Source of the DNA: Spirulina sp. CS-785/01
GTDB lineage: Bacteria > Cyanobacteriota > Cyanobacteriia > Cyanobacteriales > Spirulinaceae
NCBI RefSeq assembly: GCF_028330525.1
Contig: NZ_JAQMSD010000175.1
Span: 1-64,000, forward strand
Reading direction: 5' to 3'
Length of the DNA stretch: 64,000 bases
Below the pieces are notes generated by a model, which saw only the letters and a list, made by a program, of their open reading frames with translations, searched no databases and was not told where the DNA came from. Below, in pieces: positions 1 through 64,000 of the stretch. Position 1 is the first letter of the stretch. Every line of letters starts with the position of its first letter. A program made the position numbers and the translations under genes.

Positions 1-253
1 CAGTCACCGGAGGCTCACCCCACACCTCCACCCGTCCCAACGTATGACGCGACAACGGATAAAAACGAATACTATCCTCCCCCTCCTCATAACGATGCCG
101 CAACCGTTCCCGCAACTCCTCAAACTTCCTCTCATCCAACACACATTCAAACACCGAATATTGAACCCGTTGCCCATACCCCTCCAACAAATCCGCAATC
201 TTCTTCCGCCGCCGATCCGACGGAATATCATAAGTAATCACATACAACAACAT
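1..253 (-). CDS. cas2: Cas2, CRISPR adaptation endoribonuclease-fold protein (3' end cut by window)
   Basis: Reading from the ATG at 253 gives MLLYVITYDIPSDRRRKKIA, the classic Cas2 start: a beta strand ending in the conserved Asp of YDI, followed by a basic helix. About 84 codons are present before the window edge; the family is usually about 90-95 residues, so only the tail is missing. Cas2 dimers bridge two Cas1 dimers in the spacer-integration complex. The ATG overlaps the cas1 TGA by one base (TGATG read on the minus strand), which implies translational coupling. The CRISPR array probably lies further left, outside the window. Identification is firm; subtype of the adaptation module is not determinable from this fragment. 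Confidence 0.93.
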   Translation of the reverse strand, partial: MLLYVITYDIPSDRRRKKIADLLEGYGQRVQYSVFECVLDERKFEELRERLRHRYEEGEDSIRFYPLSRHTLGRVEVWGEPPVT

Positions 254-1239
254 CAGCGCGTTACATAGGGAGAATATCCCTCACTAGGACTGTACACAAA
301 CCGCTTAAACCGCTTCACCTGCTGCATAAGAATATCCCATCGAGGCTGCACCCCATCCTCGACCTGAATTTCCTCCTCCATCCGCCGCACAAACCCCTGT
401 AAATACTTTTTCCGTCCCCTCTCACTCAAAAAACACCCCCCATCCCGATACTCAAAATCCCCCAACTGCATGACCCGTTTATTAATCAAGCGCAACATCA
501 ACGAATCCACCAACGGCGCACGAAACTCCTCAATCAAATCACTCGCCAACGCCGCATGACGCTGACTCCCCGAATGTAAACACGCCTGATAGGGGTCTAA
601 CCCCTGCACCTCAATCAACGCCAACAAATGATTCCACAACACCTGATACCCAAAACTAAGAATGGCATTCACCGGATTCCCCGGAGGCCGCCGCGAGCGA
701 GACGTAAACACAAAATCCCCATTCCGTAAACAATCCCCCAACGCCGCAAAATAGGTCTTCGCCCCAGTCCCCTCAAACCCCAACAACCGTTCACTAGAAT
801 CCGCGTGTTTCACCTGAGTTTGTAAATAATCCAAACTCTGAATCGCCAAACTCAGAGACTCCGACGGATAGCGACGTTTTTGCCGTAACAAAAGCGTCCG
901 ACTATTCTGTAACTTCCCCAAAACAATACTTTGAGCCACCCCCAACCGTTCCCCCACCCCCAACTCCTGCTGATACCGAGCCAAAACCCGATACCCCCGT
1001 TCAATGGCCACAATGCGCCCATAGCAATACCCCATCCGTGATAAATAAACAACGGGAATATCCCGCCATAAACAAGCCCGAATGGCCTGAGTCGTCATCT
1101 GAGACTTCCCAAAAATCAAAACCTGCTCTAGTAAAGGCAATTGAACCTGAGAGAGAACTTCCCCCTGAGCCTTCACCACTAACTGCTCCTGCTCCAGAGC
1201 CACATAACAACCTTGTTGAGAGACATAAAGAGAACGCAT
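253..1239 (-). CDS. cas1: Cas1, CRISPR spacer integrase
   Basis: This 329-residue protein has the Cas1 fold signatures: an N-terminal beta domain starting MRSLYVSQQGCYV and a helical C-terminal domain. The metal ligands are visible as Glu in GFEGTG (about residue 156), His in ACLHSG (about 222) and an acidic residue in DLIEEFR (about 237). It integrates new spacers together with Cas2. The reading frame is open upstream to about 1308, but that extension runs into a palindromic repeat and looks untranslated, so the ATG at 1239 is chosen. It is a stand-alone Cas1 with no reverse-transcriptase or Cas6 fusion. It sits immediately downstream of csx18 and upstream of cas2 in one minus-strand unit. 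Confidence 0.95.
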   Translation of the reverse strand: MRSLYVSQQGCYVALEQEQLVVKAQGEVLSQVQLPLLEQVLIFGKSQMTTQAIRACLWRDIPVVYLSRMGYCYGRIVAIERGYRVLARYQQELGVGERLGVAQSIVLGKLQNSRTLLLRQKRRYPSESLSLAIQSLDYLQTQVKHADSSERLLGFEGTGAKTYFAALGDCLRNGDFVFTSRSRRPPGNPVNAILSFGYQVLWNHLLALIEVQGLDPYQACLHSGSQRHAALASDLIEEFRAPLVDSLMLRLINKRVMQLGDFEYRDGGCFLSERGRKKYLQGFVRRMEEEIQVEDGVQPRWDILMQQVKRFKRFVYSPSEGYSPYVTR

Positions 1240-1265
1240 TTTGGATAATTCATAATAGGTAAGTA

Positions 1266-1418
1266 AAAAACCCGGTTTCTTTCTCCATCTAGAGACATCA
1301 TCCCCCACTCACAAGAGAAACCGGGTTTTTCGGACAAACAAAAGGGAGTCAAAAACCCAGTTTCTTTCTCCATCTAGAGACATCACCCCCCACTCACAAG
1401 AGAAACCGGGCTTTTCCG
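1266..1418. repeat. Tandem pair of palindromic AGAAACCGGGTTTCT-type elements
   Basis: Two near-identical copies of a roughly 65-base element start at 1266 and 1351, 85 bases apart. Each copy has AAACCCGGTTTCT at its left end and AGAAACCGGGTTT at its right end, so each can fold into a hairpin around a loop containing TCCATCTAGAGACATCA. They lie between csx18 and cas1. Shorter relatives of the same arm occur at 20876-20890, 54352-54366 and 54402-54416. Confidence 0.85.
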
Positions 1419-1438
1419 AGACAACCAACCAGGACTCC

Positions 1439-1714
1439 CTAAAACCGCCGAATATCATCCCGTTGACGCTCCTGCATCACCCCCGTATCAACCCCCCTGG
1501 GTAACTCAGACGGCGGCACACCACCCCCCAACCAAGCCACCACCCAATCGCCAACCACACAAACCCCAAAGGTCGAGGCCGTAATAAACAACGTATTGGT
1601 AATTACCGCCGCTAACCCTAACGGCGCAATCAACAGTAAAGTCAGGGTAATCGCACAATTCACCCCTGCAACCACCCCACTGCGAACCAGTGCGGCCCGA
1701 GTCGATATATACAT
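1439..1714 (-). CDS. csx18: Small membrane protein, probable CRISPR-associated Csx18
   Basis: A 91-residue protein with two hydrophobic stretches (about residues 12-32 and 34-62) and a polar C-terminal tail rich in Arg and Asp. Small membrane proteins of this size and position, beginning with a run like STRAALVRSGVVAGVN, are found beside cas1 in cyanobacterial type III loci and are labelled Csx18 there; the name is applied from recollection of that family and its position. The function of Csx18 is not established; a membrane-linked role in the type III response is inference. It is the first gene of the csx18-cas1-cas2 minus-strand unit. The only alternative is an unrelated small membrane protein. 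Confidence 0.6.
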   Translation of the reverse strand: MYISTRAALVRSGVVAGVNCAITLTLLLIAPLGLAAVITNTLFITASTFGVCVVGDWVVAWLGGGVPPSELPRGVDTGVMQERQRDDIRRF

Positions 1715-1901
1715 AACGCTTAATTCCTGAAACTCAATCTTTTATCTTCACCCTACTCTCCCCCCACCCCTAAAATCCACTAATAGCCCATCCTCACCCC
1801 TCCCTCCCTTGCCCCCATCAAACCCCCATGCTAGGCTAAACCCCAAACCTCATCTTCCCTAACAAAAATATTCTCTTTTTTTCCCTCCCAAAACAGCCCC
1901 C

Positions 1902-3113
1902 ATGCCCCGTAAACCCAGTCCTCACCCCTATGCCGACCCAACCGCCTTCCAACGGTTAATGCTCCTCATCGCCACTCTCATCCATCACCCCGGAGTCGGT
2001 TGTCCCCAACGCCGCGCCTGGCGAGATAACCCCAAGCAACACCACAACGCCCTAGAAGACCTACAACAGCACCTGCAAACCCTCGCCCAAGAGCAAGGCC
2101 ACCCCCTCCCCCCCAACTATCCCGCCCCCCCAACCCTCCAAAAAGACCTCAAACGCCTGCGAGAGTACGGCATATTAGACCGCAGGATGTATCGCTGGGG
2201 CTATTATCTCGGCACAGGGATCATGAGTCCCAGAGAATTGCAAGCGGCTTTAAATGCCCTAGAATCTCAAGCTAAATACCAAGGGGATCCGCAAATTCGC
2301 CAAATGTATCAAAGCCTCCTGCAACGGGTGCGGGGGTTTGCTTTCCCCCACCAAACCAAGGCCACTTCTCCCTATCCGGTCCGACAAAACTGCGATCGCG
2401 CGATCGATTATACCGACCCAGAGGAGATGTTAGAGAAACAGGACTATCAACCCACCCTATTTCATCATATTGCCCCTTTAGAGGAGGCGATCGTCACTGG
2501 GCAACCCATTGAAATTTCCCGTACAGTGAACCCCTATGGAGACAGTCAATTAGGCATTGATCAAGTTTGGCCCTTACAACTGATTTATCGAGATATCGCC
2601 TGGTATCTCCTCTATGAACGCTGCGCCAACCATCAATTAGTCATTGGCCGCATGAACCGTTATAAAGACTATTTAAAGGTACTTACCCCCAATGGTCGAG
2701 GCATTGAGGCTCAATGGGAGCGTTTACAACAGGCCCATGAATTACTAGAGACAGGGTGGGGGTTGAAGTTGGGGACACGGGAGGAACAGGAACAGGAGTT
2801 AGCAGGAAAGGGGGAAGGAGTCAGCGTCCGAGTGCGCTTTTTCCCCCCAGTGAGTACCTTTATCGAGGAGGGCCAATTACGACACCCGAAACAAAAGTTA
2901 CGACGGGGAAAGAAAGACCCCACCACAGAAAAACCGGAGTATATAGATTATTCTTTAGTGTTACCACCTCGGTCCTTGGATGAGTTTAGTATTTGGGTCC
3001 AACGCTATGGGGATAAAGCGCAGGTAATGAGTCCTCCAGCGTTAGTGGAGCGTCATTATGGGATGGCGTTGCGGTTGTTGGGGCGGTATCAAGGATCAGT
3101 AAAATTGGACTAA
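1902..3113 (+). CDS. WYL-domain transcriptional regulator of the CRISPR locus
   Basis: A 403-residue protein. The N-terminal part (about 1-110) resembles a winged-helix region, with LQKDLKRLREYGILDRRMYRWGYY matching the HTH-wing end of WYL regulators. Residues about 190-265 form the WYL domain, with YGDSQLGIDQVWPLQLIYRDIAWYLL as the core (the family's P-x-L-x-x-x-x-x-WYL pattern), and the C-terminal 120 residues look like the WCX extension. WYL domains bind nucleic acid or nucleotide ligands, and a cyanobacterial homologue (Sll7009 of Synechocystis) represses crRNA production of a CRISPR locus. It is transcribed towards the cmr operon from a position between csx18 and the effector genes. Regulation of this locus is inferred from context. 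Confidence 0.85.
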   Translation: MPRKPSPHPYADPTAFQRLMLLIATLIHHPGVGCPQRRAWRDNPKQHHNALEDLQQHLQTLAQEQGHPLPPNYPAPPTLQKDLKRLREYGILDRRMYRWGYYLGTGIMSPRELQAALNALESQAKYQGDPQIRQMYQSLLQRVRGFAFPHQTKATSPYPVRQNCDRAIDYTDPEEMLEKQDYQPTLFHHIAPLEEAIVTGQPIEISRTVNPYGDSQLGIDQVWPLQLIYRDIAWYLLYERCANHQLVIGRMNRYKDYLKVLTPNGRGIEAQWERLQQAHELLETGWGLKLGTREEQEQELAGKGEGVSVRVRFFPPVSTFIEEGQLRHPKQKLRRGKKDPTTEKPEYIDYSLVLPPRSLDEFSIWVQRYGDKAQVMSPPALVERHYGMALRLLGRYQGSVKLD

Positions 3114-3150
3114 AATATAGTAAAATTCCATAATTTAGTATTTAATCATA

Positions 3151-4083
3151 TTAAGGAAGTGAAAAAGTATCTATTAATCTATGCTGTTTTGTACTAGGAT
3201 CAAATTCACCTTGTACTTCATCTTTATGTTTTTTTCCTAATCGAGTCCAAGTAGTTTTTGGCTTGGGAGAGTAACTGAATCCAAAACCATGAGGTAAACT
3301 AATTCCAACTAAATCAGTTATGAGATAGCGATCATGAAACTGCTCCCACATAAAAACAGTAATTGGAATCTTTAGATTTTTAATTTGCTGTTTTAAATGA
3401 TTAAAACTGACTCTATATTCTTCACTTGAGTAACGGTCCAAACTAACATGAAATTCTATGCTTTGCAAGGAGTTAGTAAGGGGTATTTTTATAAAAATTT
3501 CATGAAATTTATTATGACTTTTAGAGTCGGGATTTAAGTAAGGATCAATAAACATTAAAGAATTAGAATGTTGGAAAATTAGCTTTAAATTGTTTACATA
3601 GTCTTGTACTGTTCGAGATAATCTTACTGATGGACTTCTATCTAGCCACCAATTAGTTTCATTAAGTTTTTCTATAGAAGCAACTATTTGATTGTTTTCA
3701 AACCTTTGTTTTGTAGCTTTTGGTGTGATTATTCCAGTTAGCGGTGCTTGCTTATGGGAAGAAAGTGCTTCTTGACACCATTCAAAATCATCACTAGGTT
3801 TTTTTAAATTGACTTTTTCTGTGGTGACTAATCTTCGTTGCTTTTTTAACGCTTTTAAAAACTTTTTAGTTGTAATGGGGTGCTTATACTGAAGCCGATT
3901 AATAAATTCATACCATTTGCCACCATGTAAATTACGTAGTAACGCTTCTTCTTGTAATATTGATAAAAGCTGTTTTAAATGAATTTCACAAATATCTTTA
4001 CGACAATCTTCATCAGTAGTGCTGTTACCATAAGAATTAAAATTGAATACATCTGGGGTTAAACTATATTCATTCAAAAGCAT
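3151..4083 (-). CDS. Unrecognised protein with a phospholipase-D-like HDRYLITD motif, partner of the DUF3696 ATPase
   Basis: A 310-residue protein not assignable to a named family. The N-terminal half is helical and charged. The C-terminal half (about 175-290) contains NSLMFIDPYL, then VFMWEQFHDRYLITDLVG and HGFGFS. HDRYLITD fits an HxR(x)4D variant of the HxK(x)4D motif of PLD-type phosphodiesterases, including a preceding strand with a conserved Asp. Only one such motif is present, so an active enzyme would need to dimerise. It begins 5 bases after the ATPase gene stops, so the two are very likely co-transcribed and coupled. Base composition is markedly A+T-rich compared with the cmr genes. 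A nuclease or phosphodiesterase effector role is inference. Confidence 0.6.
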   Translation of the reverse strand: MLLNEYSLTPDVFNFNSYGNSTTDEDCRKDICEIHLKQLLSILQEEALLRNLHGGKWYEFINRLQYKHPITTKKFLKALKKQRRLVTTEKVNLKKPSDDFEWCQEALSSHKQAPLTGIITPKATKQRFENNQIVASIEKLNETNWWLDRSPSVRLSRTVQDYVNNLKLIFQHSNSLMFIDPYLNPDSKSHNKFHEIFIKIPLTNSLQSIEFHVSLDRYSSEEYRVSFNHLKQQIKNLKIPITVFMWEQFHDRYLITDLVGISLPHGFGFSYSPKPKTTWTRLGKKHKDEVQGEFDPSTKQHRLIDTFSLP

Positions 4084-4088
4084 TATTT

Positions 4089-5792
4089 TTAAAATAACTC
4101 CTCTAATTCTTCTTCAAAAAAACCACCCGGCCATGATTTTATAAATTCTCCTCTTGCATTCAAGTCTATATGTCGAACAACCGCAGTATCTCCAATAGGT
4201 TCAACAAATAAAACTGATATATTTTCTGGTTTTATTGGGGGGGCATGAGAGGGTAATTCCTCTTGAAATGTTTCGCGCATTCGTCTCATAATTCGCAACA
4301 TTAAATGTTCGCTATGCGTTTCAATGATTAAGGTATTTTTCTGTGCAGATTCTATGAATAAATCTCCTAATTCTGTTTGCAGTTTAGGGTGTAAGTGTAA
4401 TTCTGGTTGTTCCATTAAAATGGTTTTTCCTTCCGATAATACACTTTGTGTGATAACGGGTAAAACTTGACTGATACCGAAACCAACATCTAATAAACTA
4501 ACATTAACATTATTTTTATCCACTAAGCGAATAGTGTAAACATCACTTTTTAAACCTTCTTCACTAGGAGTGAATGAAACAGGTTGTAATTGATAATGAA
4601 TTTCAAAATCCTTGAATTTTTGATTAACTTGATCCAATAACTCCGGGTTTTTAAACAGTAAATTTGTCATCATTTTACCAGATTTACCTACTTGTGAGTC
4701 AGACTGATTTGTTGCAATATAAAAACGTTCTGGATAATCTCTGATCGGTCCAATATAGCAAGTTTCTTTGATAAATGTAAGAAATAGAGGATTTAAAAAA
4801 TCAATAAAATCGACTAATATATTAGAATGTTCTTGATAAATTTTAGCTAAATATTCTAATTGTTCATCCATTTCTTTTTGGATTAAATCCCCATAAAAAT
4901 TCGGTAAAAAATCATTAAAATCAAGATATTTTGAATAATTCATAACTTGAATATAATCTTCTAAAGCTACTTCTAATATTAACGTTTTATTGAGAATGCT
5001 TAGAAGTGAAATTATTCGATCTATTTTTAGTTCAATTTTCTCTTCATCTATTTTTCTTTGTTTTAATTGAGTTACTCCAAGTTCGTTATCATTTTCAGCT
5101 TTTAACTCTTCAAGAGCTTGAATTTGTTCAGTTTTTAACTCCTCAAGAGCTTGAATTTGTTTATTTTTTGCTGATGGTGGTCTTTTTATTCCAAAACTTT
5201 TTAATGCTGTTTTTACAACATTGGTTACTGATTTTCTGATATCTACTTTAGAGTGTTCCCACCAATTTTGCCAAATAATGTGATTAGGATTAAGTTCACG
5301 GATTATTAAATAATCTTGCTCCTCACTAGGTTGATAAGTCACAAAAGGTTCTTTCATATTACTAGCAAAACAGTTTATAGATTCAAGGCAAATTTGAGAG
5401 TCCCGATAACAATAAGTGACTTCTAAACCAATGAAGGGGTGATCCGTTAAAATCTCACCTAATAACGCTTGGATACTATCGGGTAAAGGTGGATCAGAAT
5501 CAAATTCCCCAATCTTGAAGGTAGTTTTAAAAGAAAAAAATCGCTCTGTTTCGTGACGATGAATAAATTCTCGATAATTCCCTAAATCTACAAGGTTTCC
5601 TTGAGGAAGTAAGAGTGTGTTCCCATCTCCTGCTTGCTCTAAGGTTTGTTTGAGCAGTAGAAGGGATTGAATAATGGAACTTTTTCCTGATGAATTTGCA
5701 CCGTAAATTAGGGTGATAGGACGAATGGGAATAGTTTCCGGGCCAGCAAAGGCTTTAAAGTTGGTGAGTTGATAGGAATGGAGTTTAGTCAT
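4089..5792 (-). CDS. AAA/ABC-type ATPase with C-terminal DUF3696 (OLD/Smc-like)
   Basis: A 567-residue ATPase. The Walker A motif GANSSGKSS is at about residues 31-39. The middle region (about 190-330) is a charged coiled coil with a short internal duplication of EQIQALEELK. An ABC-like signature DVGFGISQVLPV precedes Walker B TILMEQPELHLHP and a switch His in IETHSEHL. The last 50 residues, running from PENISVLFVEP to WPGGFFEEELEELF, match DUF3696. Such ATPases act as sensors or motors next to nuclease effectors in several phage-defence systems. It follows the Cmr6-Cmr1 gene after a 48-base gap holding a palindrome and precedes the PLD-like gene. Like its partner, it is A+T-rich, which suggests separate acquisition. 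Function in the CRISPR response is not shown. Confidence 0.85.
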   Translation of the reverse strand: MTKLHSYQLTNFKAFAGPETIPIRPITLIYGANSSGKSSIIQSLLLLKQTLEQAGDGNTLLLPQGNLVDLGNYREFIHRHETERFFSFKTTFKIGEFDSDPPLPDSIQALLGEILTDHPFIGLEVTYCYRDSQICLESINCFASNMKEPFVTYQPSEEQDYLIIRELNPNHIIWQNWWEHSKVDIRKSVTNVVKTALKSFGIKRPPSAKNKQIQALEELKTEQIQALEELKAENDNELGVTQLKQRKIDEEKIELKIDRIISLLSILNKTLILEVALEDYIQVMNYSKYLDFNDFLPNFYGDLIQKEMDEQLEYLAKIYQEHSNILVDFIDFLNPLFLTFIKETCYIGPIRDYPERFYIATNQSDSQVGKSGKMMTNLLFKNPELLDQVNQKFKDFEIHYQLQPVSFTPSEEGLKSDVYTIRLVDKNNVNVSLLDVGFGISQVLPVITQSVLSEGKTILMEQPELHLHPKLQTELGDLFIESAQKNTLIIETHSEHLMLRIMRRMRETFQEELPSHAPPIKPENISVLFVEPIGDTAVVRHIDLNARGEFIKSWPGGFFEEELEELF

Positions 5793-5814
5793 ACTAGAAT
5801 TAGATGAGGTGAAA

Positions 5815-5836
5815 TAGGTGCGCTAAAGCGCACCTA
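5815..5836. terminator. Palindrome between the cmr operon and the ATPase gene
   Basis: A perfect inverted repeat, arms AGGTGCGC and GCGCACCT around a TAAA loop, fills most of the gap between the Cmr6-Cmr1 stop and the ATPase start. There is no T-run, so it may be a dispersed cyanobacterial repeat or an mRNA processing/attenuation hairpin rather than a strong terminator. Confidence 0.55.
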
Positions 5837-5840
5837 CGAA

Positions 5841-7799
5841 CTAGGGTAGAGGAAATACTGTAGCATAATTTTTAGCTGACGTTTGGTTGCTTAATTCCTC
5901 TACATATTGCCGACGGGGATTCTGAGTTGCTCCAAAAACGGTGACAACTTGATAATCGCCTAAATCCGCAATCCACACAGGAGAGGGTTGTACACCCTTC
6001 ACGACTTTCCCACACAAGTTGCCATCATAGTCTTCCCTTGACCCTCTTTTAATTTTAAACTGGGGACTGTGAAGGATGTTTAACGCATAGGGTTTATCAT
6101 TTCTCTCCCTGCCATTACAAATAATGATTTCACAGTTCCGATCTACGGCATCTGTCCAAGTATCCTGATGGACTGGGAAATTATTGGTACGGTGGTTATA
6201 GTCGAGGTTTTGAGAGGTGAGTTGACCTAATGCTTGATAAAATGCCTTGAGACGCTGCTGAAAGGTCTTTTTAAAGGCGGAAATTTGTTCGGGGGCCTCC
6301 CAGAAAGGATCGGCTTCTTCTAGCTCAATATAGAAGGTTGAACCCCGATACCAAGGGGCGCGATCGCGGTTTTGTCGAGAATAACAAGGTCGTCTCGCCC
6401 CTTGTCCAATTCCCCCCAAATTAAACAATAACCAAGTTAAATTTTTCAACAATGTTTTTAACTGGGTCTCTTGGTCATTGGGCGTTTCTGGAGAGAAAGA
6501 TAAAACCAACGTTCCCTGCTGCTCCCCACAAGGATCATTTTGCCCTTTATAATTAGGACGGGGTTCTTTTTGAGCAATACGACCATTGAGCAAACTAACT
6601 TTCAAATAACCGTACTTTTTAGGATTAATGCCCCCAAAGAGTTGTGCTTCCCAAGTGGATACTTGTTGTGGGGTTAACACTCCCAAAGCAAAGGCACGAA
6701 ACCAATAACGCAACATGGATTTAAACGCCGTGGGACGGACTTCCGCTTGGGCTTGTCCGCGCATTTGCCATTCGTGGCGACGGTCATTCCATCGCCATTG
6801 GGTAAAGCGTTGATATCCGTGAATTAACTGCCCTTCTAAGCTAAAATCAACCCGGAAAAACTCATCTGTCGGTTGCCCCACTCCGGCTTTCAATAAGTCG
6901 CCATAGCCTGTGTTGACTTGAGACCCAATCCCAGACTGTAATCCTTGAATTAGCCAAGTTTTCACGGGTTCTAAAAGGGCTGCATCCTCACAGCGACTCG
7001 TTAACCGTAACCCGATTAAAAATGTGGTTTCTTTCAAGGATAAAAAGGGATTGGGATTGGGAGAATAATTCAGGTCATTCCCCTCCCAAGACCAAATATT
7101 ATTGGCAATATCCATCGTTAACCCTCCCGTTTGACTGGGGATGGGGTAAGCATCCAGAAAAACAATTTTTCCCGCTTTATCCGCATCCCCTGCTTCGAGA
7201 GAGCCAAAATATTTGGCAATGTTGGGATGGTCTTGAGCTTGTTTCCAGTTCAACTGGGGATTTTTTGCCATTAACTCTCGGATGGCCTGAGTTCTCGCCA
7301 CACCCCGTAGGGTACTAGAGGGGATATAGGGCATCCCCAAAGCATCAAAGGCCGGGAGTAAAATACTTTCGGGCCCCCGATGTCCCCCAACGCGAATCCG
7401 CCAAGGGCATTTGACTTGAAAGGTATTATTTTTTCCGGCAATGCGTTCGGTTCGTTTACTGAGGGTGGCGAGACGTTGGCGATAGTTGGCGTTTTCGGTG
7501 GCCTGTTGTAGGATTTCTACTTTTGTCCCGTCTTTGTAGTTGTCTCGGTCTGGTTCACGCATCCAGCGCAAATATTCAACGAAACTAGCGGTTTCGTGGG
7601 GACTGGGTTCGTTGTCGGGGTCAAGCCAAGGGGAGGGGGGAGTGTTATTGTTTCCCCCGTTTCCGCCTTGTCTGCCGCCACTCTTGTTTCTCGGTGCGTT
7701 TTTTCCGCCTTTAGAGATGACTTTCTTGGTTGGGGGGGTTGGGGGTTTTTTGGTCGCTTTGGAGGGTTTATTGGGACGTTTGGGGCGTTCATAGACCAT
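5841..7799 (-). CDS. Cmr6-Cmr1 fused RAMP (Cas7-type) protein of the type III-B effector
   Basis: A 652-residue protein starting at the ATG at 7799 (MVYERPKRP); a TTG at 7820 is a less likely start. The first 60 residues are a basic, Pro/Lys/Gly/Asn-rich linker. Residues about 125-330 form a Cmr6-like RAMP unit with the glycine-loop helix YIPSSTLRGVARTQAIREL. Residues about 335-640 form a Cmr1-like unit with EVRPTAFKSMLRYWFRAFALG and GGIGQGARRPCYSRQNR. Separate Cmr1 and Cmr6 cap the 3' end of crRNA in the backbone complex, so the fusion probably supplies both capping subunits. No separate cmr1 or cmr6 is present in this operon, consistent with this. Downstream neighbours are the ATPase and PLD-like genes. 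Confidence 0.88.
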   Translation of the reverse strand: MVYERPKRPNKPSKATKKPPTPPTKKVISKGGKNAPRNKSGGRQGGNGGNNNTPPSPWLDPDNEPSPHETASFVEYLRWMREPDRDNYKDGTKVEILQQATENANYRQRLATLSKRTERIAGKNNTFQVKCPWRIRVGGHRGPESILLPAFDALGMPYIPSSTLRGVARTQAIRELMAKNPQLNWKQAQDHPNIAKYFGSLEAGDADKAGKIVFLDAYPIPSQTGGLTMDIANNIWSWEGNDLNYSPNPNPFLSLKETTFLIGLRLTSRCEDAALLEPVKTWLIQGLQSGIGSQVNTGYGDLLKAGVGQPTDEFFRVDFSLEGQLIHGYQRFTQWRWNDRRHEWQMRGQAQAEVRPTAFKSMLRYWFRAFALGVLTPQQVSTWEAQLFGGINPKKYGYLKVSLLNGRIAQKEPRPNYKGQNDPCGEQQGTLVLSFSPETPNDQETQLKTLLKNLTWLLFNLGGIGQGARRPCYSRQNRDRAPWYRGSTFYIELEEADPFWEAPEQISAFKKTFQQRLKAFYQALGQLTSQNLDYNHRTNNFPVHQDTWTDAVDRNCEIIICNGRERNDKPYALNILHSPQFKIKRGSREDYDGNLCGKVVKGVQPSPVWIADLGDYQVVTVFGATQNPRRQYVEELSNQTSAKNYATVFPLP

Positions 7800-7844
7800 A
7801 GGGGGTTTCTCCTGTTGCAATGATGGGATAATTAAGGACTCGGT

Positions 7845-8240
7845 TCATTCTTCTCCGGTAATGTCGTGATAAACGGCATTGGCCCAGAAACTGAAGTCGT
7901 TGGCGAGTTCTAGTCCTAGTCCGGTGAGGCCGAGGTAATCATCGGAACTTAGGTCTTTGATGGTGTCTAAGCCGCGATCGCCCGCTAGATTTTTCAACCC
8001 CGACAGGCTTTCTAAGCATTCAAAGAACTTTTTAACGACTTGTTGCTTTCCTTCCTGCGTTAAGGCGCGTTCTTCAGCTTTAAGACGCATCATTCCCCAA
8101 GTGGCCAGATAGGTATAAAGTTCAACGGCTTGATTTTTCTGTTCTTTCAGTCGCGCTTCATCTTGGGAGGATTGCGATCGCAAGCCCGCTAATGCCTCAT
8201 ACACGGGTTTACTGATAGTGCGCGGATCAAATGTTGTCAT
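7845..8240 (-). CDS. cmr5: Cmr5, small helical subunit (Cas11) of the type III-B complex
   Basis: A 131-residue, almost entirely helical, charged protein. Its size and pattern (EARLKEQKNQAVELYTYLATWGMMRLKAEE, then a C-terminal helix with SFWANAVYHD) fit the Cmr5 family of about 125-170 residues. Cmr5 stacks along the complex opposite the Cmr4 filament and contacts target RNA. The gene sits 15 bases downstream of cmr4 and 45 bases upstream of the Cmr6-Cmr1 fusion, the expected order. Identification relies on size, helical character and position. Confidence 0.8.
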   Translation of the reverse strand: MTTFDPRTISKPVYEALAGLRSQSSQDEARLKEQKNQAVELYTYLATWGMMRLKAEERALTQEGKQQVVKKFFECLESLSGLKNLAGDRGLDTIKDLSSDDYLGLTGLGLELANDFSFWANAVYHDITGEE

Positions 8241-8255
8241 GATACTTTCCCCTTT

Positions 8256-9065
8256 TTAATTTTTAAACCATTGTTGAATAAAACCCCGTCCGAGGCTTTC
8301 TTGTCCCCCAATTTGAATAATGTCACTCTGCTGGAGTAATTGTTTAAAATCTCGTTCTGCATCAGCACTTGTGCCATTACTCTGGGCAGTTGTTCCCCAA
8401 GGGAAATACATTAAAGTATCCGGGGGAATGGCCTCCTCATAGCGAAATCCTCCCTCCACGGTTTTATGTTCATCGAGTTTAATTTTCACTTGTCGCCATA
8501 GTCCCATTTGTATTAACGTGGCACAATGGCGATCAGGTAAAATCATCACTCGTTCAATGCCTTTCGCTTCTGGACTTTGGGGGACAAATTCTTTCCAGTT
8601 AGAAAAGTCTTTTAACTCTGAAGCCTTTAATAAGGCATCTTTGAGGTAAACATTAGAATTTTCCTGTTTGAAATTACAACTATATGCGTCGGGAATGGTC
8701 ATTTCTGGATTATTCCACTTTGCCCAACGAGTGAGGAGTAAGGGGGAACTAATCCACACGACTCCATGACTGAGTGAGGGAATCGGCAACCAGAGAATTG
8801 ACCCATCGCCAATCCAAATTTTACCTTGGGTTAAATTCTCACTGCCATCGGAAGTTTTTCCCTCTTTTAGTTCATTTCCAAACAAGCGATCGCGCTTTAC
8901 CTGATCGGTTTCACTCGACCGAATTTTCCCCCGTAAGGTACTCGATGGAATATAAGGAAAATTAGTATGCGATTCACGGGCAATCCCCACTAAATTTCCC
9001 TCTTGGGTTGTTCCTCCGGTATGTAACGGAGACAGTAAATACAAATAGACGGTGTGCATATTCAT
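8256..9065 (-). CDS. cmr4: Cmr4, Cas7 backbone subunit and target-RNA nuclease
   Basis: A 269-residue RAMP protein. The start LYLLSPLHTGGTTQEGNLVGIARE and the glycine-loop helix YIPSSTLRGKIR are hallmarks of Cmr4, and the C-terminus ends with the glycine-rich IQIGGQESLGRGF. Cmr4 forms the crRNA-binding filament and cuts target RNA at 6-nt spacing using a conserved Asp in a loop near the N-terminus; the exact residue cannot be assigned without alignment. It lies between the CARF-HEPN gene and cmr5 and is transcribed with them. Confidence 0.93.
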   Translation of the reverse strand: MNMHTVYLYLLSPLHTGGTTQEGNLVGIARESHTNFPYIPSSTLRGKIRSSETDQVKRDRLFGNELKEGKTSDGSENLTQGKIWIGDGSILWLPIPSLSHGVVWISSPLLLTRWAKWNNPEMTIPDAYSCNFKQENSNVYLKDALLKASELKDFSNWKEFVPQSPEAKGIERVMILPDRHCATLIQMGLWRQVKIKLDEHKTVEGGFRYEEAIPPDTLMYFPWGTTAQSNGTSADAERDFKQLLQQSDIIQIGGQESLGRGFIQQWFKN

Positions 9066-9119
9066 AGACTTTTTGACCTACAATTGAATAATTTTTGCAG
9101 AATTTGGACAAGACAATCA

Positions 9120-10700
9120 TTACAGCACATGGGCTGATTCTTCTTTTAACGTTTGTATTCCCCAATCAGACAGCGATTTGAGCAAAGAGGTTTCAGGAAT
9201 CTGCCAATGGGGACTGGCAATTTTTTGGATAACCTCTCGCCAAAGTAGTACAATTTGCTGAGTTTCTTGTAAGTTTTCTGACAGTAAATTCTGTTGTTCC
9301 CATAGTCGTTCTAAATCATTTCTTGTAATCGGTTTTGCTTGATGGACAATATCATTACGACTGAGCCGAATCTCATTCAATAATTTAACATAGGGATTAT
9401 TTCGGGATAAATTATCTCGCCTTTGCCAAGCCTCAATGAGTTCTTTAATGGTGGGATCATAAGGACGGCGATTCATATCCCAATAATCTGGAATTGAAAT
9501 TAAACCTAGTTCAATCCAATTCTCTTGTTGATGGCGTAAATAAAGTAACCGTTCTAGGGTTTGTGCTAACTGCATAAAGGCAGTTGTGTAGTTATTTTGA
9601 GTGAGTTGTAATTCAATGAGAAAAAAGGTTTCTAAGGTGGCTTGTACAGCATCTTGACGGGTTTCTAATAACTGGTTTCGCCATTGCTGCACCCTTGCCC
9701 CACCTGCTAAATCTTCCAAATTCCTACTTCTCAGCCACCCCGTTTCAAAGTTACGATTATTTAAAAACGGTTCAATTTCCCAGTTGGTGACATTGGCTAA
9801 ATAACCCGCCAATTGATAAAGAACCCGATGGCGGAGTTGATGGGCTTGTAGTAAAATTTGACAGGTGCGAAAATCTCCCTTTTCCCAAATGGTGATGATT
9901 TGTTGCCGTTCCACAGGCCAAAAATATTCACTGACGGCAAAGAGTTCGTATTGGCTGGCAGTTTGGGCAGAACGCTTCCCGTTAGCCCCCTCGACATAGA
10001 GGGTTTGAGGTTCGATGGGGTTGGCATTCAGAACTTGGACTTGTCGCACTAAAGCCGCCGCACAAATTTCCAAACTTTCTGCGATCGCCGGAACAGCCCC
10101 TTTATTTTCCACCAGAAAGACCGGAGGGTCTTCCCGACTAGGTAATGCTTCCACCGCAAGGGGAAAGATAAACCCCTCCAATTCTTGGCGGATCAATTCC
10201 CGTTTATTGGCTGCAACGATAGGGGCAACCACATCCACTTGCACCCCAGGCCAAGTTTGCTCAATTTTCCCCTTCATCAGTTCCGCCAACCAGAGTGTAT
10301 CAGCGCGACGGTAGTTCCAGGGGGTACTTTCGGGCTGATTAGTTGCCCAGAGGATAATATGCTTTAATCCCTTGGGGACGGATTCTGCAATGATAGGGTC
10401 ATCGAGGAGTAAGCGCACCGCAGTAAAATCCCCGCCTAGCCACTCTGTACAATAGTCCCAATAGCGTTGTCCTAAATGGCGGACACTCCAAAAATAAGCG
10501 GGTTTGTTTTCCTCGTGATACTTGCGTTCGATTTGCAGTTCTCGGTATAGTTCGTTGATATGGGGGGGATGTCCGCGATCGCTATCGGCCCCAAAGCAAC
10601 GGACTATCCCATCTTGACAAAGCCAACCGACTTGTCTTGTGCCAACTGTAATAATTAACGTATCAACGCGATCGACTTGGGTAAGTTTAGACGGGTTCAT
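9120..10700 (-). CDS. CARF-HEPN ribonuclease, Csx1/Csm6-like, probably activated by cyclic oligoadenylate
   Basis: A 526-residue protein with the start set at the ATG at 10700, because the longer frame would overlap cmr3 by about 100 bases. Residues about 10-240 form a CARF-like Rossmann domain: VDTLIITVGTRQVG resembles CARF motif 1, ILWATNQ and RRADTLWLAELM fit the TDQ...DT region, and NKGAVPAIAESL corresponds to the TGGTP segment. The C-terminal helical half ends in a HEPN RNase motif RNDIVH (R-x4-H, Arg about 448, His about 453). Proteins of this design bind cyclic oligoadenylate from Cas10 and degrade RNA. It is embedded between cmr3 and cmr4, and Cas10 here has an intact GGDD, so a working cOA branch is likely. 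Confidence 0.82.
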   Translation of the reverse strand: MNPSKLTQVDRVDTLIITVGTRQVGWLCQDGIVRCFGADSDRGHPPHINELYRELQIERKYHEENKPAYFWSVRHLGQRYWDYCTEWLGGDFTAVRLLLDDPIIAESVPKGLKHIILWATNQPESTPWNYRRADTLWLAELMKGKIEQTWPGVQVDVVAPIVAANKRELIRQELEGFIFPLAVEALPSREDPPVFLVENKGAVPAIAESLEICAAALVRQVQVLNANPIEPQTLYVEGANGKRSAQTASQYELFAVSEYFWPVERQQIITIWEKGDFRTCQILLQAHQLRHRVLYQLAGYLANVTNWEIEPFLNNRNFETGWLRSRNLEDLAGGARVQQWRNQLLETRQDAVQATLETFFLIELQLTQNNYTTAFMQLAQTLERLLYLRHQQENWIELGLISIPDYWDMNRRPYDPTIKELIEAWQRRDNLSRNNPYVKLLNEIRLSRNDIVHQAKPITRNDLERLWEQQNLLSENLQETQQIVLLWREVIQKIASPHWQIPETSLLKSLSDWGIQTLKEESAHVL

Positions 10701-10741
10701 AGGACTGGGTTCAAGCAATAACAGGGTTAAACCAATTCGTT

Positions 10742-12399
<1,658 letters not shown>

Positions 12400-12447
12400 A
12401 TTTAAAAAAACAGAAAAAAATTGATAAGAATTGATCTGGGTTATGCC

Positions 12448-12471
12448 TAGGGCGTATGCAATATGCTCCTA
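12448..12471. repeat. Decayed interspersed palindrome downstream of cmr2
   Basis: An imperfect inverted repeat, arms TAGGGCGTAT and ATATGCTCCTA, sits in the 136-base gap between cmr2 and the uma2 remnant. A half-copy of a related element (TAGGGGCGCAATGC) follows near 12500. These resemble dispersed cyanobacterial repeats built on GTAGGGGCGTAT. Confidence 0.5.
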
Positions 12472-12535
12472 CAGAAATTGAGGATTTTTTAGGGTATCGT
12501 AGGGGCGCAATGCTGGTGCCCAAACTTGCTTTTGC

Positions 12536-15529
12536 TCATCCAAAAGGACTAAGTTCTTTTGAACCCACCTGGGAATTTCGGAGGACAAAAGCCGCTAATT
12601 TGAACCAGTTTTTCACCTCTTGCTCTAATTGTTTCTCTAATGTTTTCTCCCAAATTTTCTCTAAAAAGGCCGTTAATTGCTGAGTAAAACGCTCTTGTTT
12701 CTCATCATCCTTCAACACCTCTCGACGAGACACAAACGCCTGGACCCAAGGGGAAATAGCTGCCTTGTGCGGAACAGGATGTTGTTCCCATAATTGCGCC
12801 GCACTTTCAAATAATGCGGGTTCTAACTCTAAATTTAATAATGCTCGCCATTGGGCAAACGTCTCAAATTTAGTGGTCGCTTTGAGAATATTGCCGTTGC
12901 CGTAAATAACCCGGACTTGGACCGCATCTTTTTTATCTTCCTCCCCCTTCTCATTGATGCAGACATGATCTTTTGCGTCATCTTCCGCTTCCCAGAGGTT
13001 TTCTAAAGCAATAGCCAACGGTACACTATGATGAGCCATGACAAGGCCAAAACTAATAGTCGCCTTCTCTCCCATCGTGAACAAAGGACGGTCTGATAAG
13101 CCGTTAATAGGCGTTTTCGGTCGCCAATAGTCTCCCGTCTCATCAAACTCCCCGTGCGGGTCTTTATCCCCTTTAAAACACTGTCGCACATCCCACAGCC
13201 AACTGTCCCATTCCCAAAGGTTGGTATAAGCGAGGACATCATCTCCACCCCCATAAATTAACCGCCCCGCATAGCGTTGTTCGGTGAGATAGGGTAGAAG
13301 TTGGTTAGAAAAGTCGAGTAAAGCCCGACTGAGGGCATTATGGGTTGAGGGGCCCATACGTTTTTGCAGTTGTTTGAATTCCTCAAACTCTGGTTTCACG
13401 GGATCGGGAATAGTTAAGGTTTCGGGGAAATAGGCTTGATATTGCTTCATTTTCGTCCCTTTCAGCCAGTCCCCCATGCCATCCCCATCTCCGGCTGCTA
13501 AAACATACCAATTGGCCGGGTTATTATTGGGGTAATGGCGATCGATGCGCTGTTGTAGCTCATTGCGATAGCTGCGAACTTCCTCCTCTGGTAATTCCAA
13601 CTCCTCGACCAGCCAACCTGCATTTAAGACACGAGGATGATACTGGGAATACTGTTCATTGTCTGAAGTATCAATCCAAGGAATTCCCCAAGATTGGCTG
13701 ATGAGGTCAGGAATTTTCCGGTGATCTTGAATAATTTTCTGCTGAATATCTTGGCAAGCGTGACGAAAATGCTGGAGTTGTTCGGATGTTCCGGTTTTGA
13801 GAAAACCCGCTACTCCGGCAGTGAGGTCGGGATAAGACCCGGCTATATTGGTTTGACCTTGTTCGTTGTCTATCCCCAGTAAGTCGGGTAAAACTTTTTC
13901 TAAACCTCGTTTGACGGTTTCGGTGGCGTTTAATTCTTCAATGCCGTCAAATAATCCAGCATTTCTTGTCCAATAGTTGCGAGTCTCTCTTTCTGTTACC
14001 CAGTCTGTGAGTTCTCCTGCTTGGTTGCGTTTTTTCTGGTGGTCGGGATAGACGACAGACCCTAACCCAGAAATGGTCGAACGGGGGCCGAAGACGGTGG
14101 GAAGTTGCCAGTTACGGGCATTTTTGACTGCTGCTAGGCTATAGCGGTTTTGGTCGAAGATGGCGGCCCACCATGACCCCACATTGGCGGCACAGGGGTT
14201 GCGGTGTTGAGTCTCTTTGCGATGTTGTCCACTTTTACGGAGAAAGTCTAGTTCTTGTTGAAGGAAGAGTGCTTGCTTGCCGGTCAGTCCGTAGGCTTCA
14301 TTTTGCCGTTCACACCAATCTTGATCTTGTTGGGCTTTTTGTTGTGTGGCTTGGGGGGTATCGTCTTGATAAATTTCACTACTTTTGAGGGTTTCCCCTT
14401 CTTTACCGATGGGAACGGCAGTCCAGTAGATTTGCCATTGTGCTTCTAGCCAACTGGTCCAAGTTCTATCGGTTTCTTGTAGTTGTCTTGTCCAGTGGCG
14501 TTTCTCTTTTAAGTGGGTGAAGACAAGATGGGCAACTTGTCGCCATTCTTGCAATAAGGTGCTTTTGGCGGTTTGCATGGCGGCTGCGACTTTTTCTTTG
14601 GGCAGGATTAATAGGAGTACATTGGGGAAGCCAGCAGTGAGTAAGCTGCGATCGCTAGGTTGTTTGACCCATTCTCCAAATTCTTGTCTCAGCCAATGGT
14701 CGATTAAGGGTTGTTGGAACAAACTGGGATAAAGGAAGCAGTCGGGCCCGTATTGTTTGGCAAGAGTCCAGCAGACTTTGGCGGACAGGTAATGGAGTAA
14801 CCAAGACCCTGCCCAGAAGTCTCGCATTTTCCGACTGGCTTTGATCAGTTGTTGGACGGGGGAGAAGCTGAAGGTGGCTAGGTAGGCATGGGGGAGAGGC
14901 GCATTGGCTGGCCAAGGGTTGGCGAGAAGGTCTGGGGTGGCATTATAGCCGATGAATGCTCCTGCTAGGGCGGCGGTTAAGCTGGCATGACTCCAGATTG
15001 ATCCGTCGGGAAAGCGGGTTTCGGCGGGCAGGAGTAATAAAGATGGGTCATTAAAGTTTTGACAGGTGGTTTCGGGGAGGCAACGCCACAGCCACCAAAA
15101 CAGGCGTTTGGGGTCGTTTCTGATGGCGGTGGGGATACTATTTCGCAGGTCTTGTTCTTGCTGTTGGAGGTAGTTTTTACGGTTGCTGAGAATTTCTTGA
15201 TGGTGAGTTTCTGGGAGTTTAAGGTCTTGTTGTTCTCCTGAGAGGAGATGGCTAATTTTTAAGCCTTGGTCATTATAATTAACACTGGTATTGAGGTTAG
15301 CGATCGCGCCGCGATCGCTGGCAGAGGTAATATAATCGGCATTTTTCAGGTGCTGAAAGATTTTTCCGCTTTTGCTTTCAGGATTCCAGTTATTGTCTTT
15401 CCAGTCTGCCATGGCTTCTAGGTCGAGCCAGAAGCTATTATCACCGCGTCCGGTGTTGTTATGTAATCCTTTTAAGGCCGGGTCATGGAGAAGTCCCCAA
15501 ATTTTCGCTTGCCAATAGACATTGGACAT
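12536..15529 (-). CDS. cmr2: Cmr2/Cas10, large subunit and cyclic oligoadenylate synthase of type III-B
   Basis: A 997-residue Cas10. The N-terminus has KIWGLLHDPALKGLH, an HD motif at the place of the HD-nuclease domain. The central region YVLAAGDGDGMGDWLKG is the first Palm segment, and LIYGGGDDVLAYTN carries the GGDD cyclase motif (about residues 761-764) of the second Palm domain. GGDD converts ATP to cyclic oligoadenylate on target-RNA binding; the intact motif matches the CARF-HEPN effector encoded two genes downstream. It is the promoter-proximal gene of the minus-strand effector operon. Presence of an HD dipeptide does not by itself prove DNase activity. Length is within the family's usual range of 800-1000. 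Confidence 0.95.
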   Translation of the reverse strand: MSNVYWQAKIWGLLHDPALKGLHNNTGRGDNSFWLDLEAMADWKDNNWNPESKSGKIFQHLKNADYITSASDRGAIANLNTSVNYNDQGLKISHLLSGEQQDLKLPETHHQEILSNRKNYLQQQEQDLRNSIPTAIRNDPKRLFWWLWRCLPETTCQNFNDPSLLLLPAETRFPDGSIWSHASLTAALAGAFIGYNATPDLLANPWPANAPLPHAYLATFSFSPVQQLIKASRKMRDFWAGSWLLHYLSAKVCWTLAKQYGPDCFLYPSLFQQPLIDHWLRQEFGEWVKQPSDRSLLTAGFPNVLLLILPKEKVAAAMQTAKSTLLQEWRQVAHLVFTHLKEKRHWTRQLQETDRTWTSWLEAQWQIYWTAVPIGKEGETLKSSEIYQDDTPQATQQKAQQDQDWCERQNEAYGLTGKQALFLQQELDFLRKSGQHRKETQHRNPCAANVGSWWAAIFDQNRYSLAAVKNARNWQLPTVFGPRSTISGLGSVVYPDHQKKRNQAGELTDWVTERETRNYWTRNAGLFDGIEELNATETVKRGLEKVLPDLLGIDNEQGQTNIAGSYPDLTAGVAGFLKTGTSEQLQHFRHACQDIQQKIIQDHRKIPDLISQSWGIPWIDTSDNEQYSQYHPRVLNAGWLVEELELPEEEVRSYRNELQQRIDRHYPNNNPANWYVLAAGDGDGMGDWLKGTKMKQYQAYFPETLTIPDPVKPEFEEFKQLQKRMGPSTHNALSRALLDFSNQLLPYLTEQRYAGRLIYGGGDDVLAYTNLWEWDSWLWDVRQCFKGDKDPHGEFDETGDYWRPKTPINGLSDRPLFTMGEKATISFGLVMAHHSVPLAIALENLWEAEDDAKDHVCINEKGEEDKKDAVQVRVIYGNGNILKATTKFETFAQWRALLNLELEPALFESAAQLWEQHPVPHKAAISPWVQAFVSRREVLKDDEKQERFTQQLTAFLEKIWEKTLEKQLEQEVKNWFKLAAFVLRNSQVGSKELSPFG

Positions 15530-15875
15530 AATTCGATGCTCCTTTAGTCAGTAAACAGTAAACAGTAAGCAATAAGCAGTAAATAGTCAGCAGTTATTAG
15601 TAGGCAGTTATTAGTAATCAGTAATCTGACACTGAGCTTGTCGAAGTTTAGGACAAGTTTTGGTTGCTAGGGGGGCTTCATTTCAATGGGTGACTGCTTA
15701 GGACCCGCTATTTTGCCGGAAGCTAGGTTCTACCTTAGCAACTCTTTTAAGGAAATAGACCTTGAGGTAAGCATATTTTGATAGTTTGTTTTATTTTTCA
15801 ATAATTGGTTATAGGCAGTAACATTAATTCATTAAGTTATACGAAGAAGTATGAAGCAAGTCCCCTAGAGGGGCA
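15530..15875. other. Intergenic region upstream of cmr2
   Basis: About 345 bases with no convincing gene and no CRISPR repeats. Bases 15549-15627 are degenerate heptanucleotide repeats (CAGTAAA and AGTAATC variants). They are followed by the widespread motif CACTGAGCTTGTCGAAGT near 15632. The cmr operon promoter is expected here, but no confident -35/-10 pair was identified. Confidence 0.6.
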
Positions 15876-16334
15876 TTAACCTGGCTTTTTTGCCGAGGGT
15901 TTGCGTTTGGGGGAGGGGGGAGTCGAGGCCGACTGGAGTTGAGTGAGTACCGTTTGGGTGAATTGTTGGACTCGTTTTTGCTGTTCTGTGGGAAAGAATA
16001 GGATATGGATGGTTTGGCCGGAGTGAACGACTAAGCGTTCTCGTTTGATCAGGAAAAAGGCAATAATAAAAATGATTCCAATGATCCAAATGATGGTGAT
16101 TAGACCCACCCATAATAACCACCAAATGGGTCCAGAGACAATTTCGATACTGTCTATATTTTTTAAGGGGAGGTAGGTGGTTTTGGTTTCTAGGTTGAAG
16201 GCCGTTTTTTGTTGACTACATAGCATTTGGCCTTGTAATTCTAGTCGAATTGTTCCCCGTGTCGGAACAACAAAATTCCCGACGCTTTCTCCCAGTTTGC
16301 CTTGGAGTTGGGTGAGGGGTGCTTGGGTTCGCAT
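15876..16334 (-). CDS. Small membrane protein of unknown function
   Basis: A 152-residue protein. Residues 1-68 form a polar, beta-rich segment; residues about 68-95 are strongly hydrophobic (WWLLWVGLITIIWIIGIIFIIAFFLI), long enough for one or two membrane passes. The remaining 55 residues contain a predicted amphipathic helix and end in a Pro/Ser/Lys-rich tail. No family is recognised. The strong hydrophobic core and preserved frame support a real gene. It lies between the CRISPR operon and the methyltransferase and is not obviously part of either. Confidence 0.65.
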   Translation of the reverse strand: MRTQAPLTQLQGKLGESVGNFVVPTRGTIRLELQGQMLCSQQKTAFNLETKTTYLPLKNIDSIEIVSGPIWWLLWVGLITIIWIIGIIFIIAFFLIKRERLVVHSGQTIHILFFPTEQQKRVQQFTQTVLTQLQSASTPPSPKRKPSAKKPG

Positions 16335-16596
16335 GATCTCCGCTTCTGTGAGGGTTAGTTCTACTTTAAGGGAGGGGTGAGGGAAATGTCTTGAAAAAGA
16401 GCATATTTTATTGTTTTTGTGTGAAATTGAGGAGAGGTTTATGAGATGAGGGTTTTGGAGGTTAGAGGAGCAGGTTTTGTCTAGTTTTAAATATTGGCTT
16501 TTTTAGAGAGGCGGCAGTTAGTCTTTCCTGAATTTTCCTATATGAAAACGGTATGGAGGATATCCGCCTGTCAGAGAGTCTAACCCATCTCTCTCA

Positions 16597-16738
16597 TTAA
16601 AATCCAAACGCTAAAGTATCCAGCATATATTTGCTTTTCTCCCGACCAACCGCCATATAAATCTCTAACAAGTCCTGATAAGTCGTTTCGCCGCCGACCA
16701 ATGATTGCTTCTCGTGTTTTGTTACTAATAGTGGTCAT
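16597..16738 (-). pseudogene. Internally deleted restriction endonuclease relic behind the DNA methyltransferase
   Basis: Eight bases after the methyltransferase stop, an ATG at 16738 opens MTTISNKTREAIIG. In another frame, the stretch after it reads GGETTYQDLLEIYMAVG and ends DTLAFGF followed by TAA at 16597. The first piece looks like the start of a type II restriction enzyme and the second like its C-terminus, joined at GGTCGGCGG with a frame change. Only 142 bases remain, so the central several hundred bases appear deleted. The placement (MTase then REase, 8-base gap) is the usual R-M arrangement. The family name of the lost enzyme is not determinable here. Confidence 0.55.
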
Positions 16739-16746
16739 TATTCTGA

Positions 16747-18117
16747 TTAAATAAAGGGTAAAACTTCTTTTGCTAAGTGATAGACAACTGGAACTGAAAC
16801 AGCATTACCAAACTGATATTTAGCTTTATTTTCATTACTGAAAAGTTGAAAGTTGTCAGGAAAACCTTGTAATTTTGCGTAATCTTGAGCAGTTAAAGGC
16901 TTATAATTTCTCGGACTATAAATATTTTTAATAAAATCCTGCTTATAGGCTATTGGATTTTGGCATTTAAAAGGAACAGTTGCCACATAATCTCTAACAC
17001 CTGTTGCTGTTAAAGTTCCCACTGCATCTCCATGGGGTAAATAAATTTTGCAAACGCCATTAATACCAGATGAGATTTTAGAATTAGCAAATTTATAGCC
17101 TTTATTTTCTTTATTTTTTAAAACTCCTTTATCAATTAATTGATTAAGTTCTGAAACTTTTAAATCAGGAAGCAAGCCTTGTAATTGTTCAAAAGTTAGC
17201 GGATTACCATCTTTAGAACCATAGATTTTTTTTCGTCTATTTTTTAATAGGGTTTGACAGATTAGCTTTTCTCTAGGAGTAGTTGGAATTAAATCCCAAG
17301 AATGAATCGTTGAATGTCCATCTCGTATATCAGCAAACGTAAAAAAATCGTTTAATTCATCAGGTTTTTGAAATCTGCCTCTAGACGGTGGAACTTTTCC
17401 CGTTGAGTATAATACTTCGGGAGGAAATTTAGCTTTTTTTAACTCATAGGGTTCAAGTCCAGAGATCACATCATAGAGTTTCACTTTATGATTAAGCGGT
17501 TTTGGGAACGTAAACCCCCAACAATTCTCAAGTTTATCTTGAATTCCCACAATAAAAATTCTGTCTCGATCTTGCGGTAAACCAAAATCATAGGAATTCA
17601 GGACTTGGTATTTTACAATATAGCCTGATTCAGTAAAATTTTTGAAGATATACTCTAAACTACTACGGTTTCTCGGTTCAAGTAAACCTTTGACATTTTC
17701 AAAAATAAAGGCTTTGGGTTGATTGACTTTAACGAGACGGAAGACATCCAGCCACAATTTTCCCCGCGAATCTTCCAACCCTTTGAGTTTGCCAGCAATT
17801 GACCAAGGTTGACAAGGTACACCCCCCACCATTAAATCCACAGTAAACGGCAGCTTCCCAACTGCTTGAATATCACCTAAATCAATTTTGTCACTCTCTT
17901 TATTTTTAATAAAATTTTGCTGATAAACCTGAATCGCGTTTTTATCAACTTCTGAATACCCTAAACAAGTTCCTCCCAATTGTTCCAGAGGAATCCTAAC
18001 CCCCCCAATCCCCGCAAATAAATCAACAAACGTAAACTTTTTTTGGATACTTTTGGGATTGAGAGGTTGTAATAATTGAAATATATCTAACTGATTCGTT
18101 TCGGTACGGATTGCCAT
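16747..18117 (-). CDS. DNA (cytosine-5) methyltransferase, apparently orphan
   Basis: A 456-residue C5 methyltransferase with all main motifs in order: I FVDLFAGIGGVRIPLEQLGG, IV GGVPCQPWS with the catalytic Cys at about 102, VI FENVKG with Glu about 140, VIII QDRDRIFIVG, and X YQFGNAVSVPV. The stretch from about 210 to 380 is the target-recognition region and includes an insertion around NRRKKIYGSKDGNPLT. It transfers methyl from S-adenosylmethionine to cytosine in a specific DNA site that cannot be predicted here. The gene is A+T-rich relative to its neighbours, a sign of transfer. Its restriction partner directly downstream is reduced to a relic. Confidence 0.95.
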   Translation of the reverse strand: MAIRTETNQLDIFQLLQPLNPKSIQKKFTFVDLFAGIGGVRIPLEQLGGTCLGYSEVDKNAIQVYQQNFIKNKESDKIDLGDIQAVGKLPFTVDLMVGGVPCQPWSIAGKLKGLEDSRGKLWLDVFRLVKVNQPKAFIFENVKGLLEPRNRSSLEYIFKNFTESGYIVKYQVLNSYDFGLPQDRDRIFIVGIQDKLENCWGFTFPKPLNHKVKLYDVISGLEPYELKKAKFPPEVLYSTGKVPPSRGRFQKPDELNDFFTFADIRDGHSTIHSWDLIPTTPREKLICQTLLKNRRKKIYGSKDGNPLTFEQLQGLLPDLKVSELNQLIDKGVLKNKENKGYKFANSKISSGINGVCKIYLPHGDAVGTLTATGVRDYVATVPFKCQNPIAYKQDFIKNIYSPRNYKPLTAQDYAKLQGFPDNFQLFSNENKAKYQFGNAVSVPVVYHLAKEVLPFI

Positions 18118-18196
18118 TCGCTAGAATTTCTTGACTTAACCTATTGTAACTGGTCTGTAGGGTTATCTCAAAATTCTAGGCAATTCAAGTTAACCA

Positions 18197-19528
18197 TTAC
18201 TGGATCATCCGACACCCCCCCGACGGGACAAAAGTAATCCCCCGACGGACTGGTTTGGCCGGGAGACGGTTTTGTAACTGAAAGCGAGTTTCAGCCACCA
18301 TTGTCCCTAAAATAACCTGCATTTCAAACAACGCAAACGCCGCACCAATACAACTGCGACTCCCCCCACCAAAAGGGAAAAATTCATAGGCCGTAAATGT
18401 CCGATTTAAAAAGCGGTCTGGATTAAATTGATCAGACTGTTGAAACGTCCCTTCCCGATGATGAGCCAGATAAATATTCGGGACAACAATTGTGTCTTTT
18501 GTCAAGAGATAGTTATGAATTGTATAATCCTCTTGTAACACACGAGGTTGGGCAATAATCGCAATGGGATACGTCCGTAATGTCTCCTGACAAACTGCCT
18601 GTAAATAGGGCAACTGGCACAACTCATGGGGAGCAGCTTGAGTCCCCACTGTGTTCAACTCTTGCTCCAGTCGAGATAACACAACATCTTGACTATAAAT
18701 CCAGTAAAACGCCCAATCTAACGCCGATGCGGTGGTTTCATGGCCTAACAATAACAAAGTAATTAGTTGATCTCGCAACTCCTCATCAGTCATCCCCTGC
18801 CCCGCTTCATCCTCTGCCCTCAACAGTAAACTTAACACATCCATCCCCAAGTCTTCCTGCTGTTGGCGACGCTCCCGAATTTCTTGATAAATTAACTCAT
18901 CAATCTCCCGTTGTTGCTGTAAAAAATGTCCCCAAGGACTCCAAACCCCCAAATCTTTTTGTAAAGGGGGGAAAAAGAAACAAGTCGAATAAAGCGGCTG
19001 AGTAATTTCCTCTAATAACTGAGAAATTAACCCCTTTAACCGTTCATACCGTTGTCCTCGCCCTATACCAAACACTACCCTTAAAATAATATCTAGGGTA
19101 ATTTCTGCCAGATAGGGACGGAGACGAAAAACCCGCTTTTTCGGCAACCGAGAAAGGGTGTCTAAGGTAATGTCTTGAATAGTTTGCCCATAACTTTGTA
19201 AACTCTGCCCATGTAACGGGGGCATTAATAACTTACGCTGTCGTAGATGAGACGCACCATCTAACATAATCAACGACTGGGGCCCCGTCAACGGTCGAAA
19301 CACATCGGTTACTTTTCCCAAAGCAAAAGTCCCCCCAGGGGCCGTAAAGACTTGCTTCACGGCCTCTGGGTGGCTGACAAACACCACTGGAGGGGAGTCC
19401 AGTCCTAACACTCGCGTACTAAAAATGTCTCCGTAGCGTCGGGAAGACTTCTCAAAAAAGCGAATGGGGTTGAGGACTAACTGGAAAGTTTGCCAGAGGG
19501 GAGGGGTAGATAGACTAGAAACACTCAC
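18197..19528 (-). CDS. Cytochrome P450, CYP110-like
   Basis: A P450 of about 443 residues with the I-helix LLLGHETTASALDW, the K-helix ETLRTYP (ExxR) and the haem loop FFPFGGGSRSCIGAAFA with the thiolate Cys. The pattern fits the CYP110 family common in filamentous cyanobacteria, members of which hydroxylate fatty acids or terpenes; the substrate here is unknown. No ATG is available before the conserved core. Translation probably starts at GTG 19528 or TTG 19534. It is divergent from trpB with only about 45-50 bases between the starts, so the two promoters must be compact or overlap coding sequence. Confidence 0.92.
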   Translation of the reverse strand: MSVSSLSTPPLWQTFQLVLNPIRFFEKSSRRYGDIFSTRVLGLDSPPVVFVSHPEAVKQVFTAPGGTFALGKVTDVFRPLTGPQSLIMLDGASHLRQRKLLMPPLHGQSLQSYGQTIQDITLDTLSRLPKKRVFRLRPYLAEITLDIILRVVFGIGRGQRYERLKGLISQLLEEITQPLYSTCFFFPPLQKDLGVWSPWGHFLQQQREIDELIYQEIRERRQQQEDLGMDVLSLLLRAEDEAGQGMTDEELRDQLITLLLLGHETTASALDWAFYWIYSQDVVLSRLEQELNTVGTQAAPHELCQLPYLQAVCQETLRTYPIAIIAQPRVLQEDYTIHNYLLTKDTIVVPNIYLAHHREGTFQQSDQFNPDRFLNRTFTAYEFFPFGGGSRSCIGAAFALFEMQVILGTMVAETRFQLQNRLPAKPVRRGITFVPSGGCRMIQ

Positions 19529-19578
19529 AGACAAAACACTATAATAAAAACTCGTGACAAGCCTATTTTCCCAAAATC

Positions 19579-20817
19579 GTGACCACTACACCTATTAATC
19601 CTTCACAAACTGCAACACAACCCGACTCCCTCGGTCGTTTCGGACAATTCGGCGGCAAATATGTCCCGGAAACTCTAATGCCTGCTTTGAGCGAGTTAGA
19701 AACCGCTTATCAACGCTACAAAAACGACCCGGAGTTTCTCGAAGAATTAAATGCTCTCCTGCGCGACTATGTGGGGAGAGCTAACCCTCTCTATTTTGCC
19801 GAGCGACTGACGGCCCATTATGGGAAACCGGACGGCACGGGCCCCCAAATTTACCTGAAACGGGAAGACCTCAACCATACGGGGGCCCACAAAATTAATA
19901 ATGCTTTGGGTCAAGCTCTTTTAGCCCGTCGTATGGGCAAACAGCGCATTATTGCTGAAACAGGAGCAGGCCAACATGGGGTTGCTACGGCGACTGTGTG
20001 CGCCCGTTTTGGCTTAGACTGTGTGATTTATATGGGAGTCCAGGACATGGAGCGACAAGCGTTAAATGTCTTCCGAATGCGTCTCATGGGGGCGACGGTG
20101 CAACCTGTGGAAGCGGGGACGGGGACGCTCAAGGATGCGACTTCTGAAGCTATCCGCGACTGGGTGACGAATGTGGAGACGACCCATTATATTTTAGGGT
20201 CTGTGGCGGGTCCTCATCCCTATCCTATGATGGTGCGAGATTTTCATGGAGTTATTGGCCAGGAAACCCGTGAGCAATGTCAGGAGAAATGGGGCGGTTT
20301 GCCGGATATTCTCTTGGCCTGTGTGGGTGGGGGGTCCAATGCGATGGGGTTATTTTATGAGTTTGTGCGAGATGCTTCGGTGCGTTTAATTGGTGTTGAG
20401 GCTGCGGGTGAGGGGGAAGGCACGCTGAAACACGCGGCCACCCTGACGAAGGGCCGTCCTGGGGTGTTACACGGGGCGATGAGTTATTTGTTACAGGATG
20501 AGGAGGGCCAGGTGACGGAGGCTCATTCGATTAGTGCTGGGTTAGACTATCCTGGGGTGGGCCCGGAGCATAGTTATCTCAAGGATAGTCAACGGGCGGA
20601 GTATTACAGTGTTACGGATGCGGAGGCGGTGGAGGCGTTTCAGCGTTTATCCCGTTTGGAGGGTATTATTCCGGCGTTGGAAACGTCTCATGCGTTTGCC
20701 TATCTGGAGACGTTATGCCCTACGTTGGAGGGGAGTCCCCGTATTGTGATTAATTGCTCTGGCCGGGGGGATAAGGATGTGCAGACGGTGGCGAAGTATT
20801 TGGAGGGGAATGGGTAA
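19579..20817 (+). CDS. trpB: Tryptophan synthase beta subunit
   Basis: A 412-residue protein with the TrpB core: [19 protein letters not shown] at the start of the conserved region, the PLP-lysine segment [14 protein letters not shown], the glycine-rich phosphate loop GGGSNAMG and the C-terminal SGRGDKD. It condenses indole with serine to make tryptophan, working with TrpA, which is not nearby. The start is a GTG, just before [10 protein letters not shown]; no upstream ATG is in frame. Gene length is normal. Confidence 0.97.
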
Positions 20818-20823
20818 GGGAGG

Positions 20824-20953
20824 TAAGAAATGGGGTTTCTTATGCTCGTTGGGGTTAATTCTTGCCATTTTATGCAGAAACCCGGTTTCTCGACTCCTAG
20901 ACCTATCTGGGAAGTAAAAAATGATCCCCCCTAACCCCTCTTGAAAAGGGGGG
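20824..20953. repeat. Cluster of three hairpin repeats between trpB and the RNase D-like gene
   Basis: This 175-base gap holds an inverted repeat TAAGAAA/TTTCTTA at 20824-20842. A perfect AGAAACC-C-GGTTTCT palindrome follows at 20876-20890. A C6/G6 hairpin (CCCCTCTTGAAAAGGGG inside) lies at 20926-20953. The last is a very common cyanobacterial intergenic element and could end trpB transcription. Confidence 0.65.
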
Positions 20954-20991
20954 AAAAGAATAAATAACATAACTAACAAATAATCCAAAAA

Positions 20992-21627
20992 ATGACCAAT
21001 TTAGATGATTTTCAAGTGTGCGAAGGTGATTTAGATGAGGAGACGTTTAAGCGGTATCAACAGGCGGATGTGTTGGCGGTGGATACGGAGACGATGGGGC
21101 TAATTCCACAGCGCGATCGCCTCTGTCTGGTTCAAGTTTGCGATGCCCAAGGATTAGTCACGGCAATTCCTATCGCCAAAGGGCAAACCACTGCCCCCTA
21201 TTTAACTCAATTAATGGAGGATCAAAAGATTGTTAAAATTTTCCATTATGCCCGCTTTGATGTGGCACAATTTCAACACACTTTCGGGGTGTTAACTCAA
21301 CCGATTTTTTGCACTAAAATTGCCAGCAAACTCGCTCGCACTTATACCTCTAGCCACGGTTTAAAGGCGTTGGTGCAGGAGTTAGAGGGGATTGAGTTAG
21401 ATAAATCTTCTCAGAGTTCCGATTGGGGAAATGTCTCCAATTTATCTCTCGAACAGTTAAGTTATGCGGCTAATGATGTGCGCTATCTTATTAGTTTACG
21501 AGAGAAGTTAATGGAAATGTTGGGACGAGAAGAACGCTTGGAGTTAGCCTATCGTTGTTTTCAATGTCTTCCGGTGTTTGTTGATTTAGATTTAAGTCAT
21601 TTTAAGGATATTTTTCAGCATAAGTAG
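20992..21627 (+). CDS. RNase D-like 3'-5' exonuclease (DEDDy family)
   Basis: A 211-residue single-domain exonuclease. Exo I is VLAVDTETMGL, Exo II is KIFHYARFDVAQF and Exo III is YAANDVRYL, giving the DEDDy set of Asp, Glu, Asp, Tyr and Asp. E. coli RNase D trims tRNA 3' ends, but that enzyme has two extra HRDC domains absent here, so the protein matches the short cyanobacterial form and its substrate is not certain. It lies downstream of trpB after a repeat cluster and ends facing the rhodanese gene. Confidence 0.92.
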   Translation: MTNLDDFQVCEGDLDEETFKRYQQADVLAVDTETMGLIPQRDRLCLVQVCDAQGLVTAIPIAKGQTTAPYLTQLMEDQKIVKIFHYARFDVAQFQHTFGVLTQPIFCTKIASKLARTYTSSHGLKALVQELEGIELDKSSQSSDWGNVSNLSLEQLSYAANDVRYLISLREKLMEMLGREERLELAYRCFQCLPVFVDLDLSHFKDIFQHK

Positions 21628-21688
21628 TTTTGGGTGATGGGTAATGGGTAATTGGTAATGGGTAATTGGGGATTGGGGATTCAACACC

Positions 21689-22048
21689 TTAAACCCATCC
21701 TGACTCGATGGGATAACCAAAGGCTTGCCATGCGGCTACACCGCCCCGTAATTCGGAAACGTGAGTAAATCCGGCTTCCCGTAATTTTTCGGCTGCGTCT
21801 GCGGTTTCGGTGTCGCTGTTGCCGTAGATGTAAATATCCCGATCGCGCTCTAATAATTGCTCGATACGCTCCACTAATTCCCCCAGAGGAATGGGGATCG
21901 CGCCGACAATGTGACTGGTGTTGAAATCCTTGCGATCGCGCACGTCAATAATCGTCAACGCTGGCTCACCCCAGTCTAAACGGTATTTTAGCTCATCGGC
22001 ACGGGATTTCGGTTGGAGGGGCGGTGGTGTGGGAAGAAAGTTTAGCAT
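21689..22048 (-). CDS. Rhodanese-like domain protein lacking the catalytic cysteine
   Basis: A 119-residue single rhodanese domain: LTIIDVRDRKDFNTSHIVGAIPIPL at the centre and ELRGGVAAWQAFGYPIE at the end. In active rhodaneses the loop after the fourth strand reads VYCxxxxRS. Here it is IYIYGNSDTETA, with Gly instead of Cys, so sulfur transfer by persulfide is not expected. A binding or regulatory role is more likely. It faces the RNase D-like gene across heptamer repeats. Confidence 0.9.
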   Translation of the reverse strand: MLNFLPTPPPLQPKSRADELKYRLDWGEPALTIIDVRDRKDFNTSHIVGAIPIPLGELVERIEQLLERDRDIYIYGNSDTETADAAEKLREAGFTHVSELRGGVAAWQAFGYPIESGWV

Positions 22049-22354
22049 TTTTATACGGAGTAATCTCTACCTCTATTTTAAGAATTATAAAAATTTTTCG
22101 TGTAATCATTGACACTAAAATTAAATTATGCTCCAGAGATAGTCTGCGGTTTTTGCTGTTGTGAAGATATATTGATGTCAGAGACACTGAAAACAATGGA
22201 GGCCGGATCAGCATCTCACTGTATCTCACCGTGAATGGCCGATCTCCCCCCATTGTCTCAAGACTCCAAGCAATCATCAGGGTGCCAATGAATCGACAAC
22301 AAAACACAAGAGTCAGGGACGACTTACCAACCCTGGCCCAAGGAGGATTTTTGG
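22049..22354. other. Divergent intergenic region between rhodanese and cyclase genes
   Basis: About 305 bases with no convincing gene. It is A+T-rich near the rhodanese start and must hold promoters for both directions. A strong Shine-Dalgarno AAGGAGG at 22339-22346 precedes the cyclase ATG and supports that start. Confidence 0.6.
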
Positions 22355-24373
22355 ATGTGGCGCGGATTTCGGACTTCCCTCCCCCTTATTCTGGGTTTAG
22401 TGATCATTGCCTTCCTTTGGGTCGTCCCCCTACAAGCACAACACCCCCTTAATCCCATCACCCTTAACCAAAATTGGCAATATCGCCTAGGGGACTCCCC
22501 CACCAACGCCAAAGGACTCCCCCAACTGTTGGATGAGTCTCCCACCTCTGCGGACTGGCAACCCTTATCCGTCCCCAGTCACCTGGAAATCCCCCCAGGG
22601 ACTAACTTTTTTTGGTTAGCCATCCCCCTCCCCAGCAAAAACTGGTCTTCTCCCAGTCTGTATTTACGGGGAATTCCTCATATTTTAGAAGGCTATTTTC
22701 AAGGCCAACCCCTCTTTACCTTCAAGGGAGTGGATGCAGACAACAACCTCATTCACAGTGAAGGGGCCTTCCCCATCATTTCCTTACCCGACCCCTTACC
22801 CCAAGACACCCTTTATTTGCGGGTTCATACCGATGAAGCATTAAGAATCCCCCTCGGTTATACCGGGCTTCCCTTAATCGGCAATAAACCCGATCTCATT
22901 CGTCATTTTTTCCTCGCCGATAGCTTACAAATTGCCCTCGGTTTTCTCTTTGTATTTTGCGGCATTTTCCCCCTCGCCATCTCCCTCTATAAACGAGTTA
23001 ATAACCTCTATACAGCCTTCGGGTTATTTAACCTCGTGCTGGGCATTTATACCCTCACCTTCTCCAATGTTGTGAGATTAATTTTAAACTACGGAATGGC
23101 TGTCACCTTCATTCATCACAGTGCATTCCATTTATTACCCAGTATTATTTTAATTTTCTATGAACAAGCCTTCAGTCGAGAAAACCACAATATTATCCGG
23201 CGACTGTGGCAAATTCATCTTTTTTATGCTCCCTTAGCCTTAATTTTGGCTGGCAAGGGACTTATTACTTGGAATGAAGCCGCCCTCCCCACCCAGTTTT
23301 TAGGGATTTTTAGTGCCTTCTGTCTCATCTTTTTCGCTTGTAAAAATGCCCTCAAAGGGAAACCCGAAGCCAAAATCTTTACTATGGGCTTTTCGAGCTT
23401 TTTAATTGCCGCTATTCATGATATAATTGTCTATGTTTTCCCTAAATTGTTTATCGGGCTACGTCTTTTCCCTTGGGGAATGTTACTGCTTATTTTTTGC
23501 CTTGCGTTAATCCTAGAAAGACGCTTCACCCATGCCCAAAATTACTTAAAAATTTACAATAAATCCCTGCAACGATTTGTCCCCTATGAATTTTTTGAAG
23601 CCTTAGAAAAAGAAAGCATCATTGATGTAAAATTAGGGGATCAAGTCCAGAAAGAAATGGGGATTTTATTTTCGGATATTCGCTCTTTTACCAGTATTTC
23701 CGAAAGTATGCCCCCCAAAGATAATTTTAACTTTTTGAATGCCTATTTAAGTCAGGTGGGGCCAGTCATTCGGCAAAATCATGGCTTTATTGACAAATAT
23801 ATTGGGGATGCAGTCATGGCACTCTTTCCCAACTCCCCAGAAGATGCCATGAATGCAGCATTAGCAATGCAGCAACAGGTTCAAGAATTTAATGCAGTGA
23901 GTCAGGAAAAAGGCTATCCTAATATTAATATTGGCATTGGGGTTCATTGGGGCAGTTTAATGTTAGGAACAATTGGGGAAATTCAACGAATGGAAACCAC
24001 TGTTATTGCCGATGCGGTGAATTTAGCCTCTCGTTTAGAAGACTCTACAAAGCAGTATTATGCAAGTTTTTTGGTGAGTGATGAAATGCTGAACAAATTA
24101 GCCAATCCAGCACAATATTGCTATCGGTTTTTAGGGCAAATTTTAGTAAAAGGAAAGCGAGAGCCTGTTGGGGTTTATGAAATTTACGATCATGATCCTC
24201 CAGCGTTAAAGGCATTTAAAACAGAAACGAAAGAACAGTTTGAGATGGCGATTCAGTTTTATGGGATGGGTAAGTTTAAGGAAGCTAAAGCGATTTTTCA
24301 AGAGTTATGGGGAATAAGTTCCCAAGATAGGGTGGTTTGGGTGTTTTTATTTGTGTTATTACAGAAGGTGTAA
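22355..24373 (+). CDS. Membrane adenylate cyclase with 7TMR-DISM sensor
   Basis: A 672-residue protein. A signal peptide (about 1-29, ending LQAQ) leads to an extracellular beta-rich DISM-type domain (about 30-175). Seven hydrophobic helices follow at about 185-395. The class III cyclase domain lies at about 425-600. Metal ligands are Asp 441 in LFSDIRSFTSIS and Asp 485 in DKYIGDAVM. The Lys in FIDKYIGD and the Asp in VIADAVNLASR are the adenine-selecting pair, so cAMP rather than cGMP is the expected product. A short helical tail follows. The strong SD just upstream fixes the start. It probably senses an external ligand, identity unknown. Confidence 0.92.
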   Translation: MWRGFRTSLPLILGLVIIAFLWVVPLQAQHPLNPITLNQNWQYRLGDSPTNAKGLPQLLDESPTSADWQPLSVPSHLEIPPGTNFFWLAIPLPSKNWSSPSLYLRGIPHILEGYFQGQPLFTFKGVDADNNLIHSEGAFPIISLPDPLPQDTLYLRVHTDEALRIPLGYTGLPLIGNKPDLIRHFFLADSLQIALGFLFVFCGIFPLAISLYKRVNNLYTAFGLFNLVLGIYTLTFSNVVRLILNYGMAVTFIHHSAFHLLPSIILIFYEQAFSRENHNIIRRLWQIHLFYAPLALILAGKGLITWNEAALPTQFLGIFSAFCLIFFACKNALKGKPEAKIFTMGFSSFLIAAIHDIIVYVFPKLFIGLRLFPWGMLLLIFCLALILERRFTHAQNYLKIYNKSLQRFVPYEFFEALEKESIIDVKLGDQVQKEMGILFSDIRSFTSISESMPPKDNFNFLNAYLSQVGPVIRQNHGFIDKYIGDAVMALFPNSPEDAMNAALAMQQQVQEFNAVSQEKGYPNINIGIGVHWGSLMLGTIGEIQRMETTVIADAVNLASRLEDSTKQYYASFLVSDEMLNKLANPAQYCYRFLGQILVKGKREPVGVYEIYDHDPPALKAFKTETKEQFEMAIQFYGMGKFKEAKAIFQELWGISSQDRVVWVFLFVLLQKV

Positions 24374-24646
24374 TGGGGGGGGTGTTGTCGGTTGTGTGGA
24401 GCGTCGCGTAACCCAACATTAGGAAGGTTTATAATTATCTTTGTGTAAGCTCTAAAGAGCTTACTATGAACAGATAAAAGCTAATTTTTGCCCCAATAAG
24501 CTGTTCGTTATCTAAACCAAAATATCAAGAATTCCAAAAATCCCGTAATGCGACCATCTTGGTCGCTACGGTATCCCAATTTAAAGGTGTGACGGCTTAA
24601 CCAACAACCAATAACCAACTACAAATAACCAATAACCAATTAACCC
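24374..24646. repeat. Hairpins and heptamer repeats after the cyclase gene
   Basis: This gap has no gene. A perfect inverted repeat GTAAGCTCTAAAGAGCTTAC lies at 24445-24464, a second hairpin with arms GCGACC/GGTCGC at 24543-24571, and degenerate AACCAAT heptamers at 24598-24644. The first hairpin shares the TAAA loop of the 5815 palindrome. Confidence 0.7.
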
Positions 24647-25747
24647 CTAATTTTGATGAGGGGGAATGCCGAAGGGGAAATCAAAAATAACTTGGTTGAG
24701 TTCGTTGCGGAGGATGGCTTCGGACTGTTCATCCTCTAGGCGTTGAGCAACGGCAATGGCGTTATTATACAAATTCTGCGCTTGTTGTCGTTCGCCTAAA
24801 CCTGCATAATATTTGGCGTATAAGTGTAAAGCCGCTAATTCTTGGGATAAGTTGTCTGTAGCTCGCGCTAATGTTACCCATTCATCTAAGGCTTCAAAGG
24901 CCGGACTTAATAACCCGGTTTTCACATAAGAAATGGACAACCCGCGTAAGGCGCGAAAATGGTTGTGAAGATCATTACTTTCTTGGGCATACCATCGGGC
25001 TAAACGGTACTCCGGTAAGGCTAAGTCGTGTTTCCCCCAGGCTTGATAGGTATCTCCGGCATTGTTGAGGGTGTTGGCTTGGCCGGAATAGTCATTAAAC
25101 CGCCGACGGAATTCTAAGGCGCGTCTGTACCGTTTAATGGCGACGGCATATTGTCCTTCACGGGTGGCTAATAAGCCTAAATTACTTACACTGAGGGCAA
25201 TGCCTTCTTGACTGTCAATACTTTGGGCAATGTCTAGGGCTTGTTGAAAACTCGCCCCAGCCCCGTCTAAATTTTGATTAAACAGGAGAACAGTCCCTAA
25301 ATGGTTTAAGGCATCCACTTGGCCGCGAAAGTCCTCTAAGTCTCGTAATACAGCTAAACGACGGCGGATATAATATTCGGCTTTGGCATATTGTCCCAAT
25401 TGACTGTAACCGTTGCCTAATGCTTCGGCTGCGGTGGCTAGGGCGGCATCATCTCGAATTTGTTCATAGAGGTCTAGGGCCCCTTCCCAGAGTAATACAG
25501 CCCGTTCGTAGTCGCCACGGGCGGCGGCTTGGCGGCCTTGACGGACTAAAAAATCGGCTTCGTTGCGGAGCGTTCCGGTTTCCGTGTTGCCTGGGAAGCT
25601 CTCGCCTTCTGGTCCCAAGGGGGAGTCGGCCCCCGGAATTAATAATTGTTGGTCTAAGTTATCGACGGCCTGAGCGACAACTCCAGAGGGAAACAGTAAA
25701 CTCAGACTAGATATGATGCCCCATAGCCCAATTAATTTAAGATTCAT
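24647..25747 (-). CDS. Secreted or periplasmic TPR-repeat protein
   Basis: A 366-residue protein from the ATG at 25747 (MNLKLIGLW). Residues 1-26 form a signal peptide ending VVAQA. From about residue 60 to 350 there are roughly seven tetratricopeptide units with the expected Gly/Ala/Tyr spacing, for example ALGNGYSQLGQYAKAEYYIR and NLGLLATREGQYAVAIKRYR. TPR arrays bind partner proteins; no enzyme domain is present and the partner is unknown. Upstream is a run of AATCAGT heptamers starting right at the start codon region. Confidence 0.85.
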   Translation of the reverse strand: MNLKLIGLWGIISSLSLLFPSGVVAQAVDNLDQQLLIPGADSPLGPEGESFPGNTETGTLRNEADFLVRQGRQAAARGDYERAVLLWEGALDLYEQIRDDAALATAAEALGNGYSQLGQYAKAEYYIRRRLAVLRDLEDFRGQVDALNHLGTVLLFNQNLDGAGASFQQALDIAQSIDSQEGIALSVSNLGLLATREGQYAVAIKRYRRALEFRRRFNDYSGQANTLNNAGDTYQAWGKHDLALPEYRLARWYAQESNDLHNHFRALRGLSISYVKTGLLSPAFEALDEWVTLARATDNLSQELAALHLYAKYYAGLGERQQAQNLYNNAIAVAQRLEDEQSEAILRNELNQVIFDFPFGIPPHQN

Positions 25748-27701
<1,954 letters not shown>

Positions 27702-27826
27702 GTTGAAGCCTGAGTGGCGGCACGACAGGAGAGTAAGATGAGAGTAAAATTTTTCTTTGACTCTTGCAAATTTGGGGGCGAAGGACTCTAGACTAAAATC
27801 AGGGTCCATCATAACCAACCTAAATC

Positions 27827-29161
27827 ATGACTCCTGTCAACCCTTCTCCACTCAATTCCTCGGGGCGATCTAAGATCGCCCCCCAACAGCCAGATTCTAG
27901 CCCTGCCCATGATTCTCAAGCCTCCCCAGACCTGAAAGAACAACTCTTGTCTTACAGTCATAACAAGTTTACGGGTAAACTCTCCCTACAACTGGTGACG
28001 GGTGAACAATGGGAGTTGTATTTTAGTTTAGGGCGATTGGTTTGGGCAACGGGTGGCTTTCATCCCGTCCGCCGTTGGTTACGTCAGCTTTGGCGGTGTT
28101 GTCCAGATATTTCCCCTTCTCAGCTTAATTTACGTCGCTCTGATCGTTGGGAATGTTGGGATTATCAAGTGTTGGCCGTATTAATTCAGCGTCAACTGTC
28201 CCCTACAAAAGCAGTTGTGGCGGCCATGTTAGGGATGATCACAGAAGTTCTCTTTGATATATCCCAAACTTGGGAGTTAACCTCCCGTAAGAAGAAATTA
28301 CAACGCAATCCTAAAAGTCGTCACACCCATAAACCTCTGTACCGACTGACTCCCTATCCAGGGGTGCGGCCTTCCCACTCTAGCATTTTGCCCCAGAGTT
28401 CCACTTGGTCTTTAGAGGCGGCCTTTTTACAAATAGAGTTAGTCTGGGAACAATGGTCTCAGGCCACCCTCTACAAATATTCGCCTAATTTCGCACCCGT
28501 TATTACTGATCCCTCTCAACTGCAAGAATACGCACCAGAAGCGACGTATCAGAATTTACGGAAATTATTAAACGGACAACGAACTTTGCGGGATGTGGCC
28601 ATTCTCTGTGAACAGGATTTATTGACGGTGAGTTGTTCCCTACTGCCTTATATTCATCGTCATTTGATTCAATTGACTCGCATCCCTGACTTACCCTGTC
28701 CAGAATTTCAGGGTAAACCTGCTGTTATGTTGCGGAAAGAGGGACTTTGGGAATGGACTGAACCTACTGAACCCACCTTAATTGCCACATTGGTAGAGGA
28801 TGAGGAACACCGTCAGACCTTGGATGAGATTTCCGATTGGTTTCATTATCGGACGGTTGCGATCGCTAGTAATAAATCCCCTCTCCCCGTCCTCCTCCAA
28901 CAACAACCCAATTTAATTGTCTTAGAGAATAGCCAATCTGTCACCAATAGTTACGATCTCTGCTCGAAAATACGCGCTTCAGCCAGTTTTCAGCAAACCC
29001 CCATCATTATTCTGACTGACAAGAGTAATATGATTGACCGAGTACGGGCCAAGTTTGCGGGGGTAACAGATTTCTTGGTGAAACCCATTACCCCCGAAAA
29101 AGTGAAAGCACTCTTTGATCAATATCTCTCAGATACTGCTTCTGATGCTAGTCCAGATTAG
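27827..29161 (+). CDS. PatA/TaxP1-type protein: PATAN (DUF4388) domain plus degenerate receiver
   Basis: A 444-residue protein. Residues about 40-140 form the PATAN domain (LLSYSHNKFTGKLSL then ELYFSLGRLVWATGG), the middle is helical, and about 322-440 form a receiver. In the receiver the phospho-acceptor position is Glu 367 (NLIVLEN instead of DLILLD), while the acidic pair (VED), the Thr (IIILTD) and the Lys (FLVKPIT) are kept. PATAN proteins act in phototaxis, heterocyst pattern and cyclic-di-GMP-linked control. The Glu substitution suggests a phospho-independent, perhaps constitutively active-like state. The 3' end overlaps the convergent lipoprotein gene by 14 bases. Confidence 0.85.
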   Translation: MTPVNPSPLNSSGRSKIAPQQPDSSPAHDSQASPDLKEQLLSYSHNKFTGKLSLQLVTGEQWELYFSLGRLVWATGGFHPVRRWLRQLWRCCPDISPSQLNLRRSDRWECWDYQVLAVLIQRQLSPTKAVVAAMLGMITEVLFDISQTWELTSRKKKLQRNPKSRHTHKPLYRLTPYPGVRPSHSSILPQSSTWSLEAAFLQIELVWEQWSQATLYKYSPNFAPVITDPSQLQEYAPEATYQNLRKLLNGQRTLRDVAILCEQDLLTVSCSLLPYIHRHLIQLTRIPDLPCPEFQGKPAVMLRKEGLWEWTEPTEPTLIATLVEDEEHRQTLDEISDWFHYRTVAIASNKSPLPVLLQQQPNLIVLENSQSVTNSYDLCSKIRASASFQQTPIIILTDKSNMIDRVRAKFAGVTDFLVKPITPEKVKALFDQYLSDTASDASPD

Positions 29162-31220
29162 AGTTTGCAGTGACATCACGGTTTGCTGTTTCTGTTTCCT
29201 CTATCTTCTCCTCTTGCTGAGGTTCAGCATTAGTTTCACTCTCTGCTGCTTCCTCAGTGGTTTCAGTGGACTGAGATTCAGCATTAGTTTCACTCTCTGC
29301 TGCTTCCTCAGTGGTTTCAGTGGACTGAGATTCAGCATTAGTTTCACTGTCTGACGATTCCTCAGTGGTTTCAGTGGACTGAGATTCAGCATTCACATCA
29401 CTCTCTGACGATTCCTCAGAGGTTTCAGTGGACTGAGATTCAGCATTCACCTCACTCTCTGCTGCTTCTGTTTCCTCTGTCAGTCCCCCTTGCTGAGATT
29501 CAGAATTAGCTTCACTCTCTGATTCTACCTGGTCAGAGTCCTCCATCTCCTCCCCAGATTGAGCTTTAGAACTCGACTCTGTTTCCTCTGTTTTCGGTTC
29601 AACCGTGAGAGGATCAGTAATTACCGTGTCGCTTTTTGGTTCAATCTGAGGGAGAGGGGTTTCTTCTTCACGACGCAAAATTCGATCAAAAAACCGTTGA
29701 ATGGGATTGCGTTTTGTCGCAGGTTGGTCTTTCTCTGGACTTTCCTCGGTTTCCTCGGAGGGAGTGGCCGCTGTGTCACTGTCTCCTGTGTCCGCAGGTT
29801 CGGTTACTGGGGTCGTTTTTTCAACGGTTTCCGGTTGTTCTTCCCCTTCAGAGGGGATTGTTTCTGCTTCTTCTCCGGTTTCCGTTTCTTGGACGCTTTC
29901 CGGTTCAGTGGCTTCAGTTTCCGGGGTTTCAACCGCTTCAGGGGTTGTTTCTGGTTCTTCTACTGTTTCCGGTTCAGTGGATTGAGTTTCGGTGTCTTCT
30001 CCCTCGGTTTCTACTTTTTCGGGTTCAGTGGGTTTTGGGGTTGCTTTTTCTCCTGTTTCTGCTTCTTCTAAGGTTTCTGGTTCAGTTTCAGGTTGTTCAA
30101 CTGCTTCAGGAGTGGTTTCCGCTTCTTCTACGGTTTCGGGTTGTTCAACTGCTTCAGGAGTGGTTTCCGCTTCCTCTACGGTTTCGGGTTGTTCAACTGC
30201 TTCAGGAGTGGTTTCCGCTTCTTCTACGGTTTCGGATTCAGTTTCGGGTTCGGGTTCTTTTTGGTAGTCGGGATCAACAATCGCTTGTGCATCTGCAACT
30301 GCAATTTCACCCCGGACTAATTTTGAGAGGGGGTCCTCCCCTTGGGGGTGATAGTTCACTACCCGCACTGTATTGTTATATTCATTGGCAACAGGATTGC
30401 CCTGTTCATCGAGAAAATCTAATTTAACCCAGTTTGTCCCTTCTTTAAACCCGCTTAAATAAATGGGTTGCCATTGGTCAAGGTAAAAACTTTTGCCGTT
30501 CACGGTGACTTGTACTCGCCAATCTCCAATGGGATCATCGGCCTGATCTTGGCCAACTAGACGTAAGGGGGCGTTGGTGAGGTAAAAATCAAGCAAAATG
30601 GGTTCTGCCCCATAGTCTCCTTGAGGACTGTTATAGGTGAGGAGAGGTAATTGGGGATCAGGATTATTGTCTCTAGATGGGGCAAATAGATGAAAAGTGG
30701 TTTGAGCATAGGCCCCTTCGTTTTTGAAACTCTCATGCCAAGGCCGGGAGGCAAAGACGCGCAGAGTATGAGTTCCGGGTTCTAAGTCGGAGAAAACGAG
30801 GGGAGTTTCGAGGTTATAAACCTCTTGGGGGGGGTGGTTGTCGAGAATGACCTCTAAATGAGGCCCCAATTGTAGGGTTTCGTCTCGGAAGATGGGGAGA
30901 TCGGAGACTTGTAATTGGACTTCAACCGTTGTGTCGCTGAGGACTTGGTTGGGTTGGGGGGTGGTAATTTCAACTTGGGGCTGATAGTCGTCGAGTTGGA
31001 GATTAAGTTGTTGTAGGGGTCTTGGGGGGGCTGCTTCAGCTAAGGTCGTTTGACCCTGGGGGGTTTGGTCGGAGGGGGTTGAGGATTCAATGCGATCGCT
31101 ACAACCGACCAACCCCCAACTGACGACACCGATTAAGCATCCCAAGAACAGTCGGGGAAGGATTTTGCGCCACACAATCTGACTCACGATGTTGTTTTCT
31201 CCTATACAACCGTTAGGCAT
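29148..31220 (-). CDS. Lipoprotein with long acidic tandem repeats
   Basis: A 690-residue protein. The N-terminus has a hydrophobic stretch ending in LVGC, a lipobox-type cleavage site at about residue 40. Residues about 70-300 look like a folded beta-rich domain (VTVNGKSFYLDQWQPIYLSG). After about 320 the sequence is almost wholly Glu/Thr/Pro/Ser. It contains three copies of a 16-residue unit (TVEEAETTPEAVEQPE; 48-base DNA period, 30091-30234) and about five of an 18-residue unit (AESQSTETTEE core; 54-base period, 29226-29480). A basic segment KRNPIQRFFDRILRREEE interrupts the acidic tail. A cell-surface or periplasmic role is inferred; repeat number may vary between strains. Confidence 0.8.
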   Translation of the reverse strand: MPNGCIGENNIVSQIVWRKILPRLFLGCLIGVVSWGLVGCSDRIESSTPSDQTPQGQTTLAEAAPPRPLQQLNLQLDDYQPQVEITTPQPNQVLSDTTVEVQLQVSDLPIFRDETLQLGPHLEVILDNHPPQEVYNLETPLVFSDLEPGTHTLRVFASRPWHESFKNEGAYAQTTFHLFAPSRDNNPDPQLPLLTYNSPQGDYGAEPILLDFYLTNAPLRLVGQDQADDPIGDWRVQVTVNGKSFYLDQWQPIYLSGFKEGTNWVKLDFLDEQGNPVANEYNNTVRVVNYHPQGEDPLSKLVRGEIAVADAQAIVDPDYQKEPEPETESETVEEAETTPEAVEQPETVEEAETTPEAVEQPETVEEAETTPEAVEQPETEPETLEEAETGEKATPKPTEPEKVETEGEDTETQSTEPETVEEPETTPEAVETPETEATEPESVQETETGEEAETIPSEGEEQPETVEKTTPVTEPADTGDSDTAATPSEETEESPEKDQPATKRNPIQRFFDRILRREEETPLPQIEPKSDTVITDPLTVEPKTEETESSSKAQSGEEMEDSDQVESESEANSESQQGGLTEETEAAESEVNAESQSTETSEESSESDVNAESQSTETTEESSDSETNAESQSTETTEEAAESETNAESQSTETTEEAAESETNAEPQQEEKIEETETANRDVTANSNLD
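29226..29480. repeat. 54-base in-frame tandem repeats in the lipoprotein gene
   Basis: About five copies begin at 29226, 29280, 29334, 29388 and 29442, each exactly 54 bases apart, encoding the 18-residue acidic unit. Copies on the gene's 3' side are nearly identical in DNA, so the expansion is recent. Confidence 0.9.
30091..30234. repeat. 48-base in-frame tandem repeats in the lipoprotein gene
   Basis: Three near-perfect copies with a 48-base period, centred on GGTTGTTCAACTGCTTCAGG, encode the 16-residue unit TVEEAETTPEAVEQPE. Copies differ by one or two bases. Confidence 0.9.
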
Positions 31221-31660
31221 CTATCTCAAGGTTGATTTCTGTTTAGTTTCTCAAAGATCGGGGCAGAAAATCTAGTACAGCTTGGAGTACCGTTTCTTGA
31301 CCCCCTCTAATCTGAAACAAATTATTGCATTTTGTAACAAAAGCGTCAGACTTCCTTGACTTTTGAGGCGATAACTTAGCCCTATAAGCCCGAATTACGG
31401 GAGAATTGAGCGAAGTTTAAATATTGTTAACTTGAGTGAACAATAAGGGAAACCAACCTTTATCATCTACTGTTAAGCGTTGCGCTCCCAACTTCTTTAA
31501 CAATTCCATCCAAAGATGAGTATTCACTTATTCAAAAGGATGCTAAAAATTGATAAAGAGGAAAGGGGCGAACCAAAAAGGGTTCCCTGAGTACCCGAAT
31601 ATTTTCACCCACCAGGGAAAACATTCATTTTTTGTTCGTTGTCTAGGGAGGAGAACCCTC
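31221..31660. promoter_or_regulatory. psaA upstream region and leader
   Basis: About 440 bases without a supported gene between the divergent lipoprotein gene and psaA. The psaA promoter(s) must lie here. A TTGTAACAAAAG half-site near 31335 resembles one half of the RpaB-binding HLR1 motif on the opposite strand, but no good second half was seen. The reading frame of psaA is open upstream to 31550, but the SD-like AGGGAGGAG at 31646-31654 marks the real start at 31661. Confidence 0.5.
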
Positions 31661-33916
31661 ATGACAATCAGTCCTCCAGAAAGAGAGGCAAAAGTAAAGG
31701 TATCCGTCGATAAAGACCCCGTTCCTACTTCCACAGAGAAGTGGGGTAAGCCGGGTCACTTCCGTCGTGATCTAGCGAAAGGTCCCAAAACCACCACTTG
31801 GATTTGGAACCTCCACGCCGACGCTCACGACTTCGATAGTCAAACAAGCGATCTAGAAGAAATATCGCGCAGAATTTTTAGTGCGCACTTTGGACACCTC
31901 GCGGTGGTCTTCGTTTGGTTAAGCGGGATGTACTTCCACGGTGCTCGCTTCTCCAACTACACAGCGTGGTTACAAGACCCCACCAACATTAAGCCCAGCG
32001 CTCAAGTGGTTTGGCCGATTGTGGGTCAAGACATCTTGAATGCGGACGTAGGGGGTGGCTTCCACGGGATTCAGATCACCTCTGGATTCTTCTATCTGTG
32101 GAGAGCCTCCGGCTTCACCAATGAGTTTCAACTCTACTGCACCGCCATCGGTGGCTTGGTGATGGCTGCGTTATGCGTGTTCGCAGGTTGGTTTCACTAC
32201 CACAAACGCGCTCCGAAACTGGAATGGTTCCAGAATGTAGAATCCATGCTGAACCATCACCTCTCGGTGTTACTCGGTTGTGGTTCTTTAGGATGGGCAG
32301 GACACCAAATTCACGTTTCTTTGCCCGTCAATAAGCTGCTCAATTCTGGCGTAGCTCCAGAGGATATTCCTCTGCCCCATGAGTTCATCTTAAATTCCAG
32401 CCTCATGGCCGAGCTATATCCTAGTTTTGCAGAAGGACTCAAGCCATTTTTCACCCTAAATTGGGGCGTTTATAGTGACTTCCTGACCTTCAAAGGTGGA
32501 TTAAACCCCGTTACTGGTGGTTTGTGGTTATCTGATACGGCTCACCATCACCTAGCGATCGCAGTTCTGTTCATCATTGCAGGACATATGTATCGCACCA
32601 ACTGGGGCATTGGTCACAGCATCAAAGAAATCTTAGAAGCTCATAAAGGGCCCTTCACAGGTGAAGGTCACAAAGGACTCTACGAAATCTTGACTACCTC
32701 ATGGCACGCGCAATTAGCGTTAAACCTAGCCATGTTAGGGTCTTTGACCATCATCGTCGCCCATCATATGTACGCCATGCCGCCCTATCCGTACATGGCG
32801 ACCGACTACGGCACCCAATTATCTCTCTTTACCCACCATATGTGGATTGGAGGATTCCTAATCGTTGGTGCAGGGGCTCACGCCGCCATCTACATGGTGC
32901 GTGACTACGACCCCGCGAAAAACGTCGATAACTTGTTAGACCGCGTGATTCGTCACCGGGATGCAATTATCTCCCACCTGAACTGGGTCTGCATTTTCTT
33001 AGGCTTCCACAGCTTCGGGCTGTACGTCCACAACGACACCATGCGTGCCTTTGGACGGCCTCAAGATATGTTCTCGGACACCGGGATTCAACTTCAGCCG
33101 ATCTTCGCCCAATGGGTGCAGAACCTGCACACCTTAGCTCCTGGCGGAACGGCCCCCAACGCCTTAGAACCGGCCAGTTATGCCTTTGGCGGTAGCGTTG
33201 TCGCCGTCGGTGGTAAAGTCGCCATGATGCCCATCACCTTGGGGACAGCCGACTTCATGGTTCACCATATCCATGCCTTCACCATCCACGTCACCGCGCT
33301 CATCCTCCTCAAAGGGGTACTCTATGCTCGGAGTTCCCGTTTAATTCCCGACAAATCCGAACTCGGTTTCCGCTTCCCTTGCGACGGTCCGGGTCGGGGT
33401 GGAACTTGCCAAGTCTCTGGTTGGGACCACGTATTCCTCGGCTTATTCTGGATGTACAACTCCCTCTCCATCGTCATCTTCCACTTCAGTTGGAAAATGC
33501 AGTCGGATGTATGGGGAACCGTGTCTCCAGACGGTAATGTGTCTCACATCACCGCCGGAAACTTCGCGCAGAGTGCGATCACCATTAATGGTTGGTTGCG
33601 TGACTTCCTCTGGGCGCAATCCTCCCAGGTCATTACCTCCTATGGTTCTGCCCTGTCCGCTTATGGCATCATGTTCTTAGCGGGTCACTTCATCTTTGCC
33701 TTCAGCTTAATGTTCCTGTTCAGTGGTCGCGGCTACTGGCAAGAGCTGATCGAGTCCATCGTTTGGGCCCACAACAAGCTGAAAGTCGCTCCCGCTATCC
33801 AACCTCGTGCTTTGAGCATCGTTCAAGGACGCGCTGTTGGGGTAGCACACTACCTCCTAGGAGGCATTGTCACCACTTGGGCATTCTTCTTAGCCCGAAT
33901 TATCTCAGTCGGTTGA
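31661..33916 (+). CDS. psaA: Photosystem I P700 apoprotein A1
   Basis: A 751-residue, 11-helix thylakoid protein starting [14 protein letters not shown]. Conserved segments include [12 protein letters not shown] at the first helix, [11 protein letters not shown], and [19 protein letters not shown], whose two Cys supply half of the Fx 4Fe-4S cluster. The C-terminus ends [11 protein letters not shown]. With PsaB it holds P700, A0, A1 and Fx of photosystem I. The ATG at 31661 is preceded by a good Shine-Dalgarno and gives the family's standard length. It is 175 bases upstream of psaB on the same strand. Confidence 0.99.
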
Positions 33917-34091
33917 ATATCCGAGTGAAAACGGTACAATCTAAGCTAAATCCTGGATTCAAAACCGCTTTTCAATCCGCTTTACTCCTTCACCGGACTC
34001 CGGTTCGGTGGGGAGAAACAAAACAAACCATGAGCAGCACGTCTGCATGAGTCTCAAATACGTCAGGTAGGAGAATTTCCTAAAAAGGTTT

Positions 34092-36320
34092 ATGGCAACT
34101 AAATTTCCAAAGTTTAGCCAAGATCTCGCCCAAGACCCGACAACACGCCGGATCTGGTACGGGATTGCCACAGCCCACGACTTTGAAAGTCATGATGGGA
34201 TGACTGAGGAAAATCTGTATCAAAAGATTTTCGCTTCCCACTTCGGTCACATCGCCATCATCTTCCTGTGGACTTCTGGCACGCTATTCCACGTCGCTTG
34301 GCAAGGTAACTTCGAGCAATGGATCAAAGATCCCTTAAACGTTAGTCCAATTGCTCACGCTATTTGGGATCCGCAATTTGGAGAAGGCGCAGTAGATGCG
34401 TTCACCCAAGCTGGTGCGTCTAATCCAGTTAACATCGCCTATTCGGGGGTTTACCACTGGTTCTACACCATTGGGATGACCAGCAATAATGACCTCTATC
34501 AAGGGTCGATCTTCCTGCTGTTATTGTCCGCCGTGATGTTATTTGCAGGTTGGTTACACCTGCAACCCAAGTTCCGTCCTAGCTTGTCTTGGTTTAAGCA
34601 AGCAGAACACCGCCTCAACCACCACTTGGCTGCGTTGTTTGGGGTGAGTTCCTTAGCTTGGGCGGGTCACTTGATTCACGTGGCAATTCCTGAATCCCGT
34701 GGGGTTCACGTGGGTTGGGACAACTTCCTGTCGGTGAAACCTCACCCCGCAGGACTGGCTCCCTTCTTCACCGGAAACTGGGGCGTTTATGCTCAGAATC
34801 CCGACACCGCTAACCACATCTTCGGGACTTCTGAAGGGGCAGGAACGGCTATCTTGACCTTCTTGGGTGGCTTCCATCCTCAAACCGAATCGCTGTGGCT
34901 GACCGACATGGCTCACCACCACCTAGCGATCGCGGTTCTGTTCATCGTTGCCGGACATATGTACCGCACCAACTTTGGAATTGGTCACAGCATCAAAGAA
35001 ATGCTCAATTCTAAAGCCGGACTGTTCGGTGGCAAGAGCGAAGGTCAATTTAACCTGCCTCACCAAGGGTTGTATGACACCATCAACAACTCCTTGCACT
35101 TCCAGTTAGCACTGGCACTGGCTTCCTTGGGAACTGTAACCTCTCTGGTTGCACAACATATGTATTCCTTGCCGCCTTATGCGTTTATCGCCAAGGACTA
35201 CACCACCCAAGCAGCACTTTATACCCACCACCAGTACATCGCTGGCTTCCTGATTGTTGGGGCATTCGCTCACGGCGCGATCTTCTTAGTCCGTGACTAT
35301 GATCCCGAACAAAACAAAGGAAACGTTTTAGACCGGGTACTGCAACACAAAGAAGCAATCATCTCCCACTTGAGTTGGGTGTCCCTGTTCTTAGGGTTCC
35401 ACACCTTGGGACTGTACGTTCACAACGACGTAGTGGTGGCATTCGGTACACCTGAAAAACAAATCCTCATTGAGCCTGTCTTTGCTCAATTCATTCAAGC
35501 GGCTCACGGGAAAGCCCTTTACGGCATGGATGTGTTACTGTCGAACCCCGATAGTATTGCCTCCACTGCTTATCCCAACTACGCGAACGTTTGGTTGCCT
35601 GGTTGGCTCGATGCCATCAATGACGGAGCGAACTCCTTGTTCCTCACCATTGGGCCGGGAGACTTCTTGGTTCACCATGCGATCGCTTTAGGACTGCACA
35701 CCACCACCTTAATCTTAGTGAAAGGTGCGTTAGATGCTCGTGGTTCTAAATTAATGCCCGACAAAAAAGACTTCGGGTACTCCTTCCCTTGTGATGGTCC
35801 TGGACGGGGCGGTACTTGCGACATCTCCGCGTGGGATGCCTTCTACCTCGCCGTGTTCTGGATGTTAAACACCTTGGGTTGGTTAACCTTCTACTGGCAC
35901 TGGAAACACCTCTCCGTGTGGACAGGTAACGTAGCACAGTTTAACGAGAACTCCACCTACTTAATGGGTTGGTTCCGGGATTACCTCTGGGCGAACTCCG
36001 CACAGTTAATCAACGGCTACAACCCCTACGGTGTGAATAACCTGTCTGTCTGGGCTTGGATGTTCCTCTTCGGACACTTAGTTTGGGCGACTGGCTTCAT
36101 GTTCCTCATCTCTTGGCGCGGTTACTGGCAAGAGTTGATCGAAACCGTGGTTTGGGCCCACGAACGCACTCCTCTGGCGAACCTGGTTCGTTGGAAAGAC
36201 AAGCCCGTGGCGCTCTCCATCGTTCAAGCTCGTTTGGTAGGGTTAGCTCACTTCTCGGTGGGTTACATCTTCACCTACGCCGCCTTCTTGATAGCTTCAA
36301 CGGCCTCGAAGTTCGGTTAA
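34092..36320 (+). CDS. psaB: Photosystem I P700 apoprotein A2
   Basis: A 742-residue protein, [20 protein letters not shown] at the start and [19 protein letters not shown] for the Fx cluster loop, partner of PsaA in the photosystem I core. Conserved antenna and transmembrane segments such as [16 protein letters not shown] and [20 protein letters not shown] match PsaA position for position, reflecting their ancient duplication. A SD-like TAGGAG lies upstream. A strong terminator follows 24 bases after the stop, closing the psaA-psaB operon. Confidence 0.99.
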
Positions 36321-36344
36321 CTAGCGAGTTAAATAATTAACCGC

Positions 36345-36374
36345 AATCCCCTGCCCCCGGCAGGGGATTTTTTA
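36345..36374 (+). terminator. Rho-independent terminator of psaAB
   Basis: An 11-base perfect stem (AATCCCCTGCC paired with GGCAGGGGATT) around a CCC loop runs directly into TTTTTAT. It lies 24 bases after the psaB stop. Confidence 0.92.
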
Positions 36375-36477
36375 TGGCAAAACATTGAACTACAGACGTT
36401 GAGCTTTCATCGTCATGCCATAGAGGAGAGTTTTCTATAATGAAAAGGAGTCCCTATTGTGAGCGATTTTAACCTTG

Positions 36478-36990
36478 ATGCAATCCTCTCAACCTTCTCT
36501 CTCTCTTTCTCCCTTATATGATCAAGATTATTACCTCTGGTTAAAGCAAACAGTTGACTGTTTAGAAAATCAAGATTTAGAGGCATTAGACTGGCCGCAT
36601 TTAATTGAGGAGATCAAGGATTTGGGGAAAAACCAGCGTCGAGAGTTGAAAAACCGCTTAATTGTTTTATTGACGCATTTGTTAAAGTGGCAGTATCAAC
36701 CCGAACAGCGAGAGTATTATGGCAATAGTTGGGTGAGTACCATTAACGAACAACGCCGTCAGTTAGCATTATTACTTGAGGATAGCCCCAGTCTGAAACC
36801 GTATATAGTAGAAATGTTTAGTGGGAGTTATAGCAAAGCCCGTAAAGAAGCGAGTCAAGAAACCGGGCTACCTATAGAGACATTTCCCGTGGACTGTCCA
36901 TTTTGCCAAGAAGAAACCCTCGATGGGGATTATTGGCCAGAGTCCCTATCCTTGGATTTTAATCCAAGGCTAAGAGTGAAAACCCGTTGA
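36478..36990 (+). CDS. DUF29 family protein
   Basis: A 170-residue helical protein from the ATG at 36478. It has the DUF29 layout common in cyanobacteria: LYDQDYYLWLKQTVDCLENQDLEALDW, then HLIEEIKDLGKNQRRELKNRL and LLTHLLKWQYQPE. An extra Cys-containing end (FPVDCPFCQEETLDGDYWPE) follows. Function unknown; the family is abundant in cyanobacteria and sometimes linked to toxin-antitoxin or mobile contexts, but nothing here shows it. The last codons run into a repeat cluster. Confidence 0.85.
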   Translation: MQSSQPSLSLSPLYDQDYYLWLKQTVDCLENQDLEALDWPHLIEEIKDLGKNQRRELKNRLIVLLTHLLKWQYQPEQREYYGNSWVSTINEQRRQLALLLEDSPSLKPYIVEMFSGSYSKARKEASQETGLPIETFPVDCPFCQEETLDGDYWPESLSLDFNPRLRVKTR

Positions 36991-37140
36991 AACGGGTTAA
37001 ATTATCCCATTGGTTCATTAAAATAGGTTCAATTCCCCCATCAGCCTGTTAAAAACAGGCTTTAGCTACGCAGCCCTGGGTTTTAACCCAAGGTTCAAGG
37101 TTCATGGGGTTCACAGGTTCAAGGTTCATGGGGTTTAAGC
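36985..37140. repeat. Cluster of short hairpins and a direct repeat
   Basis: Hairpins AACCCGTT/AACGGGTT (about 36981-36999), AGCCTGTT/AACAGGCT and CTTGGGTT-type arms around TTTTAACCC follow one another. Then a 22-base direct repeat beginning CAGGTTCAAGGTTCATGG occurs twice in 45 bases. Together they mark a recombination-prone junction before the decayed gene. Confidence 0.7.
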
Positions 37141-37564
37141 CTCCCCAAAGTCGGACTATTGTCCGGTATCGGCGGATCAACATTCCTTACTGGATGTACA
37201 ATCTCTACTGAAACAAGGGCCCCTATCCCCAGGGAGTTTTCTCCTGTTAGGGACCTATGGAGACTTGCTGCAAACTATCGCCCCAGACACCGCAGAAGCG
37301 GCTGACTTAGCGGGAGAGTCCAATTCAGGACAAAATGCTCAACATATTACGGGGTTAGAGATCAAAGTGGTGGCGGTATTAGGAGGAGATGACCGTTCCA
37401 TTGGGGCCAGTCGGGCCTTTTCCGTCACCCACAAAGCAGAGACGGCGGATATTCGACCCAAAACCCTTTATACGCAACAACTGTTTGGACGGAAACAACG
37501 ACCGTTACTCGATAGCTGGTTACGAGAATGTATGAACTTAAATCGGGGGGACATTCTCGATTAA
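37139..37564 (+). pseudogene. 5'-truncated gene of unknown family
   Basis: An open frame of about 140 codons from the stop at 37136 to the TAA at 37562-37564 has no ATG; the first internal start would be a TTG at 37265. Its sequence (SLLKQGPLSPGSFLLLGTYGDLLQTI, then GLEIKVVAVLGGDDRSIGA and LLDSWLRECMNLNRGDILD) is not low-complexity and looks like the end of a real protein. The repeat cluster directly upstream suggests the 5' part was lost there. I do not recognise the family. It overlaps the convergent mechanosensitive-channel gene by 27 bases. Confidence 0.5.
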
Positions 37565-39475
37565 TACCTTTTGCCCAGGGAAAGCAATGGGAATTTGGGA
37601 TTCAGCAAAAGCTCGGTTGAGACGATGGCGATATTCCCTAGCCACCGTCCATTGTTGGATCGGTTGGGTTTTTAAAAGAATCACTAACTGGACTCCGGTA
37701 TAATCGAGGTTATCAATGCCCAGTAATTCCGGTTCATCTAACACCAAATCTTCCCAGTCAGGATCAGTATAGAGGTCTTGGGCCACCTGTGTCATCACCG
37801 TCATGGCTTTATCCACATCCGTCTCATGGCTAACATTAACCACACATTTGGCTTGGGACCAACCATTGGTCATATTTTGTACCGTGCTAATTGTGCCATT
37901 GGGAATGGTGATTAATTCCCCTTCTAGGTTGCGGAGTTGGGTCATCCGTAGGTTTAAATATTCCACATACCCCCCTAAATTCCCATTCACCGAAATCACA
38001 TCCCCCACCGCATACTGGTCTTCGACTAAAATAAAAATCCCATTGATCACATCGCGGATAAAATTTTGCGCCCCCAAGGAAATGCCAAAGGTGAGAATGC
38101 CTAATAAAGCGGTAATGGGGGTGGCAATGGCTTTAAATTGACTGAGAAGGGTTAAAATGAAGACCACATAGGCCACCACCGTTGTCACCCCTTTGGCCGC
38201 TGTGGCCAAGGTGGGGATACGCAGAGAATAGCGTTGGGTATTCCCCCCTAAATTCGCCAACATGGCTTGATTTTCCAGTATTTTTTTAGCGAGACGATCA
38301 ATTAACAGATCGCTGGTTCGATCAATTAAATTAACGGTAAAAAAGAGGAGTAAGAGGAGTAACAGGGGGGAAGGATACCCTTGTTTGCTGAGGGTAAATA
38401 ACCAAGTTAGAGGAGGACTACCGAGGAGAAAATTGGCTAGAGGACGAGAGAAAGGGAAAAAGAAACAAATTAAGCCACTGCCGAGAAACCAGAGCAAAAT
38501 TTGTCCCCAATAGAGAAGACCCCGTAAAAATTTATTGACACTATAATTGCGGTCAATGGCCAGTTTTTGCATTTGTGCCGTCAGTCTTTCTAAGGGGGTT
38601 AGAGTCTGACTTGACCCTTCTTCCCCTACTTGTAACGCTGCGGTTTGGGCCGAGGCTTGGGCCTGTAAATGTTTGCCACTGCGTCGCAGCCGAAACTGGA
38701 AAAAGCGAATAATTAGGGTCAAAAGGACAACAGTAAGCACCACCAATAGGGAAAAAATGACTCCTAATTCCACTGCAATGGGTTGGCGCATTAACCACCC
38801 TTGGAGTAATTCAATTTGCAAATTTTTTGTCCATCGTTGCGCTAATTCAACGGTGGAGGTTTGCTGAAAGAGTGCGTCGGCCTTTGTCACCGTCACCACT
38901 GTTTCTATGGGCGCACCGCGAGGAAAAGCGGCTTTAATAATATAAGACCCATCCTCTACTTTTTCGCTATTGAGGAGTAATTGTCGATTGAGTGCTTTAA
39001 TTTGTTGAGCAAAGAGTCCTCGCTTGGGGAGAATTTTGTCTAGATCAAAGGAGTCCCATTGTTGGACTTCTCGTAAATGTTGCAAATGGAGCGATCGCGT
39101 GAATTTTTTTTTCGTATATTGCCCCATTCCATCTAAAATTTGCTGTAACTTATTACTCACATATTGGGAACGATAGGCCGCTGTTAAATCTCGCGTTTCT
39201 ATATCCTCTTGAGACTCCTCGAAACCAATGGCTGCACTAATTTCTCTAATCATTACCCCATCGAGAAACACGGGAGCAATTTCTAAATTACCAATGCGTT
39301 TGGTGGGGATATTGGGAATTGAACTCACTGTCTCACCACTGACATTCAGTCCAGGAATTTGGGCCAGGAGGGGAGAGGAAGTCAGCACTACTCCTAGACA
39401 GGTAAAGAGGGTTAAGAGTAACCAACCCCACACCGAACGACATTTTCGGGATTTTAAACTGCGATCGCGTCTCAT
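37538..39475 (-). CDS. MscS-family mechanosensitive channel with periplasmic N-terminal domain
   Basis: A 645-residue protein. A signal peptide (about 1-39, ending LLAQ) precedes a periplasmic domain of about 190 residues. Four to five transmembrane helices follow (about 230-465), and the MscS core is at about 470-640. The pore helix is GILTFGISLGAQNFIRDVINGIFILVEDQY and the beta domain reads YAVGDVISVNGNLGGYVEYLNLRMTQLRN. Such channels open under membrane tension and release solutes on osmotic downshock. The gene is larger than E. coli MscS (286) and resembles the extended cyanobacterial versions. It is convergent with the decayed gene to the left. Confidence 0.93.
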   Translation of the reverse strand: MRRDRSLKSRKCRSVWGWLLLTLFTCLGVVLTSSPLLAQIPGLNVSGETVSSIPNIPTKRIGNLEIAPVFLDGVMIREISAAIGFEESQEDIETRDLTAAYRSQYVSNKLQQILDGMGQYTKKKFTRSLHLQHLREVQQWDSFDLDKILPKRGLFAQQIKALNRQLLLNSEKVEDGSYIIKAAFPRGAPIETVVTVTKADALFQQTSTVELAQRWTKNLQIELLQGWLMRQPIAVELGVIFSLLVVLTVVLLTLIIRFFQFRLRRSGKHLQAQASAQTAALQVGEEGSSQTLTPLERLTAQMQKLAIDRNYSVNKFLRGLLYWGQILLWFLGSGLICFFFPFSRPLANFLLGSPPLTWLFTLSKQGYPSPLLLLLLLFFTVNLIDRTSDLLIDRLAKKILENQAMLANLGGNTQRYSLRIPTLATAAKGVTTVVAYVVFILTLLSQFKAIATPITALLGILTFGISLGAQNFIRDVINGIFILVEDQYAVGDVISVNGNLGGYVEYLNLRMTQLRNLEGELITIPNGTISTVQNMTNGWSQAKCVVNVSHETDVDKAMTVMTQVAQDLYTDPDWEDLVLDEPELLGIDNLDYTGVQLVILLKTQPIQQWTVAREYRHRLNRAFAESQIPIAFPGQKVLIENVPPI

Positions 39476-39671
39476 TCAAGCCGTTATCTCAACATCTTCG
39501 TATCTTAACCCGCTTCATGCCTTGGGAATAGGAGTGAACTCAAATTTGTGATCGAGATCAACGGGTTTTGGCACAGATGACACAATAAACACTTACCAAG
39601 ATCAGTGAAGATACGTAAAACCTTGGAGAGAATAGATATAATTTGCCCTTACCAATCGTTTAGGAGGTTGT

Positions 39672-39848
39672 ATGGCGAAACCCTCTAATCTCCCCTTAAA
39701 ACAACAACCCTTTGTAGTCTATCGAGATCAGCAAACCGGAGAATGGGTAGTGGTTAATCCGGCCCCAAACCAAGCAGATAGGAACAACCGCCCGCTCCTT
39801 CCTCAGAATAGGTTAGGAGACAATATTAGTATTATGAGGGAATGTTGA
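39672..39848 (+). CDS. Small protein of unknown function (58 residues)
   Basis: A 58-codon frame starts with ATG 5 bases after a perfect AGGAGG (39662-39667). It reads MAKPSNLPLKQQPFVVYRDQ followed by TGEWVVVNP, a polar protein with a central aromatic YRDQQTGEWVVVNP segment that looks like a small beta-hairpin. No family is recognised. The strong ribosome binding site, normal codon use and isolation in a 500-base gap support a genuine gene. Confidence 0.6.
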   Translation: MAKPSNLPLKQQPFVVYRDQQTGEWVVVNPAPNQADRNNRPLLPQNRLGDNISIMREC

Positions 39849-39975
39849 TGGCTCGAAGATAAGCCCCCTTCTTTTTACCATATTGTTTTTATTTTGTCAA
39901 CATAAGAATAAAGTAATTTCCCCTGATTTAAGCCCAAGGCTAATCACCAATGACCAATCACCAATGACCAATCAC

Positions 39976-42117
39976 CTATTTTAAATATTGACGAAACCAG
40001 TCAATAACAACTTGGGCGGCATAATTTTGATATTCTGGGATAGCTTTCCCCTGTTCATCCACCAACCCGTGGCCAGCATCCGTAAACTCCAAAAAACGAA
40101 CCGGGACTCCTTGTTCTGCTATCATATTCACATAAAACTGATCCGGTTCAAGGGGCAAAAAGTCCTCACTCCCCTTAAACATTAACAACGGAGTCGTCAC
40201 CTGTTCATACTGATACAAGGGAGAATCTTGTTGAAACTCCTTCTCCCCATTAAAGGGGGTTAAACTCCCATAAGCAAAAGGAGTCCTAGCAGGATGGGTG
40301 TTTAGCCAATCTAACCCCCAATCGAGAATGGAACATTGGGCATTGGCCGCCGCATATAACTCCGGATAGCGGATAATACTTTGGTGGGCAAAATACCCCC
40401 CATAGGAACACCCCATCACCCCAATGTGGTCGGGAGACGTATAACCCAACTCAACGGCATCTTCTAATAATTCGGCCATGGCCTCAATATCGACAGTGCC
40501 AAAATTGCGATCGCTATACAACTCTAAAAAACGATTGGCCCCAAACCCATGTCGTCCATACAAGGGCATCACCAGCAAAGCAAAGCCAAAATTGGGCAAT
40601 AATCCAAAAGGACTCTCCACCGTCGTTAACCATTGATTCTTCATAGTGGCAAAAGGCCCCCCTTCTTGCCACACCACCAAGGGAACATCCTGGGGAGGAA
40701 ACTCACTATCGGGAGGTTGGAGTAACACCCCCTGAAACTGTTCCCCCTCCTCCGATTCAAATGTCACCGGATCGACGTAAAATTGGCTCAGGGTCGCCAA
40801 AGATTCATTAAACTGGCTAAGGGGAGTCGTGTCTCCCGTCCGCCAGTCCATGCGGTACAATTCTGGGGGGTCCACAAAGGAACTGTAGCGAAACAACAGT
40901 TGCGAAGTCTCTGGAGAAACTTGAACTTCGGCATAGGTCCCCGGCCAGTCGGACAAATTCTGTAAGTCTTGGCTAATAAGATCATACAGGTAAAGATGGG
41001 AATTCATCCCCACTTGGGCCGTAAACAACACCTCCCCAGGAGAAATAAATTCCCCCGTTGTCCCCATGGCCGAGGCCACCTGGGGAGACTCCAAGCGATA
41101 CAATTCCTCTAACTGGGTATTGTAAAAGCGAAACGTAGTGCGTTCTCCCACTAGGGGATAATACACCGGATAGTCGCGGCCTGCGGGTTGACTGGGATAG
41201 CGTAACCCGGCCATCAACAATTTCCCGTCTGGACTCCAAGTAATACTCGAAAAAATCCCCCCATCTCCTCGTTTTGCTTCTAATAACCGGCCTCTCCCCC
41301 CCTGAGTTAAATCAAACGTCAATAAAACACTTTTCTCCACAAAAGGACTCTCCGAGGGAGGGATTAACCCTTGGGCATCCCGTGTAATAAAAGACGCAGG
41401 ATTTGCCCCTATACCGTTCACAGGCGGGCGATCGGGTTCAACAAAGGAAATTACTGCCAACTGGTCGCCCAGGGGAGTCCATGCCGCGTCTAGGAAGGTA
41501 CTGTGAGACGGTAGGGTGAAGCGGATAGGGTCTTGATTGTCCTGTAAATGATAAACAGCCATTTCTGGGAAGGGAAACTTGGCCACATCGGGAGTTAATT
41601 CCACCAAAACCCGTGACCCATTGGGGGCTACACTACGCAAAATACCGGGGAGGTTGAGGGGGTGTTGGGTGACTTCTCCGGTCTGACGATTGACCCGAAA
41701 TAAGGCTTGTTTGCGGCCTTGGGGAGTGACTTGGGAGAGAGGGGCAATGGCCGTGTTGCGATCGCGCCAATAAAACTGTCTCGGTTCAAACTCCCCAAAT
41801 GCTTCCCGATCAATTTCGACCGTTGTTCCCTTCTCTATATTCAAGAGAAAAAGCGGTGGCTTGTCCACCCCTAAGCCACTTTTACGAAAAATTACCGTTG
41901 TCCCATCGGGACTGATCTCACTCATCACCACAGGTTGGACAAACCCCTGTAAGCGGGCAATTTTCTCTACCTCCTCTGGAGATAAGACGGTATTTTGCGT
42001 AGCCCTTTCCCGATCAATTACTTGGATTGGTGATGGCGTTTCCCCCCTAGCGAGACGGGGAATTGTACAAAATCCGAAAACGGCGATCGCAAGAATAATT
42101 TTCTTTAGGTGAGTCAT
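39976..42117 (-). CDS. Secreted S9-type (prolyl oligopeptidase family) serine peptidase
   Basis: A 713-residue protein starting at the ATG at 42117 (MTHLKKIILAIAVFGFC); the first 25 residues are a signal peptide ending ARGE. An N-terminal beta-propeller-like region (about 60-450) with repeats such as FYWRDRNTAIAPLS precedes an alpha/beta-hydrolase domain (about 455-710). The catalytic Ser is in GCSYGGYF, the Asp in FKGSEDFLPLEP and the His in TDAGHGL. Family members cleave short peptides, often after proline or acidic residues; the substrate here is unknown. Location is predicted periplasmic or extracellular. Heptamer-type repeats flank both ends. Confidence 0.9.
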   Translation of the reverse strand: MTHLKKIILAIAVFGFCTIPRLARGETPSPIQVIDRERATQNTVLSPEEVEKIARLQGFVQPVVMSEISPDGTTVIFRKSGLGVDKPPLFLLNIEKGTTVEIDREAFGEFEPRQFYWRDRNTAIAPLSQVTPQGRKQALFRVNRQTGEVTQHPLNLPGILRSVAPNGSRVLVELTPDVAKFPFPEMAVYHLQDNQDPIRFTLPSHSTFLDAAWTPLGDQLAVISFVEPDRPPVNGIGANPASFITRDAQGLIPPSESPFVEKSVLLTFDLTQGGRGRLLEAKRGDGGIFSSITWSPDGKLLMAGLRYPSQPAGRDYPVYYPLVGERTTFRFYNTQLEELYRLESPQVASAMGTTGEFISPGEVLFTAQVGMNSHLYLYDLISQDLQNLSDWPGTYAEVQVSPETSQLLFRYSSFVDPPELYRMDWRTGDTTPLSQFNESLATLSQFYVDPVTFESEEGEQFQGVLLQPPDSEFPPQDVPLVVWQEGGPFATMKNQWLTTVESPFGLLPNFGFALLVMPLYGRHGFGANRFLELYSDRNFGTVDIEAMAELLEDAVELGYTSPDHIGVMGCSYGGYFAHQSIIRYPELYAAANAQCSILDWGLDWLNTHPARTPFAYGSLTPFNGEKEFQQDSPLYQYEQVTTPLLMFKGSEDFLPLEPDQFYVNMIAEQGVPVRFLEFTDAGHGLVDEQGKAIPEYQNYAAQVVIDWFRQYLK

Positions 42118-42333
42118 GGGTAATGGGTAATGGGTCATCGGTGGATAATGAATAATGGATAATTGATAATGAACTATTATTCATTATTGTTTGAAACTAT
42201 TTTTCTCCCCCATCCCCCCTATCTCTCCATCCCCCTATTCCCCCATCTCAACTCTCCACTATTCCCTGGGGACAGATTTTGCCCTAAACTGTGTAATGGT
42301 CTAAGTACATGGATGATAGTGACTGGAGTAGGA

Positions 42334-42525
42334 ATGGAAATCGGGCAAAAAGTTCAAGTCTGCCGAATCAGAGATCGCGTTGATCGGGATGTTGCCGATA
42401 AACTGGGTAAAGTTGGTACAGTAAAAGGGTTCAAAATGACCGATGGTAGTGGTGTTGGTGCAGTCATTGAATTTGACGACAATACGGCCACCTGGTTTTT
42501 TGAAGACGAACTCAAAGCAGTCTAA
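42334..42525 (+). CDS. DUF2862 protein
   Basis: A 63-residue protein MEIGQKVQVCRIRDRVDRDV ending WFFEDELKAV, the conserved cyanobacterial DUF2862, resembling a small SH3-like beta barrel (KVGTVKGFKMTDGSGVGAVIEFDDNTATWF). The start is the ATG at 42334; the frame is open further upstream but that part is low-complexity. It is 11 bases upstream of the get3d-like gene, so the two are probably co-transcribed with chlG behind them. Function unknown. Confidence 0.85.
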   Translation: MEIGQKVQVCRIRDRVDRDVADKLGKVGTVKGFKMTDGSGVGAVIEFDDNTATWFFEDELKAV

Positions 42526-42536
42526 ACATCCCCAGC

Positions 42537-43634
42537 ATGGCACATTTAATCACCTTTCTTGGTAAAGGTGGGGTAGGCCGGACAACAGTAGCGATCGCTG
42601 CGGCTAAAAAATTAGCCCAAAACGGCGATCGTGTGCTGTTGGCCACCCAAGACCCCACACCCGCCTTTAGCGTACAACTCGGTGTCCCTGTCACCCCAGA
42701 CCCCACGGAAATTGCCCCGAATTTATCGGTGGTGCAATTCCAATCCCCCGTCATGCTAGAAAAAGGTTGGGAGGAGGTCAAGTCCTTAGAAGCACAATAT
42801 TTACGGTCTCCCACCTTAAAAAACGTCTATGGTCAAGAATTAGCAGTTTTCCCTGGCATTGAAACCGCTTTATCGTTCTACGAAATACGCAATTTTAACG
42901 CCAGTTTTAAATATGATGTGATTATCTACGATGGGGCCGGGGATTTAAGCACCTTAAAAGGCTTTGGCATTCCGGGCAGTGCCAATTGGTATTTACGACG
43001 GTTTCGCCAAGTTATTCTCGAATCTGACTTAGGGAAAGCCTTGGCCCCCTTTGTTCAACCCATTACCAATGCCATTTTCAATCGGTCTTGGTCCTTAGAA
43101 AACTTTGCCGAAGAACCCACCGATGAAATACGATCGCTCCTGCAAGAAGGCGAAAAAGCCATTGCAGACCCCAAACGGGTGTTAGCCTATCTGATTACCG
43201 ATGATAGCCCCATGGCCATCGCTAAAGCCCAATATCTCTGGGGCAGTGCGCAACAAGTGGGAGTCTCCGTCGGTGGAGTCCTCTGGAACAAAACCAACTC
43301 CCCCTCAGCCCAAAGCAGTGAATTCTCCCCCTTGCCCATCATTCCCCTTCCCCCATGGCAGGGAGACGACTGGCAACCCCTCATGGATGCACTCCCCAAC
43401 CTTCGCAATGTGGGAGATATCCCCAAACCTATCGAAATTGACAGCCCATCTCGACAGGTGAAAGTTTTTTTACCAGGTTTTAGCAAACAACAAGTTAAAC
43501 TGACTCAATACGGGCCAGAATTAACCATTGAAGCCGGAGATCAACGAAGAAATCTAATCCTCCCCCCTCCCTTCACCGGCCAACCCGTTAAAGGGGCAAA
43601 ATTCCAAAAACCCTATTTGATTATTTCCTTGTAA
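42537..43634 (+). CDS. get3d: Get3d-like ArsA-family ATPase with C-terminal alpha-crystallin-type domain
   Basis: A 365-residue protein. The P-loop at about residues 9-17 is GKGGVGRTT, a deviant Walker A in which the canonical Lys after the second Gly-x-Gly is Arg. The nucleotide domain continues with YDVIIYDGAGDLSTL. Residues about 295-365 (RQVKVFLPGFSKQQVKLTQYGPELTIEAGDQRRNL) form an HSP20/alpha-crystallin-like beta domain. This combination defines Get3d, found in cyanobacteria and chloroplasts, related to the tail-anchored protein targeting factor Get3. It is directly upstream of chlG, suggesting a link with thylakoid protein or pigment assembly. The substrate is not known. Confidence 0.85.
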   Translation: MAHLITFLGKGGVGRTTVAIAAAKKLAQNGDRVLLATQDPTPAFSVQLGVPVTPDPTEIAPNLSVVQFQSPVMLEKGWEEVKSLEAQYLRSPTLKNVYGQELAVFPGIETALSFYEIRNFNASFKYDVIIYDGAGDLSTLKGFGIPGSANWYLRRFRQVILESDLGKALAPFVQPITNAIFNRSWSLENFAEEPTDEIRSLLQEGEKAIADPKRVLAYLITDDSPMAIAKAQYLWGSAQQVGVSVGGVLWNKTNSPSAQSSEFSPLPIIPLPPWQGDDWQPLMDALPNLRNVGDIPKPIEIDSPSRQVKVFLPGFSKQQVKLTQYGPELTIEAGDQRRNLILPPPFTGQPVKGAKFQKPYLIISL

Positions 43635-43755
43635 GTTCTTTTTCAGTCACCAGCATCCGAAGGCAGGAGACAGATGGCAGATGGCAGTGGTTTGCGCTCC
43701 GCGCACACTACGTGAACGACAAGCTCACCAACTAGGAAGGAGGAAGGAGTTTGTC

Positions 43756-43799
43756 ACCAACAACCAACAACCAACAACCAACAACCAACAACCAATAAC
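43756..43799. repeat. Heptanucleotide repeat (CCAACAA)n before chlG
   Basis: Six consecutive units of ACCAACA, the last ones degenerate (ACCAATA), end two bases before the chlG ATG at 43801. No Shine-Dalgarno lies within the array, so repeat number could alter chlG translation. A GAAGGAGGAAGGAG purine run sits just upstream of the array. Confidence 0.9.
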
Positions 43800-43800
43800 A

Positions 43801-44769
43801 ATGACAAATAAAGAACAAAGCAAAAACTCCTCAAAAACCCGGCAAATGCTAGGGATGAAGGGTGCAGCAGAAGAAAAGAATATCTGGAAAATTCGCTTGC
43901 AACTGATGAAGCCCATCACTTGGATTCCCCTGATTTGGGGGGTGGTCTGTGGGGCTGCTTCATCGGGAAATTACAGTTGGGAACTCGAAGATATCCTGAA
44001 AGCTGTCACCTGTATGTTACTCTCTGGCCCCCTCATGACGGGCTATACCCAAACCCTGAACGACTTTTACGATAAAGAAATTGATGCAATTAATGAACCC
44101 TATCGTCCGATTCCCTCTGGGGCGATTTCAGTTCCCCAAGTGATTACTCAAATTCTGGTTTTATTATTGGGGGGATTTGGTATTGCTTATCTGTTAGATA
44201 GATGGGCGGGCCATGATTTCCCGATTATGGTTTGTTTAACCCTACTGGGGGCATTTCTCGCTTATATTTACTCTGCCCCCCCTCTGAAGTTAAAACAGAA
44301 TGGCTGGTTAGGGAATTATGCCCTCGGTGCGAGTTATATTGCCTTGCCTTGGTGGGCCGGCCATGCGTTATTTGGGGAATTAAATTGGACGATTGTGGTT
44401 TTAACCCTGTTTTACAGTTTAGCTGGGTTGGGCATTGCTGTGGTCAATGACTTCAAAAGTGTAGAGGGCGATCGCCAGTTGGGATTAAGTTCTCTCCCCG
44501 TTATGTTTGGGGTGGGGACAGCCGCTTGGATTTGTGTTTTAGCCATTGATGTCTTTCAAGCGGGAATTGCGGGCTATTTAATCAGCATTAATCAGAATCT
44601 CTACGCCACGATTCTCCTATTACTGATTATTCCGCAAATCACCTTCCAAGATATGTACTTCCTTCGTGATCCCTTGGAAAATGATGTCAAATATCAAGCC
44701 AGCGCACAACCTTTCCTAGTCTTAGGAATGCTGGTAGCGGGTTTAGCACTGGGGAATGCAGGAATTTAA
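43801..44769 (+). CDS. chlG: Chlorophyll synthase (chlorophyllide geranylgeranyl/phytyl transferase)
   Basis: A 322-residue UbiA-superfamily membrane enzyme, 8-9 hydrophobic helices. The prenyl-diphosphate motif is NDFYDKEIDAINEPYRPIPSG (NDxxDxxxD), and the second motif is NDFKSVEGDRQLGLSSLPVMFG. It attaches the phytyl or geranylgeranyl chain to chlorophyllide in the thylakoid membrane, the last step of chlorophyll synthesis. The start is the ATG at 43801; upstream codons in the same frame translate the heptamer repeat and are unlikely to be coding. It follows DUF2862 and get3d on the same strand. Confidence 0.97.
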   Translation: MTNKEQSKNSSKTRQMLGMKGAAEEKNIWKIRLQLMKPITWIPLIWGVVCGAASSGNYSWELEDILKAVTCMLLSGPLMTGYTQTLNDFYDKEIDAINEPYRPIPSGAISVPQVITQILVLLLGGFGIAYLLDRWAGHDFPIMVCLTLLGAFLAYIYSAPPLKLKQNGWLGNYALGASYIALPWWAGHALFGELNWTIVVLTLFYSLAGLGIAVVNDFKSVEGDRQLGLSSLPVMFGVGTAAWICVLAIDVFQAGIAGYLISINQNLYATILLLLIIPQITFQDMYFLRDPLENDVKYQASAQPFLVLGMLVAGLALGNAGI

Positions 44770-44800
44770 ACCCATCATTCAGACTTTATTATAATCTGTC

Positions 44801-44831
44801 GGGACGTTGTGTACAATGTCCCGTTTCTTTT
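44801..44831 (+). terminator. Probable terminator after chlG
   Basis: A 10-base stem (GGGACGTTGT with ACAATGTCCC, one G-T pair) and a GT loop is followed by GTTTCTTTT, 31 bases after the chlG stop. Confidence 0.75.
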
Positions 44832-45379
44832 GGGATTTCAGAATAGATAAGTTTTAATTATTAAAATAGAGTTTAAAAATATTTTATTTGTATCGAAACC
44901 CCCAATTTAACAAAAATTAACCAAAATTTTCCCTTGATCTGAGTAACGAGATTGCGCCGTTTGGTACAATAAAGGCCCCTTGACAAAAAATTAAAATCCA
45001 AGGCGTTTTTATATCTTCTCGTCAAAACACACCCTTCAACCCCCCATTACTCCGTGATTTTAGCCTCGAAAAGGGGAATTTTGGGGAGGAGTCGCTTACA
45101 GAATTTTGCCACCAGCGCGAGGAATGGATTTGACAAAAATCACAAAATGTGATAATCGAAATGTGCTAGGCGGTGACTAGATTGGGATTGAATGAATTTA
45201 TTATAACTATGAATAGCCGTCAACCGCTCAAGAGCTTGGTTTGTCCAAAATATAGCATCTCCAACGACACCGAAATGAGCTTGACAGGAGAATCATTCAA
45301 GAAAAAATGATCTTCTCCCCCTTTATCCCCTTCTTTGTGTCCTTTGTGTCTTTGTGGTTTTCCAACCCATTAAAACCCA
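44832..45379. other. Long intergenic region between chlG and rfbC
   Basis: About 550 A+T-rich bases. A promoter-like TACAAT box lies near 44965 and a TTGACA near 44980. A 33-codon frame at 45209-45310 (MNSRQPLKSLVCPKYSISND) lacks a ribosome binding site and is not claimed. Bases 45333-45361 carry the dispersed motif CTTTGTGTCTTTGTGGTT. A small RNA cannot be excluded, but none of the known cyanobacterial ones was recognised. Confidence 0.5.
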
Positions 45380-45925
45380 TTAATCAAACAGGGGGACATC
45401 ATCCAAGGATAACCCCTGCTTGTCCTTCTGAGAGAGAATGGGACAGTCACTCAACGGCCACTCTACCCCTACCTTAGTATCATTCCAGAGTAAAGAACGC
45501 TCATGTTGCGGTGCATAAAAATCCGTTGTTTTGTATAACACCTCAGCCACCTCCGACAACACCAGAAACCCATGAGCAAACCCCACTGGGACCCACATCT
45601 GTGCCTTATTTTCCGCACTGAGACGACATCCCGTCCACTGGCCAAAGGTGGGGGAGGACTTCCGTAAATCTACCGCCACATCAAAAATTTCCCCCACAAT
45701 AACCCGGACTAACTTCCCTTGGGGTTGTTTAATTTGGTAGTGCAGGCCGCGCAACGTATGACGCACTGACCGAGAATGATTATCTTGGACAAATTGCGGA
45801 GAGCATCCCGTTTCTTCCTCAAATTTGCGAGCATTGTAGCTTTCAAAGAAAAAGCCTCGTTCATCTTGAAAGATTTTTGGTTCTAGGACTAAAACATCGG
45901 GAAGGGAAGTCGGGGTAACGTTCAT
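45380..45925 (-). CDS. rfbC: dTDP-4-dehydrorhamnose 3,5-epimerase
   Basis: A 181-residue cupin with the RmlC signatures: DERGFFFESYNARKF, the catalytic His in LRGLHYQ, KLVRVIVGEIFDVAVDLR with the active Asp, and VPVGFAHGFLVLSE. It epimerises C3 and C5 of dTDP-4-keto-6-deoxyglucose on the route to dTDP-L-rhamnose for cell-surface glycans. The other three rhamnose genes are not in the window. The length is standard. Confidence 0.97.
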   Translation of the reverse strand: MNVTPTSLPDVLVLEPKIFQDERGFFFESYNARKFEEETGCSPQFVQDNHSRSVRHTLRGLHYQIKQPQGKLVRVIVGEIFDVAVDLRKSSPTFGQWTGCRLSAENKAQMWVPVGFAHGFLVLSEVAEVLYKTTDFYAPQHERSLLWNDTKVGVEWPLSDCPILSQKDKQGLSLDDVPLFD

Positions 45926-46049
45926 GACACAGTTGCAAGATGGATTCAGGGGTCTATTTTAATCTATCTGGGTGGGGAAAGCAGGGGAAGGTGAGTGAAA
46001 GTCTCACTTGGTAAGTATTCAGCCGTCAGCACTCAGCCTTCAGCTTTTC

Positions 46050-46520
46050 TTATTGGGAGTGACGGACTTCATCGAGGAGGCTGAAAACTTCCTTTTGCAT
46101 CTCGATAAACTGGGTTTGCAAGGTGGCCATTTGTTGGGTGATATGCTGAATTTGACGGGTGGTTTCTTGTTCGTACTGTTGTCTTCCCGCGATGATTTCT
46201 TGAATCATGCTTTTGAAGTCCTGCATGATTTGCTGTTTTTCGGTGATAATTCGGGTAACGGAGATTTGTTGGGTTTGGAGAGTGTCTAAGGAGTGGATGA
46301 GGTCATTAATGGCTTGGCCGTTGGCTTGAATTAAATCTAGTTCGGTTTTGCGGTGGTTGTGAATGGTGTCGGTTAAGGCAGCGATCGCGCGACTTTGTGA
46401 ATCATACCATTGTTGATGAGTTTTGCGGGTCTCCTCTAATTTCGCTGCCAAGACGGTTAAAACCCAATCTGAGGCATTATCCCCCAAGTCTGGGGTAAAA
46501 TTATCGTCAGAAGCGGACAT
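46050..46520 (-). CDS. Coiled-coil protein of unknown function
   Basis: A 156-residue, Gln-rich, almost entirely helical protein with no Cys and no membrane segment. From about residue 25 to 150 it keeps a heptad pattern (LIQANGQAINDLIHSLDTLQTQ, then ATLQTQFIEMQKEVFSLLDEV), indicating a long coiled coil. The start MSASDDNFTPDLGD is acidic. It probably oligomerises, but no partner or function can be named. Divergent from the YkvA gene. Confidence 0.7.
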   Translation of the reverse strand: MSASDDNFTPDLGDNASDWVLTVLAAKLEETRKTHQQWYDSQSRAIAALTDTIHNHRKTELDLIQANGQAINDLIHSLDTLQTQQISVTRIITEKQQIMQDFKSMIQEIIAGRQQYEQETTRQIQHITQQMATLQTQFIEMQKEVFSLLDEVRHSQ

Positions 46521-46721
46521 GGCGTTATTTCTCGCACAGGATTACCTGTTCATCTTAGCAAGGGATGAAAGGAGAAATACAGTGGCCCTACAAGAGAAGT
46601 TTAGCCAATTTCGGAGGAGAGAGAGGAGGAATACTACCCCAGCAAAACGCGGATATTGCACCTTTCCCTGCTTGGGAAAATCCGTCACAATACAAGAGAA
46701 ATGAGCAGGAGTTTCCGTCTT

Positions 46722-46994
46722 ATGCAATCCATGGTCAATAGTTTCTATCAGTGGTATCGGCGGATGTTACGCCACAATAAGTATCGTTGGGTGATTATTC
46801 TTGCCACCGTTGCCTATTTTATCAGTCCCTTTGACTTGTCCCCGGATGTCTTCCCCATTGTCGGTTGGTTGGATGATGGTATCTTAGTCACCCTGTTACT
46901 TTCGGAATTGGGACAAATGCTGTTAGAGCAACGGAAAACCCGTCAAACTCCCGCAGACTCTATTGGAGAAGTCCCGCAAAATTCCGTCGAATAA
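46722..46994 (+). CDS. YkvA/DUF1232 family small membrane protein
   Basis: A 90-residue protein with the DUF1232 core YRWVIILATVAYFISPFDLSPDVFPIVGWLDDGILVTLLL, two hydrophobic helices joined by a conserved SPFDLSPD turn. The start at 46722 is preferred because AGGAG at 46707-46711 lies about 10 bases upstream; an in-frame ATG at 46701 is possible. The family is widespread in cyanobacteria and its function is unknown. Confidence 0.85.
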   Translation: MQSMVNSFYQWYRRMLRHNKYRWVIILATVAYFISPFDLSPDVFPIVGWLDDGILVTLLLSELGQMLLEQRKTRQTPADSIGEVPQNSVE

Positions 46995-47129
46995 TCCCAA
47001 CCAATGCCCTTTTCTTGGTCGGGTTTCCTTCCCTCGCTCTCTTGATGGGAGGATTTTCCTATGAAAAGCGCGTTTTCGGGCTGACATCTTGGTACAGTAC
47101 AAAAGAAAGATTAAAGTAAGCACAAAACT

Positions 47130-47237
47130 GGGGATAGACCTCGGTGGAGTGTTTAGAAGTGCCTTGACTGCGCTTTCAAGCGTCCGATTAGGGACGACTT
47201 GAGAATCCCACGGTATTAAAACCGTGGGACTGTCAAC
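47130..47237 (+). mobile_element. Solitary IS200/IS605 right end / TnpB omega-RNA-like relic
   Basis: The stretch runs from GACCTCGGTGGAGTGTTTAG through CTTGACTGCGCTTTC and CGTCCGATTAGGGACGA to a terminal hairpin TCCCACGGT/ACCGTGGGA (47206-47229) followed by CTGTCAA. That order and spacing match, from memory, the right ends of cyanobacterial IS200/IS605 elements, which double as the omega-RNA guide scaffold of TnpB. No tnpA or tnpB frame is present beside it, so it is a solo end or a non-autonomous derivative. The sequence right after CTGTCAAC would be the guide/target side and lies just upstream of the next gene. Confidence 0.65.
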
Positions 47238-47275
47238 TTAACGGTATATTTGCATCTTTGCGGAATAATTGCATT

Positions 47276-48106
47276 ATGTTGGGTCAAGGACCATCGTTAC
47301 CAGACGGTTACAGAGAACGTTTACAAACATTACTCAAGAATCAATGGCAAATGGGCGAAAGTTATGCCAAAATTGCCCATCGTTTAGGCATTGGGTCGAG
47401 TCGGACGGCGAAGGCCTGGTTAACTTTAGATTGGCGGACTGAACCGGATGCGCAAAAATTGAGAAGTTTAGCGGAACATCTGGGGTGGCAATATTGGGAG
47501 TTAATTCGTTATTTGGATACGGGGGAACAACCCGATCGCAATTCTAATAAAACCGAGAGTGAGAGAAAACCCCCCAGTGAACCGTCCTCTCTCTCCCTCT
47601 CCAACAATGCGAAAACGGCCTTAGTGGCCTCGGCCAGACAAATGCGTGATCTCGCGGACTCCCTTTATCAGTCCTTAGAGTCGGTCCCCCTGAAAACCAC
47701 CTCTCCTAAAACCTCCACAGACCCCTCTGTGATTCCCTTTTCCTCTCCCTCCCAGTTTCGAGAAACCGCACAATCCTTTAGTCCTCTGAAAAAACCCCAG
47801 ACCAAAACCCTGTCTCAGATGGTGCAAGACTGTATTGAACGGTTTCGCTTGAATGGTCGGGATATTGAACAGCGATTGCGCGATCGCAATTATTATGTCT
47901 CCTCCCGCGACCTGATCAGCGAAGAAGACTTTGAGGCCATGCGTCAAGGGGTGAAAGTTCCCCAAAGTGAAACGCAACTGGAACTTTTAGCCGATGTGGT
48001 GGACCGCGATCGGGAAAACTTCAGCCATAACTATTGGCTCAAAGCCTGGATTGTCAGCATTTATCAAGGCACTCCCTCACCCGATTCTCCCCAATCCAAG
48101 GAGTAA
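47276..48106 (+). CDS. Unrecognised protein with N-terminal HTH-like domain
   Basis: A 276-residue protein from the ATG at 47276 (MLGQGPSLPDGYRERL). Residues about 5-90 look like a small helical, perhaps DNA-binding, domain (GESYAKIAHRLGIGSSRTAKAWLTLDW). A Ser/Pro/Thr-rich linker spans about 90-190. A helical C-terminal domain (about 190-265) holds DIEQRLRDRNYYVSSRDLISEEDFEAMRQG, again HTH-like. I do not recognise a family; a cyanobacterial regulator is plausible. Its upstream region is the IS200/IS605 relic, which may have altered its promoter. Confidence 0.7.
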   Translation: MLGQGPSLPDGYRERLQTLLKNQWQMGESYAKIAHRLGIGSSRTAKAWLTLDWRTEPDAQKLRSLAEHLGWQYWELIRYLDTGEQPDRNSNKTESERKPPSEPSSLSLSNNAKTALVASARQMRDLADSLYQSLESVPLKTTSPKTSTDPSVIPFSSPSQFRETAQSFSPLKKPQTKTLSQMVQDCIERFRLNGRDIEQRLRDRNYYVSSRDLISEEDFEAMRQGVKVPQSETQLELLADVVDRDRENFSHNYWLKAWIVSIYQGTPSPDSPQSKE

Positions 48107-48171
48107 TCTGAAAGAATGTGTCAGAATATTAACAATTGGTTGATGTTATTAAATTAAGTTAAAAAAATCCT

Positions 48172-49260
48172 ATGTCAGTTCTGGCGGCGATCGCAGTCCT
48201 CGCAGTCCTAATCATCGTCCACGAGTTAGGGCATTTTACCGCAGCACGCCTGCAAAATATCCACGTAAATCGGTTTTCCATCGGCTTTGGGCCGATTTTG
48301 CTGAAATACCAAGGGGCCGAAACCGAATATGCCTTACGGGCCTTCCCGTTGGGAGGATTTGTCGGATTTCCTGATGATGATCCCGATAGTGATATCCCCC
48401 CCGATGACCCCAATTTATTACGGAATCGTCCGATCTTAGACCGCGCGATCGTCATCAGTGCCGGGGTGATTGCCAATTTAATCTTTGCCTACCTCCTCTT
48501 AGTCTCCCAAATCGCCACCGTCGGCATCCCAGACTTCCAATATCAGCCCGGAGTGGCCGTTCCCCAAGTGATGACCGAAGACGTGACCGCGGCCCAAGCG
48601 GCAGGAATCCAAGCAGGGGATGTCATTATCTCCATCGAGTCCCAACAACTGGGGGCCTCCGATGAAGCGGTGAAAACCCTCATGAAAACCATTCAAACCT
48701 CCCCCGAAGAAACCCTAGACGTGACGGTTTTACGGGAGGAGAAACAAGTCTCCCTCCAAGTTACCCCAGAACGGGGGCCCGATGGTCAAGGGAAAATCGG
48801 GGTTATTCTCTCCCCCAACGGAGAATTAAACCGGAAAAAAGCCAGTTTAATTGAAGCCTTCCAACAAGGAGGAACGGAGTTTCAGCGTTTAGCAACCTTA
48901 ACCTTTGGAGGGTTTGCCAAACTGGTAAGTAATTTCAGCGAAACCGCAGAACAAGTGGCCGGGCCGGTAAAAATTGTTGAAATTGGCGCAAATTTAGCCC
49001 AATCAGACTTGACCAGTTTATTTCAATTTGGGGCTTTAATTAGCATTAACTTGGCGATTATTAATATCTTGCCGCTTCCGGCCTTAGATGGAGGACAATT
49101 AGCCTTTTTATTCATTGAAGGAGTCCGAGGCAAACCCCTCCCCACCCGCATTCAAGATGGCATTATGCAGACGGGTTTGGTGTTGTTACTCAGTTTAGGA
49201 GTATTCCTAATTATTCGGGATACCGCCAATTTACAAGTCATTCAAGAGTTGTTTCAATAA
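48172..49260 (+). CDS. rseP: Site-2 intramembrane metalloprotease, RseP-like
   Basis: A 362-residue membrane protease with zinc motif HELGH at about residues 17-21 in VLIIVHELGHFTAARL, a PDZ domain at about 125-200 (AAGIQAGDVIISIESQQLG), and the second metal motif in NILPLPALDGGQLAF. Four hydrophobic segments fit the S2P fold. In other bacteria RseP releases sigma or anti-sigma factors from the membrane; the client here is unknown. One PDZ domain is present, as in cyanobacterial and chloroplast homologues, versus two in E. coli. Confidence 0.95.
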   Translation: MSVLAAIAVLAVLIIVHELGHFTAARLQNIHVNRFSIGFGPILLKYQGAETEYALRAFPLGGFVGFPDDDPDSDIPPDDPNLLRNRPILDRAIVISAGVIANLIFAYLLLVSQIATVGIPDFQYQPGVAVPQVMTEDVTAAQAAGIQAGDVIISIESQQLGASDEAVKTLMKTIQTSPEETLDVTVLREEKQVSLQVTPERGPDGQGKIGVILSPNGELNRKKASLIEAFQQGGTEFQRLATLTFGGFAKLVSNFSETAEQVAGPVKIVEIGANLAQSDLTSLFQFGALISINLAIINILPLPALDGGQLAFLFIEGVRGKPLPTRIQDGIMQTGLVLLLSLGVFLIIRDTANLQVIQELFQ

Positions 49261-49266
49261 GTCTTT

Positions 49267-49352
49267 TGGGTAATGGGTAATCGGTAATTGGTAATTGGTA
49301 ATTATTTAGACTCCTGATTACTCAATTATCCATTATTCATTATCCATTATCT
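49267..49352. repeat. Heptanucleotide repeats between rseP and nth
   Basis: GGTAATG/GGTAATT units (49267-49304), then ATTATCC/ATTATTC units (49321-49352), fill the 97-base gap up to the nth start. Confidence 0.8.
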
Positions 49353-49357
49353 AAAAA

Positions 49358-50017
49358 ATGAGTATCACCCGTACTTGGTCAAGTAAAAAACAACGTGCCT
49401 TAGAGATATTAATTCGTCTGAAACGAGAATATCCTGATGCGACGTGCAGTTTAACCTATGAAACCCCCGTGCAATTACTGGTGGCCACCATTCTGTCTGC
49501 TCAATGTACCGATGAACGGGTGAATAAAGTCACTCCTGCTTTATTTGCTCGCTTTCCCGATGCGTTGGCCTTGGCCAATGCAGACCGGGAGGAATTAGAA
49601 ACCTTAATTCGTTCTACTGGATTTTATCGCAATAAAGCCAAAAATATTCAGGGAGCGTGTGAGAAAATTGTGGCCGAGTTTGGGGGGGAAGTCCCTAAAC
49701 AAATGGAGTTGTTGTTGTCGTTACCGGGGGTTGCTCGTAAGACAGCTAATGTGGTGTTAGCCCATGGATTTGGGATTATTCAAGGGGTGACAGTAGATAC
49801 CCATGTAAAACGTCTCAGCCAGCGTTTAGGACTCACTGAAGCGGATAACCCGGTGAAGATTGAACGGGACTTAATGCGGTTATTACCGCAACCGGAATGG
49901 GAAAATTGGTCGATTCGTTTAATTTATCATGGTCGGGCGGTTTGTAAGGCGAAAAAGCCAGATTGCGATCGCTGTTCCTTGGCGGAGTTATGCCCTTTTT
50001 TACAGGAGAATAGATAA
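49358..50017 (+). CDS. nth: Endonuclease III, base-excision DNA glycosylase/AP lyase
   Basis: A 219-residue enzyme with the helix-hairpin-helix LPGVARKTANVVL carrying the catalytic Lys, the catalytic Asp in VTVDTHVKRLSQRLGL, and the 4Fe-4S loop CKAKKPDCDRCSLAELC (C-x6-C-x2-C-x5-C). It removes oxidised pyrimidines from DNA and nicks the abasic site. The TAA overlaps the ATG of the next gene by one base (TAATG), implying translational coupling with the Rieske oxygenase. Confidence 0.97.
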   Translation: MSITRTWSSKKQRALEILIRLKREYPDATCSLTYETPVQLLVATILSAQCTDERVNKVTPALFARFPDALALANADREELETLIRSTGFYRNKAKNIQGACEKIVAEFGGEVPKQMELLLSLPGVARKTANVVLAHGFGIIQGVTVDTHVKRLSQRLGLTEADNPVKIERDLMRLLPQPEWENWSIRLIYHGRAVCKAKKPDCDRCSLAELCPFLQENR

Positions 50018-51378
50018 TGGAAAATTTGGAATTGTCAGACACCATAACGGCGAAAAATACCGAGTTTGATTGGTTTGAGGTGTGGTATGCGGTGCAGTTT
50101 GTGCGCGATTTAGATCAAACTGCACCAACGCGCTTTGTTTTGTTGGGACAACCTCTTGTGATTTGGTGGGACGCACAAACTCAGGACTGGGTGGTGTTTG
50201 AAGATCGTTGTCCTCATCGTTTGGCCCCACTTTCAGAAGGCCGCATCACCGAAGATGGGTGTTTGGAATGTCCGTATCATGGTTGGGCCTTTACGGAAAA
50301 GGGAACTTGCGATCGCATCCCCTTTGATCAAGAAAACGGCACGGCCAATGAGAGTCCCCGGGCCCAAGTTCGCACCTATCCCACAAAAGTGGCCCAAGAC
50401 ATTTTATTTGTTTACCCCGGAACACCAGAAAAAGCGGCCCAGCAACCCCTACCCCTTGTGCCTCCCCTAGAGCAACATCAGGAACAATGGACTAAAATTG
50501 ATGTGTTTCGAGATGTGCCTTATGATGTAGTGACATTATTGGAAAATGTCCTAGATACCAGTCACGTTTCCTTTACCCACCATCCCAGAGTAGGAAAACG
50601 GGAGAATGCGAAAGAGTTTGTCTTAGAAGTCTCTGAGATTGAGCAATCAGGGTTTACGGGATTTTGGGAAGAAGGACCCCGACGAGGCCAACTGGGGTCT
50701 CAAAAAACAACTTTTGTTGCGCCCAATTTAATGTGGCATGATATTGAGGAGAGTCCCTTTGGCCAAGTAATGACGGTGGTTTATGCAACCCCCATAGACA
50801 AAGGGAAATCTCGCGCTCTCATCCGGTTGCCGTTCCGGTTTAAATCCCCGTTTCCCCGTTTCGCGTTTAAACTGACTCCTCGTTGGTATGCTCATTTAAA
50901 TCAAATGGGGATTTTGGAGGATGATCAAATATTTCTCCATCTCCAAGAACGCGCGATCGCAGACTCCCCTCAATCCTACGCCAAAACCTGCTATTTACCC
51001 ACCCGCTCTGATCGTTTTGTCCTTGCTTACCGTCAGTGGGTGGAAACCTATGGTGAACCCTTCCCCCATCAGGACTTTCCCCCCGCAGAAACGAATCGAG
51101 AGATTCTTTTAGAACGTTATCAGTCTCATACCGAACATTGTTCGAGTTGCCGTACTGCTTTAAAGCGGGTGCAAGGGTTACAAAAAATTAGCGCAATTCT
51201 CATTGTGTTCTTACTCATTGCCTTACCGATAACCATTGGCTATCATCTCCCGATGTGGGGAGTGGTGTTGTTAGCAGGACTTCTCTTGCTTCTAACGGGT
51301 ACAACTTGGCAACTCCAAAAACTCGCAAAAGGTTTTATTCAGGGAGAATATCCTCCCAGTCGGAATATTAACAATTAA
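50017..51378 (+). CDS. PaO/TIC55-family Rieske non-haem oxygenase
   Basis: A 453-residue protein. The Rieske 2Fe-2S site is CPHRLAPLSEG plus CPYHGWAF (about residues 67-90). The mononuclear iron motif is NVLDTSHVSFTHH (N-x2-D-x3-H-x4-H) at about 180. A C-terminal CSSC pair (about 370) and two membrane helices (about 395-435) complete the plant PaO/PTC52/TIC55 layout. Family members oxygenate chlorophyll catabolites or protochlorophyllide; the reaction here is undetermined. The CxxC is the thioredoxin-responsive motif known in plant homologues. Coupled to nth by a one-base overlap, an unexpected pairing of pigment and DNA-repair genes. Confidence 0.9.
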   Translation: MENLELSDTITAKNTEFDWFEVWYAVQFVRDLDQTAPTRFVLLGQPLVIWWDAQTQDWVVFEDRCPHRLAPLSEGRITEDGCLECPYHGWAFTEKGTCDRIPFDQENGTANESPRAQVRTYPTKVAQDILFVYPGTPEKAAQQPLPLVPPLEQHQEQWTKIDVFRDVPYDVVTLLENVLDTSHVSFTHHPRVGKRENAKEFVLEVSEIEQSGFTGFWEEGPRRGQLGSQKTTFVAPNLMWHDIEESPFGQVMTVVYATPIDKGKSRALIRLPFRFKSPFPRFAFKLTPRWYAHLNQMGILEDDQIFLHLQERAIADSPQSYAKTCYLPTRSDRFVLAYRQWVETYGEPFPHQDFPPAETNREILLERYQSHTEHCSSCRTALKRVQGLQKISAILIVFLLIALPITIGYHLPMWGVVLLAGLLLLLTGTTWQLQKLAKGFIQGEYPPSRNINN

Positions 51379-51465
51379 CCATAAACAATGGTTCTTTATT
51401 CTTTGTGTTCTTTATTCTTTGTGTTCTTTGTGTCTTTGTGGTTCACCAATTCCCCACTACTAAAT

Positions 51466-52320
51466 TCACAACTCCCGTAAATGTTGTAACATTTCTTGGG
51501 GAGAAACAGGGACTTGAGAGAGGAGTTTTGATGCCACACTAAGGGGTTCATGGTGTTGTTTGGAGATTTCCCATTCTCGGACAATACCTAACAGGAGATG
51601 TTCCGTATTAATAATAATATGACCCCCTGCAATAGCCTCCTCTAACGCATAATGTAACACCTGCTGCGCTCTGGGAGTAAAAGGGATTTCTTCCCCACTG
51701 CCTCGGCCTTCTCCAATAAACTGTTGTACCGCAATTCGGGCTTGATCTAACTGCATTCCCCAGTCATAGAGACTCTTGGCCGCATTGCCACTTCCCTCCC
51801 GCATTAACCCTAATAAAATCTGCTCTGTGCCGATAAAATTATGTTGAATGCGACTCGATTCAGATCGGGCTAAAAGTAAGACTTGTAAGGCTTTTCCCCC
51901 CAAACGTTCATAGATAGAGAGGGGGAGAAGATGTTCTAAATTATCGGGATCGGCTAATTCTGCGGCCAAGGAATCCTTTAACCAAGCGTCCTTTTTCTCA
52001 TGGACTCGATCCCAATCTACAATTTGTTGACGGACAGACCATTCCGCATAGAAAAAAGCCAATAAATCTTCTAATAACGACACATCGACAGTATAAACAA
52101 GATTATCCCCATCGGGGTTCACTTGAATTAATCCCTGTTGTTTTAATTTTTCGAGGTGATAGCGGAGTTTTTCGGGAGTGAGTTGCAGACGTGCTTGTAA
52201 TTCTCCAGCGATCATCCCTTGGGGGTGTTTTTTGACTAAAAGACGAATTAGGGTTAATCGCGTAGGTGATCCTAAAGCCGCTAAAAGGTCGGCGTAGCGG
52301 GTAATATTGTTGGTTTTCAT
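51466..52320 (-). CDS. ArsR-type HTH fused to a ClpC-like N-terminal domain
   Basis: A 284-residue protein. Residues about 8-85 are an ArsR winged helix: LLAALGSPTRLTLIRLLVKK, then LTPEKLRYHLEKLKQQGLI. After a linker, residues about 140-270 match the Clp N repeat: LLARSESSRIQHNFIGTEQILLGLMREG and FTPRAQQVLHYALEEAIAGGHIIINTEHLLLGIVRE, two copies as in ClpC. There is no AAA module, so it cannot unfold proteins itself. It could sense the substrates or adaptors that ClpC recognises and adjust transcription; that is inference. It lies 17 bases downstream of def on the same strand. Confidence 0.88.
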   Translation of the reverse strand: MKTNNITRYADLLAALGSPTRLTLIRLLVKKHPQGMIAGELQARLQLTPEKLRYHLEKLKQQGLIQVNPDGDNLVYTVDVSLLEDLLAFFYAEWSVRQQIVDWDRVHEKKDAWLKDSLAAELADPDNLEHLLPLSIYERLGGKALQVLLLARSESSRIQHNFIGTEQILLGLMREGSGNAAKSLYDWGMQLDQARIAVQQFIGEGRGSGEEIPFTPRAQQVLHYALEEAIAGGHIIINTEHLLLGIVREWEISKQHHEPLSVASKLLSQVPVSPQEMLQHLREL

Positions 52321-52337
52321 GCAGCTTGAAAGCAGGT

Positions 52338-52871
52338 TTACCGTGATTGGGCGAGACTGTTTTGGTATTCTTCTTCAGTGAAGCGATCTTCATGGGATTG
52401 TAAGCGATCAATAAAGAGAATACCGTCGAGATGATCGAGTTCGTGTTGGAAAATGCGGGCGATAAAATCCGTTAAGACTTGCCGTTGGAGATTACCCGCG
52501 CGATCGCAATATTCCACTTCAATCTCTCGATAGCGAGGCACTAACCCCCGCACCCCTGGCACACTCAAGCACCCTTCCCAATCTTTCACTGTCTCCTGAG
52601 AGTGCGCCACAATCCGGGGATTTAACATAGCAGTAGGAGGCATCTGGGGGGCGTAGGGGTAGCGGGAATTGGGGCGAGAGGCCACAATAAAAAGACGGAG
52701 AGACGCTGCCACCTGGGGGGCCGCAATCCCAACTCCATTCGCTTCTTGAACCGTCGTGATCAAATGGTCAATTAATTTTTGTAACTGGGGATCATCAAGG
52801 TATTGAATGTCCCGTGCTGTTTGTTGCAGGGTAGGATGCCCCTGATGCACAATCTTTAGAGAATCCGCCAT
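52338..52871 (-). CDS. def: Peptide deformylase
   Basis: A 177-residue metalloenzyme with the three conserved motifs [16 protein letters not shown] and HELDHLDG, providing the metal ligands Cys, His and His and the catalytic Glu. It removes the formyl group from the N-terminal Met of new proteins. The gene is divergent from dnaA with 58 bases between the starts. Confidence 0.97.
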
Positions 52872-52929
52872 AACCCTTCGCGCTTACAAGATACCTGTTA
52901 ATATTTTAATCCCAACCCCATTTTTCCCC

Positions 52930-54276
52930 ATGCCTATGTCTCCCGATCAACTTTGGCAGGAAGTGTTAGTCCGGTTGCAATTACAGTTAAAAAACCCCAC
53001 CTTTGAAACGTGGATTCAACCAGCCACCCTACAATCGTGGCGCGATCGCACCTTAATCATCCAGGCCCCCAACCCCTTCGCCCGCAACTGGTTACAAAAA
53101 CACTACATCCCCACCATTGCCGAAGTCGTCGAAGACATTTTGGGCTATTCCGTAGAAATTTGCTTCACCACCACCCAAGGAGATGATACCTTAGCCAAAA
53201 TGGGGACCACCTCCGCCAGCTTACAAGGAGACCCCCCCCAAACCCACCCCACCCCCACCCATTTCAACCTCAAATATGTCTTTTCCCGCTTTGTCGTCGG
53301 GGAAAACAACCGCATGGCCCACGCTGCGGCCTTGGCCGTCGCGGAATCCCCAGGCCGAGAATTTAACCCCCTCTTTCTCTGCGGAGGAGTCGGGTTAGGC
53401 AAAACCCACCTAATGCAGGCCATCGGCCATTATCGCCAAGAAATCCACCCCGATTCTAAAGTCTTCTACGTCTCCACCGAAAAATTCACCAATGATTTAA
53501 TCACGGCCATTCGCCAGGACGGGATGCAGCTTTTCCGCGACCACTATCGAGCCGCCGATGTACTATTAGTGGATGATATCCAGTTTATTGAAGGGAAAGA
53601 ATACACCCAAGAAGAATTCTTCTACACCTTTAACACCTTACACGAAGCCGGAAAACAGGTCGTTTTAGCCTCAGATCGTCCCCCCCACCACATCCCCAGA
53701 CTACAAGAAAGACTCTGCTCTCGATTTTCCATGGGATTAATTGCCGATATTCAACCCCCGGATTTAGAAACCCGCATGGCCATCTTACAACGGAAAGCCG
53801 AGGACGAGAATGCCCGTTTACCCAAAGCAGTCATTGAATATATTGCCACCCGCTACACCTCCAATATTCGGGAATTAGAAGGGGCGTTAACCCGAACCAT
53901 TGCCTACACCTCCATTTCCGGGTTAGCGATGACCGTAGAAAATGTTGCCCCCGTCTTAAATCCCCCCGCCGAAAAGATTGCAGCCACCCCCCAAGCCATT
54001 TTAAACGCCATTTCCGAGACCTTTGGAGTCTCCATCGAAGACTTACGGGGAACATCCCGTCGTCGAGAAATTAGCTGGGCCCGTCAGGTCGGAATGTATT
54101 TAATGCGACACCATACCGATTTAAGTTTACCCCGCATTGGCGAGGAGTTTGGGGGGAAAGACCACACAACGGTTTTGTATAGTTGTGATAAAGTCGAACA
54201 ACTGAAACAACGGGATAATAAGACCCAGCAGCTTTTAATTCAATTGGGCGATCGGATTAATTTGGGGAATGGGTAA
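52930..54276 (+). CDS. dnaA: Chromosomal replication initiator protein DnaA
   Basis: A 448-residue protein. Domain I (about 1-80: [22 protein letters not shown]) binds partners, a short Thr/Pro linker follows, and the AAA+ domain has Walker [15 protein letters not shown] and Walker [14 protein letters not shown]. Domain IV ends with the DNA-binding signature [15 protein letters not shown]. It opens the replication origin. No cluster of TTATCCACA boxes flanks the gene and dnaN is not adjacent, so nothing shows that the origin lies here. The start could be 52930 or 52936. Confidence 0.98.
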
Positions 54277-54435
54277 TGGGGAATTGGGAATGGATAATTA
54301 ATGGTTTGTCCTTTGTGTCCTTTGTGTCTTTGTGGTTTGATTCAAGTAGCGAGAAACCGAGTTTCTATTCCCAGTTAATTCTTTTCGCCTAAAATTTCGA
54401 TAGAAACCCCGTTTCTAACCTCTATCAACCATCAA
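54277..54435. repeat. Mixed dispersed repeats between dnaA and the Uma2 gene
   Basis: The gap contains GGTAATGGG-type units, the motif CTTTGTGTCTTTGTGG (54321-54336), and two imperfect AGAAACC...GTTTCT palindromes at 54352-54366 and 54402-54416, relatives of the elements upstream of cas1. Confidence 0.75.
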
Positions 54436-55113
54436 CTAAAGAGTATCCGGATCAATACCCAACTCTTGCAGTTTGACTAAGGCTTGGTTTAGTTTAGTTT
54501 GAGCTTGATCTCGTTCCGCTTTAACCTGATCCCGTTCCAACAAACTGGTTTCCGGGTCGGTGAACGGTTCACCATTGGGATAAAACACCGTTAACCCATC
54601 CTCAAACAATTCAAAGCGAATTTGTAATAGAGGTGAAGTCCAAGGGAGATATAACGCAGTAATCAAAGTGTAAATATCATCGGACTGTTGACGCACAAAC
54701 CCCCAGAAGTCTTGACGTTCGGGGTCATAATAATAACTCTCTAAAACCCCATAATCTTCATAAAATTTCTGTTTCTCTGCCATTTCTCGACGGGTATTCG
54801 TGGGGGAAAGAATTTCAAAAACCACTTGTGGTGCAACGTTGTCCTCCTCCCATTGCTTATAACTCCCTCGATATCCAGGAGGACGACCCAAGGCCACCAT
54901 TACATCCGGTGCTTGTCGGGGGACTGGGGGTTCTTCAACTTTCACGGGATACCACAACAAATCTCCCGCCACAAATGCCATTTCATCTTTCAATAAATGC
55001 TTGAGATTTGTAACCAAACGCACGATCCATTCATACTGTTCGGTATTGTCGGCCATGGGTTGCCCATCTGAATCAGGATAGAGGGTGTCATAGGAAAAAG
55101 GCGTTTGAACCAT
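54436..55113 (-). CDS. Uma2-family (DUF820) putative PD-(D/E)xK endonuclease
   Basis: A 225-residue protein. The nuclease-fold core holds RQAPDVMVALG, then VVFEILSPTNTRREMAEKQKFYEDYGV, matching the D...ExxSP...K pattern. The last 45 residues are a coiled coil (ERDQVKAERDQAQTKLNQALVKLQEL), common in cyanobacterial Uma2 proteins. Biological role is unknown; the family is strongly expanded in cyanobacteria. This copy is intact, unlike the frameshifted one in the cmr operon. Confidence 0.9.
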   Translation of the reverse strand: MVQTPFSYDTLYPDSDGQPMADNTEQYEWIVRLVTNLKHLLKDEMAFVAGDLLWYPVKVEEPPVPRQAPDVMVALGRPPGYRGSYKQWEEDNVAPQVVFEILSPTNTRREMAEKQKFYEDYGVLESYYYDPERQDFWGFVRQQSDDIYTLITALYLPWTSPLLQIRFELFEDGLTVFYPNGEPFTDPETSLLERDQVKAERDQAQTKLNQALVKLQELGIDPDTL

Positions 55114-55521
55114 GAGTCACACAATTTTTGATCCAAGCTAGTTCGTTATCATTATAAGGTCTGATGAAGATGAGCCTTGGGTTAAAGATGAGCCTTCTTG
55201 AAAAGCCCTCTGCCCTCTGCCCTCTGCCTTGAAAAGCCCTCTGCCCTCTGCCGTCTGCCTTTAAAAACCCTCTACCCCTAGTAACTGATCACCCACTCCG
55301 CAAAACCGTAGTGTTCTGTTACGTGAAGTTACTAAACTACATAAAGTATCATTTTGTCAAGCCCTAAGCCGGATTTGACCAATATTTTTCAGTTTATTTT
55401 AAGAATTAAAACAATTGCGTGGAAAACTCAGTGATTCTCGCTAGATTAACATTGTGGTCATCGCCTATCTAGATGTCCTCCTAACTTGCAAGAGTTAGGT
55501 GTTCACGGAGTTTCTCCCATT
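55114..55521. other. Intergenic region with CTCTGCC heptamers
   Basis: About 400 bases without a supported gene. Two blocks of CCTCTGC heptamers lie at 55206-55228 and 55237-55258 with the same flanks (TTGAAAAGC), so the whole unit is duplicated. The promoter for the 55522 gene should lie nearer 55400-55500. Confidence 0.65.
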
Positions 55522-55836
55522 ATGAAACTATCTTCTAACTACAACGGTTTTCTTTCCCTCACTTTAACGGTGTTTTTCAGCTTTGCCAGTCCTATTATCT
55601 TAGTCGGGATGGGGTTACTGGGTTTATGGGGGTTGAGTTGTCTCCCTGGGGGGGAAATGATTGCTACTCCCGCCATTAAACAGGTATTATACTTTCTCGC
55701 CACCTTTGGTAGTGGCAACCCGGTTTATGGAAGTTTAACCATTGGGTTAGCTTGGGGATTAGTGGGTGGCCTGTTTAATTTATGTACGTTATATCGCCAC
55801 CAAATGTACAACTCTGGCAATTTTCCGGTAAGTTAA
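55522..55836 (+). CDS. Small membrane protein of unknown function
   Basis: A 104-residue protein from the ATG at 55522 (MKLSSNYNGFLSLTL). Two or three hydrophobic segments lie at about 8-40, 52-66 and 70-92, with glycine-rich turns. No family is recognised. The strong membrane pattern and preserved frame support a real gene. It is convergent with the DprE2-like gene and does not appear to belong to that cassette. Confidence 0.7.
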   Translation: MKLSSNYNGFLSLTLTVFFSFASPIILVGMGLLGLWGLSCLPGGEMIATPAIKQVLYFLATFGSGNPVYGSLTIGLAWGLVGGLFNLCTLYRHQMYNSGNFPVS

Positions 55837-55912
55837 GTCTCGCTTCACGGTAAGTTCGTTTCTTGTGTCATGTTTTGTCTTCTTTGCTGCAAAAGTGTCC
55901 TGTCTCTACGCT

Positions 55913-56644
55913 TTACAGGTTGAGTTTTTTAAAAATCCCTTCCGGAATACTGCGAATAATGAGTAAAATCCATCTCCACATCCAGAGGGTATAGAGAATA
56001 TTGGTTTTGCTGCGATAAGCGTTATAAATGGCCGTAGCCACTTGTTGGGGGGATGCGGTGATGGGTTGGGGTAAGTCCATGTTTGCTGTCATGCGGGTGG
56101 CCACATAACCGGGTTTGACAGTGATTACATGAACCCCAGATTTGACGAGACGATTCCGTAACCCGCTTAAATAGGTGGAGAAGGCCGCTTTGGCACTGCC
56201 GTAGATATAATTACTCTGACGACCGCGATCGCCTGCTACCGAAGATATTCCAATAATAGTCCCATTTTGTCGTTGTTCCAAGTCTTGGGCGACTAAATTT
56301 ATAATCGACACCGCCCCCGTATAATTACTATTAATAATACGCTGAGTTTCCGCAAAATCCCCCTCTGCTTGTTTTTGATCCCCTAAATACCCAAATACAC
56401 AAACCACCACTGTCGGTTTTTCGGGAAGATTCTCATAAAACTCCCCATGAGAGGCAAAATCTAACCCATCAAACTCCCGCAGGTGGACGGGTTGTTGATG
56501 TTGAATGGTAATATCCTTGGCGAGAGGATCAAGGAGATCAACCTCTCGGGCCGCAAGTGTCAGGGAATGGCCGTGACGGGCAAATTGATAAGCGATCGCT
56601 TGGGCAATATCCGATTTAGCCCCTAAAATTAGAGTATGGGTCAT
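55913..56644 (-). CDS. DprE2-like short-chain reductase (polyprenyl-P-keto-arabinose reductase)
   Basis: A 243-residue SDR. The cofactor loop is LILGAKSDIAQAIAYQFARHG, the catalytic Ser is in IGISSVAGDRG, and YIYGSAKAAF gives Tyr-x3-Lys; the C-terminus has a hydrophobic helix (WMWRWILLIIRSIP). The sequence resembles mycobacterial DprE2 (Rv3791), which reduces the 2-keto sugar made by DprE1 to yield polyprenyl-phosphoryl-arabinofuranose. It is the last gene of the ubiA-dprE1-dprE2 cassette. Its ATG is preceded by a TAAACAA heptamer array instead of a Shine-Dalgarno. Confidence 0.85.
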   Translation of the reverse strand: MTHTLILGAKSDIAQAIAYQFARHGHSLTLAAREVDLLDPLAKDITIQHQQPVHLREFDGLDFASHGEFYENLPEKPTVVVCVFGYLGDQKQAEGDFAETQRIINSNYTGAVSIINLVAQDLEQRQNGTIIGISSVAGDRGRQSNYIYGSAKAAFSTYLSGLRNRLVKSGVHVITVKPGYVATRMTANMDLPQPITASPQQVATAIYNAYRSKTNILYTLWMWRWILLIIRSIPEGIFKKLNL

Positions 56645-56678
56645 TGTTTATTGTTTATTGTTTATTGTTTATTGTTAA
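56644..56678. repeat. Heptamer array TTGTTTA between dprE1-like and dprE2-like genes
   Basis: Four perfect TTGTTTA units plus a partial one span from the dprE2-like start codon to inside the dprE1-like 3' end and supply its stop codon. A change of one unit shifts the frame by one base. Confidence 0.92.
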
Positions 56679-57995
56679 CTCTAATCTCTCCGCTAAATGA
56701 GACGTAAACCCAGGGGGGAGAGACTGCTTAAATTGTTCTAAATGGGGATAATTTTGTAACGCTTCTTTCTTCATTCTCGCATCCTTGGTTAAATATAACC
56801 GTCCACCATACTTTAACACCAGTCGATCTAACTGTTCTAATAACTCAAACACTTTCGGCTGAACTTTGAAATCTAAGGCCAAAGTATAACCCTCCATGGG
56901 GAATGATAACCACGCTTCCGGTTCTCCCTTTCCAAATAATTTTAACACCGCTAAAAATGACCCTTGACCACTCTGGCTAATTGTGGTAAGAATCTCGCTT
57001 AATCCGTCTTTACTGGTTTCTTTCGGTAAGACAAACTGATATTGGACAAACCCCGGTTTGCCATAAATGCGATTCCAATTATAAATACTATCGAGGGGAT
57101 AAAAGAAGGGATCATAACTAATAAGACTTTGACTCTCTTTTGCCCATTGCTTGTTATAGTATAGGGTGTTAAAGGCTTTTACAGTTAACCCATTTAAGGC
57201 AAAACGGGGGAAGTAAAAGGGAATGTTTAATTTGCGCTTTTGGGGGATTTCTAGGGGGTTGGCTTTTTGGTTAGGGGAAACATCTTCTAAAGTCGCGTGT
57301 TCTCCTAATAATAATAATGATCTTCCCTGTTTTTCCCCTGTGGCCAAACAGTCAATCCATGCCACACTATACGTCCAGTCGGTGGAGGACTCAAATAAGT
57401 CCATAATTTCAGCTAAATTACGGGCTTTAATACAAGTTTGTCGAATGTAAGCGGTTTCGATTTTCTTGAGTAAAAAGGTAGCAGAAAGTATTAATCCTGT
57501 CAAGCCCATTCCGCCCATAGTTAGCCAAAATAACTCTTGATTTTCCTGTCGAGAACAGGTGAGAATTGTACCATCAGCTAACATTAAATCAAAGGACAAA
57601 ACATGACGGGAGAAACTGCCCTCTTTATGGTGATTTTTTCCGTGGACATCGGAAGCAATTGCCCCCCCAACGGTAATAAACTTTGTCCCCGGAGTGACGG
57701 GTAAAAAGAGTCCTTGGGGGAGGATCACGTCTAAAATTTCTGAGAGTAAAACCCCTCCTTGACAGGTGAGAATCCCTGACTCGGTGTTTAAGTCTAAAAA
57801 CTTATTCAATTTGAGGGTTGAAAATACCTGTTTTCCTAGAGACGCATCTCCGTAAGATCGACCATTTCCCCGTAAGGTTAAAGGGGATTGTTGTTGTAAA
57901 TAGTTTTGGACATCAGGAAGTAATCCCAACTCGTCAACTTCTGCGGAGAGTTGGGGGTAATTTCCCCAGTTGGCAATAACTTGTTGTTGTGTCAT
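56655..57995 (-). CDS. DprE1-like FAD-dependent oxidase
   Basis: A 446-residue flavoprotein with the FAD-binding pattern LRGNGRSYGDASLG and PGTKFITVGGAIASDVHGKNHHKEGSF, nearly identical in layout to mycobacterial DprE1 (GRSYGD, VHGKNHH). The catalytic Lys appears in GGRLYLTKDAR. At the position of mycobacterial Cys387 (WNICVDF) this protein reads YTLALDF, so the Cys targeted by benzothiazinones is Ala. DprE1 oxidises C2 of polyprenyl-phosphoribose. The gene starts 4 bases after the UbiA stop; its own stop lies in the heptamer array. Confidence 0.88.
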   Translation of the reverse strand: MTQQQVIANWGNYPQLSAEVDELGLLPDVQNYLQQQSPLTLRGNGRSYGDASLGKQVFSTLKLNKFLDLNTESGILTCQGGVLLSEILDVILPQGLFLPVTPGTKFITVGGAIASDVHGKNHHKEGSFSRHVLSFDLMLADGTILTCSRQENQELFWLTMGGMGLTGLILSATFLLKKIETAYIRQTCIKARNLAEIMDLFESSTDWTYSVAWIDCLATGEKQGRSLLLLGEHATLEDVSPNQKANPLEIPQKRKLNIPFYFPRFALNGLTVKAFNTLYYNKQWAKESQSLISYDPFFYPLDSIYNWNRIYGKPGFVQYQFVLPKETSKDGLSEILTTISQSGQGSFLAVLKLFGKGEPEAWLSFPMEGYTLALDFKVQPKVFELLEQLDRLVLKYGGRLYLTKDARMKKEALQNYPHLEQFKQSLPPGFTSHLAERLELTINNKQ

Positions 57996-57999
57996 AGGA

Positions 58000-58917
58000 T
58001 TACCAATAAATTAAAATACCAAAGGTCAGTAACCAAGCGGCAATGACACTTTGTAGAAAAGCATCTTGCAACAAAATTTTAGTGGGTGATCCACTTTTTG
58101 TAAAGACGAGGGTTTGTTGGAGATAGCGCATAATTCCCACCACGACAAAAACGGCTGTGACATATAAATTGGGGTGGCCAATGCGGTTCACCACTTCATC
58201 AGAAACTGTGTACATAATGTAAGTCACCAGCGTTACTGAAGACGTTAACATCATAGACAAGTCAATGAACTCTAAATTATAGCCTTCAATGGACTTGCGG
58301 GTGTTATTTCCTTTGCGAAAAATGAGGTATTCATCCCGACGTTTGGCTAATCCGAGTAACAGTGACAGAAGAAAGGTTAACATGATTAACCAATGGGAGA
58401 TAAAAACCTGACCGACGACTCCTCCTAAAGCGATGCGGAGTAAAAACCCAAAGGCAATAATACAGATATCGAGAATGGCGATATGTTTGAGACGAATGCT
58501 ATAGAGTAAATTCATCACAAAATAGGCCAAGATGATCGCCAACGCATGAAAGGAGAGAAAGATGCTGATCAGAAATGCGATCGCAAATAAACCGATAATG
58601 AGAAGATTCGCTTCAGATTTCGTCACGGCCCCGGAGGCCAAAGGCCGTTTGCGTTTTTCGGGATGGAGTTTGTCTTGGGGAATATCCAGATAGTCATTGA
58701 TCACATAAATGCAACTGGCCATCAGCGAAAATGCGAAAAACCCTAACACCAAGGATGCAATGGTCTCCCAATTAAACAAACGGCCCGCAAAAAACGCAGG
58801 AACAAAAATAAACCCATTTTTGATCCAGTGATGGACCCGGATCAGTTTTAGTAAATGCCTCCCCAGTGAACCTTTTTGGCGTTTTTCCACCCGTCTTATC
58901 CTCAATCCTCTACCCAT
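58000..58917 (-). CDS. UbiA-type polyprenyl-phosphate phosphoribosyltransferase (DPPR synthase-like)
   Basis: A 305-residue UbiA-fold protein with about eight hydrophobic helices. The signature INDYLDIPQDKLHPEKRKRP (NDxxDxxxDxxHPxKRxRP) matches mycobacterial Rv3806c, which transfers phosphoribose from PRPP to decaprenyl phosphate. A second acidic motif appears in LAKRRDEYLIFRKG. It is the first gene of the three-gene cassette leading to polyprenyl-phosphoryl-arabinose. The phosphatase that should act between steps one and two is not in the window. Confidence 0.88.
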   Translation of the reverse strand: MGRGLRIRRVEKRQKGSLGRHLLKLIRVHHWIKNGFIFVPAFFAGRLFNWETIASLVLGFFAFSLMASCIYVINDYLDIPQDKLHPEKRKRPLASGAVTKSEANLLIIGLFAIAFLISIFLSFHALAIILAYFVMNLLYSIRLKHIAILDICIIAFGFLLRIALGGVVGQVFISHWLIMLTFLLSLLLGLAKRRDEYLIFRKGNNTRKSIEGYNLEFIDLSMMLTSSVTLVTYIMYTVSDEVVNRIGHPNLYVTAVFVVVGIMRYLQQTLVFTKSGSPTKILLQDAFLQSVIAAWLLTFGILIYW

Positions 58918-59022
58918 AGAAAGAAAAATGAGACCTTTGAGATACTCAAACGTCCCGCTAACGTTAGGATAGAGGAAAGTGGTTCACAACGTAACAATCA
59001 AGTTTCAAGAGGCTAACGAACT

Positions 59023-59259
59023 ATGTCCATGGCATTGACCAAAGATAACGTAGAACAGGTATTAGACGAATTACGTCCCTACCTAATGGCCGATGGGGGG
59101 AACGTCGAATTAACCGACATTGACGGGCCAATTGTTAAATTACGCTTACAAGGGGCCTGTGGGTCTTGTCCGAGTTCTACCATGACCTTAAAAATGGGGA
59201 TTGAACGTCGTTTGCGGGAGTACATTCCCGAAATTGCTGAAGTTGAGCAAGTGATGTAA
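59023..59259 (+). CDS. nfu: NifU C-terminal-type iron-sulfur scaffold protein
   Basis: A 78-residue protein with [18 protein letters not shown] and the cluster-binding CGSCPSS (C-x2-C), the complete Nfu domain. In cyanobacteria a protein of this size assembles 4Fe-4S clusters needed by photosystem I. Here it is divergent from the ubiA-like gene. The start ATG at 59023 fits the known length of short Nfu proteins. Confidence 0.95.
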
Positions 59260-59452
59260 TCTGACCAGAGGTTAACCCTAGATTATTTTGGGTTGACCCG
59301 AGTTGATGTCAGTCAGAAACGGGGAAAGGTCAAGAAGAATAGGGCAGATAGCGGGAAATGATACAAGGAGAATGGGGATCATTCTTTTTTCCCTGGACTC
59401 CACAAGCGAACTCCTATACTGAATACTGATCACCAGATTTTCTGCTTCTATT

Positions 59453-61657
59453 ATGCCTTATCCCCTTTATGTCGCCTTTGTCTGGCATCAACACCAACCC
59501 TTATATAAATCCTCTGCGAGTGGGGAGTATCGTTTACCTTGGGTTCGGTTACACGGAACGAAAGACTATCTCGACTTGATTTTAGTCTTAGACCGTTATC
59601 CCAAGCTACATCAAACGGTGAATCTAGTCCCGTCTCTTATTTTGCAACTAGAGGATTATATTGCCGGAAAAGCGGTTGATCCCTATCTCTCCTTGGCGTT
59701 GAGTGATGAGAGGACCTTAGATTTAGGCCAAAAGCATTTTATTCTCGATCACTTTTTTGACGGGTATCACCGAACCTTAATTGATCCTCATCCCCGTTAT
59801 GCCCAACTCTATCAGCAACGACAAGAGGAGGGACCCGCTTGGTGTTTAGAACATTGGACAGATCAGGAGTTTGGGGATTTATTGGCCTGGCATAATTTAG
59901 CCTGGATAGACCCAATTTTCTGGGATGATCCCGAAATTGCGGCCTGGTTGAAACAGGGGAAAGGGTTTACCTTGCGCGATCGCACCCAAATTTACCACAA
60001 ACAACAACAAATCCTCAGCCGCATCCTCCCCAAACACCGACAAATGCAAGAGTTGGGCCAACTCGAAGTCACCACCACCCCCTACACTCACCCCATCCTC
60101 CCCCTCTTAGCAGACACCGACTCCGGACAAGTGGCCGTCTCCGACATGACGCTTCCCCAACAGCGTTTTCAATGGCCCGAAGATATCCCCCGACACCTCC
60201 AAAAAGCCCAAGAATTATATCAAAATCGCTTTGGCCGGCCCCCCAAAGGACTATGGCCCTCAGAACAGTCCGTCAGTCCCGCTATTTTGCCTTATATTGC
60301 CCAAGAGGGGTTTCAATGGCTATGTTCCGACGAAGCCGTGTTAGGGTGGACCCTAGACCATTATTTCCATCGCAATGATCAGGGGAATTTATATCAACCG
60401 GACCGTCTCTACCAACCCTACCGCTTAGAAACCCCCCACGGAGACTTATCCATTGTCTTTCGAGATCACCGACTGTCCGATTTAATTGGGTTTGGGTATA
60501 GTTCCATGACTCCCCAAAAGGCCGCAAAAGACCTCATGGGACATTTAGAAGCCATTTCTGACAGTTTAGACCCTAATCGCCCCTGGTTAGTGACTATCGC
60601 CCTAGATGGGGAAAATTGCTGGGAGTTTTATCAACAGGACGGCCTCCCCTTCCTCAATGCCTTCTATCAACGATTAAGCGATCATACAGGGATTGAAGCC
60701 GTAACGGTTAGCGAATATTTAGACCAATTCCCCCCCACCGAAACCTTGTCTAGTGATCAACTTCATAGTGGGTCTTGGGTGGATGGCAGTTTTACCACTT
60801 GGATTGGGGATCCCGTGAAAAATCGCGCTTGGGACCTCCTCTACGAGGCCCGGGAAACTCTCGCTAACCACCCCGAAGCGACCGAAGACAGCAACCCCCA
60901 AGCCTGGGAAGCATTATACGCTGCCGAGGGGTCTGATTGGTTCTGGTGGTTTGGGGAAGGCCATTCCTCAAACCAAGATCAGATGTTTGACCAATTGTTT
61001 CGAGAACATCTTTGTGCTATTTATGAGGCATTGAACGAACCCGTTCCCCCGCAGTTGGAGGACAACGTGGACTCTCACGAACAAAATGGCGATCGCACTC
61101 CTAGGAGTTTTATTCATCCTATCGTGGACGGATTGGGTGATGAACAAGACTGGGACAAAGCAGGACGAATTGAAATTGGCGGTGCAAGAGGAACAATGCA
61201 CCGTGCTAGTTTAGTACAACGGGTCTTTTATGGCTTAGACCACCTGAACTTTTATCTCCGCTTGGATTTCTCATCGGGAATGAACCCCCAAACGGACTTA
61301 CCCCCCGAATTACATCTATTGTGGTTTTATCCAGGGGTGACGATGTATAACAGTCCTATCCCTCTGGAGAATTTACCCAATGTGTCTCCCTTAAATTACC
61401 TCTTTCACCATCATCTGGGGATTCATCTTCGCAATGGGGAGACTTGGTTTGCAGAAGCAGGCGATCGCTACCAGTGGCATTCCCAAGAAACCCATGCCAC
61501 AATGGCCTTGGATGAATGTTTAGAAATCGCCGTCCCTTGGTCCGACTTAAACATTCATCCCGATTATCCGTTACGAATTGTTGCGATTTTGGCAGATAAT
61601 GGCCGCTATCACAGCTATTTCCCAGAAGATCAACTCATTGGGTTACAGGCCCCTTAA
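59453..61657 (+). CDS. Glycoside hydrolase family 57 protein
   Basis: A 734-residue enzyme. GH57 motifs are FVWHQHQPLY at the N-terminus (His-Gln-His), GLWPSEQSVSPAIL with the putative nucleophile Glu, and IALDGENCWEFY, which should include the region of the acid/base Asp. The C-terminal 170 residues are a beta-rich domain starting after HPIVDGLGDEQDWDKAGRI. The family cleaves or rearranges alpha-glucans; substrate and product cannot be told. Length and the C-terminal domain suit cyanobacterial amylopullulanase-like members. Confidence 0.92.
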   Translation: MPYPLYVAFVWHQHQPLYKSSASGEYRLPWVRLHGTKDYLDLILVLDRYPKLHQTVNLVPSLILQLEDYIAGKAVDPYLSLALSDERTLDLGQKHFILDHFFDGYHRTLIDPHPRYAQLYQQRQEEGPAWCLEHWTDQEFGDLLAWHNLAWIDPIFWDDPEIAAWLKQGKGFTLRDRTQIYHKQQQILSRILPKHRQMQELGQLEVTTTPYTHPILPLLADTDSGQVAVSDMTLPQQRFQWPEDIPRHLQKAQELYQNRFGRPPKGLWPSEQSVSPAILPYIAQEGFQWLCSDEAVLGWTLDHYFHRNDQGNLYQPDRLYQPYRLETPHGDLSIVFRDHRLSDLIGFGYSSMTPQKAAKDLMGHLEAISDSLDPNRPWLVTIALDGENCWEFYQQDGLPFLNAFYQRLSDHTGIEAVTVSEYLDQFPPTETLSSDQLHSGSWVDGSFTTWIGDPVKNRAWDLLYEARETLANHPEATEDSNPQAWEALYAAEGSDWFWWFGEGHSSNQDQMFDQLFREHLCAIYEALNEPVPPQLEDNVDSHEQNGDRTPRSFIHPIVDGLGDEQDWDKAGRIEIGGARGTMHRASLVQRVFYGLDHLNFYLRLDFSSGMNPQTDLPPELHLLWFYPGVTMYNSPIPLENLPNVSPLNYLFHHHLGIHLRNGETWFAEAGDRYQWHSQETHATMALDECLEIAVPWSDLNIHPDYPLRIVAILADNGRYHSYFPEDQLIGLQAP

Positions 61658-61780
61658 AAACGACGTTTCGTACAGGAATCTGGTTGTTTTCTAGAATCTT
61701 CTCTCGGAAAAAACCGGATTTCCTCAAAAAGGGGTGACAACTCAAAGATCGAATCTTGAATCATGAGGGGTTGTTCATTG

Positions 61781-63589
61781 ATGGAAAGTTTAGCATATCA
61801 ATACTATACCGCCGCTTACGAAGCCGAAAACCAGATCGAATATAATATCCCCCCTGTCTGGAAGATCAAACCGGAATTGTGGCAAAAAGCTTTGAGACTG
61901 TCTCGTTGGGGACTGGCCATTACTTTTCTCCTCATCCTCAATCATACCCCCACCTTGGCCCTCATGAAACGGGGCCAAGAAAGTCCCGCCATCAAACAAC
62001 TCCAGCAGGAATTACAAGCGAAAGGCTATTTTAACGGGCCGACGACGGGATATTATGGCCCCCTCACCGAAGGGGCCGTCAAACGCTTTCAACAAGCAAA
62101 TAACCTACAACCCGACGGTATTTTTGGCCCCAACACCGAAAGCGTCTTACGAGAAGTTTCCCCCACCTCCACTCCCCCTTCTCTCCCCTCCAAACTGCTA
62201 AAAAAAGGACAAGAAAGCCAAGCTGTCAAGGAATTGCAACAAACCTTAAAAAATCAAGGCTATTTTAACGGGCCAACCACCGGATATTATGGGCCACTCA
62301 CTGAACGGGCCGTCAAACAATTTCAACAAGCGAATAACCTACAACCTGATGGCATTTTTGGCCCCAACACCCGCAAAGCATTAAACGGGGAAACCGTTGA
62401 TGCAACAATAACAACTCCCTTCACCGACTCTAACACAGAGATAAAACCCTTTTCAGAAAAGGAGACGGGAGAATTTAATCCTGAACCGTTTACCGACTCC
62501 TCTTTTACAGATAGTGACTCCTCGTTTAATGAAGACTCATTTACAGATACTAATTCCACCTTTAATGAGTCCACCCCCTCCTCCCAACCCATGACCTTAC
62601 AAAAAACCATTGGAGGGAACATTTCACCCAAATCTATTGTACATTCCGGCCAAGGGTTATTTTTTGCCCAAAATATGATGTACACCCACACCATCACCGT
62701 CTATGACCGCAATTATAACTTAATCAAAACCATCCCCGACAGCATCAATTTAAGTAACTATGTAGATAATAGCCAAAACGCCAACCAATACAAAGGTATT
62801 TATCGTGGTTCTCCCGTCGAAGCTGCCTTTTCACATAACGGGAATTATGCTTGGGTGTCCAACTATAAAATGTACGGTTCAGGGTTTGATAACCCAGGGG
62901 GAGACACCTGTAAACCGGAACAGAAAACCGACGAGAGTTTCCTCTACAAAATAGACACTAATAATTATACCATTGAACAGGCCATAAAAGTTGGTTCTGT
63001 CCCCAAATATGTCGCCACCACCCCCGATAACCGTCTGGTTTTAGTAAGTAACTGGTGTAGTTATGATTTAAGCATCATTGACACCAGAACAGAACAAGAA
63101 ATTAAACGCATTAACCTCGGTCGTTATCCGCGAGGAATTGTCGTAGATACTCCCTCTCAAACCGCGTATATCGCAGTCATGGGGTCTTCTCATGTTGCCA
63201 AAGTCAACTTACAAAACTTTTCCGTTAGTTGGATTAAAAACGTCGGCAAAAATCCTAGACACCTAAACTTATCCCCCGATAATCGTTATTTGTACGTCAG
63301 TTTAAACGGAGAAGACAAAGTAGCAAAACTGGACTTACAAACCGAACAAGTTGTGAAAAAAATATCTACTGGAGATGCTCCCCGCACCATGGTATTATCG
63401 GAGAATGGACAATATTTATACGTGGTCAATTATTTCTCCAACACCTTGAGTAAAGTAAACACCAAAACCATGGAGATATTAGACACCGTAGATGTCGCAG
63501 AAAAACCCATTGGTGTCACCTATGATCCCGTCACTAACCAAGTTTGGGTGTCTGCGTATTCCGGTCAAATTATGGTATTTTCAGGATAA
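61781..63589 (+). CDS. Peptidoglycan-binding, YVTN-type beta-propeller protein
   Basis: A 602-residue protein from the ATG at 61781 (MESLAYQYYTAAYEAEN, the usual start for this cyanobacterial group). A hydrophobic segment lies at about 45-62. Two PG_binding_1 domains follow at about 63-125 and 143-205, nearly identical to each other (GYFNGPTTGYYGPLTE, then AVKxFQQANNLQPDGIFGPNT). A Ser/Asp/Thr-rich linker (about 210-275) leads to a beta-propeller (about 280-600) with YVTN-like repeats (LSPDNRYLYVSLNGEDKVAKLDL). It probably binds cell wall. Its TAA overlaps the next gene's ATG. Confidence 0.88.
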   Translation: MESLAYQYYTAAYEAENQIEYNIPPVWKIKPELWQKALRLSRWGLAITFLLILNHTPTLALMKRGQESPAIKQLQQELQAKGYFNGPTTGYYGPLTEGAVKRFQQANNLQPDGIFGPNTESVLREVSPTSTPPSLPSKLLKKGQESQAVKELQQTLKNQGYFNGPTTGYYGPLTERAVKQFQQANNLQPDGIFGPNTRKALNGETVDATITTPFTDSNTEIKPFSEKETGEFNPEPFTDSSFTDSDSSFNEDSFTDTNSTFNESTPSSQPMTLQKTIGGNISPKSIVHSGQGLFFAQNMMYTHTITVYDRNYNLIKTIPDSINLSNYVDNSQNANQYKGIYRGSPVEAAFSHNGNYAWVSNYKMYGSGFDNPGGDTCKPEQKTDESFLYKIDTNNYTIEQAIKVGSVPKYVATTPDNRLVLVSNWCSYDLSIIDTRTEQEIKRINLGRYPRGIVVDTPSQTAYIAVMGSSHVAKVNLQNFSVSWIKNVGKNPRHLNLSPDNRYLYVSLNGEDKVAKLDLQTEQVVKKISTGDAPRTMVLSENGQYLYVVNYFSNTLSKVNTKTMEILDTVDVAEKPIGVTYDPVTNQVWVSAYSGQIMVFSG

Positions 63590-64000
63590 TGAAACGTCGT
63601 CAACTTTTATCTGTTTTTCCCTTGTTGTTGCTGTCTCGTTTCCCCTCACAACTTGCAGCAACGATTCCCCCCTTAACTTTGCAACTGGACTGGAAATTTA
63701 ATGCACAATTTGCGGGGGTATTATTGGCCGACTATCGGGGGTATTATCGGGATGCGGGGTTACAGGTAAAAGTCAATCCGTGGGAGTCAGGACTTGATCT
63801 CTTTGCAATGGTAACGCGAGACCAGTTTACCATAGCTTGTTGTGAACAGGATCAGCTATTAAATGCCCAGGCCGAGGGGTATCCTGTAACTGCGATCGCA
63901 GCAATGTTACAAACCTCTCCCTTGGGGTTAATGTCGCGGCCTGACACCCCCTTAAATAGTTTACAAAACTTACAGGGAAAAACCATCGGAGTCCATAACA
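63589..64000 (+). CDS. NMT1/ThiY-type ABC transporter substrate-binding protein (3' end cut by window)
   Basis: About 137 codons are visible from the ATG at 63589. A signal peptide (MKRRQLLSVFPLLLLSRFP, cleavage after about 24) is followed by LTLQLDWKFNAQFAGVLLAD, the opening of the NMT1/ThiY/SsuA family of periplasmic solute binders, then YYRDAGLQVKV and NLQGKTIGVHN. Substrates in this family include pyrimidine precursors of thiamine, nitrate and sulfonates; the one here is unknown. The ATG overlaps the stop of the propeller protein by one base. Confidence 0.88.
   Translation, partial: MKRRQLLSVFPLLLLSRFPSQLAATIPPLTLQLDWKFNAQFAGVLLADYRGYYRDAGLQVKVNPWESGLDLFAMVTRDQFTIACCEQDQLLNAQAEGYPVTAIAAMLQTSPLGLMSRPDTPLNSLQNLQGKTIGVHN

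Follow-up and report, generated by a model that had tools for sequence, protein, structure and literature searches.

An intact UbiA-DprE1-DprE2 operon in a cyanobacterium, predicted to supply a polyprenyl-phosphoryl-D-arabinofuranose donor

We confirmed an intact UbiA-DprE1-DprE2 operon in the window, the stretch of 64,000 nucleotides from Spirulina sp. CS-785/01 analysed here. The operon probably makes a polyprenyl-phosphoryl-D-arabinofuranose donor for the periplasmic arabinosylation of a surface glycan. Homology, conserved catalytic residues and gene order all lend good support to its placement in the polyprenyl-phosphoryl-arabinose route. D-Arabinofuranose is uncommon in nature, mycobacteria being its best-known source. 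In the open-access literature, which was the scope of our search, we found no paper on DprE1 or an arabinose-donor route in cyanobacteria. The first-pass annotation had described three contiguous genes of this route; all three reading frames are intact, and the motifs that it quoted are present (NDYLDIPQDKLHPEKR in UbiA, DVHGKNHH and GGRLYLTKDAR in DprE1). The psaA- and psaB-like ORFs at 31.5-36.3 kb, identified by eye, mark the window as cyanobacterial. The genome carrying the window is termed G000, and G001, G002, G010, G028 and G158 are other sampled genomes. The operon and its flanks comprise the following features.

58000..58917, minus strand: UbiA-family polyprenyl-phosphate phosphoribosyltransferase, DPPR synthase-like (305 aa; NDYLDIPQDKLHPEKR and KRRDE motifs; PRK12324, 230 bits against a cut-off of 234; 8j8j, E 1.4e-34)
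56655..57995, minus strand: DprE1-like FAD oxidase (446 aa; Ala373 at the Cys387 position)
55913..56644, minus strand: DprE2-like short-chain reductase (243 aa; Ser-Tyr-Lys catalytic pattern; 21gq_C, E 4.8e-31)
56643..56676, minus strand: perfect 7-bp tandem repeat of 4.9 copies, from the final codons of dprE1, including its stop, to the dprE2 start codon
59023..59259, plus strand: NifU C-terminal-like ORF of 78 aa, a divergent neighbour in the flank, outside the pathway
59453..61657, plus strand: GH57 glycoside hydrolase, a syntenic flank kept in G010, outside the pathway

Only 4 nt separate UbiA from DprE1 and 10 nt separate DprE1 from DprE2, and none of the frames has an internal stop. Scans of the sequence for promoters and terminators gave chance-level hits only. 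Heptamer arrays resembling the repeat at the dprE1-dprE2 junction also occur at 25754 and 43756 of the window. At its other end, the window carries a CRISPR locus (253-15529) with Cas1 (253-1308) and type III-B Cmr-like proteins; its members include a RAMP protein (5841-7820) and Cas10/Cmr2 (12536-15529).

The three proteins match the Pfam families UbiA, FAD_binding_4 and adh_short, respectively. The top solved structure for UbiA is the decaprenyl-phosphate phosphoribosyltransferase (DPPR synthase) 8j8j, and that for DprE2 is the mycobacterial DprE2 21gq_C; the top NCBIfam model for DprE2 is the generic SDR PRK07102. For DprE1, the E-value is 9e-125 with NF053785 and about 2e-81 with solved DprE1 structures, of which mycobacterial DprE1 ranks first. 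The NCBIfam models of the three enzymes are among the best-scoring matches, and all three proteins score below the equivalog cut-offs (417 of 500 bits for NF053785, 189 of 250 for NF053786 and 230 of 234 for PRK12324). By sequence comparison, the operon belongs with the UbiA-DprE1-DprE2 donor cassettes found across bacteria and lies outside the curated equivalog families by cut-off.

In the window DprE1, R46, Y48, H118-G119-K120, Q318, Q320, K352, Y401 and K404 are conserved, and the active-site residues His132, Lys134, Gln336, Lys367, Tyr415 and Lys418 (mycobacterial numbering) are kept. Twelve of the 15 positions checked are the same as in the mycobacterial sequence; the exceptions, S228V, N385T and C387A, are common to most non-actinobacterial relatives. 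The reported alanine at the equivalent of the benzothiazinone target Cys387 was borne out by alignment, as Ala373, and the window DprE1 therefore lacks the cysteine that marks benzothiazinone-sensitive DprE1. In M. avium, natural resistance is due to an alanine at the same site (PMC3206020). We rejected it as a special feature of the window protein, because alanine is the norm outside Actinobacteria (90 of 93 DprE1 sequences).

In the proposed pathway, UbiA would convert PRPP to polyprenyl-phospho-ribose-5-phosphate, from which an enzyme encoded outside the operon would remove the 5'-phosphate. Judging from homology and the conserved residues, DprE1 would then oxidise C2' and DprE2 would reduce the product to the arabino epimer. 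The lipid-linked donor would next cross the membrane, possibly with the single GtrA protein of G000 as flippase, and an unlinked GT-C would add D-Araf to a surface glycan, the top candidate being encoded at G000:C14:26708-28318. The donor-synthesis step of this predicted pathway is well supported. The pathway as a whole gains support from the top solved structures of all three proteins, which are the corresponding enzymes of the route, and from the related cassettes, which are kept together across phyla, are enriched in neighbouring polytopic proteins and, in G028, include an AftB-like GT-C. It is weakened by the failure to find a 5'-phosphatase, by the lack of a GT-C or flippase at the locus, and by the scores below the equivalog cut-offs.

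In the operons of relatives, the HAD phosphatase is either a standalone gene (45 loci, nearly always directly behind DprE2) or part of a fusion with UbiA or with LPG_synthase_TM, and GtrA and large polytopic proteins are frequently encoded as well. Genes for polytopic proteins of 450-750 aa are overrepresented at a distance of up to two genes from the core (37 of 271 near versus 16 of 574 far; odds ratio 5.5); since the loci are related to each other, the p-value of 7e-9 overstates the significance. A model of one from a Bacteroidota cassette (pLDDT 74.5) matched GT-C structures, with AftA and ArnT among the highest-ranking matches at low TM-scores, suggesting a GT-C fold; the single-sequence fold of the Campylobacteraceae cassette GT-C reached a pLDDT of 43 and was set aside. 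In the cyanobacterium G028, the gene following DprE2 is AftB-like (NF041481, 29 bits), and the solved AftB structure is its sole credible match (E 5.4e-6). In other cyanobacteria, the same operon also contains HAD phosphatase domains as well as genes for GtrA and GT-C. The end use in cyanobacteria, which the first-pass annotation regarded as unknown, is therefore more predictable, at the level of its class, than was assumed.

Several cyanobacterial cassettes show unusual arrangements. In six loci (L047, L055-L058 and L156), a HAD phosphatase-LPG_synthase_TM fusion lies inside the cassette and is possibly a combined phosphatase-flippase; this layout does not appear in the sections of PMC11127046 that we consulted. 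In G158 (L047:9720-11027), a second, degenerate DprE1 lies downstream of the cassette, with HGKNHH changed to SGYNQY and the N-terminal GRSYGD lost. In L050, two similar 424-aa ORFs (8109-9383 and 11172-12446) are inserted among the cassette genes, at the HAD-UbiA/GtrA and DprE1/DprE2 junctions, and are possibly a transposase-like element.

Neither in the window nor in G010 did we see a glycan biosynthesis cluster around the operon, as might be expected if the donor served a small lipid or secondary metabolite, such as a hopanoid, carotenoid or glycolipid, rather than a surface polysaccharide or protein. We consider this unlikely, since cassettes with other genes around them often lie beside glycosyltransferases, GtrA, GT-C or LPS-type genes, and since O-antigens or pilins are the targets of the systems published so far (PMC11127046, PMC12369383). 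A surface glycan is the preferred destination.

The mycobacterial DPA pathway (UbiA Rv3806c, Rv3807c, DprE1 Rv3790 and DprE2 Rv3791) shares with the window a homologous phosphoribosyltransferase, FAD oxidase and SDR reductase, whose catalytic residues are conserved. In contrast to that pathway, the window has alanine in place of Cys387, a DprE1 on a tree branch away from the mycobacterial one, no PAP2-type counterpart of Rv3807c that we could find and no Emb or Aft genes nearby. Its DprE1 is about 39% identical to mycobacterial DprE1, as compared to 55-56% to that of Chryseobacterium; among the matches listed, Bacteroidota proteins are the closest outside the cyanobacterial pair. The Bacteroidota cassettes (Chryseobacterium and Chitinophagaceae; UbiA-DprE1-DprE2-HAD, often with a GT-C) have the same gene order, whereas the window lacks the HAD gene that there follows DprE2. 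Pseudomonas paraeruginosa PSPA7_6245-6251 with TfpW likewise combines non-actinobacterial D-Araf donor synthesis with pilin arabinosylation genes (PMC12369383), but a link to pilin or TfpW was not seen for the window operon.

The three-component pentofuranose systems, with Citrobacter youngae O1/O2 as the prototype, work by the successive action of a UbiA-type synthase, a phosphatase, a flippase and a GT-C, and the presence of DprE1/E2 denotes the Araf type (Kelly et al. 2024, PMC11127046). Citrobacter ORF15 has been assayed with PRPP and farnesyl phosphate. The window shares with them the UbiA-type polyprenyl phosphoribose synthase and, with the Araf-type examples, DprE1/E2. However, its locus lacks the PRP domain, flippase and GT136-type GT-C described there and does not amount to a complete three-component system. 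The survey assigns Ribf to UbiA systems without DprE and Xylf to those with another epimerase. Since the substrate cannot be read from the sequence alone, and since the pocket residues N385 and C387 are replaced by Thr and Ala, DprE1/DprE2 might differ in specificity here and yield another pentofuranose, such as ribose or xylose. This seems quite improbable, given that DprE1/E2 are paired with Araf in the survey, that the other DprE1 residues checked are conserved, and that a sister cyanobacterial cassette, in G028, has an AftB-like GT-C.

As the first-pass annotation had stated, no phosphatase or arabinosyltransferase was recognised near the window operon, and neither a flippase nor a cassette-linked GT-C was found at the locus. 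The genome search for a PAP2 phosphatase that it had proposed found none in G000, nor in G010 or G002, with a model that matched 11 of 14 control genomes. The cassette-type HAD was not found in G000 by a profile (A3) that matched G001 and G002; in G002, this HAD gene is unlinked, about 2 Mb from the operon, at C2:70196-70777. Searches of G000 for the HAD-LPG_synthase_TM fusion and for the Bacteroidota GT-C, both run without a positive control, gave no match, and a GT87 search gave nothing useful. None of nine PMT_2 GT-C loci was similar to the cassette GT-Cs by phmmer. The flippase search of G000 covered GtrA, which is encoded by one unlinked gene on contig C280. A 1510-aa UbiA-containing protein on C310 was ruled out as a second DPPR synthase; it is an unusual fusion with PhyH, UbiA, squalene-hopene-cyclase-like, second PhyH and TPR portions in one frame (G000:C310:15584-20116; L059:8584-13116).

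The GT-C search, also proposed in the first-pass annotation, did yield one unlinked candidate, which is tentative. This 536-aa protein (G000:C14:26708-28318) is encoded within a glycan cluster, flanked by GT2 and GT4 genes. It is 29% identical over its length (E 2.5e-39) to the polytopic protein of a Campylobacteraceae cassette, whose gene overlaps UbiA by 4 bases. Profile comparisons with other cassette GT-Cs were weak, and the gene was found in no further sampled cyanobacterium. It is the best available candidate for the arabinosyltransferase. We treat it as a lead rather than a result, because it has one cassette association only and because G010, the nearest cassette-bearing relative, has the cassette but not the gene.

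DprE1 was detected at E <= 1e-50 in 16 of 386 sampled cyanobacterial genomes (about 4%), and as a full-length match in 5 of the 59 genomes of the nearest set. Kovacikia minuta CCNUW1 is a cultured cyanobacterium with a DprE1. DprE2 lies beside DprE1 in all 18 cyanobacterial loci examined, and UbiA is present in 17 of them. A collection scan revealed at least 588 DprE1 relatives, the best 80 of which are mostly from Bacteroidota, with Pseudomonadota, Campylobacterota, Kiritimatiellota, Chlorobiota and others also represented. The UbiA-DprE1-DprE2 cassette type is pan-bacterial, spread over many phyla.

In the DprE1 tree, the window and G010 copies (64% identical) are paired with a support of 99, and the pair lies inside a Bacteroidota/Kiritimatiellota-rich clade (98 in the 54-row set; 80-94 for the narrower joins). 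The remaining cyanobacterial copies fall in several separate places: the tree requires five changes of the cyanobacterial label, at least four of which are forced by well-supported branches. In AU tests, a single cyanobacterial DprE1 clade was rejected (p = 7e-6), and a grouping of the window pair with the six-member cyanobacterial clade was marginally rejected (p = 0.049). Unlike the DprE1 tree, the UbiA tree joins the window, G010 and G002 (99), and this difference indicates that the operons are mosaic. Such a mosaic operon is seen in L046 (G002:C2:2119001-2139000) and L163, where UbiA groups with that of the window and DprE1 lies in another cyanobacterial clade.

The tree placement and the GC content of the operon, about 40-44% as compared to 45-52% in most of the flanks, make a lateral gain likely, and we infer its direction. 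The source looks Bacteroidota-type. A mycobacterial origin was rejected, as both the tree and the identities indicate a Bacteroidota/Kiritimatiellota-like source, and the earlier label "mycobacterial-type" does not hold for a cassette carried by many phyla.

The gene order in G010 is the same as in the window, adjoining the NifU-like ORF and the GH57 gene; upstream of UbiA, G010 has a stretch homologous to the NifU-like ORF of the window. The window and G010 copies are 64-67% identical, have no internal stops and diverge by about 0.31, 0.17 and 0.57-0.63 at codon positions 1, 2 and 3, respectively. This weighting toward the third position, together with the lack of stops, is the pattern of purifying selection and implies that the operon is maintained. 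A non-functional, horizontally gained remnant that left its phosphatase and transferase partners behind, for which the lateral-looking phylogeny, the lower GC content and the phosphatase missing from our G000 searches might speak, is thus highly improbable, given the intact frames, the retained catalytic residues, and the synteny and third-position-biased divergence between two genera.

Beyond donor synthesis, we offer a broader and more doubtful proposal: some cyanobacteria may build D-arabinofuranose into the envelope by means of repeatedly acquired mosaic cassettes, which here would do without PAP2 and HAD phosphatases of the known kinds and rely on another 5'-phosphatase, together with an unlinked GT-C from an arabinosyltransferase group not yet described. 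DprE1 should not be taken as an actinobacterial signature. If the predicted donor pathway is right, D-arabinofuranose would be a predictable surface sugar in scattered cyanobacteria and, in phototrophs, could mark phage receptors and glycan diversity, and the operon would provide a clean genetic setting for finding the missing 5'-phosphatase and new arabinosyltransferases.
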